Source: Chloranthus sessilifolius (Eukaryota; Streptophyta; Magnoliopsida; Chloranthales; Chloranthaceae). From it: DNA of 64,000 nt. Below are positions 1 to 64,000 of the stretch, in pieces. How positions within the stretch are numbered: the stretch's first letter is position 1; every line of letters starts with the position of its first letter. The position numbers and the translations under genes were made by a program. The notes under the pieces are model-generated. The model was not told the origin of the DNA. It was given only the letters and a program-made list of their open reading frames with translations, and searched no databases. The stretch spans positions 45,397,810 to 45,461,809 of the forward strand of contig CM037593.1 of the NCBI GenBank assembly GCA_021018995.1, given 5' to 3'.

Positions 1-3000
1 CGCATTGGGGGAGAACTAGGAGGGGTAGGGAGACGGACTTCTGAACGGTTGTCTCACTAGGGATTTGAGTCTTTTAAATATTACCTGTATTTAACACATA
101 ATCGTGAGCGGTTGGTATGCTCGCCACGTAATCAGTATCCATCTCCTGGAGGGGAGCATCAGCGTATATACGGACGATGGAATCCTCGAATGGGAATTTG
201 ACGCATTGATGGTATGTGGATGTGACGACCTTCATTCACTCTAGCCATTTTCTTCCAAAATGAGATTGAACGTACTAGCAGAATCAGAAACATGGAAGGT
301 AATGTCTTTCGTTACAGGTCCGAGGCAAACCTGTAGCTTGATAGTTCCTTTAACAAAGTTATGCGACCCATCATAAGCTATGAGTGACAGTGCGGAGGGC
401 CTGACATCCTACTCCATGTATTTGAGCATTTTTAACATGGTGAGAGGGCAGATGTTAAGTCCTGCTCTCGTGTCAACGAGTGCACGTGGTACAAAGAATC
501 CTCTAATTATGATCGTAAGATATATGAGGGCCCCACTCCCACAGAGTGACTCTTTAGGCATGTATGCATCTGTAAAAGTGAATGCCGGAGGTTGTGCCAT
601 GACCGAAGTGATTTGATGATGCTCATCTAGGGTCGTATCCTCATCCACTTATGTGTCTTCAAGTGTTCTTATCAATAAAAAGTGATGATCAGGCAATTTC
701 TTGATGAGTTCTAGTATGGATATTTGGGCCGGGATCTTCTAAAAATATTGTAAAAGGTCGTATTCTTGCCCTGGCTCGAACGCAATTTCTTTGCCTGACC
801 GATGGGCCTTAGGTGCAGGTGGTTGGAATGGTTGAAGTGCAGGAATTGGTGGAGGGATGATGTGAGGTGGGGGAGGCAAGTTAACTTCACTTTCTCTCAC
901 ATTCCCATATCGTAGTTGTGCGTTCGTGAAAACCTTATTTCGAGGGAATGGCGGAGGTGGGTAATTGGTTCCTTACTTGAGAATTGGGCAAGTCGGTTCT
1001 TGACCGAACCCGACGCGGCTTGACACTGGTGTATTTGTAAAATGGTTGAAATATGAGGTTGGAAAGCAAACTTGAATGGTGCTGCCCCAAGGTGGGAGGT
1101 ATTGTGTGTAATCTTCCTCTTCTAGGAAAGTAGAGACCATCGTCTCGCATGGGTCAGGATGTTCTTCTAGCTCGCCTTCTTCAAGATTCAGTGAACGCTC
1201 AATGGTTATTTCATTGTCTTAATTTGGAGTCTTTCGGGTGACACTTTCTACCCATGTACCAATTTGGGCTACAGTTTGGAGAATGTGATCTCCATACTGG
1301 GTTTAGAATCGAACAAAGGGAGCGGTAATGGTGCTGGTTCAGGATTTGGAGGGGTTGAAGGCTTTGGTGGGTGACTACAGAGGAATGGTCTCCTGGCCCT
1401 AAAGGAATGGACTCGTATTTGAGTGAATTTTGGTAAGGAGGTGGATTCGATGGGGCGATGTGAGTGATCAGGGTCGAAGGATGCGGGGGTGAAGGAGCTC
1501 TCGCTGGTGGGGCGAAAGTAGCAGAGGGTTGAATGCGAGTGATTAAGGTGGAAGATTGGAAGGGGGATCGATCGGAGAGATCTATGTTGGTGACCTGAGC
1601 CTGTGTTACTTGGTTGTGGTTGGGCATGGGGTTATTAACAATCCCTAAATTTTGTTGGGGTTGGTTATTATTAGGGTTAGGATTCCTAAACCGGTTCCCA
1701 GTCGATCTGACTTCGGTCATTCATGTCATAGATTACATCCCTGAAGACCCAACAATCTTCTAGGTTGTGTCTCGCGTATAGATGGAAGGCATAACATTTA
1801 CTATAGTCTAGATTTTTCGGCCATGGGCAGGGTCTTTCTTATAAGGATCAAAGGAGATTCTGAGTGTTAAGGAGATGGAAGATGTTGGGAATCGTATCTG
1901 GTAAAGGGGGGTAGTGTTCTCGCCTCGACTGGTAGGTGCCTCTGACTCGGTTAAAGTTCTACGATGGGGGCACACTACTGTAATTCGGCACGTGGGCCGG
2001 TCGATTTTACGTCGTGTTCTGATTCTGGTAGGTGTTGGGATATTGATTTCTATTCTGATATTGGCCCTGATTCTGGTCCTGGCTTTGGCTTTGGTTTGCA
2101 TATTTTTACTGATTAGTACCTTGGTTTTGGTTCGTGTATCGTTGCTGATTTTGATTTTGCCCAAAGTTTCGTGGGTGAAAATTTCCGTTCCCAGAGTTTG
2201 TTCTTGATTAACAACGGTGTTGACCTATTCGGTTCCTAAAGTTTTCTTATTTTTTGACTTTGATTCGCTGGAAGAGCCCACTTTCGATGTGACTATGGAT
2301 AATGCAAGATCTCTGCCTTTAATGTGTCACACTAGTCGGGATGCCCAAGAGTGGCGTGCAGTGAAGTCAGGGCAATCACTTATGACAAGTGCGCTCTTTA
2401 ACGGTTCTCTAGTATTATCGATGATAATGTCCACCAAATCCTTCTCTTTCATTAAAGTGTCGGTCCTAGCAGTGAGTTTCCTCCATCTGGCGACGAAATC
2501 GGTAAATTCTTCATCAGGCCCTTACTTGGCTGCCATTAGATCGTTGAGATTGATTATCTCTTGGATCAAGTATTTATATTGGTCTAAGAATTGACCAAAT
2601 AATTCATCGAAGGTTTCTATCTTATAAAGTGGGAGTCCCGCAAACCAATCTAAAGCTTCTCCTTCTAATGAGCATTAGAAATAGTGAATGAAAAGTCCTT
2701 GATTATCACGTATGGGTCGGCAATCATTACAAAAGAGGGCCAAGTGATAATTGGAATTTCCCGTGCCATTATATTTGGTAAATTTTGATGGCTTAAATCC
2801 TATTGGTAAGTTAAAATTGACGTCCCGACAAAAGTTGTCGAATCCAAATGAGTGATTGGGGCGCTCTCTCTTGGCCATATACTCATCAAGCATTGTAGGG
2901 AGATCTTCAATTTTAACAGTGCTGTCTTTTAGAGCGACCCGTGAGCAAACCTTGTCTAAAGAGTCATCATTGAAGAATGTGTGGGCAAGTTGTCTCAATG

Positions 3001-3242
3001 GTGTGGCGCGGGCTGACACCGTGCTCGGGGTAGGAGGTGGCTTCTCTTGTCGCTCTTGTTCTTCTGAAAATTGTCGTGACCTAATAGTTTCGTATGCAGT
3101 GGCCAACCCTCGAAGCAATTCTTCGGAGTCGTTGTCTTCTATTTTTATTTTTTGAATATTTAGTTCTACGATCTGTTGAGCGGTGAGATTTTGTCTAGTG
3201 TTACCATCTCTCTCATTATGATTGTTACCGGTGTGCGGGGTG
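1..3242 (-). pseudogene. Element F gag and aspartic protease remnant
   Basis: Reading down from 3242, the minus strand encodes a Ty3/gypsy gag lacking its N-terminus. It contains the gag-core signature KFTKYNGTGN and then a Q/N-rich tail around 1800-2160, here split over several frames. The protease follows near 409-648, with the motif LVDTRAGLNICP. The usual core is D-T/S-G-A, so the glycine after DT is changed to arginine, which should abolish activity. Stops and frameshifts interrupt the frame throughout. The closest relative in the window is element B gag-protease (33472-36900), with matching order and motifs. The remainder of pol would lie left of position 1. Confidence 0.75.
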
Positions 3243-4413
3243 TAGAGACAAATCATCAAAGATTCGGTGTTGGAATCTCCAAATCATGACTAGGTTGCTC
3301 TATGGGCTTGTCCTCGGAGTTCTCTGGTTTCGAAATCCCAAAAAAATTTATTCTCTCTCAAAAAATTGTTCAGCCTCCCAGGCGAATTAAGAAAAAAATC
3401 TTTTATAGGGTTTTCTCCAATTAAATGCCCTGTTTCAGGCATTTAATCAAACTACGCGCCTGTCTCCTGGCGCTTAATCGCTTTAAGTCGGTCACCGACT
3501 CAGCGAGCGACTGGCTGACTTGCTCAGCGAGTTTCCTAGTCTTAATAGCGTCAGAACTAATTACGCGCCCATTTTGGGGTGCGTAAATTAAGTGCCACTC
3601 TCGAAGCATTTAATCGAGGAAACTTAGGGGTCAAGGACAGTGAGGCTATGTCGGGCGTAGGTCAATTGCGCACTTGTGATGTCGTGCTCAATTCGATCGC
3701 GCGTCTCATGATAGATGCGTGATCGAGTCTCGAGATGGTCTGGGGAAAGAAAGTCGGGTCTGAGAAGGGACTGATTGTGCACGTGTGATCTAGTGTGTAA
3801 TCAAATTGAGCGCTTAGTTTTAGGCGCATAATTCGGGGTTATCCGGGTCCAAGTTGGGCTTGAAATGCCAAACTATTATTTCAGCCAGCATTTTGACTAT
3901 ATACTATTGTTTCAGTATATAGTCTCCCTACGTTGGGACTTGAGCCATAGAGCTATTGTTTTAGCCTATGTTCAACCATGTACTATTGTTTCAGTGTATG
4001 GTTCCCACGTCGGGGGTATGGGGCCTGAGCCACAGAACTATTGTTTCAGCTTGTGTTCAATCATATACTATTATTTACGCATATGGTCCCACATTAGGGT
4101 TAGGGGTCTGAAATGCGAGACTATTGTCTTAGTCTGTATTCCGACTATATACTGTTGTTTCAGTATATAGTCTCCCTATGTTGAGATCTGAGCCACAGAG
4201 CTATTGTTTTAGCCTGTATTCATCCATGTACTATTATTTCAGTGTATGGTTCTCACGTTAAGGGTTTAGGGCTTGAGCCACAAAACTATTATTTCAACCT
4301 GTGTCCAGCCATATACTATTGTTTCAGCATATGGTCCCATATCAAGGTTTTGAGGTCAAAGGTTGATCGAACAAATTTATATATTATGAGAGGGAAAAAT
4401 GGGAGTGTTTACA
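3243..4413 (-). repeat. Truncated 5' LTR of element F
   Basis: This is the first ~1.17 kb of a B-family LTR on the minus strand. It starts at the TG...CA-type end at 4413 and contains the hairpin array (about 3865-4345) and the segment that in B leads toward a TTTATAAAAG-like stretch. Homology to B's LTR stops near 3243, where gag coding sequence begins. Confidence 0.75.
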
Positions 4414-6357
4414 GGAGGCGGGCTAGGTGAGGCGATGCGAGTGATCAAGGTCGAGGGATGCGGGGGTGAAGGAACTCTCACTAGTGTGGCGAAAGTATTA
4501 GAGCGTTGAATGTGAGCGATTAAGGTGGAAAGCTGGAAGGAGGATTGACCGGAGAGATCTACGGTGGTGACCTGACCCGGCGTTTCTTAGTTGTGGTTGG
4601 GTATGGGGTTATTAATGATCCCTAGATTTTGTTGGGGTCTATTATTATTACGGTTAGGATTCCTAAGCGCTTCTCAATCGATCTGATTTCAGTCATTCAT
4701 GTCATAGATTGTGTCCCTGAGGACCCAACAGTCTTCTAGGTTGTGTCCCGCATATCGATGGAAGGCATAGTATTTACTATAGTCTAGATTTGTCGGCCAT
4801 GGGTGAGGTCTTTATTGTGGGAATCAGAGGATATTTTGAGTGTTGAGGAGACGAAAGATGTTGGGAATCATATTAGGTAAAGAGGGGTAGTGTTCCTGCC
4901 TCGGCTGGTATGGGCCTCTAGCTGGGTTGAAGTTTTGCGGTAGGGGGGTACATTATTGTAGTTTGGCGCATGGCCGGTCGGTTCTATGTTGTATTTTGGT
5001 TCTGGTAGGTGTTGGGATATTGATTTCTATTCTGATACTAGCCCTAATTCTGGTTCTGGCCTTAGTTTTGGTTTGCATACCGTTGTTGACTTTGATTTTC
5101 ACCGAAGTTTCGTGGTTGGAAATTTCCATTCCCAAAGTTTTGTCCTTGGTTGACAACGGTGTTGACCTATTCGATTCCTAAAGCTTTCTTATTATTTTTT
5201 TATTTTGATTCACTGGAAGGGACTACTTTTGACGTGACTATGGATAGAGCGAGGTCTCCGCCTTTAATGTGTCGCGCTAGTCGGGATGCCCGGGAGTGGA
5301 GCGCAGTGAAGTCGGAACAATCACTTATGACATGTGCACTCTTTAACGGTTCTCTAGTGCTATCGATGATAATGTCCACCGAGTCCTTCTCTTTCATTAA
5401 AGTGTCGATCCTGGCAGCAAGTTTTCTCCATCTAGCGACGAAGTCGGTAAATTCTTCATCAGGTCCTTGCTTGGCTGCCAATAAATTGCTGAGACTGACT
5501 GTCTCTTGGATCAAGTATTTGTATTGGTCTAGGAATTGACCGACCAAATCGTCGAAGGTTTCTATCTTATAAAGCGGGAGTCCCGTAAACCAATCTAAAG
5601 TTTCTCCTTCTAATAGTGTTAGAAATAGTGAATAAGAAGTCCTTGATTATTACGTATGGGCCGAAAATCGTTACAAAAGAGGTCTAAATGATGATTCAGA
5701 TTTCCCGTGCCATTATATTTAGTAAATTTTGGTGGTTTGAATCCTATTGGTAAGTTAAATTTTGACGTCCCGATAAAATTTGTCGAATTTGAATGAGTGA
5801 CCAGGGCGCTCTCTCTTGGCCATGTACTCATCGAGTATTTTAGGGAGATCTTCGATTTTAATGGTGCTGTCTTTTGGAGCAACCCATGAGCCAATCTTGT
5901 CTAGAGAGTCATTGTTGAAGAATGTGTAAGCAAGTTGTCTCAATGGTGTGGCGCGGGCTGACACCGTGCTCGGGGTAGGAGGTGGCCTCTCTTGTCATTC
6001 TTAGTCTTATGAAAATTATCGTGACTTGATGGTTTCATATGCAGTGGCCAATCCTCGAAGTAATTCCTCGGAGTCATCATCTCCTCTTTGTATTCTTTGA
6101 ATATTGAGCTCTACGATTTGTTGAGCAGTAAGATTTTATCTAGTGTTACCATCTCTCCCATTATGATTATTACCAGCGTGTGGGGTAGAGAAGGGATTTT
6201 CTTGTTCACCAGCCATGTTAATCTCAGGTTGTCATGGGCTAGAATTATGAAGTGGTTCTTCTTCGTACGCGAGGTTGTTATGATACCCCCACAATAGTGG
6301 GTCTCCTAAACTCACTCTTCGTATACCAGACATCTCGAGTCTTTGATGAAGACTCAT
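4414..6357 (-). pseudogene. Element E gag, 5' portion
   Basis: The start is the ATG at 6357, giving MSLHQRLEMS, which matches the B gag start (MSLRQRLEMS) almost exactly. The reading then passes NLTAQQIVELNIQRIQRG, a retrotransposon gag core (KFTKYNGTGN, then ETVSLSNLLAAKQGPDE) and the Q/N-rich part. In-frame stops and frameshifts occur near 5990-6020 and 5755. It is interrupted at 4414 by the F LTR. The product would be a structural nucleocapsid precursor; this copy cannot encode it. Confidence 0.75.
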
Positions 6358-6446
6358 ATATTTAAAACAAAATCTAAATGACACGATGGAAAGAAAAATA
6401 AGGAACTGAGATAAAAACTATCTAAAAAAAAGGAGTTTGCAAAAGG

Positions 6447-6464
6447 GTCCTATCGCGATCGCTA
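6447..6464 (-). other. Candidate primer-binding site of element E
   Basis: Three bases after the LTR end, the minus strand reads TAGCGATCGCGATAGGAC, matching B's TGGCGATCGCGATTGGAC at 14 or more positions in the same place. The first bases resemble the TGGCGA start of Tat/Ogre primer sites. The primer tRNA is not identified. Confidence 0.5.
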
Positions 6465-6467
6465 GTC

Positions 6468-9400
6468 CGTTGGCGTGCGCTTTTTCTGGGTTCCTCTCGG
6501 TCCCCATTGAATCTGTGGTCCAATTTTGTCCAACTGGACTCTAGCGATGTGGTGTTTGGAATGGTGGAGGTAAAGATAAAAAAATGGGTTTTCTAGGAAG
6601 ATTCCTAGCTTGTTGCGATCGCCAGCTGCAGATATTTAGCGACGTTGCAACACGTCAATGATCACGCTTTAGAGCGGATGTGGGTTACTTCTTTACTGAT
6701 TCGTCCGCCTGCGAATGTCAGCATCTGTGACTCTTCTTATAATTTAGATAGTTTAATTTTCCTTTTCTTTCCCATTATTGTTATAGTTCTAATCAGTTTA
6801 GATTTCCCAATTCTATTGTGAGTTTAGTTGTGTGGGAATTTATTATAGTGAGTTAATTTAGTATTCTAATTCTATCAGGAGTCTAATTAATCTTGGTTTC
6901 CTAATCTTATTAGAATTCCAATTAATTTAGAATCCTAGTACTACTAAAAGTCTAATTGATATCAGTCTCCTAATTATACTAGGAATGCAAATATATTAAT
7001 TTTAATGAAACTTTAATTAAATCAAGCATGCTAATTATACTAAATTCTAATCGAAATAAGTATACTAATCTAACTGGAGTTCTAACTAGAGCAAAAATAA
7101 TAGTCCTGCTAGAATTCTAATGGGGATAAAGGACTGATTTTACTAAGACTCTAATTAAAATAAAGAAACTAATTTTGCTAGAATTATGATTAGAGCGAGA
7201 AATTAATTATACTAAGATTCTAATTAAAGCAATGAATTATCTATGCTAGAATCCAATTAAAATAAAGGACTGATTTTATTTCTAGAATTAGAATCAAAGC
7301 AATGAATTAATTATACTAAAACTTTAATTAATAAAGGAATTAACTATACTGAAATCTAATAAAGCAACGAATTAACGATGCTATAATTGTCTAATTAAAA
7401 TGAAGGAGCTAGTTTTATTAGAGTTATAATCAAGGCAGTTATTCTAAGCATCTAATCAAAAGAAAGCATGTAAATTAATTATACTAAAATTCTAAGATAG
7501 AGTCATGGAACTGATTTTCTAATGCTAATTAAAGCAATAAAATAATTATAAAAAAAAGGGGTTTTGGGCCCGCTATGCTAAGGAGGATTGGCCTCGTTTC
7601 CGAATACCCTCCATAAGCTCCCTTGGACAAATTGGGTGGCTGAGGTTAAAGAAAATTGGGTTATGAACTATAATATTATATTTTTGGCTTTTCGGAGTCG
7701 ATTTTGGGATTATAATTATGGATTAAATTAAGAAACTAGAATCATAGAAACTAAATTAATACTTGGGATTTTTAAAAAATATTAAACTAAGAAATTAAAA
7801 ACTAAAATTTAAAATTCTAGGACTGAATTCAGGCCCGAAATCAGAAAATCAGACCGTATGATTAAGGACTGGTTTTATAACCTAAGAACTAGAACTAAAG
7901 ATTAATGATAGGGCTGGAAATTAAGATTTTAGAGCGGAATAAAGCCTAGGGTCTGTAAATTAGACCGTTAGATTAAGGACTGGTTCTAGAAACGGAGAAC
8001 TAGAACCAGATATAAGAGATTACGGTCTAAAAAAAGGGGTGCTACAGTCTAAAACTAAAAATTCGATATTAATAATTAAAACAAAGAGAAATCCTAAATC
8101 TAAAACAAAGATTTTTACCTAGGATCAGGGCTGCGGAGAGAAATCTTGAAGATTCGAAGCTTGAATCTCGAAATCAGGGCTATGTTTGTCTATGTGTTCG
8201 TTCTCGGAGTACTCTGGTTTCAAAATCCCAAAAAAATATGTTCTCTCTAGAAATTACCAGCCTCTTTTGGGGTGAATTAGAAAAAATCTTTTATAGGTTT
8301 TTCTCCAATTAAGCGCCCTGTTTCAGGCATTTAACTAGATCGCGCCCCTGTCTCCTGGTGCTTAATCGCTTTGAGTCGGTCACCAACTCAGTGAGCGATT
8401 GATTGACTTGCTCAACTAGTTTCCTAGTTCTAACAATGTTAGGACTAATTGCACGCCCAGTGTGGAGTGCGCAATCTGATTAAACGTCTCATTTTAAGTG
8501 CTTGATCGAGGAAGCTTAGGGGTCAAGGATGGTAAGACTAGGTCGAGTGTAGGCCAATTGCACGCCGGTAGTGGGGCGCTCAATCCGATCGCGCGTCTCA
8601 TGTGGGGTGCGTGATCAAGTCTCGAGGTGGTCTGGGAAAGGAAGTCTGGTCTGGAAAGGGGACTGATTGCATGTGTGTGGCTTAGTGTGTGATCGAATTG
8701 CGCATGTTGTTTTAGGCGCGTAATTTGGGGCTATCCAGTTCCGGGTCAGGTTTGAAATGTCAGACAATTATTTCAGCCTATATTTTGACTATATACTATT
8801 ATTTCAGCATATAGTCTCCCTTCGTTGGGATCTGAGCCACGGAGCTATTATTTCAGCCTGTGTTCAGCCATGTACTATTATTTCGGTGCATGGTCCCTAC
8901 GTTAGGGTTAGGGGGTCTAAAATGCAAGACCATTGTTTCAGTCTGTATTCTGACTATATACTATTGTTTCAGTATATAGTCTCCCTACGTCGGGATCTGA
9001 GCCACAGAGCTATTGTTTTAGCTAGTGTTCAGCCATGTACTATTGTTTCAATGCATGGTTCCCACGTTAGGGTCATGGGGCCTGAGCTACAGAGCTATTA
9101 TTTCAACCCGTGTCCAGCCATATACTATTATTTCAGCATATGGTCCCACATATTATGGTAAAGGGTCTTAAATGTAAGACTATTGTTTTAGTTCGCATTC
9201 TGACTATATAGTATTGTTTCAGTATATACTCTCCCTACGTTGGGATCTGAGCCACAAAGCTATTGTTTCAACCTGTGTTCAGCCATCTACTATTTTTTTA
9301 GTGCATGATTCTGAATTTAGGGTCATGGGGCCTAACCCATAGAGCTATTATTTCAGCCTATGTCCAACCATATACTATAGTTTCAGCATATGGTCCCAAT

Positions 9401-9470
9401 TAGGGTTGTGAGGTCAAAGGTTGACCGAATAGATTTGAATATTCTGAGAGGGCAAAATGGGGTGTCTACA
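6468..9470 (-). repeat. 5' LTR of element E
   Basis: It is about 3.0 kb, starting (minus strand) TGTAGACACCCC and ending near the primer site. It matches both LTRs of B (about 2.65 kb). It is longer mainly because of an A/T-rich stretch at about 6940-7550 made of repeated AATTCTAATTAAA-like units and because of extra copies in the hairpin array (8757-9400). It should carry promoter and poly(A) signals, but none is assigned with confidence. Confidence 0.8.
8757..9400 (-). repeat. Hairpin tandem array in E LTR
   Basis: Repeated ~80-bp units contain paired motifs of the form TATATACTATTGTTTCAGTATATAG and CCATGTACTATT..AGTGCATGG. The same array occurs at 3865-4345, 14480-14960 and 52205-52690. 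Open frames across it are by-products of the repeat. Confidence 0.8.
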
Positions 9471-9785
9471 CTTATGGTCATTAGACAAGATGTGACTAGT
9501 GGGAATAGGCCCGATTTCTCCATCAGGGAGGACGATTCATTACTCTTCAGGGGCTGACTATGCATGCCAGCCGATACCAATCTTTGACGCACGATTCTAG
9601 AAGAAGCCGACAAGTCAAAATATGCTATCCACCCCAGTTGCACAAAGATGTATGAGGACCTGAAGAAGAGCTTATGGTGGAAAGGCTTGACGAAAGAAAT
9701 AGCAGAGTAAAAAGATGCCTGATATGTCGACAAGTGAAGGTTGACCATCAGAAACCCTCGAGTTTATTGCAACCCTTACCGATAC
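9471..9785 (+). pseudogene. Chromovirus integrase N-terminal zinc-finger fragment
   Basis: The plus strand encodes the start of a Ty3/gypsy chromovirus integrase. Visible parts are a FRG...MPAD segment before the zinc finger, YAIHPSCTKMYEDLKK, and then CLICRQVKVDHQKPSSLLQP, which is the Cys-x2-Cys half of the H2C2 finger and the linker typical of Tekay/Del chromoviruses. The first histidine position appears to be aspartate. A frameshift lies near 9700. The left side is cut by element E. The right side is cut by element A inside codons that continue in the same frame at 58066. Integrase would join cDNA to the chromosome; this copy is dead. Confidence 0.85.
9781..9785. other. Target-site duplication GATAC, left of element A
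   Basis: These five bases precede the TG of A's 5' LTR and recur exactly at 58066-58070 after the CA of A's 3' LTR. Confidence 0.95.
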
Positions 9786-12193
9786 TGTTAAGCCCTGAAA
9801 ATTATCACTTTTCACCCCTTAACCGGGCCTTTGATGGACCTCTGAGCCAATTAATAATGTGTTTTTAGTGTGTTCTTGTAGATAACAGCAAAATAAGAGC
9901 TTAATAATGCAATCCTACATTTTCAAGCCAAGAAGACAGAAGTATGCTGCAACAGTGGAGCCAACAGCCACTCAAGCAGCTAAAATTGCAAGGAGAAGCA
10001 GCCATTCGAGGTGTTGTTGTTTTAGACCTTCAAGCCATATAAATGAAGCAACAATGTAACACATTGAGTGGAGCACAATAGTTGAGAGCAGCTACATCTA
10101 TTGAAGATCTTGAGTGGCTCAAATAGCTGCTGCAATGGACATGTCACACAGTTCCAATCACCCAGAAGCTTCCTCGTGAGGATCTCACGTGGTTCACATG
10201 AACCTGGCGAGCAGCTACACAAAGCAGCAGTGAAGATCTCGTGTAGATCAGTTGGGGGAATTGATTCAAGAAATCTCCTCGCTAAGCTCTCGCGCGCGTC
10301 AAAGACAAGCCAACCAAGCGAGGAATCGCAAAGTCAACCTCGCGAGCTGCACCAATTAACCTTTGCGGCCTTCTTCCGCACACAATCTAACCTCACGACA
10401 GCCAAGCGAGATGCACCATTCATAGCAGAGTAAAGCCTCGCGAGTTCCCTTCACAAAAAATCCATCCTCGTGAGCCTGCTTCTACACTCAAGTCAGCTTC
10501 GTGAGACTCGGTCTCAGAACTTCTCAACTTACTGTTTTCAATGCTCAGGGATAGTTTGGGTTTTCACACTTCTAGGGCACACATCTCGAGGCATTCAAGG
10601 GCCACGAATGAGCCACTCTAAAGCATCTCTCTTCTGATTGGATAATGCACATCAGGGTTTCAAGGATTGCATATAAATAGGTCTGTTATCTACATTGTAA
10701 GGGAGCTAGGAATATCCTGGCTCACTTAGGTTTTCAAGTTAGGTTTTATTTTAGGATTTATGTTAGGATTTCTTTTATTCCTTTCCCCTTTCTTCTTACC
10801 CTAGCATAGCAGCAATGCTGGGCTAGGCTCTATGTAATAGGTAGTTTTCATTCATGTTTTGCAATCGATTTTGTATGAAATGGAGTGAGTTGATTTGGGG
10901 TTTGCACAGGCTGCTGCCTTGAGGGCAGAAAATTGTAAGTTTCATTTCAATCAATGCAATGCCTATTTTAATGTTTATTCAATCTGTTATTTTCCTATTT
11001 GCCCATAGTTTTGTTCAGGCTATAGCATGCATTTATGATTTGAGTTGATTGAAAGGCACATGGAAGCTTGAGCTTGTAGCCCTGGGATCATGGTGGTGGC
11101 AGCAGTTTACATGTTCTATCTCATCATTTGTGGATAAGGCAGCCTCTGTGGATAGCCTGTGACCATTTGAGTGGACAGTCTATAGCCCTAGGGTAGGTCT
11201 TTGTCACAGATCTGTGATGGATTCCTTTTCTCTGCACTTGAGCTTGTAGCCCAATGAGAGATTGTGCAAAGCTAAACCTACTTTATTTTACATCACCATT
11301 ATCAGTGTGTAGATCTGAGTTGTTGTAGAGATTGCAAACTTGTGAACTGGGTTATTGCAGGCCTTTTGTAGCAATGACTAGTTGAATCTAAGTCCTCATT
11401 CAGCCTGAGATACCTTGTGGTTTCCACCTGGTTTTCAAAGTCTGTTTGCTCCTATGAATGCATGTGCTTGTAGCCTTGCAAACATAGTGTCTGCAATGGT
11501 GTTCATGGCCTGACTTAATTCATTGGTTGGAGGAAATCTATTGGATAGTCTGTGACCATTGAAGTGGATAGATTATAGCCTTAAGATCAATCCATCCCTT
11601 TGGGTGAGGTTAGTTTTCTGACTTAATCAATGAGATTTGACAAACTCTATTGGATAGCCTGTGACCATTTAAGTGGACAGGGTATAGCCTTAAGAGCAGT
11701 CTAAATGGCATGAGTTGAGTTGGATTCTTCTACCTTGTAGATGTGCTAGTAGCCATCTAAAGGATTGCTATAGATTCATGACAAACACTGAGTTGCATAA
11801 CTGATTTTTCCCTAGCTGTTTACTTCTCCATATTTTATCTTTATTTTATCACACACATCATCATCCTTCTTTATCCCTTTCTTTAGCTATTGTTTATTCC
11901 TGTTTTTCCTAGTTTTTAGTATAGTTTAGTGACACTTAAACACCCTTCCTTTAGGACTGCCAGATCTGTAGCCAGATCTGGAGATTACTGTATGCCCTAG
12001 TGGTTCAGATCGATACTCCCTGTGGGACAAACTCTTACTTCGTAAAACTTGCTACAACAAACCCTGGATTCTTGCAGGTCTATGATTTGGTTTTGTGCTG
12101 TATTCATTCCTCATTTTATTTTATTTTTTATGCTTCCTTTATTTTATCTTTATCATTTTTATAATAAAAAGAAGTAGCAAAAACATTTTAACA
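9786..12193 (+). repeat. 5' LTR of element A
   Basis: It starts TGTTAAGCCCTG, ends TTTTAACA, and is about 2.4 kb. It contains CTCGCGAG-rich sequence near 10140-10500, a possible TATA region near 10668 (GCATATAAATAGG) followed by GGGAGCTAGGAATA, and dispersed copies of GGATAGCCTGTGACCATT (about 11152, 11535, 11651). The TATAAATA box is the likely promoter of the element. No protein-coding content is supported. Confidence 0.9.
10669..10680 (+). promoter_or_regulatory. Probable TATA box of A 5' LTR
   Basis: ATATAAATAGGT-type sequence within the LTR, conserved at the equivalent place in the 3' LTR (about 56543-56552). It is a good plant TATA match and probably marks the U3/R boundary shortly downstream. 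Confidence 0.55.
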
Positions 12194-12199
12194 AGTTTT

Positions 12200-12217
12200 T
12201 GGCGCCGTTGTCGAGGA
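12200..12217 (+). other. Primer-binding site of element A (tRNA-Asp type)
   Basis: TGGCGCCGTTGTCGAGGA lies six bases after the 5' LTR. It matches the usual plant tRNA-Asp primer site TGGCGCCGTTGCCGGGGA at most positions. It would prime minus-strand cDNA synthesis. Confidence 0.85.
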
Positions 12218-14404
12218 GTTTTTATCTAGTATGGTAATCTGTATTTTTGTTGAGCTATATTTTTTGTAGATGTAGTGTTTGAATAAATGCTGACTTTAGT
12301 TTATGTGTGATTTTTAAAAATTTTCTTCATTTTTTATTTTAGATTATTTGTGTCTTTGTAATGTTTGAATAAAGTATAGCTGTAATCTAAAAAAAATAAA
12401 AATAAATAAAAATAAAATTAATTAATTTTTTTTTTATGTGTCAACAGATGAGGACCAATAGTACCTCATTTGTCATTTCCTCAAATTTTTAAAGGTCCTT
12501 CTCCCTCTTATAAGGGGAAGGATATGATGGAGGGAATGAGATTTGTTAAATAGTTGCAATCATTGGTGAGATAGTAGATGAGACCTTGCCCAATCTACTG
12601 GACTTGGGCTGAGGTATTTTCTAAAAATTTTCAAGTATGGACTAAGGAGGCCCCCACCTATGTGCTGCAAAGTACTATTTTGGGCTTCTCAATGGGGTGA
12701 GTGCACCAATTCACTTGGACAACTGCCCTCAGCCATTTAAGCCACCTTTGCTGCCTGTTATGACCTCTCCACCTGATGTGGAGCTAGAGCTACTCCCAGC
12801 ATCTCTCATGCAACTACAATTCCTGAGCTGGAAGGACACCAGATTTGATGCAAATGAAAAGGTATGACCTTTCATTTTTATATTCCAGTTCTTTCCAATT
12901 TAGCTGAGTTCCAGATGGGTTGTCTTAATTTTCTGTCATGCATATACCCCCATCTGGACTATTGAGATCATGAGCCTTCATGCTGGGAAGAGTCATGAGG
13001 TTTAATGATCAAAGGCTACAAATCTTTGTTGAACATTCTATTGAGCCCTCTAAAATCATTCACTTTCAAGTCCTTCCACTGATAGTTGATCTCGTACCGT
13101 GTACCATATGTAACATAACTATTTTTAGTGTTTTAAAATTTTGTCTATATAGTGTAGTGTGATCTGATTTATGTATGAATTATGCTTTCAAATGTATATT
13201 TTCAATGCTGAAATTTTTTGCCATCATTTTGATTCATGCCCAGATCATGTAGGTAGTTAGGTTTAGGATTTCTCTGTTTTTAGGTGTTTAGTTAGTTTTT
13301 GTTTTGTCTATATCTGCTATTTTTAATTTCATCTCTACCGTTTTTACTTTCTATTTTTAGTAATTTGTATTGTAGTGTTGTTAGTGTTGTTCTCGTAGTG
13401 TCACACTTGTATATGCCATCTGTTTTTCTCTTTCTGGTTTAATTTACTGAATTTTTGTTTAGTTTCTTCTTAATTTTCTGCTCTAATTTAGGGTGTCTGT
13501 CTGTTGTGTACCCTACTGCCCCTATACACATATTGTATAAAACAGTGAGGACACTGTTTAACTTAGGTTTGGGGGTGTGGCAGAGTAGACCTGCCAATGG
13601 AATAGTTACCTCTAGTGCAGCAGTGTGCGGTTTAATTGGAATGAATAAAGTCAATTCCCACCTAACCCGAAAATGAGGAAATTTGTGAAAATTTAAAAAT
13701 TTTGCAGACTTTTAAAACTGAAAATCTTTGAAAATTTTAGCACCATCATGAAACTAATATCTAAAAAAAATAAAAATTCAGTTAGCACTTAGTGAACTAG
13801 AGAGGAGAGAAAAAGGTAGAAATACACCCCATGAGTTAATATGAGGACTATACACATTGAGATTTGGGCCTATCCATTTTCTTTTGAAGAGTGTTTTTGG
13901 CATTTGTGTTCTACTCTAAGGACTGATTGACTCAACACTTTGTCACTAGAAGTTAGGCACCTCCAAATCAAAACAGATTGACAGCACTCATGACACTAAG
14001 GAAATGAATTAAGGCCTTCAATTGGACAGTTTGAGCTTAAATTTTCCTACCCTTTGAAACTGTCCTTTTGCTTACAATCTGGAGCCTTAAACCCTATTTT
14101 TCTCTGACAAACACCGGAATACTTGCACCTAAACCTGTTTGACCTGATTCAAGTTTATCCTCACTCTGAGAATTCAAGAAGTAAAGGAGTAGAAGATGAA
14201 GATGGGTAGGCTAGGTTCAACATTGGGTGGAAGGAAAAGAAGAAGCAATTGAAAAATAACAGTGTAGCGATGCTTATGTGTGGCAAACTAGCACCAAAAT
14301 ATAAAAAAATATATATAAAAGAAAAGAAAAATAAATAAAAAATTAGAAGAGAATTAAAGAGAACTACTTCATCTAGAAATTAGAAGAAGGAGAAGAAGCT
14401 AGCC
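12218..14404 (+). other. Internal region of element A, left part, non-coding
   Basis: I see no recognisable coding sequence. The region has A/T-rich runs (12385-12425, 14290-14360), a stretch at 12470-12850 that could be a decayed gag remnant without recognisable motifs, and a TTAGGTTTGGGGGTGTGG sequence at about 13563-13580 that copies the true purine tract near 55595. It ends at the B insertion site. Confidence 0.7.
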
Positions 14405-14409
14405 ACTTT
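14405..14409. other. Target-site duplication ACTTT, left of element B
   Basis: These five bases lie before the TG of B's 5' LTR and recur exactly at 54785-54789. Confidence 0.95.
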
Positions 14410-14479
14410 TGTAGACACCCTCATTTTACCCTCTCAGAATATACAAATTTGTTCGGCCATCCTTTGACCTCATAACCCT

Positions 14480-14960
14480 GATGTGGAACCATATACTGAA
14501 ATAATAGTATATGGCTGGACACAGGCTGAAACAATAGTTTTGTGGCTCAAGCCCCATACCCCTAATATGGGAACCATGCACTAAAACAATAGTATATGGC
14601 TGAACACAGACTGAAGTAATAGCTCTGGGGCTCAGATCCCGATATAGGGAGACTATACATTGAAACAATAGTATATAGTCAGAATGCAGACTGAAACAAT
14701 AGTCTCACATTTCAGACCCCTAAACCTAATGTGGGACCATATGCTGGAATAATAGTATATGGCTGAACACAGGCTAAAACAATAGTTCTGTGGCTCAGGC
14801 CCCATACCCCCAACGTGGGAACCATACACTGAAACAATAGTACATGGCTGAACACAGGCTGAAACCATAGCTCTATGGCTCAGATCCTAATGTAGGGAGA
14901 CTATATACTGAAACAATAGTATATAGTCGAAATCCGGACTGAAATAATAGCTCGGCATTT
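14480..14960 (+). repeat. Hairpin tandem array in B 5' LTR
   Basis: About six ~80-bp units are organised as two ~250-bp triplets. Each unit contains a short inverted repeat; the clearest is at 14489-14514, with 9-bp arms CCATATACT and AGTATATGG around an 8-base loop. Confidence 0.85.
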
Positions 14961-16414
14961 CAAGCCCGACCTTGACCCGGACAACCCCGAATTAAGGGCC
15001 TAAAACCAAGCACTCAATTCGATTGCACGCTAGATCACATGCGCGCAATCAGTCCCTTCTCAGACCCGACTTCCTTTCCCCAGACCATCTCGAGACTTAA
15101 TCACGCATCTATCATGAGACGCGCGATCGGATTGAGCACGATATCACGAGCGTGTAATTGACCTACGCCCGACATAGCCTCACTGTCCTTGACCCCTAAG
15201 TTTCCTTGATTAAATGCTTCGAGAGTGGCACTTAATTGGATTACGCACCCCAAAATGAGCACACAATCAGTTCTAACGCTATTAGGACTAGGAAACTCAC
15301 TGAGTAAGTCAGTCGGTCGGTCACTGAGTCGGTGACCGTCACAAAGTGATTAAGCGCAGGGAGACCGACACATAATTTGATTAAACACCTGAAACAGGAC
15401 GTTTAATTAGAGAAAAACTTATAAAAGTTTTTTTCTTAATTCGCCCGGGAGGCTGGACAATTTTTCCAGAGAGAATGGATTTTTTTGGGATTTCGAAACT
15501 AGAGAATTCTGAGGACAAGCCCATAGAGCAACCTAGTCATGATTTGGAGATTCAAGCGCAGAATCTTCGGTGATTTCTCTCCGCAGCCCCAGTCCTAGGT
15601 AAAAATATTAGTTTTAGACTTAGGATATTTCTCTTAGTTTTAATCATAGGTTTAAATTTTCAGTCCGAGACCATAGCACCCTTTTTAGACCGTAAATTTT
15701 CTATATCTGGTTCTAGTTCTCCGAATTTAGAACCAGTCCTTAATCTGACGGTCTGACGCACCGTTCCTAGGCTTTAATTCCGTTCTAAAATCTTAATATC
15801 CAGTCCTATCATTAATCTCTGGTTCTAGTCCTTAGACTCTAGAAACAGTCCTTAATCATACGGTTTGATTTTCTGATTTTGGACCCAAATTCAGTCCTAA
15901 AATTTTTAATTTATGGTTTTAATTCCCTATTTTAATATTTTTTTTAAATCATAATTATTAATTGTAGCTTCTATAACTCTAGTTTCTCAATTTCACTCAT
16001 AATTATTACTCCGAAATTGACACTGAAAAGTTCAAAAATACTATATTATCATCATAAATATAATTTATCTTCAATCTCAGCCACCCGATTTACCCAAGGG
16101 AGGTTATGGAGGGTACTCGGGAACGAGGCCAATCCTCCTTAGCATAGCGGACCGAAAACCCCTTTTTTTTAGAATTTTAGAATTAATTAATTGCTTTTCT
16201 TATCTTTTTATTATAATTAATTAGTAGATTTATTTTATTTCAGCATAATTAATTAATTAAGTTAATTTGATTCTAGTATGATTGATTAATTTCTTTAAAT
16301 CAGATTTTAATTGGTTAATTTCTTCTTCTAATTAGAATTTTAGTATGATTAATTCATTGCTTAAATTAGAGTTTTACTAAAATTAGTTCTCTATTTCAAT
16401 TAGAATTCTAGTAA

Positions 16415-16419
16415 GATTG
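16415..16419. other. Target-site duplication GATTG, left of element C
   Basis: It matches GACTG at 32772-32776 with one mismatch. B's 3' LTR carries the empty site GATTGTTATAC at this position. Confidence 0.85.
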
Positions 16420-18036
16420 TGTGCAACCGTGGGAATCGAGACGATCCCGTCGCGACGATGCGCTCTCTAACGAAAAATATAGAGTCGCCACCTGGAGCTT
16501 TCGGTGTCTCGGGATACCTGGTTCATTTTTATGAGCACCTAAGTACTAAAAATATGACTCTGAATTCGGTCCACACCAAAGGCTCTTGGGTAGGGGCTTC
16601 GGTTATTGATTGGGAAGGTGTTAGGCACCCGATCAACCCGCTTAACGCGGTCTCTACTAATGGCCAAAAATAAAATAAAGTAAAAGAAAGGAAAATAGCT
16701 TCCTCTTGCCCAAAAGGGATTAGAATCCTATTTGTGCCCCTCCGTTCCTACCAAAAAGTCGGCGGCGTAACGGCATAAATGGGAGGATGGAGGGAGCTAG
16801 AAAGAGATAGGAGAAGAAAGGGGAGAGCCAGGGCCCTCGGGCCCTTGTAGCACCATAGAGGAGCCTTGCTTGGCTTGCTTTTGATGAGCTTTTGGAGGCT
16901 TGAATGGTGGGAGAAAGGGGTCTAACCACTAAGGCCTACTATCTAGGAGATGGAGAAGAGAGGCTAGGGGATCACACACACCTAGGCTAAGGGTTTTGAG
17001 TGTAAGAGCAAGCTTGGAAAGGGTTTTTAAGTTCTAGATTTTAGGTGAAAATAGTGCACTAAAGGGAGGAAGAACTTCTCACTTGGAGTTCTTTCTCTCT
17101 TAAGCAAAATTCTCAACCCATAAGCATGAGGGGTGGCTCTCTATTTATAGAGGAAGGGAGGATTAGTGAGGGGTTAAAGTCCTAATTGGATTAGCAATTA
17201 GGTAATGGGCAATCTAAGGTTTCCTAGGGTTTTTGGAGCCTTGACATGTGTGGGAAGGTCCTCCAATGGTGGATGATGGGGTGAGGCCTTAAATCATTTG
17301 AGGGGGTGCAAATAGGGTTCAAAAGGGTGCAATAGAACTAGCTAAACAAACCCAAAGGTCGAGGTGGTCAACAAGTCAAACCCTAGTCACGAATTTCGGG
17401 ACAAAATCCAATAGTTACTGTTCATATGCCTGGCGCAACTAATAGTTGCGCCAGGCAAATGTACAGTAAAACAGTAATGAACAATACCCTGGAAGTTGGC
17501 TTCACGAGGGGTGGGGGGACCCATTTATACCTGACGCAACTACTAGTTATGCCAGGCCATTTCTGGAGGAAAAAGGCCTGGCACAACTATTAGTTGCGCC
17601 AGGCAAATTCAGGGGGAAAATGGCTTGGCGTAACAATTAGTTGTGCCAGGCAAAAATCCCTCTAAAAAAGCCTGATTTTTAAATGGTCATAACTTTTGAT
17701 ATACAACTTCGATTGAGGTAATTCGTAGCTTGTTGGAAATCTGGAGAAGTCCTCTTTCCAATGGTATATGATTTAATATCAGTAAAAGACCTTAGATAGT
17801 CCTGACACACCACTCTTAATCAATTGCCCGAGAAGGTTAGGTTTAGGGTTTGAAATGGGTTCTAAGGGTCGGGATTGGTTTCTAATGGTTCGAGATAGGT
17901 TCCTAAGGGATCTATGGTGATTCCTAAGGGTTTAGGGTGATTCCTAAGGATTCCATACATGCCATCAAAAGCTCATAATTACACCTCTTTCGAAAGGTGT
18001 TTCGATCGGGCCTTGGGCCAAATTTGGGTGTCTACA
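16420..18036 (-). repeat. 3' LTR of element C
   Basis: On the plus strand it runs from TGTGCAACCGTGGG to GGGTGTCTACA. It contains four inverted repeats built on TGGCGCAACTATTAGTTGCG between 17428 and 17652 and the conserved ATGGTCATAACTTTTGATATAC segment common in plant LTRs. Confidence 0.9.
17428..17652 (-). repeat. Cluster of palindromes in C 3' LTR
   Basis: Four near-perfect palindromes of about 29 bases. The best, at 17428-17456, has 13-bp arms GCCTGGCGCAACT and AGTTGCGCCAGGC with a 3-base loop. Related copies lie in the 5' LTR and in the leader at 30208-30309. Confidence 0.85.
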
Positions 18037-18051
18037 GATGCCCATCTTTGG
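18037..18051 (-). other. Polypurine tract region of element C
   Basis: On the minus strand CCAAAGATGGGCATC directly precedes the 3' LTR start TGTAGACACCC. B has the parallel CAAAGAGAGGCATC at 52121-52134, so this motif is shared by both families and is the likely plus-strand primer. Confidence 0.7.
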
Positions 18052-20874
18052 TATCCGATCACTAATGATCGTATGCTAAAGAAAAGAGACATCCGAAGAG
18101 GCCTAAGGCATCACTGACTGGTTCGCTGCATTCAGAACAAACTTTAAACATCAAGTGAGTAATATGGTGAGAAAACGAAAGCCCTGGGGTGCCAGGCTAA
18201 TCATTCGTTTCTCGAGGTAATCGGTTCCCAAGTGCTTAGCGACATTATTGGGCATAACCGAGGTGGAATGAGTTGCGAAAGCCCAATAGCTAGGAAAAAC
18301 GTTCGCCGCTCGAGTTACGAAAGCCCGTTAGTCAGGAAAAATGTCCGCTTCTCGAGATAATTTGAAGGTGATTGATGTTCGAGATTTATTCTGAATGCAA
18401 CAGCTTCATAAGTAAGAGGGGTGATCGACCCACATTCAAAGATAAGAGCAAAGTAAACATACGCAAGGCTCCACAGTTTGCATCCAATCCTACAAGGCAT
18501 TTGATGACCTCATTAGATTATTCGTGGGTGCCGCTGCTGAAAGCAGGGTTCGAGATCTTTGGGCGAACCCATCGATCCCAAAGTTTATTTAGCATGACCA
18601 CCCGAGTGAAGTGAATAGATGTCACAACGCTTTTTAAGAGTACATGCCATTTTCTCAAAGCATGCCTCAGCTCAGCAAGACCTAGAGTATCCAGTTTCGA
18701 CTTCCTTGAATAGATCCAGCTGAACATTAGGCACCTCCCAGAAAGGGGCATCCAATCCTAGCTTCCGCCGAAAATGATCATAAACATCAATTAACTATGT
18801 ATAATCATGCACCCATCGGGGGCAATAAGCAACAACAAAGGCGATGGAAGCCCCGACCTGGAGCCGCCCAGGTATAATTTATGAGGACAAACGACCATCA
18901 TACGGATACCCAGATGCATGGCGTACACTTTATAGGGATATCGCTTCCCATAGAGGTTTTAAGCCTGCAGAAAATTAAAGGGAAATAAACCCTTCTGAAT
19001 GCATGGTTGCACATAGTTTGATCGACACATAATCTTGTTCTCAACAGGTTGGTCTCAACAAACTATTGATCTTTTCCAACGAAGAATTTGAAGCTTAGGA
19101 CACCCGCGTTCATATGAATCCAAAGGCAGAGCGCTTGGCTCAAAAGATTTAGCAGTGGAATCAATTCGATCCAAGCATTGACTGTTTGATCGAAATTGAC
19201 ACTATCGCTCCTACTTTGAAGTAGGATCCATGGATCTAAGGCGAACCTTTGACCTAGGAGATTAATTTTGCACAGCTGCATTGTCGATAAAATATTGACA
19301 TTTTATCGCATCAAAAATACGCGAGTGCGTAGCTATGTGTGGCAAGAAAACATAGATTTCTTTTTCTTTTCAAAATGATTTTCATCATTTTTTTTGTTAG
19401 ACCTGACATCGGTGGTGAGATGCTTTATCTGATTTGTCCATCGCTGAGAAGTTGCCCGCTTCGAGGCTTTGGACCGTGTGATGTTCCTGCACATTCTCGA
19501 GAAAATGCCAGTCCCTTTTTTGTTATACATATAAAGAAAATGCATCCTAAACAACAGAAGAAAAATTAGATTTCTACCTACACTTTTTCATTTTCAAGAT
19601 ATTTTTTGGATTTTTGTTTTTAGAGATTATTTTGTTATTTTTCTTCATTTTTGAGATTGAAATATGATGCTGGAAATATGTACATGAAAATGAGTAGAAA
19701 TATATACACATTTTTTGGTGTTTGGATTTTTCTTAATTTTTTATTTTTGGCTTTTTTTTTTTTTTTTTTAATTTGATGCCTTGATAGTGAGACAGAGTAA
19801 CGGGTCCCATTTTGAGCATAGTCGAACTCTTTCATGCAGTCGGACCTGAGTGAGTTTTCGGATTTTACAAAGGCCGAAATGTTGATTCCTTTGGATTGAG
19901 TTAAACCTTTCTCCTTGTCTCGGGTCATACGTTTGACGGTGCGGGTTTCACAAAGACAATTCTGGTCGGGACCCGATTCGAACTAGCATGAGCAGCCCAG
20001 TCGGACAAGAGGGTACAAGAAGAGTAACAAAAGGGTTCCTCAAACATCAATCTTCTCAATCAGTTCAAACCTTTCTTTTTCAATTTTTTCTCTTCTCTCT
20101 TTCTTTTTTTTAATTATTTATTTATCTCCCTTTTTTTACCCGTGGCGCCCTTTCGGGTTTTCACCACGTCCATGGGTTTAGCTCTCTTATCCCAAGCGTC
20201 CTTTCGGGTTTTCACCTGGTCCACACAAGCCCACTATTTTTACCCGTAATGCCCTTTCGGGTTTTCACTATGTCCATCTTGCTTTGAGCTTGTAATTTTA
20301 TTTTATTTTTTTCTTTTTATTTTTTCAAGAGCCATGACATAGACGTTGATTCCGTCATAGCCGGTTGGATGGGGTTCTGGTTTCGTCTCACGACTCGGCT
20401 CATGTTGACTTAACAGATATTATGACTGCTTGTGAACTTAAAAGAGGGCTTTCTTCAGGGTGTAGCTTGGCCATGCGTTAGGTTAGGATTTTAAGGTATG
20501 TTGGGCTAAAAGGGTTTCCTTGATACGACTTCAGTTTTCTCAACATACTTTCTTCCTTAAGGAATCTTACTGTTCATGCCCCATGATTTTTATTCTTTTT
20601 ACTTTATTTCAGGCAATCCCCCTTTTTTTTGGGGTTTTGCTTTTTAGACTTTGATGGTAATTTCACTTCTCTTTTTTGAATGCATATACACACATTTTTT
20701 TGGGAAAGGAGTTATTGAAAGAAAAAAGGCCCGGGCTCGAATGGGATAGCAAAGGATATCATCATTTTTTAGGGGATGCTTTTTTGGCTACTATGCTTGG
20801 AATGATGGCCTCTTTTGGGTGGTTCTTATGCAGTCACGTATCTATTTCACCAACACTTACCTTGTCGTGATGGA
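18052..20874 (-). other. 3' non-coding region of element C
   Basis: This is about 2.8 kb between integrase and the 3' LTR. I find no convincing protein. Three ~55-bp units with CCTTTCGGGTTTTCAC lie at about 20140-20270, and T-rich runs lie at 19360-19770, 20080-20140 and 20300-20330. Open frames here look like chance. Confidence 0.65.
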
Positions 20875-22040
20875 CTAAGAATAGAACCGTCGGACATATC
20901 CAGCGTTGATGGGCTTAGGAAGATGACCTCCGTCCATAGTGGCGATGCAGATGGCGTACCCTGGTAGCACTTCTCGAATGACGTATGGTCCTTTCCAGTT
21001 TGACTTGAATTTTCCTCTTGGATCGACATGGAGGGATGGGAAGATCTTCTTCAACACTGTGTCTCCTACCTTTAGATCTCGACCGCGAGCACATTTATTG
21101 TAAGCACGTGTGATTCGCCGCTGGTAAACTTGAGTATGACACAAGGCTAGGAGTCTCTTCTCGTCCCGTAAGTTCAGCTGGTCAAAGCGGGATCTCTCTC
21201 TCTGCTTTGGGTAAGCCTGATTCTATGAGGATTTAGAGCGAGGGGACCTCTATCGGGAGGACGGCCTTAGTTCCATACACAAGGGAGAATAGTGTTGCCC
21301 CTATAGCAGTATGGATCGACGTTCGGTAGGCCGACAAAGTAAATGGCAGCACTTCGCTCCAATCACGATAAGTGACGACCATTTTCTCAAGGATGCGGAC
21401 GACTGTCTTGTTTGCGGCTTCCGCGACTCCATTAGTTTGAGGCTGATAAGGGGATGAGCGATGGTGCTTTATCTTGTATTGCTCGCAGAAGTTTCGGATG
21501 TGCTTATTCGCGAAGTTTGTGCCGTTGTCCGTGATGATATCTTTGGGTACTCCAAATCGACACACAATATTATTTTTGAGAAACTTCTCAACGTGACTGG
21601 CCGTGATGTTGGCATATGATGCCGCTTCTACCCACTTGGTGAAGTATTCAATGGCAACGAGGATGAACCGATGTCCGTTTGATGCTTTTGGATTAATCAT
21701 TCCGACAATGTCAAGGCCCCAGGTAGCAAATGGCCAAGGAGTGGTCATGCAGTGAAGATTAATGGCAGGAGCGTGTATCAGACTGGAGTGTTCTTGACAC
21801 TTGTAGCTTTTTTGAACATGCTAGTAACAATTCGATTCCATGGTGGTCCAAAAGTATCCCTGCCGTAGGATTTTCTTAGGGAGTATGTGACCGTTGATGT
21901 GGGCTCTGCATACTCCCTCATGGATCTCTTTTATAATATTGACCACTTCTCTTTCAGTGAGGCACCTAAGTAAGATGTTATTGTATGATCGCTCGTAGAG
22001 GCATTCCCTGCAAATGACATAACCTGCCGCTAAACGTTGA
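20875..22040 (-). pseudogene. Element C integrase
   Basis: Domains in order: an H2C2 zinc finger (HINGH ... SYKCQEHS, about 21800-21960), the catalytic core (21233-21748) and a C-terminal chromatin/DNA-binding part (20875-21144) with the GPYVIREVLPGYA motif. The catalytic triad is present: D in LDIVG, D in ITDNGTNF, E in NGVAEAANKT, with 35 residues between the last two. It would insert element cDNA into chromosomes. A stop or shift near 21820 and between 21233 and 21144 breaks the frame, so it is probably inactive although the catalytic core looks intact. Confidence 0.85.
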
Positions 22041-22214
22041 ATAGTTCGTCAGTCTGTCTTAGATGTACCCCCTGGGAAAGTTAGGGTCTCGAGGATATTC
22101 TTAATATCTGAGAACCAAGGTGGCTCATCATCAGGCTTTGTAGGTTCCTCAATCTGGAGGCAGAAGGCCGACTCATTCCTTTGCTCGATCCTGATTGGCT
22201 TCATCTCAACACCA

Positions 22215-22615
22215 TAGGGTATTTCAATCATTGACGCCAAAGTTGCTCATGCGTTGGCAAAGCGATTCTTTATCCGGGGGACGTATGAGAAAGTCACATC
22301 TTGGAAGCAAGCTATCAGATCCTCGAGGTGTTCATGATAGGGGATCAGTTTCTCGTCTTTCGTCTTTCAGTCACCATTCGTTTGACATATGATTAACTGT
22401 GAATCGCCAAATACTCAAAGGTGAGTTACATTCATATCGAGAGCCGCCTGCAAACCAGCGGTGCAAACTTCATACTCAGTCATATTGTTAGTGCAAGGGA
22501 AGTTGAGCTTGATAGAGACCGGTACATGGGATCCTTTCGGCAAAATCAGAATGGCGCCAACTCCTTGGCCCTCGACATTTGCTGCCCCGTCAAAGTGCAT
22601 TACCCCATGATTCTT
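22215..22615 (-). pseudogene. Element C second (archaeal-type) RNase H
   Basis: MHFDGAANVEGQGVGAILI and then TNNMTEYEVCTAGLQAALD mark the extra RNase H found between the first RNase H and integrase in Tat-lineage elements. The D and E of the active site are visible (FDG; TEYE). It continues past a shift at about 22410 to YVPRIKNRFANA near 22260. It would degrade RNA in RNA:DNA hybrids during reverse transcription. Confidence 0.8.
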
Positions 22616-23250
22616 CTGCTTCTTCTATATCGTCTTCTGTCATGAACAGGATGTCCACATCGGGGAACTCAGTCCTCAAAGGCTCATAATCAGGTAAAGG
22701 ATTTTTGACAAGATGATCAGCAAGCACCTGCCCCTTGATCGACATCTGAGTGATGTACGTGACGTCGAATTCAGATAATAAAAGTTGCCATCGTGCGGTT
22801 CGTCTAGTGAGAGCTGGCTTTTCAAATAGGTATTTCAATGGGTCTATTCAAGCCAAAAGCAAAACGACTTTAGATAGCAAGTAGTGGCGGAGCCTTTGAG
22901 TAGCCTATACAAGAGCCAGGCATGCTTTCTCCAGATGAGAGTAGCGCACTTCATAATCTGTAAACTTCTTGCTCAAATAGTAAATGGCCTGCTCTCTTCT
23001 TCCCGTTTCATCGTGTTGCCCCATGACACATCCCATCGAAACTTTCGTCGTGGAGAGATACATCAAGAGTGGTCTCCCTGGCTTAGATGGTACCAAAATA
23101 GGTGGATTAAGGAGGTAGCTTTTGATTTTTTCGAATGCTGCCTGACAATCGTCGTTCCATTCAACAGGCGAATTCTTCCTTAGTAACTTGAAGATCGGTG
23201 TGCAGATTGGAGTTAGCTATGCAATGAACCGACTGATATGCTATATTCTG
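22616..23250 (-). pseudogene. Element C first RNase H
   Basis: The reading includes LLMYLSTTKVSMGCVMGQ, REQAIYYLSKKFTDYEVRYSHLEKACLAL, ARWQLLLSEFDVTYI and SIKGQVLADHL, the standard order of a gypsy RNase H. The first catalytic aspartate seems replaced (YLSTT), as is common where a second RNase H is present. A frameshift lies between 22838 and 22905. Confidence 0.8.
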
Positions 23251-24259
23251 CCCAGAAACCCTCTAACCTCTTTCTCGATAGATGGCGGTGGCATTTCAGT
23301 GACGGCTTTGACTTTGATTGGGTCGACCTCGATCCCCCTCTTGCTGACGATGAACCCTAGAAGTTTCCTTGACATAGCACCAAATGCGCACTTCTGTGGA
23401 TTCTGTCGTAGTCTATATACTTCCTTAGCCTTTCAAACAGTTTCTGAAGGTTTACCAGATGGTCGCTTCGCTCTGGTTACTTGGCTATTATGTCATCGAC
23501 ATACACTTCAATCTCTCGGTGCATCATGCCATGAAATAGTGCAGTCATAGCTCTTTGGTACGTTGCATCAGCATTCTTCAACCCGAATGGCATGACTCGA
23601 TAGCAAAAGGTTCCCTAGGGGGTAATGAACGTTGTCTTCTCGCGATCAACCTCTGCCATTTTGATTTGATTGTATCTTGAGAATCCATCCATAAAAGAAA
23701 GCATCCCGTGCTTAGCTGTGTTATCGACTAAGATGTCAATGTGTGGTAATGGAAAATCATCCTTTGGGCTCGCTTTGTTCAAATTACAAAAATCGATACA
23801 CATGCGGACCTTTCCATCCTTCTTCGGCACAGGTACAATATTGGCTAGTCACTGCAGGTATCTGGATACCATGAGAAACCCCGCGTCATACTGTTTGATG
23901 ACCTCATCTTTGACTTTCAGCATCCATTCGGGTTGGAGACGTCTCAGCTTCTGCTTGACTGGCTTCATATCGGGGTAGAGGGGCAACTCATGCTCGACCA
24001 AATCAGTATCAAGACCAAGCATGTCCTCGTATGACCAGACAAAAATGTCTTGGTATGACCTAAGGAAGTCGATCATGCTTTTTCTTTCCTCAGGAGACAG
24101 TGACGTTCCGATTTTGGTTATCCTGGGAACCTCCTCAGTTCCTCGATTGACGTCTTCGGTCTCTTCGACAACAGGAGTAGGGCCATACTCAAAGTCGGCA
24201 AATCGGTCAAGGAGCTCATTGGGGAGCTCCTCGAAGGGGACATCCTCGTCCAGACTCAT
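23251..24259 (-). pseudogene. Element C reverse transcriptase
   Basis: It begins with an acidic linker, then HELPLYPDMKPVKQKLRR (RT start), PKKDGKVRMCIDFCNLNKA, MLSFMDGFSRYNQIKMA, MPFGLKNADATYQ and the catalytic YVDD box (EVYVDDIIA, about 23485-23515). All main RT blocks are recognisable and YVDD is intact. A TGA replaces a tryptophan codon near 23848, and further shifts occur near 23615 and 23480. It would copy element RNA into DNA in virus-like particles. Confidence 0.85.
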
Positions 24260-24989
24260 GATCCCTACCTCGTCTTATATTTCTACAGGGAAGGGGTCGA
24301 TTTCACGTGGGACGGATATTTTGATTAAGGCATCCTTTTGTGGGACATTTTCTGGAATTTTAAATGACAATGTTTTTGGATTTTGGATTTTTTTAATGTT
24401 TTTAGGATTTTGTGTTTTTTCCATGTTTTTGGGATTTTGTATTTTTTCCATGTTTTTGAGGTTTTTGTTTTCTTCGGAGACGGACCCTTGGTGAGGCGGG
24501 TTGCTATATATACAAGGTATTGTCCGCCAAGAGCTTCTCTCACTTTTTATAGGTTGTTTTTTTTTGGGAAACGGGTGCCATACTTTAGGCCACTCCCCGC
24601 TTCCAGAGTTTGGGACGAAGATGCCCAATTGCGTACTTGAGGGGCCGCTTCGTTACCTGTTGGGATGGAGGGTGCTGACTGATATGGCTCATTGGAGTCA
24701 GCCTCCATCATATTGATCCCCATTTCGTCTGAGATCATGTCCTCAAACGATAACTCGGTTTTGTGGTGATTTACCACAGGGGGGTTTGTTCAGGTACCGA
24801 CCGTCGTTCCTCAAAAAGGGACAATGCCGCCAAATCTATCTCCAAGCTGGGAAGGGAGATCTGGGGATTTGTGGGATGGACTGGGGCTATGGGTTTGTGT
24901 GGGGTCAAATGGGTTGCCCCATTTTGATCGATCTTTACGACTCCTGCACTGACAAAAGAATCCCTGATGTGTGGCCTAAGGCGAGGTTT
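24260..24989 (-). pseudogene. Element C protease-RT linker
   Basis: This low-conservation pol segment shows an N-K-P repeat stretch (KNMEKIQNPKNMEKTQNPKN, about 24370-24470) caused by short DNA repeats. No catalytic motif is seen. Confidence 0.55.
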
Positions 24990-25235
24990 CTCTTCTATGT
25001 TGATTCCTCGAGCTCTTACAGCCACGGTGACCCTGGCTTTCTCTTTGGCCTCTCTGGCCTCTTGCTCTGTGGGCTTGTATCCTAGCCCGAATCTTACTTT
25101 CTATCCCTTAGCCACAATTGACTCTCTTCTGCCTTGTAATTTGAGTCCCAGACCCCTTCCTTTCTGATAGCCCCACTTTTGGAGTATTGCCACTGCCGCT
25201 ACCATACCGCCTCCCATTTTAGACATGATGCCCTC
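24990..25235 (-). pseudogene. Element C G-patch domain
   Basis: MSKMGGGMVAAVAILQKWGYQKGRGLGL, with the glycine-rich GYQKGRGLGLKLQGR and RFGLGYKPTEQEAREAKEK, is a typical G-patch arrangement following protease. One in-frame TAG interrupts it. G-patch modules bind RNA and are known after the protease in Tat-type and some retroviral polyproteins. Confidence 0.75.
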
Positions 25236-25830
25236 AATGGGTTCTGGGAGTATAGCTGACACCTCATATTCAAAACTGTGGAGGTCAACATCCTCCGCAG
25301 TATGCGGTATATCCAGTATGTTAGGTTTTTCTACGCTATTGGTGGCCTTCTCTTTCTCACAGCACCCCTCTCCGATGATTGTGATACTCTATGCCCAGAT
25401 GCAAATTTGAGTTTCTGGTGCAATGTGGAAGGTATGGCTCCGACTTCATGTAGCCACAAGCGCCCCAATAACAGGTTAAATGAGGATTTGGTATCTATGA
25501 CTTGAAACAAGATGGAAAAGGTCATTGACCCTATCAATAGCTCAAGATCAACTTCTCCCATTATTTCTCTCCTGGTATTGTCAAACCCTCTAGCGCTGGT
25601 TCTGGTGGGCCTTAGCATGCACGGATCAACCCCGATCTTGGTGGCGATTCTTAACGGGCATATATTCAATGCAGACCCATTATCAATTAGTACCAAGCAG
25701 ATAATCATATTTCCGGACTCAACGATTATATTCAAAGATTTTGAGTGATTACCTCCTTCCTTAGGTAAATCGCCATCAGAAAATGAAATGGCATTTGGAG
25801 CCATCACTTGACCAATTATCTGTCCGACTT
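25236..25830 (-). pseudogene. Element C aspartic protease
   Basis: The signature is LIDNGSALNICPL, the Tat-lineage form of the D-S/T-G active site, followed by the flap-like EIMGEVDLELLIGS and the terminal NLLLGRLWLHEVGAIPSTLHQKLKF. The length and motif order fit a complete domain. It would cleave the gag-pol polyprotein as a dimer. Confidence 0.85.
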
Positions 25831-27477
25831 CATCTGGGCTAACTTAGAGTGATACATGCACATTTTTTAACGCCCCCATTAATGCTTGAAAATAGAGTGG
25901 GAACGTCATCAATAGATCCCATACAGTGATATGGGCAGGCATTCTTCTCAGCTGAGTCTCCAATATATGTTCTCGACTCATCTTCTCGAAGGGGTTCACC
26001 GCGCTATCTTTCTTTCCTTTGGGTTGGGCCTGTGCTGCTGCTGGTATTTCTGACTGCTTTGATATTCTCCTTGATCTAGTAACAAAATCTACTACCCCTT
26101 ATCTGTTGCTGCATTCGACATTGATATTTGTTTGTTCGTAGCTTAGTGGGACCTGATGAGGATCAGATGTGGGTCCCAAGAGCTGGAAGGGTATGGCTGT
26201 CGGTTCTTGAGGTACTTGTACTGTCGGCTCAAGAGGTGTGGGCAATACTTGATTCACCTCGGTGGCAGCGGGTTGGGTGGAAAGATTGGGTCAAATGGGG
26301 GTGGTGAAGCTTGAGGGTGGTGGCATTGGAGGGAAGGAGGTAAAAGTAGGCCATTGATAGCTAGTGGGTGTTGACAGCAGATGGGGGGTCTGATGGGCCG
26401 TTAGGTAATTGACCGGGGTGGTGGAATTTGTCGGTGGTTGAACTGGGGGGGATGGAGTGGGCACAGGCCATTAATAACTGATGGGTGCGGGTGTTGGATT
26501 GGGGGCCTGGTGGCTTAAAGGGTAATCGATGGGGGTTGTGGTGTATGGTGGTAGTTGAAATGGGGTGCGCATGCCATTGATATGGGTGAGTGAGGTGATT
26601 GGGGGGCATGGGGGTTTATAGGGTAATTGATGGGGGTTGTGGTGTATGGTTGGTATGCATTGATATTTACATAATTGACGGGTGTGGTGGACAAAAAGTA
26701 TGCCCGGAGATCCAAAGGTTCAAATTTTGCGGTTGGGTTGGGGAAATATTCAGACAAATTTAGGGGTTCAATTACCCCAACATTCCTTTCTTCATCATTC
26801 CTCGGCCAAGGTGCCACATAATTCTTCCGATCACTGATATAATCGGATGGGTCAAATTCAAACTCCTCCTCATCTTCTATCATTCCTATGGTGGGTCTGG
26901 GACCTGCTCCTCCGGTAGGATGTGGGGGTAGTGGCACTTGGTGAATATTAGCATGCTGAGAAGGTGCAGGGGGAATGATTTTTTTGGCATCGATCAAATC
27001 CTGGATGGCGTGCTTCAATGGAAAACAACGATCAGTAGGGTGACCCAAACCCTGATGAAAAATGTAGTGGGTATTTGGGTCATAGTTCCTTGGGATCGGG
27101 TGAGGAGGAGGTTGCGGTTGGCGGATAGCCACTAATCCCTTTTCTACTAATAGGGGAAAAAGTACACTCAAAGATTGCCCCAGCGGTGTGAAGACTCGGT
27201 CGTAGTGGGCCCTCCTTTGTTCCGGGGTCATTTTCATTCCTTGCCCATTCCCCATTCTTTGCGTCTGCTCAGGCCTAACAAGTGTTGGTGGGGCTGCCTG
27301 AAATTGAAATGGGGTAGTATTATTGGTCCTGGTATTCACTATGTTATGGACATCGCCCCCTGTTCTCTTCTCGTTCTTCTGCTCTGAAAATCTTCTAACC
27401 CCACTGAGTCCACTTGGCACGTTCTTATTCAGACGGCCCTCTCTGATGGCATCCTCACATCGGTTAGTATTTTTCAC
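25831..27477 (-). pseudogene. Element C gag C-terminal region
   Basis: It contains YIFHQGLGHPTDRCFPLKHAIQDLID, where the C/H spacing resembles the knuckle of Tat gag proteins (usually with an extra cysteine, here tyrosine). An acidic patch follows (MIEDEEEFEFDPSDY), then repeated Y/P/N/T-rich blocks (about 26290-26720) encoded by duplicated DNA. Frames break near 26515. The role would be RNA packaging. Confidence 0.75.
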
Positions 27478-28440
27478 CAGATCAGCAAAACAGGACTGCT
27501 ACTGGTATACTAAAAAGTCTGAGATTACTGACAGAGTGTTCTTTGAAATCATCTCTATTTATTCATCATCAGGTATTTTATTCCTGACCTAAGCTGCCAG
27601 TGCTCCCCATCGCCCTAAGTAGTCGTTGAAGGTCTCGTTCTGGTTCGGCTTCAAACGGGCAAAGTCAGACTTATGCGGCTTGATGTCTATATTATAGACA
27701 TACCATTCTTGAAAGAGATGTGTAAAGTCCCTCCACGTTTTCATCATAGACGGTTCTAATGATGTGAACCATCTTAAAGTCGGCCCGGTCAGACTCTTTT
27801 GAAAGACTTTTATTAGTAGTCTTTCGTCCTCCCCGTATTGGCACATGTCCCCACAGTAGGACTTCAGGTGCGCAATAGGATTTAGCGTGCCATTATATTT
27901 GCCGAAGGCTGGCATTTTGAATTTGGGGGGCAGGGGGACCTCAGCAAATAGACATAAGTCTGTGAAGTTTGTGGTGTGAATTTTAGCACCACCCATTTTC
28001 ATCAGCTGCTTTTGTATTTTGTCCAACTGTTCTTTCAACTGCTCTGACTCTTTCGATACAGGGGTCGCTTTCTCCGCCGTCAGTTGGACTTCACTCTGGG
28101 CCACCAGGGGATGGGAAATTATAGGAGGAGGGTTGAGGCTGGTCAAAGCCCGAGCATAGGCCCCGCTATTCCTAATCTCGTCCTCTTCATACTGCTGGTC
28201 GGCATAGTGTGCAGCGAGGGCGGGATTCTCCTGTTGTTATTGCATGGGTTGGATGAGAATGATATGAGTAGGGGTTGGGTGAGCCCATTGGGGGTGAGGA
28301 AAGGTTTGTTGGGTGATGGGAATTTGGTTTTGAGGCAAGGCCTGATGGGGCCATTGGGTATGGGGTAAGGTTTGGAGATGACCTTGGGTGTGGGGCCATG
28401 GGAGAATTGGGTTTGGGGGATGACATGGGTTTGACCCAGC
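27478..28440 (-). pseudogene. Element C gag core
   Basis: After a proline/glutamine-rich lead it shows a short coiled segment (SKESEQLKEQLDKIQKQLMK), then the gag core KFKMPAFGKYNGTLNPIAHL, GPTLRWFTSLEPSMMKTWRDF and QNETFNDYLGRW. These are the recognised blocks of the Ty3/gypsy capsid domain. One TAA lies near 28236 and a stop at 27589. It assembles into virus-like particles. Confidence 0.85.
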
Positions 28441-29850
28441 TGTGAAGGCTGGGTTAAATGTTAGGGGTATTGTGGAAGGTGTGAGTGTGGGGTTCGGGCT
28501 TGGGCCATGAACCCTTGGTCATTCTGGGTCATGGGCCATTGATAGGTTTGGGCCATGGACCCTTGGTAGGTTTGGGCCAAGGGCCCTTGATGAGCCTGGG
28601 CCATGGGCCCTTGATAGGTTTGGCCCAATGGGCCTTGAGGGGTCTAGGCCATGGGCCCTTGGTAGGTCTGGCCCAGTGGGCCTTGATGGGTTTGGGCCAT
28701 GTAGCCTTGGTGGGTCTGGGCCATGGGCCCTTGGTGGATTTGGCCCAATGGGCCTTGATGGATCTGGGTCATGGGCCTTGGTGGGTCTGACCCAATGGGC
28801 CTTGATGGGTATGAGCCATGGGCCCTAGGTGGGTTTAGCCCAATGGGCCTTGATGGGTCTAGGCTATGGGCCCTTGGTGGGTCTGACCCAATGGGCCTTG
28901 ATGGGTCTGAGCCATGGGCCCTGGGTAGGTTTGGGTGGTGGGGTATTAGGCCATGGGGCCCTAGGATATGTGGAAAAAGGGGGTTTGGGCCAATGGGCCT
29001 TGGGGTATGTGGGAGTTTGGAGATTAGGCCATGGGGCCTTGGGGTAAGTGAGTAATGGGGGTTTGGGTGGTGTGGATTATGGGGGTTTGATGGGGGTCAT
29101 GGGGGAGTGAGGCATGGAGATTGGCTAGGGTGTGAGACAGGTTCATGGATATGAGGTGTGGAGGAGAGGAGATATTTTGGGAAGCCTTCCATATAGAGTA
29201 GGCTTGAAACATCTCCTCCATCATGGTCATCGAAGGAGGATGGGATGTGGATGGTGGGTTCAAGGGATGATTGGATATGGGTGAGATGGATGTGGAGGAT
29301 AAATTGGGCATGGCCTTGGTGAAATTGGGCATGACCCGAGTAGATGGGGGGATTGGTGGGGGATCGGATAGGGCGGAAGTGGTGTATGTGAATGTGGGTG
29401 GATCGGGTCTATAGGGGGAAGAAGGGAAGTGGGGCATGGATGTGGATTGGGAAAATGGGTTTGGCATGGAAGTGGATGGACTACGGGGTGGGTTTAGCAT
29501 GGGTATGGGATGGAAAATGGGCATTGTTTGGGCAAAAGATGGGGAGTTGGGGATTGGATTTTGGATATTTTGTGGGGTAGCGGTAGGGAAGATGGGGCGC
29601 CAAACGGGCCGGTAACGGTAAAAGGGGGTTGGGTGAGGGGAATGGTGGAAAAAACTTCCCCCGAATGGGAGTGGGTTGGACAATGTGGCGGGGATGAGTT
29701 GGGATCGGCGTAAAGTGGGTCCACTACCCACGACATTCTTCGGGAGCGGGTCGAGTAAGGGTGCCTTGGATAAGGCCCAAAAATCCTCCTCCTTCTTCCC
29801 CTACGAGACGGCGGAGGGCAAGATGACGTCGTTGTACTGGCACCACAAAC
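28441..29850 (-). pseudogene. Element C proline-rich gag N-terminus with 8-residue repeats
   Basis: From about 29850 the frame reads KKEEDFWALSKAPLLDPLPK and then a P/S/T/H-rich stretch to 29024, ending in an array of 24-bp repeats (28505-29045). There is no ATG at the start of the longest frame, so the true start is uncertain (ATG at 29736 is in another frame). The TAG at 29024 replaces a CAG in the repeat. Long proline-rich gag N-termini occur in Ogre-type elements; I assign no specific function. Confidence 0.6.
28505..29045 (-). repeat. 24-bp tandem repeat array coding an 8-residue repeat
   Basis: About 22 degenerate copies of a 24-bp unit, on the minus strand GGCCCATGGCTCAGACCCAT plus CAAG, encode G-P-(M/L)-(A/G)-Q-T-H-Q. 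The period equals eight codons. A one-base loss near 28770 shifts the frame. Confidence 0.85.
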
Positions 29851-31169
29851 TATATATTTTTTGGGTTTTGATTATATATATTTTAATTTTATGAAAAAAA
29901 TTTAAAAAATTCTCCCTTAGAATTTCCTTTTCGGGTGGCTCTCGTACCTTAATTCAAGACCCGCGGCAACAGTTCTGATGCACTTCGGAAGATTCGAATG
30001 AAAACCTTCGATCTATTGAAGGCACAGAAATTGAGGCAAACAACCCGATCCCTCGGATTGAGCCAAAAAGAGGTTTCCCTCTTTTGACCGACGGGGGCAT
30101 ATTGGGTATCGAAGATGGCGGGGCCTAAACAAGGCACTAAGCACACTGATCGGGGAACTCAGGAGGCGGAAAGGGCTAAGGATTCGGGCTGGGGCTGTGC
30201 AGGCAGACCTGGCGCAACTAATATTTGCGCCCAGGTTGCAGGGGAGCCTTTTTACAATGGCACAACTATTAAATGGACTTTAAAGCTGGCGCAACTATTA
30301 GTTGCGCATGATTATAATTCGAGTTTTGGGTAACTAATACATCATGACCAAAACTCAAGCTCAGATTCTGATAGCAGCCACCAACACCCGAAATGAGTCT
30401 TTTTTTTTCTGGTTTTTGTGGAAGCTAGGCTTCCTGGAACTGAGCTATTCTTTAGTGATCGATTCGCTCCTCACCACACCTAAAAGGTTTGAGTTCGGTA
30501 TAACTCGCTAGCGTGCTCCCCAAGGGTTTTAAGCTTTGGAATGGGAACCCACCCGATATACCTCCGGCGCAAGCGCCTTCTCAAATATTAGGTGGGCTGG
30601 GACTTTTCTGGATCATCACCACTAGGGGCTGCCACCATACTAAGACCCGGGTGTTTATGTGTTTGCCTAATCCCAACCCCTTCGAAAATCTAACCCATAA
30701 AATAAATTAATTAAGCTCTCTAACTTGGTTCAATTTTAATTTTTTCAAAGCTTTTTTCTTTTTTTGAAAGTTTTATTTAGTTCAAAGACCGGGGGTGATT
30801 ATCCCGTGCCGCCACTATGGGCCGGCGTCCACTGTTAGGATATGAGTGCGCAAGTAGGCTTGCCAATAGGCTAAGGCACTTTAAATGATGGAAAATTAAA
30901 GGAATTGGAAGACAATGCGTGAGTAGGCCCGCCAACCAGCTAAGGCACTAAAATGACAGAAAGGTAAAGAAATTAAGAGACAATGCGCATGTAGGCCCGC
31001 CAATCGGCTAAGGCATATAAATGACGGAAAAGTAGGGGTGAGAAAAATGACTTAATCGGAGGGGTGAGTTAAAAAAAATTAGCAAAAAATAAGACAAAAA
31101 TAGCAATAAATGTTAGAAAAAATAATATAAATAAAAAGGCCTAGGTCAAGGGAAAGCTCTACTAGCAAA
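29851..31169 (-). other. 5' leader of element C
   Basis: This is about 1.3 kb between primer site and gag. It contains two further TGGCGCAACTATTAG palindrome copies (30208-30309) and three tandem ~66-bp units (30843-31035). No coding sequence is supported. Confidence 0.65.
30843..31035 (-). repeat. Three ~66-bp tandem repeats in C leader
   Basis: Each unit carries GACAATGCG..., then GTAGGCCCGCCAAT and GGCTAAGGCA, on the plus strand. They lie close to the primer site at 31170-31187. Confidence 0.8.
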
Positions 31170-31187
31170 TTCCCAGCATAGTCGCCA
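31170..31187 (-). other. Primer-binding site of element C
   Basis: TGGCGACTATGCTGGGAA lies two bases inside the 5' LTR on the minus strand. It matches the Ogre/Tat-type site TGGCGACTCCACTGGGGA, which is usually assigned to tRNA-Arg. Confidence 0.75.
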
Positions 31188-31189
31188 TC

Positions 31190-32771
31190 TATTCAACCGT
31201 GGGAATTGAGACGATCCCGTCGCGATGATGCGCTCTCTAACGAAAAATATAGAGTCACCACCTGGAGCTTTCGGTGTCCCGGGATACCTGGTTCATTTTT
31301 ATGAGCAACTAAGTGCTAAAAATATGACTCTGAATTCGATCCACACCAAAGGCTCTTGGGTAGAGGCTTCAGTTATCGATCGGGAAGGTGTTAGGCACCA
31401 GATCAACCCGCTTAACGCGGTCTCTACTAATGGCCAAAAATAAAATAAAGTAAAAGAAAGGAAAATAGCTTCCTCTTGTCCAAAAGGGCTTAGAATCCTA
31501 TTTGCGCCCCTTCGTTCCTACCGAAAAGTTGGTAGCATAACGGCACAAATGGGAGGATAGAGGGAGCTAGAAAGAGATAGGAGAAGAAAGGGGAGAGCCG
31601 GGGCCCTCAGGCCCTTGTAGCACCGTATAGGAGCCTTGCTTGGCTTGCTTTTGATGAGCTTTTGGAGGCTTGAATGGTGGGAGAAAGGGTTCTAACCACT
31701 AAGGCCTACTAGCTAGGAGATGGAGAAGAGAGGCTAGGGGATCACACATACCTAGGCTAAGGGTTTTGGGTGTAAGAGCAAGCTTGGAAAGGGGTTTTTA
31801 AGTTTTAGATTTTAGGTGAAAATAGTGCACCAAAGGGAGGAAGAACTTCTCACTTGGAGCTCTTTCTCTCTTAAGCAAAATTCTCAACCCTTAAGCAAGA
31901 GGGGTGGCTCTCTATTTATAGAGGAAGGGAGGATTAGTGAGGGGTTAAAGTCCTAATTGGATTAGCAATTAGGTAATGGGCAATCTAAGGTTTCCTAGGG
32001 TTTTTGGTGCCTTGACATGTGTGAGAAGGTCCTCCAATGGTGGATGATGGGGTGAGGCTGAGGGGGTGCAAATAGGGTTCAAAAGGGTGCAATAGAACTA
32101 GCTAAACACACTCAAAATGTCAAGGTGGTCAAAAAGTCAAACCTTAGTCACAAATTTCGGGGCAAAATCCAACAGTTACTGTTCATATGCCTGGCGCAAC
32201 TATTAGTTGCAAAATCTCTGATAAAGCGATAATGAACAATAGCACGGAAGTTGGCTCATGAGGGTGGGGACCCATTTATACCTGGCACAACTATTAGTTG
32301 CGCTAGGCCATTTCTGGGGAAAAAAGGCCTTGGCGCCAAACAAATTTAGGGGGAAAATGGCTTGGCGCAACTATTAGTTGCGCTAGGCAAAAATCCCTCC
32401 AAAAAAGCCCGATTATTAAATGGTCATAACTTTTGATATATAACTCCGATTGAGGCGATTCTTGGCTCGTTGGAAAGCTGGAGAAGTCGTCTTTCCAATG
32501 GTATATGATATGATATCAGTAGAAGACCTTAGATAGTCCTAGTATACCACTCTTCATCCATTGACCGGGAATGTTAGGTTTAGGATTTGAAATAGGTTCT
32601 AAGGGTCGGGATTGGTTTCTAAAGGTTCGAGATAGGTTCCTAAGGAATCTATGGTGATTCCTAAGGGTTTAGGGTGATTCCTAAGGGTTCCATATATGCC
32701 ATCAAAAGCTCAGAATTGTACCTCTCTAATGATGTTTCGATCGGGCCTTGGGCCAAATTTGGGTGTCTACA
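31190..32771 (-). repeat. 5' LTR of element C
   Basis: It is colinear with 16420-18036, with a few small deletions in the palindrome area (about 32195-32390). Differences between the two LTRs are mostly C/T and G/A. Confidence 0.9.
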
Positions 32772-32776
32772 GACTG
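32772..32776. other. Target-site duplication GACTG, right of element C
   Basis: It pairs with GATTG at 16415-16419; one transition has occurred since insertion. Confidence 0.85.
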
Positions 32777-33410
32777 TTATACTTTATTTAATTACAATAC
32801 AACCAACATACTTGCTCAAATTTGAATTTTAGTATAACTAGCATGCTCGATTTAATTAGAGTTTCACCAGAACTACTACATGTGCACTCCTAGTACAATT
32901 AGGAAACCTTACCACTACTAGACTTCTAATGGGATTAAGAGACTAAAATTAATCAGACTTCTAGTGGGATTAGGACGCTTAATTAATTAGACTTTCAATA
33001 AGGATAAGAGAAGTAAAAATTAACTAGACTCTTAATAAGATTAGAATAAACCCACATAACTAAACTTATAGCAGAATTGGTTAGTTTAAACTAATTAGGA
33101 CTAAAATAATAACAGGGGAAGGGAAGAAAAATTAAACTATCTAAATTATAAGAAAAGACATAGCTGCTGACGTTCGCAGGTAGACGATTCAGTAAAGAAG
33201 TAGCCCACACCCGCTCTAAAGCGTAATCATTAGCGTGTTGCAGCGTCATTAAATATCTATTGCTGACGATCACAACAAACTAGGAACCTTCCTAGAAAAC
33301 TCTTTATTTCTAACATTCTAAACGCCGCATCGCTAGAGTCTACTTGGACAGAATTGGAGCTACTGAGTCAATGGGGACCGAGAGGAACCCAGAAAAAGCG
33401 TGCACCAACA
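32777..33410 (+). repeat. 5' LTR of element B, right part
   Basis: It resumes B's 5' LTR after C and matches 54146-54784. It ends GCACCAACA next to the primer site. Confidence 0.9.
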
Positions 33411-33413
33411 AAC

Positions 33414-33431
33414 TGGCGATCGCGATTGGAC
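33414..33431 (+). other. Candidate primer-binding site of element B
   Basis: TGGCGATCGCGATTGGAC starts three bases after the LTR. It shares TGGCGA with element C's site, but the rest differs, so the primer tRNA is unknown. Confidence 0.6.
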
Positions 33432-33471
33432 ACTTTTATATCGTGTCATTTAGATTCCCTTTTATATATAT

Positions 33472-35690
33472 ATGAGTCTTCGTCAAAGACTCGAGATGTC
33501 TGATATACGAAGAGTGGGTTTAGGAGACTCACCATTGCGGGGATATCATAATAACCCCACGTACGAAGAAGAACCATTTCACAATTTCAGCCCACGACAA
33601 CCTGAGATTAACATGGCTAGCATGCAGGAAAATTCCTTCTCCACCCCGCACATCGGTAATAATCATAATGGAAGAGATGGTAAAACTGGACAAAACCTCA
33701 CCGCTCAATAGATTGTAGAACTCAGTATTCAAAGAATACAAAGAGGAGTCGACGACTCCGAAGAATTGCTTCGAGGGTTGGCCGCTGCATTCCAAACCAT
33801 TAGGTCATGACAATTTTCAAAAGAACAAGAACGATAAGAGAGGCAACCTCCTACCCCGAGCACAATGTCAGCCCGCGCCACACCATTGAGACAACTTGCC
33901 CACACATTCTTCAACGATGACTCTTAAGACAAGGTTTGCTCACGGGTCACTCTAAAAGACAACACTGTTAAAATCGAAGATCTCCCTAAAATGCTCGATG
34001 AGTACATGGCCAAGAGGGAGCAACCCGGTCACTCATTCGGATTCGACAAATTTTGTCGGGACGTCGAGTTTAACTTACTAATAGGATTTAAGCCACTGAA
34101 ATTTACCAAATATAATGGCACGAGAAATGCGAATCATCACTTGGCCCTCTTTTATAATGATTGCTGACCCATAGGTGATAATCAAAGACTTCTCATTCAC
34201 TATTTCCAACACTCATTAGAAGGAGAAGCTTTAGATTGGTTTGCGGGACTCCCGCTTTATAAGATAGAAGCCTTCGATGAATTAGTCGATTAATTCCTAG
34301 ACCAATACAAACACTTGATCCAAGAGACAGTCAGTCTCAGCGATCTAATGGCAGCCAAGCAAGGACCTAATGAAGATTTTATCGACTTCATCGCCATATG
34401 GGGGAAACTCGCTGCTAGGATTGGCACTTCAATGAAAGAGAAGGATTTGGTGGACATTATCATCGATAACACTAGAGAACCGATAAAGAGCACACTTGTC
34501 ATAAGTGATTGCCCTGACTTCATTGCACTCCACTCCTGGACATCTCGACTAGCGTGACACATTAAAGGGGGAGACCTTGCTTTATCCATAGTCACATCGA
34601 AAGTGGGCTCTTCTAGCGAATCGAAGTCAAAAAATAAGAAGAAAGCCTTAGGAACCGAATAGGTCAACACCGTTGTTAATCAAGGACAAAACTCTGGGAA
34701 CAAAAATTTCTACCTACGAAACTTCAGGCAAAATCAAAATCAGCAACGATACATGAACCAAAACTAAGGCACTAATCAACAAAGATATGCAAATCAAAAC
34801 GAAAGCCAGAACTAGAAACAGGGCCAGTATCAAAATAGAAATCAATATCCCAATACCTACCAGAATCAAAACACAACGCAGAATCGATCGGCCCATGTGC
34901 TGAATTACAGTAGTGTGCCCCCACCGCAGAACTTTAACCCAGCCAGAGGCCCCTACCAACCGAGGCGAGAATACTATCACCCTTTACCGAATATGATTCC
35001 CAACATCTTTCATCTCCTTAACACTCAGAATCTCCTCCGAATCCCGCAAGAAAGACCCTGCCCATGGCCAACAAATCTAGACTATAGTAAATACTATGCC
35101 TTCCATCGATACACGGGACTCAACCTAGAAGACTGTTGGGTCCTCAGGGACATAAGCTATGACATAAATGATCAAAGTCAGATCAATTGGGAAGCGCTTA
35201 AGAATCCTAACCCTAATAATAACCAACCCCAACAAAATTTAGGGATTGTTAATAACCGCATGCCCAACCATAACCAAGCAACACCAACTCAGGTGACCAC
35301 CGTAGATCTCTCCAGTCGAGCCCCCTTCCAACCTTCCACCTTAATCACTCACATTCAACCCTCTGCTACTTTCTCCCCACCAGTGACAGCTCCTTCACCC
35401 CTTCATCCCTCGGCCCTGATCACTCGCATTGCCCCGTCGAATCCACCTCCTTATATAAAATTCACTCAGATACGAGTCCATTCCTTTAGGGCCAAGAGAC
35501 CATTCCTCCGTAGTCACCCACCAGAGCCTTCAACCCTTCCAAATCTCAAGCCAATGCCATTACCGCTTCCTTTATCCGATTCTAAACCTAAGTATGGATA
35601 TTACGTTCTCCAAACTGTAGCCCAAATTGTTGCATGGGTAGAAAGTGTCACTCGAAAGACTCTAAGTTAAGATAATGAAATAACCACCGA
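33472..35690 (+). pseudogene. Element B gag
   Basis: The ATG at 33472 gives MSLRQRLEMSDIRRVGLGDS, shared with element E. The capsid-like core follows: KFTKYNGTRNANHHLALF, HYFQHSLEGEALDWFAGLPL, LIQETVSLSDLMAAKQGP and DFIDFIAIWGKLAARI. Next comes a Q/N-rich tract (about 34720-34890) and YYAFHRYTGLNLEDCWVLRD, a degenerate C/H knuckle. At least eight in-frame stops are present, nearly all TAG or TGA, so this copy is dead. It would package RNA and form particles. Confidence 0.85.
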
Positions 35691-36192
35691 GCGTTCGCTG
35701 AATCTAGAAGAAAGCGAGCCAGAGGAACATCCTGACTCATGCGAGACGCTGGTCTCTGCCTTCCTAGAAGAGAAAGATTATACACAGTACCTCCCACCTT
35801 GGGGCGACACTATTCAGGTACGTGTTCCAACCTCAGATTTCACCAATTTTACAAATACACCTGCGTCAAGCCGCACCAAGTTTGGTCAATAACCGATTTG
35901 CCCGATTCTCAAATCATGAATCAATTACCCACCTCTGCCTTTCCCTCAAAATAAGGTTTTCATGAACGCACAACCACCATAGGAGAATGTGAGAGAAAGA
36001 GAAGTTAACTTACCTCCCCCACCTCATATCATCCTTCCACCAATTCTTACACCTTAACCATTCCAACCATCCGCACCTAAGGCCCATCGGCTAGGCAAAG
36101 AAATTACGCTCGAGCCAGGGTAAAATTACGACCTTCTGCGGCATCCCCAGAAGATCCCGACCTAGATATCCATACTAGAACTCATCAAGAAA
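35691..36192 (+). pseudogene. Element B gag-protease linker
   Basis: This proline-rich stretch (LPPPPHIILPPILTP near 36010) bridges gag and protease and has a matching counterpart in element F at about 660-1200. No domain is recognised, and several stops interrupt it. Confidence 0.55.
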
Positions 36193-36900
36193 TTGCCTGA
36201 TCATCACCGATTGTTGATAAAGATACTTAAAGACACGCAAGTGGATGAGGATACAACCCTAGATGAGCTTCATCAAATCACTTCGGTTATAATGCAACCT
36301 TCGGCGCTCACTTTTATAGACGCGAACATGCCTAAAGAGTCACTTCGCGGGAGTGCGGCCCCCATATATCTTACAGTCATAATTAAGGGATTCTCCGTAC
36401 CACACACACTCGTTGACACGGGAGCATGACTTAACATATGCTCCCTCACCACGTTAAAAATGCTCGAATACACGGAGCAGGATGTCAGGCCCTCCGCTGT
36501 CATTCATAGCTTATGATGGGTCACACCGCTTTGTTAACGGAACTCTCAAGTTACAGGTTCGCCTCAGACTTGTAACAAAAGATGTTATCTTCCATATTTC
36601 TGATTCCTCTAGTATGTATAATCTCATTTTAGGAAGAAAATGGCTGCAGTCAATGAAGGCCGTTGCATCCACATACCATCAATACGTAAAGTTCTCATAC
36701 GAGGACTCCATCTTTCATATATACGCTGATTCACCCCTCCAGGAGATGGATACTGATTACGCGGTAAGCATACCAACCGCTCACGATTATGTATTGAACA
36801 CGGGTCATATTCAAAACCTTGAATCACTGGTGAGACAACCGTTGCAAAAGTCCGTCCCCCTGCTCTTCCTAGTTCTCTCCCAACCCGTCAATAAAAATTA
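36193..36900 (+). pseudogene. Element B aspartic protease
   Basis: It contains the active-site segment TLVDTGA (36406-36426) followed by a TGA and LNIC. After a frameshift near 36475 it continues with FIAYDGSHRFVNGTLKLQV and MYNLILGRKWLQSMKAVAST, the C-terminal part of a retropepsin. The catalytic D-T-G is intact here, unlike in F, but the frame is broken. Confidence 0.8.
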
Positions 36901-37194
36901 GTGAGAAGAGAGGTTAGCCCAGACCTCGCCAAACTCCATGCCATTAACCCTATAGCGATAAAAGGGTGGGACCTTATGTACCAACTTGGATACATTCCTT
37001 ACAGTGTACTCGGTAAAAATAAGCAAGGTCATTTAGGACCCGTTGTCCCAACGCAAATACGTAAGCACATAGGGTTAGGTTACCAATCGGACGGCCTGCA
37101 AGCCGACTTGTCCCCTGCCTCACCAAAATGGTCTCTAGATGACCACTTTGCCTATGGGACCACTGAGAAAGTAGATGAGCCAAAGCATAAGTAA
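36901..37194 (+). pseudogene. Element B G-patch-like segment
   Basis: GWDLMYQLGYIPYSVLGKNK, then GHLGPVVPTQIRKHIGLGYQ, fits the glycine spacing of a G-patch (GxxxLxxxGYxPxxGLGKNxxG). The segment follows protease just as in element C, an independent cue that both elements share this module. Confidence 0.65.
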
Positions 37195-38655
37195 TTGTCC
37201 TTCACTAGATCCCAAGAAGTGGAAATTGAGTGAATGACTAAAGCGTTCAATGATTTAACCAATTTAAATGATGATATTGATAAACCGCTCGAAGGAGTCA
37301 AGACCATGTTTGACACTAAGAAATTTGTAGAAGAGAGGAGAGAAGAGCCTCTAGAACCTGACCCATGAGTAGAAGATTGGGAATCTACTGACGATGAAGA
37401 TTTTCACATAGCAGCCTTCCAGGATAGTGAAGAGCACTTACGCTTAACCTGGGAAAAAGATGGCACTCAACAAGAAAATACTAACTCGTATAGCATCTGC
37501 CTCGGCCTTGGCCTTGAGGGATGGGAATGCCCTTAGGACTCCCCTTGTATCGCCTACCCATACCAATCCCGCTGTAGGGCAAGCACCAGCATATTAGAAT
37601 GTTTTGCTAGTTGGACCTAACGCTCTACGATAGAAGAATCAAATCATTCCAACCTCGTGACCATCGACACAAGTAATGACCTACCAGCTCAGCTGCTAAC
37701 ACAAGAAGCAGAAAATCCTAACGGTCATTCGGTTGACTGAGGGGGAAACACTCACATCGCCCTCATAGAATTTGAAGAGGAACTTGAACTAGACACTTCT
37801 ACATCTCCAGATTCATCGCAACTCTAAATATTTTGAAAATCTCTAGAGGAAGAGTGGCAACCTCCCCCGAGTGATGACGAGGACTATTGGGTAGACCGCC
37901 CGACACTCAAGTTAGCAGAGCGAGCTAACCTAGGACTTCAAGCACTAGCAGATCATGAAAATGAATTCGATACCGTCTTCGACTCTAACCTAGAAGGATA
38001 GGAATATCCTTGGGGATCCCCTTGCATTCTTCACCATTATCAACCTCGCTGCCTAGCATGCGCGCTCATCCTAACATATTATGAAGATCAAGGAAAAGAA
38101 CTCGCTACCCGTGCGGATCCTTTGGGAGATCCCCCTTTGTGGGAAGAACAACATTATTACAACCCAGAGGATGACAGTTCAATTGACTACGATCTTTAGA
38201 GCTTCTTCGAAGAAGAGGCAATCAATGTGGCAGAAGAAATCCAAACGTTAGTGCCGCTGTAACCAATGCCACTCATTCAAAAGATCTAATTAGATGAGGA
38301 CTCCAAAAAAAAATGCCAAATTCATAACAAGTTTGCATTTATCGAAGAATCGCCTGAACGGCTCCAGCAGTCGTCTTGCTCCTTCAACTAGAGGAAGTAA
38401 TTCTCTCGGTGCCCCTTAAGGCGACCGACCTTGTACCATATTTATTATCAAAAATAAAAAAATAAAAAAATTAGAAAAAATAGAAAAACCTAAAAATTCA
38501 GAAATATAAAATCTAAAAAAATAAAAAAACTCCCGAAAAGAAAGGGAACTCTTCGTCCCGAACCAAATTTGTGGCCAACAAGGAGACTTTTCTCCTAAGG
38601 TTTCTATCACATTCCCGCATGAGGACGTAAAGCATCCCGGCTAAACAACAAGCCT
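37195..38655 (+). pseudogene. Element B acidic linker before RT
   Basis: This pol linker is rich in D/E. It contains two related copies of an unusual motif: GWECP-DSPCIAYPYQSRC (about 37525-37575) and EYPWGSPCILHHYQPRC (about 37990-38040), suggesting an internal duplication of roughly 480 bp. No known domain is seen. An A-rich low-complexity stretch lies at 38450-38530. Confidence 0.55.
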
Positions 38656-39670
38656 GTGATCATACCGAACAAGATACTTCGTGACTTTGAGAGAAGAATT
38701 AGTAGTCTTGACCTTCACCTTACAAAAGATCTCTCAGTCATAGATTGTGTTGATGAAGGGTTACCTTTCACAAACTCAGATCCCCAGTGTAGCAATTTCG
38801 TAGTATACAAACTTACTAAGGACGAAGAAAGAGCACCAGTTCCCGAGGAGGCACTGGACTTCCAATGGGTTATCAAGCGTTTTGATGAGCAAACCTAAGC
38901 TGCCATAAAACCCACAGAAGAGCTTAACTTTGGCACTTAAGAGAAACCCAAGAAGCTACTGATTAGCTCAACGCTCAATTCGAAGGAACCCTAATAGATT
39001 GCACAAGTCTTGTAAGAACACCTTGATTCCTTGACATGGTCCTACGAGGACATGCCCGATTTAGACCCAAGTTTAGTAGAACATCGCCTCGTCTTAGAAC
39101 CCGATGCAAAGCCTGTTAAGCAGAGATTCTGCAGGATGCACCTACAAACCGCCCTCCATGTTAAAGAGGAAGTCGACAAGTTATACAAAGCCAAATTTAT
39201 CCGAGTCGTTCTTTACCCTAAGTGGGTCACCAATATAATACCTGTCGCTGAGAAAGATGGTAGAGTACGAGTTTGCATTGACTTTTGAAACCTCAACCAG
39301 GCATGCCCAAAAGATGATTTCCCACTTCCACACATTGACACTCTAGTCGATAACACTGCTGGGCATGAGATGCTATCCTTTATGGATGATTTTTTTGGAT
39401 ATAATCAAATAAAATTAGCAAAGTCCGACCAAGAGAAGACTTCCTTCACCACACCATGGGAAACTTACTATTACGTCGTCATGCCTTTCGGGCTCAAGAA
39501 CACAGGAACCACGTATCAATGCGCCGTGATGGCTATCTTTCACGACATGATGCATAAGTGTATAGAAGTCTATGTCAATGACATATTATTGAAGTTTCAA
39601 ATGCCAGTAGGACATGTTGAAGCGCTCCAACTGGTGTTACAAAGAGCTAAGAAATATCAGCTAAAATGAA
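38656..39670 (+). pseudogene. Element B reverse transcriptase
   Basis: RT blocks are visible: HRLVLEPDAKPVKQRF, EKDGRVRVCIDF, ACPKDDFPLPHIDTLVDN, MLSFMDDFFGYNQIKLA, VMPFGLKNTGTTYQ. The catalytic box reads YVND instead of YVDD (about 39571-39582), which would remove an essential aspartate. Stops lie at about 38896-39012 and after CIDF at 39289. Confidence 0.85.
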
Positions 39671-40200
39671 CCCAAAGAAATGTGTCTTCGGGGTCACTTC
39701 CGAAAAATTACTTGGTTTCACAGTTAACAAGTGAGGGATCAAAGTTAACCCTGTAAAAGTCAGAGCCATCCTCGAGATGTCGCCTCCTAGTAATATCAAA
39801 GAGTTACGAGGCCTGATAGGAAGATTGTAATTCATCAGAAGATTTATATCCTAGCATTCAGACAAATGCGATCCTTTCTACAAACTACTTAAAGGATGTA
39901 ATGAGTAGAAATGGGATGATCAGTGTCAGCAAGCCTTCGACAACATCAAGAAGTACCTCCTTAACCCGCCAATACTATCGCCACCAGTCCCTGAAAGACT
40001 CCTAATTCTATACCTCTCAGCAACCAACAAAATAATGGGAGTAATTCTGGGACAATATGAAGAAGTCGACAAGAGAGAGAAGGCTATCTACTACCTCAGT
40101 AGGACAATGGTCAAATACGAACGAAAATATACTTCAATGGAGAAGACTTGCCTCACATTGGTGTCAAAGGACAAGCAGTCGCTGATTACCTCGCAGATCT
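39671..40200 (+). pseudogene. Element B first RNase H, internally deleted
   Basis: The start (LLILYLSATNKIMGVILGQ, REKAIYYLSRTMVKYERKY, EKTCLTL) and the end (VKGQAVADYLADLPLP) are present. Compared with element C, about 45 codons between them are missing at about 40160. The deletion removes the middle of the fold. Confidence 0.75.
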
Positions 40201-40840
40201 CCCATTGCCGAATGATGAACCCGTGCATGCAGATTTCCCCGATGAGGACCTATTCATGATTCATAACGAATAGCCCGATAAGACCTCATGGACCCTTTAT
40301 TTTGGCAGTGCTCTAAATCACAAAGGAAAAGGCATCGGGATAGTCCTCCTATGCTCAGAAGGAGTTGTCATACCTAAGGCTTTTCAACTAGATTTTCCTG
40401 TCACTAACAATGTCACAGAATATGAAGCCTTTATAGCTGGACTACGACTAGCGCTAAAATTAGGTATTAAACAGTTAAAAACCATCGACGGTTCCAAACT
40501 GGTAATTTCACAAGTCATAGGAGAATGGAAAACGAAGGAAAGGAGACTAATGACATAGCTAGAAACCGCTCAATATTTAGTAAAGAAATTTGAAAGAATC
40601 TCTTTCACATACATCCCTAAATTAGAAAATGAGCTTACAGATTCTTTAGCCACGCTAGCCTCAGTCATCCAAATACCCATTGGGCAAAATACCAAAACCT
40701 TCTTCATTGAAAAGCTAACAGTACTCGCCCACGAGGTAGCATGGACTGTCAAGAGAGAATTACCCATCCTCCCCACAGGTACAAGACCGAAAGAAGTAAT
40801 CACCTCAGAAAAGCATGTCAAGACAGAAACCAAAGTTGTT
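40201..40840 (+). pseudogene. Element B second RNase H
   Basis: SWTLYFGSALNHKGKGIGIV, FPVTNNVTEYEAFIAGLRLALKLG and ELTDSLATLAS are the blocks of the archaeal-type RNase H of the Tat lineage. The usual FDG reads FGS here, so the first catalytic aspartate is lost. Confidence 0.75.
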
Positions 40841-42148
40841 ATGTTCAGATTTGAAAAATCACCGATCGACGATACACAACCATGGTATTTCGATATCTGG
40901 AACTTCTTGAAACATCAACATGCCCCTCCATACGCCACGAAGATCGAACAGAAGACTATAAGGAACCGATGCGCCCAATTCTGCATACTCGATGAAACAT
41001 TATACAAAGAGGCCTTCACTAAAGGAGTACTACTATGATGCGTCACGACTATCGAAGGATAATACATCATCCGAGAAGCACACGCCAGTGCCTGCGGCAT
41101 CGACTCTGGTAGACAGAGGCTAGTCGATCAAGTTACGCGACAAGGTTACTTTTGGCTGACAATGATCAGAGATTCCCACCTCTACGTCTAATCCTACAAG
41201 CAATGCCAAGAACATGCCACACTCGTCCACGCTCCATCAGTTGCATTGAATACTATGACCTCGCCATGGCCATTTTCGATGTGGGCCTTCAATGTTATTA
41301 GACATTTCACAGACACCGTTGGGAACACTCACAAGCACGCGTTCATACTTACAGCAACCGAATATTATACTAAACGAGCAGAGATTGAATCCTATGTTAG
41401 AATCACCGCTTCAACACTCGTAAGGGTTATCGTTCGAAATATCATCACCAGGTTTGGAATACCCAGGATGTTTGTCACTGACAACGGACCACAGTTCATC
41501 ACGGAGAAGATGAAGAAGTTATGCAAGAAGTATGACATCGATCTGTGCCATTCATTACCGTTCTACCCTCAAGAAAATGGACAGGCAGAAGCTATGAACA
41601 AAATGTTGATTCCAATCCTAAAATGCACAGTAAAAAGGAGCAATAGAGCCAACTGACCTGAATGACTACCGGAAGAACTCTGGGCCTATAGGACCTCTAT
41701 TCGTATGGCCATTGGCCAAACTCCCTACCTCCTTACCTACGGGATGGAGGCAGTCCTACCATATGAGATATAAGTACCATCCTTACAGATTCAACTCGAT
41801 GATGAGATAACCTTAAACGAGAGGAGAATTGTCCTACTCATGCAGTTAGAGCAGATCGATGAAACACGTCTAAGGGCAACTGATCACGCTCAAGTATATA
41901 AGAGGAGAGTGGCCAGGGCTTACGATAAGAAAGTCCTTGAACGAACCTTTAATATTGGAGAATTAGTCTTGAAGAAAATCATGCCTTCCAAGCATGCCCA
42001 TCCGAAAGAAAAATTAAAACCGAACTGGTCAGGCCCATATGTCATAACAGCCGCATACCCTGGAAATGCCTACAAACTGGCGAACCGAGACAAGGAAGAA
42101 CTCCCTAGCCCTTGGAACGCCATGTACCTTAGAAAATATTACCCTTAG
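40841..42148 (+). pseudogene. Element B integrase
   Basis: An H2C2-like region (REAHASACGID..., QCQEHA, 41065-41220) precedes the core (41246-41656). The core has FVTDNGPQF and ENGQAEAMNK with 35 residues between D and E, but the first catalytic residue is N (WAFNVI instead of WxxDxI). The C-terminal part (41840-42148) has SGPYVITAAYPGNAYKLAN and ends with a stop after MYLRKYYP. Confidence 0.85.
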
Positions 42149-43788
42149 CCCTATGATCATCACATCCCGTTGTTAAATACTTATACTTATCACCCCCATA
42201 GTCGTCATGACCCATTCATTGGTCATACGCCTTCAATTCTCAGAATATCCTTAAGACCTCTAATTTATCGCCCACCTTTTCTCACTCGGGCAATCTGATT
42301 AAAGGACTAGTGACCTATCTAACCTCTTTCAAAAGCATAAGTAACACCCAATTCTCATTTCCCTTCCCTCATTATTGGAGGAGATGTTAGAGCAAAAAAA
42401 AAATGAAGATGTTAGGTTCAATCAAAACTCATTATTCTTGCATTAGCAGGATGCTTTCAAAATACATATATAAAAATCGAGCGAAAGCATTACGACGAAT
42501 GAACAAGTCAATGAGTTCAGGGAAGCATAAGTAGATCGTGAGGACATCCCAGGTAACATTACTAGAAGTGTATAAGAAAGCTATGACGGCATCCCTGATG
42601 TCCCCATACTACTAGATGTCATCGTAAGGTGGCGGGAGGAGGATAAACTCCTGCTAACCATAGAATATGAGATTTTGATGGTGCTGAAAGATGACGAAGA
42701 GGTAGATCATGGCACCCCGTATCCCCCAAAGAAAAAGATTGTTACTCACTCCTTTTGGAAAGCCTTAGATACGAACTATTCCCTACATCACTGAGCCTTA
42801 CCTCCCCCCCCCTCTTCTATTTTTATTTTAGACGATAAATCAGAAACCTTATAGGATGTTCCTAGAAATGAAACTGAAAACTTATGAATGATGACTGATG
42901 CAATCACCTACTATACCTACCATACTTCTCCCTAATAACCATGGGATAGGATGACCACCACCCTAAGATAAACCCCATATACAACTGACCTAATCAATGA
43001 GACCTCCCCGGTTCGATGACAGTATTGATCATCTTTTCTTCAAAACTAACTCACCAAATACCCATGATTGCTTATAGACCTAAAGTGCTCATCTCGAAAC
43101 CCAGAAAAGCTCCATTGCATCTTGACGCTGGGCATTTTTTTTATTAGAAGAAGAATCATATTAGAAGCGTCGGCTTGTCTACAAAGAAGATGAAGAACGA
43201 CGAAGTTACCATCCGAAAAGTGCTACCGAAGATACCATACTACCAATCCTACCACGCTCCTACACTGGGGCATTTTTATTTTTTATTATTTTATTATTAT
43301 TTTTATCTTAGCTATTTGCTTTCCCTGTTGCATTGTTGTCATTTTAAAAAAAAGAAAGAAAAAAAAAGAGAGAAAAAAAGAAGAAAAAAGAAGAGCACAT
43401 ATCCATCTTTTACTACCAGACTCCGGTCTGAGACACTTATCCCCCTTGACAACTAACAAGGGGGAGAATAAAAACTACTGATAGTATTACTCTCACATGT
43501 GCAGATACGAAGCAACCTTCAACCATCACCGGGCCAGCTCAGGAAGCATCTAAGTCCTAATGACGGTCGATGGCGCTAAAGCAACTAAAAAGCAAGAGTA
43601 GACGCAAGAGGTAACTAAAAGAAAAGGAGCCAATCAGGTACATCTAAACCAAAAATCTCTCTATATATATGTCAAAATCTTTCATTTTCTTTTACTCTTG
43701 TCACCGGGGGCATCCCCCCTATATATAAAACACACACATACCATGAATATAAAAAGAGCACACACACACATCCCTACTCCCTACACTG
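42149..43788 (+). other. Element B 3' region between integrase and antisense gene
   Basis: There is no supported coding sequence. The part 42200-43290 is colinear with the minus strand of 63045-64000 (element D). Poly(A)-rich sequence lies at 43260-43400 and a CA/TA-rich stretch at 43655-43770. Two GGGCATTTTT motifs occur at about 43131 and 43269. Confidence 0.65.
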
Positions 43789-46700
43789 TCACTGGGAGGG
43801 TCGATCACAGTTGTCCCCAGTATCCTCAGCTCGGAGGTCCGTAGACTGGTCCTCTGAAAATAAAATCCCATTACCTGGAGTCCTCAGAACCTCTAAACAA
43901 CAAGACCCTGCTACAGAACCCCCCTCACTCGCCTGACTAACAGACCGCCTCGATCGAGAATTAGGAGGATACCTCGTAAGAATATCACGAACTGCCGAAT
44001 CCCTACGAGCATCATCCTTGATGCAATCATGTGACGTGTGACGAGACTGCCCAGCCAAGGAACTCGTAGCCCTTGACTCTGAGCCATCAAACTGACTAAC
44101 CAACCTATGTACCCCTCACTCACTCCTCGTCAGATGATACTGCAATCGATCTAGGGACACCTGCATCGTCGCCCGCGTTGTCTAACATGCCGCCTCTAAC
44201 TCCTTGGTCTGAGTCCTCTGTGCGACCATCATCTCAATGACCAGGTCCTCACGACTCTGCGTCTCCCTGAGGATCCGTCTCGCCTCGGGAGTGGCACACG
44301 CTCGCACCGCCTCTAGGCGCACCTCCTCAAGCTGACGGACCTGCATAACCATACCAAATCAAAGGAAACCTTATATATTCATAAATAAAATAAGAAACTT
44401 TGAAAAGGAAAGGATTATACCAACTCCAACCTCTCCTCTAGAAGTCACTCGACCATCTCCATGGTCATGGGATCAGCGGGCGGCACCCGAGGGACAGCAA
44501 ATGTGGATTGCTGCAATGAGAACAAACAAATACATTAGAAAAATACCATAATGGCAAATAAACCATGAATATAATAACTAAAACATACCTGAGTAGGGAT
44601 AGGAGCAGACTCCTGAGGGGGAGCCTCGGGAGCAGAGTCCGAAATAGCCTGCACAGAGAACTAAACAAACCAACACAGGACATGTCAGAACAACATAAAG
44701 ACGAAATAACCTAAACAAAATTATGCCACATCCAAAAAGAAACTATACCTGACTCTCCGGGTGTAGAGAGGCAGCAGTCACCTCCCTCGTCTGAAGATTC
44801 TTGGCAACCTGACGTCGAAATACCGTATGATATTAGTAAGCTACTAAGAAAGCAAAACAATGACACCCGAAAAGCTAATGCAATGACATAAATAACATAA
44901 AATATTGAATTGAACTTACCCAATGATCTAGCTCAGTCCAAAACTGAGCCATCACTGCATCCTCCCGACTGGAGGAAGCAACTGAAGATGGATCAAATGC
45001 CCGAACAGGACCTCCAGCAGCAAGCTCGGCTCTCTACGAATAATAATGAACACATCAGTTGGTGAGCTCACGAGGCTAAGAATTCTAAACCATATTTGTA
45101 AAGACACCTACTAATTGATCAATCTCAGATCGTAAGCTGGCCTCCACCTCTCGGTCAGCCTGTTGCTGACCGCGTAATAACTCAATCATCGCCATCTAAC
45201 GAGCAGCCTCACCCTCCCTCATAGACTGTCCAAAATAAAATAAAACGAGACACAACAACCATGTCAAAATGACCAGAAGATAATCCACATAATTAAAAAA
45301 AAAAAACATAAATTAACTCACCAAGAGTCGTCGAGTCTCCTCTAGCCGAGCCCCCAACTCATCCTCAGCCGCCCTAGCCTGAGCAACTAAGGAGGCTAAG
45401 GAGTGCAGCATCTCCTCATCTGGACAAGGAGCACACCCCATCCACTCCATCGCCCTATGGAGGGCGTCTAATGCCCCCCGCACGCTCGCAGTGAGATGGC
45501 CCTGCTCTAATACAACCAACCTCTCCCTCAAAGCCGACGTCGACTCTGGCCCACCGATCGTGAAAGAGCCACTCCCATGGAAGGGACGTGTGAAGAGGCG
45601 CCCACCACCCAATGCACTAAACCACCGCACATACTCTCGGGAGCCCGCCTCGTCACGCGCCCCCGTAACCCTAGTCCCCCCAACTCTAAAATATGCTATT
45701 TGAAGCGCCATCCGCTCCGTAAAATTCTGGCCATGAGGGTCGGTCATCCTCTTCGCCACTTTGTGGCGAATCTCTGGAGAGACTCCTAGAGCGAGCCCCA
45801 GCTGTCGTACCACTCGAGATGTGTGGATCCTCTCCACCCTCTTAAAACAATGGACCCATATGTCCACATCAAAGAAGGGCCAGCCAGGCGGCACGCCCGC
45901 ATCCTCCTCATTAGCATACAACCTCCAAATCACCTACAATCAAGCAAATGAGTCGACCCCTCAACAAAGACTCAGATCCTAAAAGACCGAAACAAAATAA
46001 AAAAAAAGAAACACACGCATGATGATCTATACCTGCCCTGCGTGCATATCCTCAAAGAGACCGTGCGCAGTCTGAAGATTCGAAGACCAATGGCGACCCC
46101 TCAACGCCTCCCTCCACACATTCATCCACAAAAACGTGAAACTCACCTCCAACGGAACCCTCGAATGAAGAAAAGCGAAGTGATCATATGCCCAAAACTA
46201 GAAAACAAATAGAAGAAACGCTAAGTAGATGCTACTATCAAAAGACCAAGAAGAAAAAGGATACTATAACATTAATTAAACTGAAATTCACCTAGAGGAA
46301 GGGAAGGAAACCTCTGATTGACACGACGCCCTATCCCCGACAGTAAAGTTGCTCATAGAGATGCGCCAATGTGGCCGCACCCCACGCATAGGTGGGGACT
46401 ATATCCAAATCCCCAAGAATCATAAAAAATAACCTGGTGACGTATCCCCGAGTCGAAGAAGAGAAGAGTACCGCACCAAGAAAGTGCATTAAGAATGCTG
46501 GAAGCACCCTATCCGCAGCTAACCTCGACTCCACCACGGGCTCCTGGCCCGCCACTATCACACAATGCACCTCATAAGACACCTTCACCTCTGAATGATG
46601 CCTCGGGGGGACGAAGCCACTCGCAAATGTATCAAAGAACCAGGTGACTCAAACTACACCTGGCCCCGATCCACTCGATCTATACGGCACACCCAAAATC

Positions 46701-47550
46701 TCTTCACACACCTCCAAGTAATGTCCTGTCATCCGCCCTGTGATTGGCTCACCCTCAAAACGAAGACCGGTGATGTAGACCCAGTCCTCTGGAGTCGGCA
46801 ACATAATACCAACTGGAAAGAGAAGCGCCTAATGCGTTTCCCTCCACCTCTCTAAGATCGCCGAGATCAAGCCACGATCGACCTGAAAGGGCTCTAGCGC
46901 TAGGATCGGTCCAAAACTGAAAGATACCAGCCGCACCCGCTGAAACTCTGGTAAGGCATGGTACCAAGTATGAGACTCGAACCATGTCGAGCTACTAGCT
47001 AGCTGCGGGGGACTCCTATTGAACGAGACACAAACAATGCAGTAAGACTAGCACATACCTATGACGAAAGATAAGGGCAACTGAATAGAAACATGACCTA
47101 TCTCTAGATGCCGTCATGATGCATGAGTGAGCACGCAACCAAGGATCAATGCAGGTAAGGGTTTTCAGAGCCTAATAACCCTATGTCATAACCTAAATGG
47201 CTAAGAAAATAAAAGAACTCTTGCTCATGGGTGCTTACTCGGCCTTCAGCAAAGAAATCCTCCAGCAGGAAGTGTTTGCGTTCTCGATGCTCGTCAGCTC
47301 TCACATCCTCAGCTCTCTCACCCTCAGGTATCTCACCCTCATCCTCATAGACCCCCTACTCAATCTCGAGCACCTCATCCTGGATCCCCGACTGGTCAAC
47401 CTCTAGTACCTCCTCTCTAACCACCTCCCTAACATCCACCTCCCCAACAACGTCGGACCGAGCCTCAGAAGTATCACCTATCTCTGCCCCTAATATCCTC
47501 TCTAACTCAGAAACGGTAATATCGTGCCTACCACCACCCTCAAACTCCAT
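43789..47550 (-). pseudogene. Antisense ten-exon plant mobile domain (PMD) gene inside element B
   Basis: Exons on the minus strand: 47550-47239, 47002-46292, 46197-46033, 45933-45322, 45225-45112, 45033-44920, 44808-44749, 44648-44589, 44510-44421, 44340-43789. Every intron (78-236 bp) is GT-AG and every exon is a multiple of three, giving 930 codons without a frameshift. Exons 2-4 hold a plant mobile domain: LISAILERWRETH, LPTPEDWVYITGLRFEGEPI, FLMHFLGAVLFSSS, YAWGAATLAHLYEQL, FWAYDHFAFLHSRVP. The tail (exons 4-10) is charged and probably coiled-coil (ARAAEDELGARLEETRRLL; VRQLEEVRLEAVRA). Nine in-frame stops (47356, 46829, 46649, 46331, 46292, 45196, 44445, 44182, 44116; lower coordinate of each) are all TAG or TGA. 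PMD proteins are plant nuclear proteins often carried by transposons. The role here is unknown; it is an accessory gene, now a pseudogene. Confidence 0.85.
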
Positions 47551-47720
47551 CTTAGAAGGAAGAGCTCAAAAAATTGAAGAAAATGAAAGAAATGGCACCT
47601 GAAACGGACGACCGGATCGCGAGATATCACCAAAACATGAAAATTAGGGCACAAAGAAATAAGGAAACAGAGAATCGAAGACTAACACGGATCGCACGAT
47701 AAAAATGAAAAGTTTTAAAT

Positions 47721-47728
47721 TATTTATA
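47721..47728 (-). promoter_or_regulatory. Candidate TATA box of the antisense gene
   Basis: The minus strand reads CTATAAATAATT about 170 bases before the ATG at 47550. The position suits a transcription start near 47690 and a leader of about 140 bases. It suggests the gene had its own promoter, separate from the LTR. Confidence 0.45.
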
Positions 47729-47739
47729 GATCATATAAT

Positions 47740-50127
47740 CGCGCCCAAATCGCGCATGCATGAATGCCCATCACCATCACAAGACTAACCAACGCCTCTA
47801 ATCCACGCTACTCACTAAGCATTTAAATTGCTTCAAACGCATTGTTTGATGTAATAACCTTTTGACGCTTTGAACGAACGTTCACTCTGGTGCACAATTA
47901 ATTTATGTGCTTGGAGTGAAGTGCGCAATTCCCCATAAACACAAAGAAGAAAAATGCCCAGGATAGCACGTTCACAGGCCTAAGTTGGGTGATTTCTGAC
48001 ACTAATTATTGGCCTAAACCACGTTCTCGTTAAGACCAATCCAAATACTCCTGACTTAGAACATATATACCCCAAACCAAAGTGAAAAAATGCCCCAACA
48101 TCACCTACACACTCCAACTAATACCAAGACTAAAGAAAAACTAAAAAAAATGCCCCCCATCGTTCATTCACTTGAACCTAAACTAAACCAAAAACTGCTC
48201 CCAGAACACCCCAGATCAGAATAAATAAATAAGATCAGGCCAAATTTAAATAAATAAGCATCACACTCAAAACAAATCAAAGCAATCTACCAAATAAACC
48301 AAAATTTACTAAATAAAAATTGCCACAAATGAAGTAAAAAATATATATATAATCACTTCATAAATAAAATAAAATAATTACAAAATACACTGAGGGTATA
48401 TCCTCTGAATATACAACTTAAAACAAGAAACTTAAAATCCGCACGTTCAGGCAATATGCACGAATCCAGATTTATTCAAAAAACCAAAAATCCCATCTTC
48501 CCCTCTTCCCTTAGCATTGCAGCAATTCGACTGCTACCTTGCATTCCCAATCCCGTCCATTCTCAATAATCCACTCAATAAATTCAACTCTTTAGGTCCA
48601 ACACCTAGGATATAAAAAAAGGAAAGGAAGAAAAGACATTAATGAACAAGAAAATGCCCAAAACAAAAAATGCCCAAAAACTTTTAATCCCAAACTTGGA
48701 ATAAAATTCAAAACAACAAGAACCCAAAACTTTTAGCCTCACATATTTATAAACTATATCCCCTGAATTACCAAATGACAAGTGTCGCACCTTCAAACCC
48801 TTCCAATCTAATTAAATCCAAACCAAACACATACCCCCTTTGAAAGATCACAATCCATGACAAATCTAGATGAACCAATAATCACACAACACTTACCCCT
48901 TCAAGGAAACACAAATCCCAAAGCAAAGTAAACAAGCTGATAAGATTTGAACACTTAACACCCATCCAAAACTTTTAAAAACTCGTACCTTTTAACAAGT
49001 GTCATCTCAAGTCAAAGGGCTAAAATAAAATACCTTAAAATAAGGCCCTAACTTGTTTAGAGACCCAAAAAAAAATGCCCCAACCATACCCACTGGAACC
49101 AAGTAAACCCTCTAAACAAACCCCATAAAAATAAACTTCGAGTTAAACTAAATCCTAAAAAAACTAAAACAAATCAGATAAATCCAACTAATCTGCTAAT
49201 AAATTTAAATAAATAAATAAGCATGATAAAAAAAAATGCCCCTTTATTTATAATTTAAAATTTTAGAAGTATCACCGGAGGCATACCTCCTGAATTTACA
49301 ACTCAAAATGAAAACCAAAAACTTGAACCTACAACCCAAAATTAAGAATGGGTTCAAAACTGAGACGAAGCAAGGAGCAGATTCCGCTCAGAACGTCCAA
49401 TCAGAGACTTCAAGGAGAATTGGTTGGGAAACACATCCCTCCACTTGTTACCCCTTCTCTTCCGCTATCTTTACCTCCTCCACCACCGCCTTCTCAACGC
49501 TGCCTTCACTGCTCCCTGAAAAGGGATCTATGTGAAGACTAGCGCCCTCATTCTTAATACCATCCTTGAGCATCACCTCAGGACGAAGATTGTGCGAAAT
49601 AACGAATATAGGAAGAAACGACATCCCAATCAGACTATTAGATCATCCGACATCACTAAAACACGAATTTCAAAACACAAAATATCCAGAAAAAGGTCAA
49701 AACTCGAAACTAAACCAAAGAATGAAAAACAAATATAGAGTACGGACTCAATCCCGCACATAGTCATGTGCGTTTAACCAAATCATGTGCTAGGCAGATT
49801 GCGCACAATCCAAAACATGCGCTATGACCCAAGCGCGTAAATAAGCCATCGCCTGCGCCAACGGCGCAACACTCTGATCGCGTGCACTCCATGAACCGCG
49901 TGATCTTATTAAATGACACACTGTTGTTGTGCGACCTGCGAGGTCACCCATACACTAACCTGGTGACGTCTCGATCACGCGCTATGATTAGAGCGCATAA
50001 TACAATCACACGCACACTTAGAAACGCGTAAATGACCCCTAAAGCCTGAGATCTCATGCCGAAAAAAGGCGCGCAATTGTATTGAGCGACCTAAAACAGG
50101 CGCACATTACCTGACTTTGGACAAAAT
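47740..50127. other. A/T-rich non-coding region of element B
   Basis: There is no supported gene. The sequence is A-rich, with recurrent A-run plus TGCCC motifs (about 47950, 48086, 48146, 48653, 48667, 49072, 49234). The frames near 49308-49763 have no recognisable features. This block is absent from element D. Confidence 0.65.
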
Positions 50128-50890
50128 TTACACCCTCACACCTTTGTATCCCATCTTGGCCAAAATTCTTCTGTCCCATCGCGTAGCCTCACAAGCTATT
50201 CTGACATAAAAGAAAGACCTACTCACCCATCCCATCACATACCCTTGCATGATAAGGAACCATCGACAGCACCATCCCCATCGCGATAACATGTACACAT
50301 GCGATATCTCCTCAATATCCAGCCCCATCGTAATAAATTAACCATACCCTCATGGCCCATCTCGAAAAGCCAAAAGCAAATCTCCCGAAAATGCAGTCAC
50401 ATTGCCCAAAAACTAAGCCAATCACGACGCAACCACAACGTGATTCTGTCATAATCCAAGATCTGCTAAAGAAAGAAACAAGACACATCCCATTGTGCAA
50501 ATATCTCACCAGCGTCCCATCGCTAACTGCGTTCACTCGACATCCCATCGCGAACATCACTACCTAAAAAAAAAAAGAAAAAAAAGAGCTCAGACAGCAC
50601 ATGCCACGCTGTATGACAAAGAGAGGGAAAGATTGATCATGTCCCATTGCTAAGGCAAAGGGCTCTCTCTCCCGAATTGATCCCCACGTCCCACCAGGAC
50701 TCACCCAGCACGTAACCAAAGAAAGGGAGAACCCTCAGGTCCCATCGAGACATCATTCCTCCAAGACGTTTTATCACACTGACGACCGCCAACCCCTGCC
50801 AGAGCGAACCCGTAGAGAAGAAAGCTCTAAAGTCCCATCACGGTACCACCCCTCAACAACCCACCAGTCCCATCACGGGCCACACAAGTT
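50128..50890 (+). repeat. Dispersed TCCCATCG motif region of element B
   Basis: About fourteen copies of (G/C)TCCCATCG or close variants are spaced 20-100 bases apart. The matching region of D (about 62190-63000, minus strand) shows the same motif at similar density. Confidence 0.75.
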
Positions 50891-50939
50891 GCACACCATC
50901 CAGGTAAGTATCACCCCCAGGTAAGTACTACCCACTTTT

Positions 50940-51250
50940 TTTATTTTTTTACTTGATATTCCTCATAAATATATATAGTTAGCTATGGTTAAGTCCAAAA
51001 TTTTTCAAAACCCGTCTCTCTCGACTCGCGAATCACTGTAGTCCTCCCATAAGAGACAATCATCAGTACTCACCGAGAAGGTTAGACGGAGTATCCGGCA
51101 TGCCAAGTGTCGTCTTGGCAACCACAATGACTGTCGAGTCTACAAATCTCGTACCGGTGGATCTGCTCAGCGATATCTCGATATCCATGTTTTTCGCCGT
51201 TTTACCACCGAATTGATCTTAAGTTAAAATCCCTAAAATTTCAAATTTTC
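50940..51250 (+). other. Block conserved between elements B and D
   Basis: It is colinear with 61866-62130 on the minus strand, with CTCCCATAAGAGACAATCAT and GTGTCGTCTTGGCAACCA among the best-kept parts. The reading frame is not conserved between the copies, so it is more likely structural or regulatory than coding. Confidence 0.6.
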
Positions 51251-52120
51251 AAATTTCCCGAATTTTCAAAATCCCCTTAATAAAAAAAAAAAGGCAAAAC
51301 CAAAAAAAAAAAGAAGAAAGAAGAACAAAGCAATAAGTTAAATAGACCCGACTCACCTTTCTTTAAATACCAAAAAAAAATTGATTAAGCGCCCCATCAC
51401 CCGCGCGCAATAAATTACACTTAAACCTGACCTTTAACTCCTAAGACTCCTGAACTCGTAATCAAGCGCATATCCCACTGCACAGAATTCAATCAAGCGC
51501 ACACCCCACTGCGCAGAGTTGTTTGTTCAGACACATTAGGACTAGAATTCCCAACTTAGAGGCCGACTCCAGATGAATCAAGCATACGTGCCACTGCACA
51601 AAATTCAATTGTGCACACCTCACAAGACCAACTAATCTCACCCAAACCAGCCATTCCCCTAGGAAACTAAACAATAAGTATATTTAATCTAAGAACTTAC
51701 AAACGCCTATTGGAAAAGGAACGCCTGACGCGCATTAGCGTGAGCAATGACACACCTGGTCTGACATGATTTACAAAAGCCTTCGATATTATATGATACT
51801 TCTTTTTATTATTATCAGTCTCTGGACCTTGTTTTGGATATTTGATTGATGCCCCGGTACCTCGATTGTGTAAAATCCTTCTGTTAGCCTGTGCCATGTG
51901 GCAGGATGCGCCATGCACCCACAGACCCAAAATGTGCCCTTCAACAGCTACCATTTGCCCTTCAAATGCTCTATTTTAGCTTGCATTGATAGATAAGAAT
52001 ACCAAGCCTATCATGTTAGCATCCCCAATTCACATTTGTAATTTTCCAAGAGAAATGAGAAGACACCTCGAATGAGGGGTGTTTAATTCTTCGACGTGTT
52101 CTTACTTCGCAAGAACGCGC
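51251..52120. other. Element B sequence before the 3' polypurine tract
   Basis: Non-coding by eye. Repeated AATCAAGCGCAC-CCCACTGCGCAGA phrases lie at 51460-51620. I see nothing else. Confidence 0.5.
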
Positions 52121-52134
52121 CAAAGAGAGGCATC
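52121..52134 (+). other. Polypurine tract of element B
   Basis: CAAAGAGAGGCATC immediately precedes the 3' LTR. It parallels element C's CCAAAGATGGGCATC. Confidence 0.7.
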
Positions 52135-54784
52135 GGTAGACACCCCAATTTTGTCCTCTCAAAATATACAAATTTATTTGGTCAACCTTTGACCTCATAA
52201 CCCTGATGTGGGACCATATACTGAAATAATAGTATATGGCTAGACACAGGCTGAAACAATAGTTCTGTGCCTCAGGCCCCATACCCCTAACGTGGGAACC
52301 ATGCACTGAAATAATAGTACATGGCTAAACACAGGCTGAAATAATAGCTCTATGGCTCAGATCCCGACGTAGGGAGACTATATACTGAAATAATAGTATA
52401 GAGTCGAAATGCAGACTGAAATAATAGTCTCACATTTTAGACCCCTAACCCTAATGTGGGACCATATGCTGAAACAATAGTATATGGCTGAACACAGGCT
52501 GAAATAATAGTTCTTTGGCTCAGGCCCCATACCCCCGACGTGGGAACCATGCACTAAAACAATAGTACATGGTTGAACACAGGCTGAAACAATAGCTCTG
52601 TGGCTCAGATCCCAACGTAGGGAGACTATTTACTGAAACAATAGTATATAGTCGAAATGCGGGCTGAAATAATAGTCCGACATTTCAAGCCCGACCCGGA
52701 CCCGGACAACCTTGAATTAAGTGCCTAAAACCAAGCACTCAATTCTATTGCATGCCAGATCACATGCACACAATCAGTCCCTTTTTAGACCCGACTTCTT
52801 TTCCCCAGACCATCTAGAGACTCGATCACGCGTCTATCATGAGACATGCGATCAGATTGAGCTCCACATCACGAGCGCGCAATTGGCCTACACTCGGCCT
52901 AGCCTCCTAGTCCTTGACCCCTAAGTCTCCTCGATTAAACACTTTCAGTGTAGCACTTAATTGGATTACGCATCTCAAAATAGGCGCACAATTAGTTCTA
53001 ACGCTATTAGGACTAGGAAACTGGCTGCGCAAGTCAGTCGGTCGCTCATTGAGTCGCTAACCGACTCAAAGCGATTAAGCACCGAGAGACCGATGAGTAA
53101 TTTAATTAAACGCTTGAAACAGGGCATTTAATTGGAGAAAAACATATAAAAGATTTTTTTCTTAATTCGCCCAAGAGGCTGGATAATTTTTCGAGAGAGA
53201 ACGGATTTTTTTAGGATTTCGAAACCAGAGAACTTCGAGGACAAGCCCATAGAGCAACCTAGTCATGATTTGGAGATTCAAGTGCCGAGTCTTCAATGAT
53301 TTCTCTTCGCAGCCCTGGTCCTAGGTAAAAATCTTAGTTTTAGACTTAGGATATTTCTCTTAGTATTAATTATAGGTTTTAATTTTCAGTCCGAGACCGT
53401 AGCACCCTTTTTAGACCGCAAATTTTCTATATTTGAATCTAGTTCTCCGAATTTAGAATCAGTCCTTAATCCGACTATCCGATGCACCGATCCTAGGCTT
53501 TAATTCCGTTCTAAAATCTTAATCTCCAGTCGTATCATTAATCTCTGGTTCTAGTCCTTAGATTCTTGAACCAGTCCTTAATCATACGGTCTGATTTTCT
53601 GATTTTGGACCCAAATTCACTCCTAAAATTTTAAATTATGATTTTAATTTTTTATTTTAATACCTCCAAAAATCCTAAATATTAATTTCAGTTTCTATAA
53701 TTCTAGTTTCTCAATTTCACTCACAATTATTACTTCGAAATCTACTATGAAAAATTCAAAAATACTATTTTATCATCATAAATCCAACTTATCTTCAATC
53801 TCAGCCACCCAATTTGCCCAAGGGAGCTTACAGAGGGAACTCAGGAACGAGGCCAATCCTTCTTAGCATAGTGGGCCCAAAACCCCTTTTTTAAGAATTT
53901 TAAAATTAATTAATCGCTTTTCTTATCTTTTTAGTATAATTAACTAGTAGATTTATTTTATTTCTGCATAATTAATTAATTAAGTTAATTAGATTCTAGT
54001 ATGATTGATTAATTTCTTTCAATCAGATTTTAATTAGTTAATTTCTTGCTCTAATTAGAATTTCAGTATGATTAATTCATTGCTTAAATTAGAGTTATAG
54101 TAAAATTAGTTCTCTATTTCAATTAGAATTCTGGTAAGATTGTTATACTTGATTTAATTAGAATACAACTAGCATACTTGCTCAAATTTGAATCTCAGTA
54201 TAACTAGCATGCTCGATTTAATTAGAGTTTCACCAGAACTACTACACTACTACATGTGCACTCCTATTACAATTAGGAAACCTGATCACAACTAGACTTC
54301 TAATGGGGTTAGGAGACTAAAATTAATCAGACTTCTAGTGGGATTAGAATGCTTAATTAATTAGACTTTCAATAAGGATAGGAGTAGTAAAAATTAATTA
54401 GACTCTTGATAGGATTAGAATAAACCCACATGACTAAACTTATAGCAGAATTGAGAAGTCTAAACTGATTAGAACTACAATAATAATAGGGGAAGGGAAA
54501 AAAAATTAAACTATCTAAATTATAAGAAAATACATAGCTGTTGATGTTCGCAGGCAGACGATTCAGTAAAGAAGTAATGCACACCTGCTTTAAAGCGTGA
54601 TCATTGACGTGTTGTAGCGTTGCTAAATATCTGTAGCTAGCGATCGCAATAAACTAGGAACCTTCCTAGAAAATCCTTTATTTCTAACATTCTAAACACC
54701 GCATCGCTAGAGTCTACTTGGACAGAATTGGAGCCACTGATTCAATGGGGACCGAGAGGAACTCAGAAAAAACATGCGCCAATA
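52135..54784 (+). repeat. 3' LTR of element B
   Basis: It is 2650 bp and colinear with the interrupted 5' LTR. Its first base is changed (GG instead of TG) and it ends CAATA instead of CAACA. The hairpin array is at 52205-52690. It lacks element C, giving the empty-site reference for C. Confidence 0.9.
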
Positions 54785-54789
54785 ACTTT
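54785..54789. other. Target-site duplication ACTTT, right of element B
   Basis: Exact copy of 14405-14409. Confidence 0.95.
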
Positions 54790-55590
54790 AACTCTGAGAA
54801 ATATTAAGGAAGATGGAGTTGTGTAGAAATGAAGGTTGTGAAGTCATGAATCACTCCTTACCTTGTTGATTTCTCAATTTTGATCCATTCTTTCCTTTTA
54901 TTCTTTTTAAACCTCACCCATAAGCCACATTACAACCCATAAAAAGACCTTTGTGATCCAAAGTGAAATGTGCTGCCTTGTGGAGATGAGGAGTTGTCTT
55001 ATCTATGGTGAAATACTTAATAATATTAGAACTTAGATGCAATGCCCACGCTCATGCTTGCAGTCCCATTTGGGGACTGTGACTGATCTTGAGTTGTTAA
55101 GAATGTGAACACCCTTGGATTTTCATTGTTGAGAGACAGCCCCAGTAAGGATTGCGTCTGAATTTTAATTTCATTGGGGTTGTATCTACACCTAAATTTT
55201 GAATCAAAGGCAAGCTTAGTGCTGATTTATGCACATTGTATTTCTGATGTGAATTGAATGGTGGTGATGCATATACAAGCTGATTTTTAGTTTTAAATGA
55301 TTGCATTACTACTGTAATTTCCTTTGGATTTTAAAGAATGGGTGTGGAATGAAACTTTATTGATCAACTTCTGTTATGTCATTGACTGCACTGCACTTAA
55401 ATATTCTATTGGTGAAGTTTGTGGGTGCCTTCATTGAAAACCCTCAGGAGACTTCACTCCTCCACTAGGGATCACCTAGGGGTTTAAAAGGCTTGGTACA
55501 TATGCTAAATGTATCCATGCTCCATACAAAAGTGGCATTTCCTGTTTTGAATAAATGATTTTAATTTTTCCTTTGCTTAAGGACTAGCAA
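54790..55590 (+). other. Internal region of element A, right part
   Basis: About 0.8 kb of non-coding sequence leading to A's polypurine tract. No protein is recognised. Confidence 0.7.
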
Positions 55591-55608
55591 AGATTAGGTT
55601 TGGGGGTG
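55591..55608 (+). other. Polypurine tract of element A
   Basis: AGATTAGGTTTGGGGGTG lies directly before the TGTTAAGC of the 3' LTR. TTTGGGGGTG is the typical form in Athila-like elements. Confidence 0.8.
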
Positions 55609-58065
55609 TGTTAAGCTATGAAAAGTATCACTTTTCACCCCTTAACCTAGCCTTTGATGGACTCTGAGCCAATTAATAATGTGTTTTTAGTGTGTTCTTG
55701 TAGATAACAGTAAAATAAGAGCTTAATGAGGCAATCCTACATTTTCAAGCAAAGAAGATAGCAGTATGCTGCAGCAGTGGAGCCAACAGCCACTCAAGCA
55801 GCTGAAATTACATGGAGAAGCAGCCATTCGAGGTGCTGTTGTTTTAGACCTTCAAGCCATATAAATGAAGCAACAATGTAACACATTGAGTGGAGCACAA
55901 CAGCTGAGAGCAGCTACATCTATTGAAGATCTTGAGTGGCTCAAACAGCCGCTGCAATGGACATGTCGTGCAGTTCCAATCACCCGGAAGCTCCCTTGCG
56001 AGGATCTCGCGTAGTTCACATGAACCTAGCGAGCAGCTACACAAAGCAGCAGTGAAGATCTCATGCAGATCAGTTGAGGGAATTGAGGAGCTCGCGCAGA
56101 TACAGCTTTAGGAAATATCCTCGCTAAGCTCTCGCGCATGTCAAAGATAAGCCAACCAAGTGAGGAACCGCAAAGTCAACCTCGCGAGCTGCACCAATTA
56201 AACTTAACGACCTTCTTCCACGCACAACCCAGCCTCGCGAAAGCCTAGCGAGATGCACCATTCACAGCAGAGCAAAGCCTTGTGAGCTCCCTTCACAGAA
56301 AATCCATCCTTGCAAGCTTGCTTCTACACTCAAGTCAGCTGTGCGAGACTCAGGCTTAGAACTTCTCAGCTTGCTGATTTCAATGCTCAAGGATAGTTTG
56401 GAGTTTTCACACTTCTAGGGCACACCTCTCGAGACCCTAATCTGTTCCCACACATCCCGAGGCATTCAAGGGCCATGAATGGCCCACTCCAAAGCATCTA
56501 TCTTCTGATTGGCTAATGCACATCAGGGTTTCAAGGATTACATATAAATAGGGCTGTTATCTATCTTTGTAAGGGAGTCAGGAATAGCCTGGCTCACTTA
56601 GGTTTTCACGTTAGGTTTTATTTTAGGGTTTATGTTAGGATTTCTTTTATTCCTTTCCCCTTTCTTCTTACCCTAGCACAGCAGCAATGTTGGGCTAGGT
56701 TCTATATAATAGTTTATTTTCATTCATGTTTTGCAATCGGTTTTGTATGAAATGGAGTGAGCTAATTTGGGGTTTACACAGGCTGCTGCCTTGAGGGCAG
56801 AACATTGTAAGTTTCATTTTAATCAATGCAATGCCTATTTTAATGTTTATTCAATCTATTATTTTTCTATTTGCCCGTAGTTTTATTTAGGCTATAGCAT
56901 GCATTTAGGATTTGAGCTGATTGAAAAGCCCATGGAAGCTTGAGCTTGTAGCCCTGGGACCATAGTGGTGGCAACAGTTTACATGTTCTATCTCATCATT
57001 TGTGGGTGAGGCTGCCTCTGTGGATAGCCTGTGACCATTTGAGTGGACAGACTATAGCCCTAGAGCAAGTCTTGGTCACAGATCTGAGATGAATTCCTTT
57101 TTTCTGCACTTGATCTTGTAGCCTAGTGAGAGATTGTGCAAAGCCAAACCTACTTTGTTTTGCATAACCATTATCAGTGTGTAGATCTGAGTTGTTGTAG
57201 AGATTGCAGACTTGTGAGCTGGGTCATTGCAAGCCTTTTGTAGCAATGACTAGCTGAATCTAAGTCCTCATTCAGCTTGAGATAACTTGTGGTTTCCACC
57301 TGGTTTTCAAAGTCTGTTTGCTCCTATGAATGCATGTGCTTGTAGCCTTACAAACATAGTGTCTGCAATGATATTCTTGGCCTGACTTAATTCATTGGTT
57401 GGAGGAATTCTATTGGATAGTCTGTGACGATTGAAATGGACAGATTATAGCCTTAAGATCAATCCATTCCTTTAGGTGAGGTTAGTTTTTTGACTTAATC
57501 AATGGGATTTGATAAACTCTATTGGATAGCCTGTGATCATTTAAGTGGACAGGGTATAGCCTTAAGAGCAGTCTAAATTGCATGGGTTGAGTTAGATTCT
57601 TCTACCTTGTAGATGTGTTTGTAGCCATCTAAAGGATTGCTACAGATTTATCACTAACACTGAGTTGCATAACTGATTTTCTCTAGCTGTTTACTTCTCC
57701 ATATTTTATCTTAATTTTATCACACACATCATCATCCTTCTTCATCCCTTTCTTTAGCTATAGTTTATTCCTATTTTTCTTAGTTTTTAGTATAGCTTAG
57801 TGACACTTAAACACCCTTCCTTTAGGACTGCTAGATTTGTAGCCAGATCTGGAGATTACTGTATGCCCTAGTGGTTCAGATCAATACTCCCTATGGGACA
57901 AACTCTTACTTCGTAAAACTTGCTACAACAAACCCTGGATTCTTGCAGGTTTGTGATTTGGTTTTGAGTTGTATTCATTCCTCATTTTGTTTTGTTTTGT
58001 TTTGCTTCCTTTATTTTATCTTTATCATTTTTATAATAAAAAGAAGCAGTAAAAACATTTCAACA
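55609..58065 (+). repeat. 3' LTR of element A
   Basis: It is about 2.46 kb, starting TGTTAAGC and ending CATTTCAACA, and colinear with 9786-12193. By eye, differences are roughly 7-8% over the first 240 bases. Confidence 0.92.
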
Positions 58066-58070
58066 GATAC
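58066..58070. other. Target-site duplication GATAC, right of element A
   Basis: Exact copy of 9781-9785. The chromovirus frame resumes immediately after. Confidence 0.95.
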
Positions 58071-59163
58071 CTCAATTGAAATTGGAAGCTATATCCATGG
58101 ATTTCATCCTTAGATTACCGAGAATTGTGAAAGGACACTATGCCATTTGGGTGATCATTGATCGATTAACCAAGTCTGCCCATTTCCTACCGTACGACAC
58201 GAAGTATACAATCAGTAAGCTCACAAAGTTGTAAATCAAAGAAATCATTAGACTACACAATATCCTTACTGGTATCGTCTCGGACAAAGATCCATTATAT
58301 ATGTCCCAGTTTTGGCAATGCTTCCAAGAAGGAATGGGCTCGAGACTGGACTATAGTTCTGCATTTCACCCTCAGATAGATGGCCAGACAGAAAGGGTGA
58401 ATCAGACTATTATGGACATGCTTCGGGCTTGCATGTTAGACTGTCACGAGTCATGGGATGAATACCTACCACTGATTAAGTTTGCCTATAACAACAATTA
58501 TCAGGCAAGCATTGGGATGACCCCTTTCGAAGTACTTTATGGTCAGAGATGCAAGTTTCCGCTCAATTGGGACAAAATCGGAGAGAAATTATTCTTAGGA
58601 CCAGAAGTAATTGAGAGCACAATTGAAGCAATTCGGTTGATCTGTTAGAGTTTAAGGACTGCACAAAGCCGACAGAAGAGCTATGCAGACCTCAAAAGGA
58701 TGCACATTGAGTTTTAGGTAAACTTGCTATGATTATTGATTTATTTCCCAGTTATCTATGTGCAATTATTGAGACATGCATCCCTTGCATAAGGGGGACC
58801 ACGTCTTCATCAAGATTTCTCCTACTAAGGGCGTGATGCGATTCGGGAAACGTGAAAAACTAAGTCCACATTTCGTAGGACCCTTTGAGATATTGGGTCG
58901 AGTTGCTGAAGTTGCATATCGAATTACCTTACTGCCGCAACTTTTGAACATGCATAACACTTTTCATGTGTCCATGTTGAGGAAGTACATAAAGGACCCA
59001 ACTCACATGTTGGATTATCAGCCCATCAAACTCCAAGAAGATATGACTGCAGCTGAAGAATGAATACGGTTTCTCGACAGTAAAGAATAGATCCTACGTA
59101 CCAAGCGGATTCCACTCGTGCTAGTTAAGTGGCAGAATCATTCATCCAATGAGGCTACCTAGA
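58071..59163 (+). pseudogene. Chromovirus integrase core and C-terminus with chromodomain remnant
   Basis: It continues the integrase cut at 9785: the first aspartate in ISMDFIL and WVIIDRLTKSAHFLP, the second in VSDKDPLY, and then AFHPQIDGQTERVNQT with the catalytic E. The GPY/F module is clear (HFVGPFEILGRVAEVAYRI, NTFHVSMLRKY), followed by RTKRIPLVLVKWQNHSSNEAT, the start of a chromodomain that stops at 59163. A 76-bp GT-AG segment (58718-58793) separates two frames. Stops lie at 58231 and 58646. Chromodomains steer insertion to marked chromatin; here the end is missing. Confidence 0.87.
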
Positions 59164-61733
59164 TTATTTTGTCGTCTTCTTCTTCATAAGAAAACCCTAG
59201 CCGTCACCACCCTTCTCCCTCAACCATTTTGCTCTCTTCATCCAAGAACTTTTAAGTATCTCTCCACGAGAGTTATCTTGATCTTTCCACTGTCGAGATC
59301 AAAGAGAGAGAAGGCAGAGACATCACAAGGACAGTAGTATTGATCATCAATCTCCGTGAGCTTAGATCATCGTAGCATCACCAACCACTCTTCGAGAGGT
59401 GAATACTTCTCACTTTTAGTGTCCTCATTGTTTTCAAATCATAAGTAGAACATTAGGAGCCTTGTATTTCAGTTCAGATCTTAAAGAGAGCCTTAGAACC
59501 GTCATAGACCTTATTTTCGAAACCTAGGACGTTCAGAAATTTTGACTATGAAAATGATATGACAGCTCGCTGTGATAATACCCACAACTCATTGCCATCA
59601 CTGATAGCTCGCTGTGGAAATGCCCACCGCTCGCTATCACTAAAAGAAAAGTAACACTGCTTGGAAAGCCTTCTGAAAGTCTTGTAGTACTCTTACACCA
59701 TGCCATAGTTCACTATTACAAAGGGACAATGAGCTGTCACTGGAGAACAAAGGAAAGAAAACCCTAGCACAGCTCGCTGCCATGGAAATTGCATCTCATT
59801 GTGGATATAAATAGAATATGAAATAAATATACACAACTCGCTGCCAGGAAGATCTCAACTCCCTATGTATACGAACAACATAAGAATAAAATATACACAG
59901 CTCGTTGTCAGAAGACTGCAGCTTGCTGTGGACACATGATAGCCCATCGTTGAAGAGATAACATCCCCAACCACAACTCGCTGTGAAGATACAGTAGCTC
60001 GCTATGGATGTAAACAGAACGAGAGATAATTATACACTACTCACAGTTAGAAGACAGCAGCTCGCTGTGAATGATAAGAATGCTGCGACAGTCACAGCCA
60101 CACCTCACTGTTACACAACAACATTGAGCTGCGAATACCAAGAATAGTGAAGGTTCATTGCAGCCATAACTCGCTATCATATGATAACAGCAAGCTATGA
60201 ACACTGCCATAGCTCTCCGTCACTGCATGACAGCGAGCTGTGAATACAAGGAAAAAGGGGAAATTTTCTTAGATTGATATGTTCCCTTTCGATCTATTAA
60301 CCATTGACATATGACTATTGTGCACAATGTAGAAAGGAGAATCGATTGCTATCGATAGGCATCATCGCACTTCCTCCTTACAACGCTAAGATTTTGAGGT
60401 AGGGGATTTCAATGGTTATTCATATTATATGCTTATAATTCATAATTGTAAGTGATCTAGTAATCTAATGAGTAATAAAGTGGTCTCTTTATAGTAGAAC
60501 TGAAAATTTGAAATTATCGTTTGTTGGACTATGATTTGAATGGTTGAATTTCATTGATGATAGTGCACACTAGAATATTTGAACTCATTAAATATCATAC
60601 TCCATTGAATTATTGAAATTTACTGAATGTTGCATACATATTGAATATTGAAAACTTATTGAACATTGGATTCCACATTGAAAGTTGGAAATTATCGAAT
60701 ATTGCCTTTGTATTGAATATCGGAACTTCATCGAATATCAAACTTTGAATCATTGATGAGATATGAACACTATGTTATATTTAGAAATTGCATGTGATTT
60801 AAAGCGATTACATTAGAATGGATCCCGTGCGACAGCACACCTATCGGACCATGACGGCGGTATATACGTATTTGAACCATGCTTCGACACATATTGAACC
60901 GTGCTATCACACATATTGAACTGTGACGATGGCCTATCGAACCACACAAGCATTCCTCACAATGTAGGAGCTTGGACGTATTGAAAATTGTTCTTGAATG
61001 ACGATGGCTGGGATCCCCATCGGTTACCATCGGCTCTAACGCTATATCTGCGTTTAGAGATTTTTAAGTTACCCTTATTTAAGTCACACATGAACACAAG
61101 TAATGACATATAAATGGGCAAAACATATTGGAAACATGTGCATAAAACTGACATTGGATACCTTGAACATGTTATCTAAAACTTATTGAAAAATCATATC
61201 ACTGATTTGGCTTGTTGTTTAGAATGGTTACTTTTGAATATGAATTGAAATGATTCATGTTAGTATCATTGAGAATTATGCACCTGATGGTATTTGATAT
61301 GGTCGATTATTGGGTTCTTCCTACCGAGCATGTGGACTCTTAGCTCACCCCTACACTAAGTGTCACAGGTACTGAGGCTAACGAGGATCCCAACCTTATA
61401 CTGGAGGACGAGGAAGATCTTCCTCAAGAAGATTTCTACCCTTAGTGGAGTTTGCAGATTTGAACTTGGTATAAATCTGAGAATTTACATTAGAACTTTT
61501 GATTATTATGTCTCTCATACTCGATGTAAATACCAGTGTTTGTGTGATGACCGGCCATCACCAGTGGTATAGTTGGATTAGAATTTCATTTATGAATATT
61601 GAAACACTTATTCAGTTTGCAGTAATTTAATTTATATTGCTACCAAATATAACTCTGTATTTAGATTGTGAAATATGATCTAGTGACCCAATATTTCATA
61701 TCATTTTGGCTTGGGAATTTCGGGTCGTTACCA
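59164..61733 (+). repeat. Probable chromovirus 3' LTR remnant
   Basis: The sequence ends GGAATTTCGGGTCGTTACCA, the usual end of Tekay-type LTRs. A clear LTR start is not found after the broken chromodomain, so its 5' part is probably missing. It contains a repeat field (59560-60250), ATTGAA-rich sequence (60550-60740) and no supported gene. Confidence 0.6.
59560..60250 (+). repeat. AGCTCGCTGTG repeat field
   Basis: More than fifteen degenerate copies of (C)AGCTCGCTGTGG/A occur with irregular spacing of about 20-60 bases, plus a few in the reverse sense (CAGCGAGCTGTG near 60232). Confidence 0.75.
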
Positions 61734-62804
61734 TTTCCAGTAAATATTTGTGATTTCTCAAAGTTGAGTATACTCGGTGTTCAGTTTCTCAGGGAAAAGA
61801 ACGGATTGGGGTGATGAGAGATAGAATTTTTTATAGATAGTGGTTTTGAAGATTCGGTTTTTTTGCTTAACATCAATTTGATGAAAATGGCGGAAAACAT
61901 GGCTTTCAAGATGTCGTTGAGAAGATCCATTGGTAAGGGATTTGGGGACCCGACCTTTGTTTGGTTGTCAAGACGACGCTCGATATGCCGAATACACCTT
62001 CTGACCTTCTCGCGGGTACTAATAATTGTCTCTTATGGGAGGACCACAGTAGTTCGCGAATCAAGAGAGTCGGGTTTTGAAAACTTTTGACTTAATATTA
62101 GCTATATATATTTGTACAAGAATGTCAAGTAGAAAAGAAGTTGATACTTACCTAAATTTGTTTTATAGCAGGAGGCCTTTGTATCACTCCCAATGGGATC
62201 TGATGGTCATACGATGGGGCGTAAGTGAAAATTTGCTTCTTCGTGATGGGACATTGGTGGTTGTGCGGTGGGGCGGTTAGCTTTGCTTCGTCATTTTGCG
62301 GTTAGTGTTAGGGTGGCGATGGGACTTTTATTTTATTATTATTATTTTTTTTGTCATTTAGTGTCATGATGGGACGTTGTTTAGATGGTTCAGGTTTGCT
62401 TTTCGTGATGAGACTGAGGGGGGATGATCCCTCCCTTTCTGAGCTGTTTTATTATTATTTTTTTTCTTTGGTTATTTTTTTGTCTATTATTTTGATTTTA
62501 TTTTTTTGTCTTGTATTTGTTTTTATTTTTGTTGTTTATTTGTCTGTTATTATTATTTTGCATTTATTTTATTTTGTTTATTTTGTTTATTTTGTTTATT
62601 TTGTTTATTTTGCTTATTTTGTTTATTTATTGTTGCGCTGTTTTCTTATTTTTTGGCTGTGATGGGACAAGGTGATTTTTTTTTTTGTGGTCACACGATG
62701 GGACTTTGGAAATATTTTATTATTATTATTATATATTATTTTAGTTCCAAAGTGGGATTTAAGATAATTTTTTGTTTATACGGTGGGGCAAAGGGAGGAT
62801 GGAG

Positions 62805-62840
<36 letters not shown>

Positions 62841-64000
62841 TTGCTCACAATGGGATTTTTAGAGTAGGGTATTTTTATTTTTCGCAGTGAAACTTTGAAA
62901 AATATGTGTATATTATTCTTTTTTGTTTTTCGGGTTGTCCGATGGGACTAAGGAAAATATTTTATTATTGTTATTATATTTTTGGTTCCATGGTGGGATA
63001 TTAGGGAAGAAAATAGGGAATAAAAAAATAAAAAAATGCCCCTGTTTCAAGTGTTGGTCTCGTGACTCGATTATTGTTGACATGGTGTTAGTGCTAAAAA
63101 AAATGCCCAAGTGTCAAGTGACGGTGGGAATTTTCTCGGCCTCGTAGATATCCTAGAGTATGTTTATAATGAGCCCTTGTTGGGAAGTAATTCGATTATT
63201 TTGGCCATGTGCCAGACTTGATTCTGCAGGTACTGAATGAACCTCATGTATCGTAGCTTTTAACAAGGATGAGGTGAATGATAGATAATGAGTGGTTTTA
63301 TCGCTTGTCACTCAAAAGTTTTCGATTTTGTCCTCAAGGAGATTTTGGAAGTCATTTGACTTATTGTCCGAAAAGAAAAATTAAGGGTGAAGGGGAGGTA
63401 AGGTTTATTGATCTAGGGGTAGCTTCTTACTCAACAACTTTCTGAAATAGTCGTCAACTACTTTCTTCTTGGGTGGATAATGTGGTGCCATAAGTGAGCT
63501 CTTCGTCATGGTCCGGCCCCAAAAAATTACCAAATTCTATGGTTAGCAGGAGTTTTTCCTCCTCCCGCCACCGTATGATGACAACTATAAGTGTCAAGAT
63601 GTCAGGGATGCCCTCACAGTTTTGCTTATGCTTCCCTGGGTTCATTGACTGATCATTTCGTCGCACGCACTCGCTCGGTTGTGCTTCCTTTTTTTTCTTT
63701 TTTTTTGAAATATATATGTCTAATTTTCTTTTTAAACAACCTACTAATGCAAGAATTATGAGTTTTGATGGAACCTCACATTTTCATTTTTTCTGCTCTA
63801 ACATCAACTCCAATGGTGGGATAGGGGGTGAGAACCGGTGTTTTCCATATTAAAAATGGGTTTCATGATCCACTAGCCCTTTTAATCAATTTGCCCGAAT
63901 AGGAGGGTGGTTACTGAGTCAGATGCTTCCCAAAATTATAATGCCTTGAAAAATTTTGACCTTTGAATAGTCCGTCTCAAAGTGCGTGCCCGACTAGTCA
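61734..64000 (-). mobile_element. Element D: 3' part of a B-family element lacking the antisense gene
   Basis: On the minus strand, 64000 down to about 63045 matches B 42200-43290, and 63040 down to 61866 matches B 50128-51250. The ~6.8 kb of B between them, including the PMD gene, is absent. The first ~130 bases (61734-61865) match nothing else I can see. A TA-dinucleotide run lies at 62806-62836. The pol genes would lie to the right of the window. Confidence 0.75.

Follow-up and report, generated by a model that had tools for sequence, protein, structure and literature searches.

Retroelements are expected to lose introns, since they pass through RNA. How, then, could an LTR retrotransposon carry a gene that is interrupted nine times? 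The question is raised by a locus of Chloranthus sessilifolius, for which an earlier note had proposed a ten-exon gene encoding a plant mobile domain (PMD) protein, placed antisense within a retrotransposon of the Tat lineage. We analyzed the whole 64,000-nt stretch of DNA that contains it (assembly GCA_021018995.1, contig CM037593.1, positions 45,397,810 to 45,461,809, forward strand), hereafter called the window, and all coordinates below are counted from its first nucleotide.

The carrier retrotransposon

The element that carries the PMD gene was delimited by the following features.

14405..14409, no strand: target-site duplication ACTTT, left copy (self-comparison)
14410..16419, plus strand: carrier 5' LTR, first part, interrupted by a nested element
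16420..32771, minus strand: nested Ty3/gypsy element in the carrier 5' LTR, not part of the carrier, with the target-site duplication GATTG/GACTG
32772..33410, plus strand: carrier 5' LTR, second part, starting with the right copy of the nested element's target-site duplication
39289..39666, plus strand: reverse transcriptase piece (RVT_1, E=1.5e-16)
39909..40256, plus strand: RNase H piece (RT_RNaseH_2, E=6.4e-20)
40274..40555, plus strand: second RNase H-like piece (RVT_3, E=1.6e-8), between RH and INT
41192..42145, plus strand: integrase pieces (rve, E=3e-10, in 41246-41653, followed by a C-terminal piece)
52135..54784, plus strand: carrier 3' LTR
54785..54789, no strand: target-site duplication ACTTT, right copy (self-comparison)

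Paired LTRs, a target-site duplication and the order RT-RH-INT identify the carrier as a Ty3/gypsy element, about 24.0 kb long by its coordinates when the nested element is excluded. Ogre elements are distinguished by RT phylogeny, by a primer site complementary to tRNA-Arg and by an intron between the gag-prot and RT ORFs; the sequence right after the 5' LTR of the carrier begins TGGCGATCGC and may resemble tRNA-Arg. The two LTRs are 89% alike (K2P 0.117 over 2635 sites), which gives an age of about 4.5-8.3 My at substitution rates of 1.3e-8 and 7e-9. The RVT_3 piece lies between RT_RNaseH_2 and rve, and an extra RNase H in this place is the rule for Ogre and Retand (PMC6317226). With reverse transcriptase, RNase H, a second RNase H-like domain and integrase found in this order, the Tat-lineage assignment of the earlier note was borne out, as was its placement of the gene on the strand opposite pol: the domain pieces are on the plus strand and the exons on the minus strand, between the end of integrase (42145) and the 3' LTR. 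A coding region between pol and the 3' LTR, on the opposite strand and present in many copies, occupies the position of an aORF-3R.

Gene model and copies in the genome

A search of the genome (2.17 Gb in 32 contigs, with the best 40 of 5789 first-look candidates scored) placed copies of the PMD gene at no fewer than 40 sites, the window included, i.e., at least 39 others. Thirty copies, those fetched as loci among the 40 places (the window and 29 more), were aligned and were 81-85% alike over the main piece. In 5 of 8 flanks, sampled from the 29 other aligned copies, the same integrase was found on the opposite strand, past the end of the gene and at the matching distance; the remaining three gave no integrase match in the 1.3 kb read.

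The gene model and its flanking signals in the window are as follows.

47721..47728, minus strand: TATA box TATAAATA, 178 nt upstream of the ATG in the window copy
47239..47550, minus strand: exon 1, with the ATG and an acidic N-terminus
46292..47002, minus strand: exon 2, first half of the PMD (83.7 bits alone)
46033..46197, minus strand: exon 3, middle of the PMD
45322..45933, minus strand: exon 4, end of the PMD and start of the heptad tail
45112..45225, minus strand: exon 5, continuation of the heptad tail
44920..45033, minus strand: exon 6 (gene model and copies)
44749..44814, minus strand: exon 7, starting at 44814 in the copies; the start in the earlier note, 44808, is six bases downstream
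44589..44648, minus strand: exon 8 (gene model and copies)
44421..44510, minus strand: exon 9 (gene model and copies)
43789..44340, minus strand: exon 10; 43789 is the end in the earlier note, and the copies continue to 43774
43774..43776, minus strand: TAG stop codon of 27 of the 30 copies (copy alignment)

The originally proposed structure, on the minus strand from 47550 to 43789, was rebuilt base for base. It has ten exons with lengths all divisible by three, nine GT-AG introns that are all in phase 0 as modelled, and 930 codons in the joined exons, the last stop counted; the longest exon is 237 codons. The GC content in the window copy is 54% in exons and 26-43% in introns. Three details of this structure did not hold up equally well in the copies. 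The acceptor of intron 6 that had been chosen is an AG in 5 of 30 copies, whereas 28 have an AG six bases farther upstream; the window copy is one of the two that have no AG there, and the chosen acceptor is a cryptic one. The TGA taken as the terminal stop (43791) is a stop in only 3 of 30 copies. Intron 1 is uncertain: it is 236 nt long in the window copy as opposed to a median of 328 nt among copies, and over its first 165 nt frame 0 is fairly open, the copies having a mean of 1.6 stops there and of 4.8 and 6.7 in the two others. The ATG of exon 1 is present in 23 of the 30 aligned copies.

The claim of one 930-codon frame had to be abandoned. The frame contains nine internal stops (six TAG, three TGA and no TAA), at positions 47358, 46831, 46651, 46333, 46294, 45198, 44447, 44184 and 44118, and the supposed terminal TGA is the tenth in-frame stop of the window copy. 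The other frames of the joined exons have 48 and 68 stops in the forward direction and 35-37 in the reverse. The reading frame in the window is special but not open.

A plant mobile domain assembled from three exons

With stops written as X, the joined protein matched the PMD profile PF10536 at 119.7 bits (E=2e-34), from position 10 to 346 of 347, and exceeded the curated cut-off of 34.9 bits; a profile search thus upheld the domain that had been read from the sequence by eye. Exon 2 alone scored 83.7 bits over profile positions 10-178 and gained nothing (83.3 bits) when read straight into intron 2. Exons 3 and 4 on their own did not match PF10536. Thus, a near-complete PMD appears only when exons 2-4 are joined, which is evidence for introns 2 and 3.

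The coiled-coil-like tail that had been described was recovered in part. Residues 546-650 have a hydrophobic period of 3.5 residues, a signal reached by none of 2000 shuffles, and the six other tail segments among the seven tested showed no heptad signal. From exon 4 to exon 5 the heptad phase shifts by just 18 degrees, and this unbroken phase supports intron 4.

Searches outside the genome added no relatives. A search with 638 residues of the protein against a set of 5.8 billion proteins, apparently with few from plants, gave none at E<=0.001 among 7993 candidates scored, and the PDB sequence search gave no match up to E=1. Two pattern matches in viral_contigs yielded zero confirmed, and Rfam over the whole window found nothing at the gathering threshold.

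Conservation of splice sites and of a TATA box

Both the GT and the AG of introns 1 to 9 were kept in 27, 22, 27, 26, 27, 24, 27, 24 and 23 of the 30 copies, respectively, the figure for intron 6 using the acceptor six bases upstream of that in the earlier note. Individual copies kept between 4 and 9 of the nine pairs, with a mean of 7.6. On average, a splice-site GT was kept in 0.908 of the other copies as opposed to 0.678 for 273 other GTs, and a splice-site AG in 0.905 (eight introns, intron 6 omitted) as opposed to 0.751 for 292 other AGs; 56 of the 273 GTs and 111 of the 292 AGs outside splice sites were as well kept as the splice-site mean. Frameshifts and unconserved splice sites in other copies had been named beforehand as observations that would speak against the gene. 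The gene model survived this test, since splice sites are kept above chance, although the copies do show stops and frameshifts.

In 24 of the 30 copies, TATAAATA stands 167-201 nt upstream of the ATG column. The number of copies expected to have it at that spacing is 0.12 under an assumption of independence, which related copies do not satisfy. Local identity is 0.81 at the box and 0.62 just upstream. Such constant spacing of a TATA box in so many copies makes it likely that the antisense PMD gene had its own promoter, in agreement with the earlier proposal that it was under its own control.

Decay and traces of selection

None of the 30 copies is free of in-frame stops in its exons, and 29 have frameshift-type indels, the window copy being the one that has none. 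All 30 are pseudogenes. The window copy itself, with about ten stops and a lost intron 6 acceptor, is not a functional gene but a dead one; as a pseudogene with stops, it can express no full protein.

The decay of the window copy is compatible with a frame that was open at insertion. From the divergence of the carrier's own LTRs, 6.8 stops would be expected since then (TAG 4.0, TGA 2.3, TAA 0.5) and ten were observed (TAG 6, TGA 4, TAA 0); the expected figure uses halved pair rates, which is a choice, and unhalved rates give about 13.6. The stops of the window copy recur in 2-7 of the 30 copies, which could reflect either recurrent deamination or the spread of copies that were already dead.

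Plant transposable elements mutate fast at CG and CHG, and noncoding columns were for this reason used as the yardstick for replacement (N) and synonymous (S) changes. The uncorrected pairwise dN/dS averaged 0.51 over 435 pairs; corrected for context, N/S was 0.65-0.72 of that expected, i.e., only mildly low. Variants were called shared when the minor allele occurred in 3 or more copies; codons with <20 usable copies and sites without exactly two alleles were omitted, and the sorting went by allele count, not by position on a tree. Among transitions outside CG and CHG, shared variants comprised 52 N and 68 S and private variants 157 N and 69 S (Fisher p=3.3e-6). No such contrast between shared and private variants was seen for CG/CHG transitions (203/151 versus 37/31 N/S, p=0.69) or for transversions, where sites were few (shared 12/2, private 156/25 N/S). 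Introns were not more divergent than exons, with pairwise differences of 0.149 against 0.169, 0.151 and 0.190 at codon positions 1-3, and the transversion difference among copies was 0.043 in introns and 0.038-0.044 at the codon positions. With moderate confidence, these patterns suggest that the active lineage was under purifying selection and that neutral decay has been superimposed on its effects.

Intron positions in other genomic PMD loci

A genome search with PF10536, in which 117 of 20277 candidates were scored, gave at least 128 matches. Among the 128 matches listed, 76 end at profile positions 176-188, close to intron 2, and 23 at 235-243, close to intron 3. Three genic-looking loci among the matches listed (L001-L003) have an unbroken full PMD, with no intron at the positions of introns 2 and 3 of the element gene. 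A fourth locus, L004, has three open PMD exons separated by introns of 96 and 90 nt, and these fall in the same alignment columns (263 and 327) as introns 2 and 3 of the window protein, also in phase 0. Its only full-length match in the genome, with all 33 candidates scored, was itself, so that it is single-copy, and among eight genomic PMD loci it is the closest to the window PMD (30% over 208 aa, tblastn). By eye, L005-L008 also break at the site of intron 2. L007 had appeared to hold a PMD in the same sense as integrase; since its resemblance to L005, L006 and L008 ends at 1480, it was taken as a rearrangement.

The intron positions common to L004 imply that introns 2 and 3 predate the divergence of L004 and the element gene. 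Two histories fit: an intron-bearing PMD gene may have been captured by the element, or L004 may have descended from such an element gene. Given the two common positions, the source would most likely have been an intron-bearing PMD gene that the element acquired in the form of genomic DNA or unspliced antisense RNA, or else a common ancestor of the two.

Interpretation

We strongly favor the view that the region is a decayed accessory PMD gene of the Tat/Ogre type that was once expressed in antisense, with about nine introns shielded by that orientation. While the retrotransposon family was active, we infer, the gene would have been transcribed from its own TATA promoter, the transcript would have been spliced in the cell into a single mRNA by removal of about nine introns, and the resulting protein would have combined the acidic N-terminus, the PMD and the heptad, coiled-coil-like stretch. 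The introns, antisense to the genomic RNA, would not have been spliced out of it and would have been copied in each round of reverse transcription. Their survival may thus be owed to the antisense position, a reading that fits the data. As to what the protein did, the likeliest role, though at somewhat less than even odds, is that of a nuclear protein that modulated the silencing or expression of the element. A more specific history is conceivable, if rather doubtful: a host PMD gene was captured in antisense, its introns, splice sites, TATA promoter and frame were kept through RNA copying, and the spliced product served in the nucleus to counter the host's PMD-based silencing. In that case, introns 2 and 3 would be host introns of ancient origin that reside inside a retroelement.

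The antisense transcript itself, rather than the protein, might have mattered, pairing with the genomic RNA, giving rise to small RNAs and tuning or silencing the element. A role of this kind has been proposed in general for antisense ORFs (PMC7264820), and tea has 175 PHAS loci at PMD genes (PMC10673657), but for such a role there would be no need to keep nine pairs of splice sites or to limit the amino-acid changes in shared variants, and we consider it unlikely. Stops in 30 of 30 copies, some of them common to several copies, and an exon divergence equal to that of introns would all be at home in a neutral passenger, a host gene captured once, already dead or useless, and hitch-hiking since. 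The number and type of stops, however, fit decay after the insertion of an open frame, most copies have kept the splice sites, the TATA box and the start codon, and the shared transitions outside CG and CHG are poor in replacements, all of which leaves a passenger with a slim chance.

The accessory-gene reading also has to be set against two further accounts. PMD genes are carried by MULE DNA transposons as well (PMC5418596), so that the window copy alone could in principle have received an insertion of a host PMD gene or of a PMD-bearing DNA transposon. For the family as a whole this is refuted by the other genomic copies and by the antisense integrase at a matching distance in most sampled flanks; self-comparison shows no LTR or inverted-repeat pair around the gene, and such an insertion is most improbable. 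Least credible is that the exon chain is an artefact of freely chosen GTs and AGs. The misplaced intron 6 acceptor and terminal stop and the doubtful intron 1 would suit an artefact, but it is contradicted by the continuity of the profile match, the conservation of splice sites, the intron positions of L004 and the heptad phase.

Known systems and implications

Much of this picture has published counterparts. In Ogre elements, which belong to Tat, pfam10536 occurs in the extra ORFs of 57% of elements (PMC6317226, Neumann et al. 2019), and Ogre resembles the carrier in its PMD, its size of up to about 24 kb and its second RNase H between RH and INT (PMC6317226). The clades PMD-A1 and PMD-A2 are encoded by Gypsy elements across angiosperms, a kind of carrier that they share with the window PMD, and are distinct from the genic PMD-B and PMD-C (MAIN/MAIL) (PMC5418596, Ikeda et al. 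2017); PMD is the most frequent atypical domain in plant Gypsy consensuses (PMC9289625). Antisense accessory genes with their own promoter have also been published (PMC7264820). Among those described in PMC11963269, Retand has antisense TRP28 genes and Grande has gene23, with its own promoter and a nuclear product; these genes have the same place and orientation as the window PMD gene but encode Transposase_28 or no domain and are, as described, single ORFs, whereas the window gene has a PMD and nine introns. The Arabidopsis proteins MAIN and MAIL1 have a PMD like that of the window gene and are linked to silencing of transposable elements, but they are products of host genes, unlike the element-borne gene studied here (PMC7156037, PMC8616336). 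That PMDs encoded by transposable elements are counter-silencing factors is a published hypothesis (PMC8616336).

The literature thus already has PMDs in Ogre and other Gypsy elements, accessory genes in antisense, and the idea of counter-silencing. We found no account of a conserved intron set in an antisense PMD gene in the literature searched, which had most subscription journals outside it, and within that literature the conserved nine-intron antisense PMD gene is the new part.

Surveys of extra ORFs look for one long open frame, of >=250 codons (PMC6317226) or >=600 bp (PMC11963269). The Ogre survey, for example, took single ORFs of >=250 codons (PMC6317226), as opposed to the ten exons of the window gene, the longest of which has 237. 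Surveys of this kind would miss or truncate genes split by introns, and large Tat elements may therefore encode more than has been counted. The direction of PMD transfer between host and element was left open in PMC5418596, and the intron positions common to the element gene and L004 offer a marker for it. Finally, a family of at least 40 copies whose accessory gene has kept as many as nine introns suggests that antisense placement is enough to protect introns in an element that passes through RNA.

The carrier and its surroundings

The 24-kb Tat-type Ty3/gypsy element that carries the decayed plant mobile domain (PMD) gene contains, or lies near, the following features.

16420-32771, minus strand: nested Ty3/gypsy element within the 5' LTR of the carrier
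36895-37191, gag-pol region of the carrier: G-patch-like stretch
52196-52685: tandem repeats with units of 85 and 248 bp within the carrier LTR
61860-62136, minus strand: relative at the right edge, stretch 1, matching carrier 50945-51229
63357-63898, minus strand: relative at the right edge, stretch 2, matching carrier 42286-42842

The two stretches of the relative at the right edge of the window are separated by 1.2 kb, as opposed to 8.1 kb in the carrier. Thus, this relative lacks the PMD block. The nested element retains integrase and reverse transcriptase pieces, and its LTRs are about 90.5% identical to each other; a search of this element for a PMD match found none. The G-patch-like match (E = 0.0011) scored 19.3 bits, below the cut-off of 22. 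PMC9289625 describes G-patch in Gypsy elements.

Other PMD genes and intron 1

Four other loci of the same genome (L005, L006, L007 and L008) form a second multi-copy PMD family with a mutual identity of 77-88%, and this family, judged by eye, breaks at the same intron 2 site as the PMD gene of the window. On the minus strand of L007, an integrase reading passes at position 1480 directly into a PMD gene on the same strand, which belongs to a family other than that of the window copy. This junction is probably a rearrangement, since the similarity of L007 to its relatives stops exactly there.

Splice dinucleotides of the first intron of the window gene are conserved among the family copies.

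47003-47238, minus strand: intron 1

The GT is kept in 28 of 30 copies, and the AG likewise in 28 of 30. Frame 0 of its first 165 nt is fairly open, being stop-free in 9 of the 30, and intron 1 may be an alternative exon.
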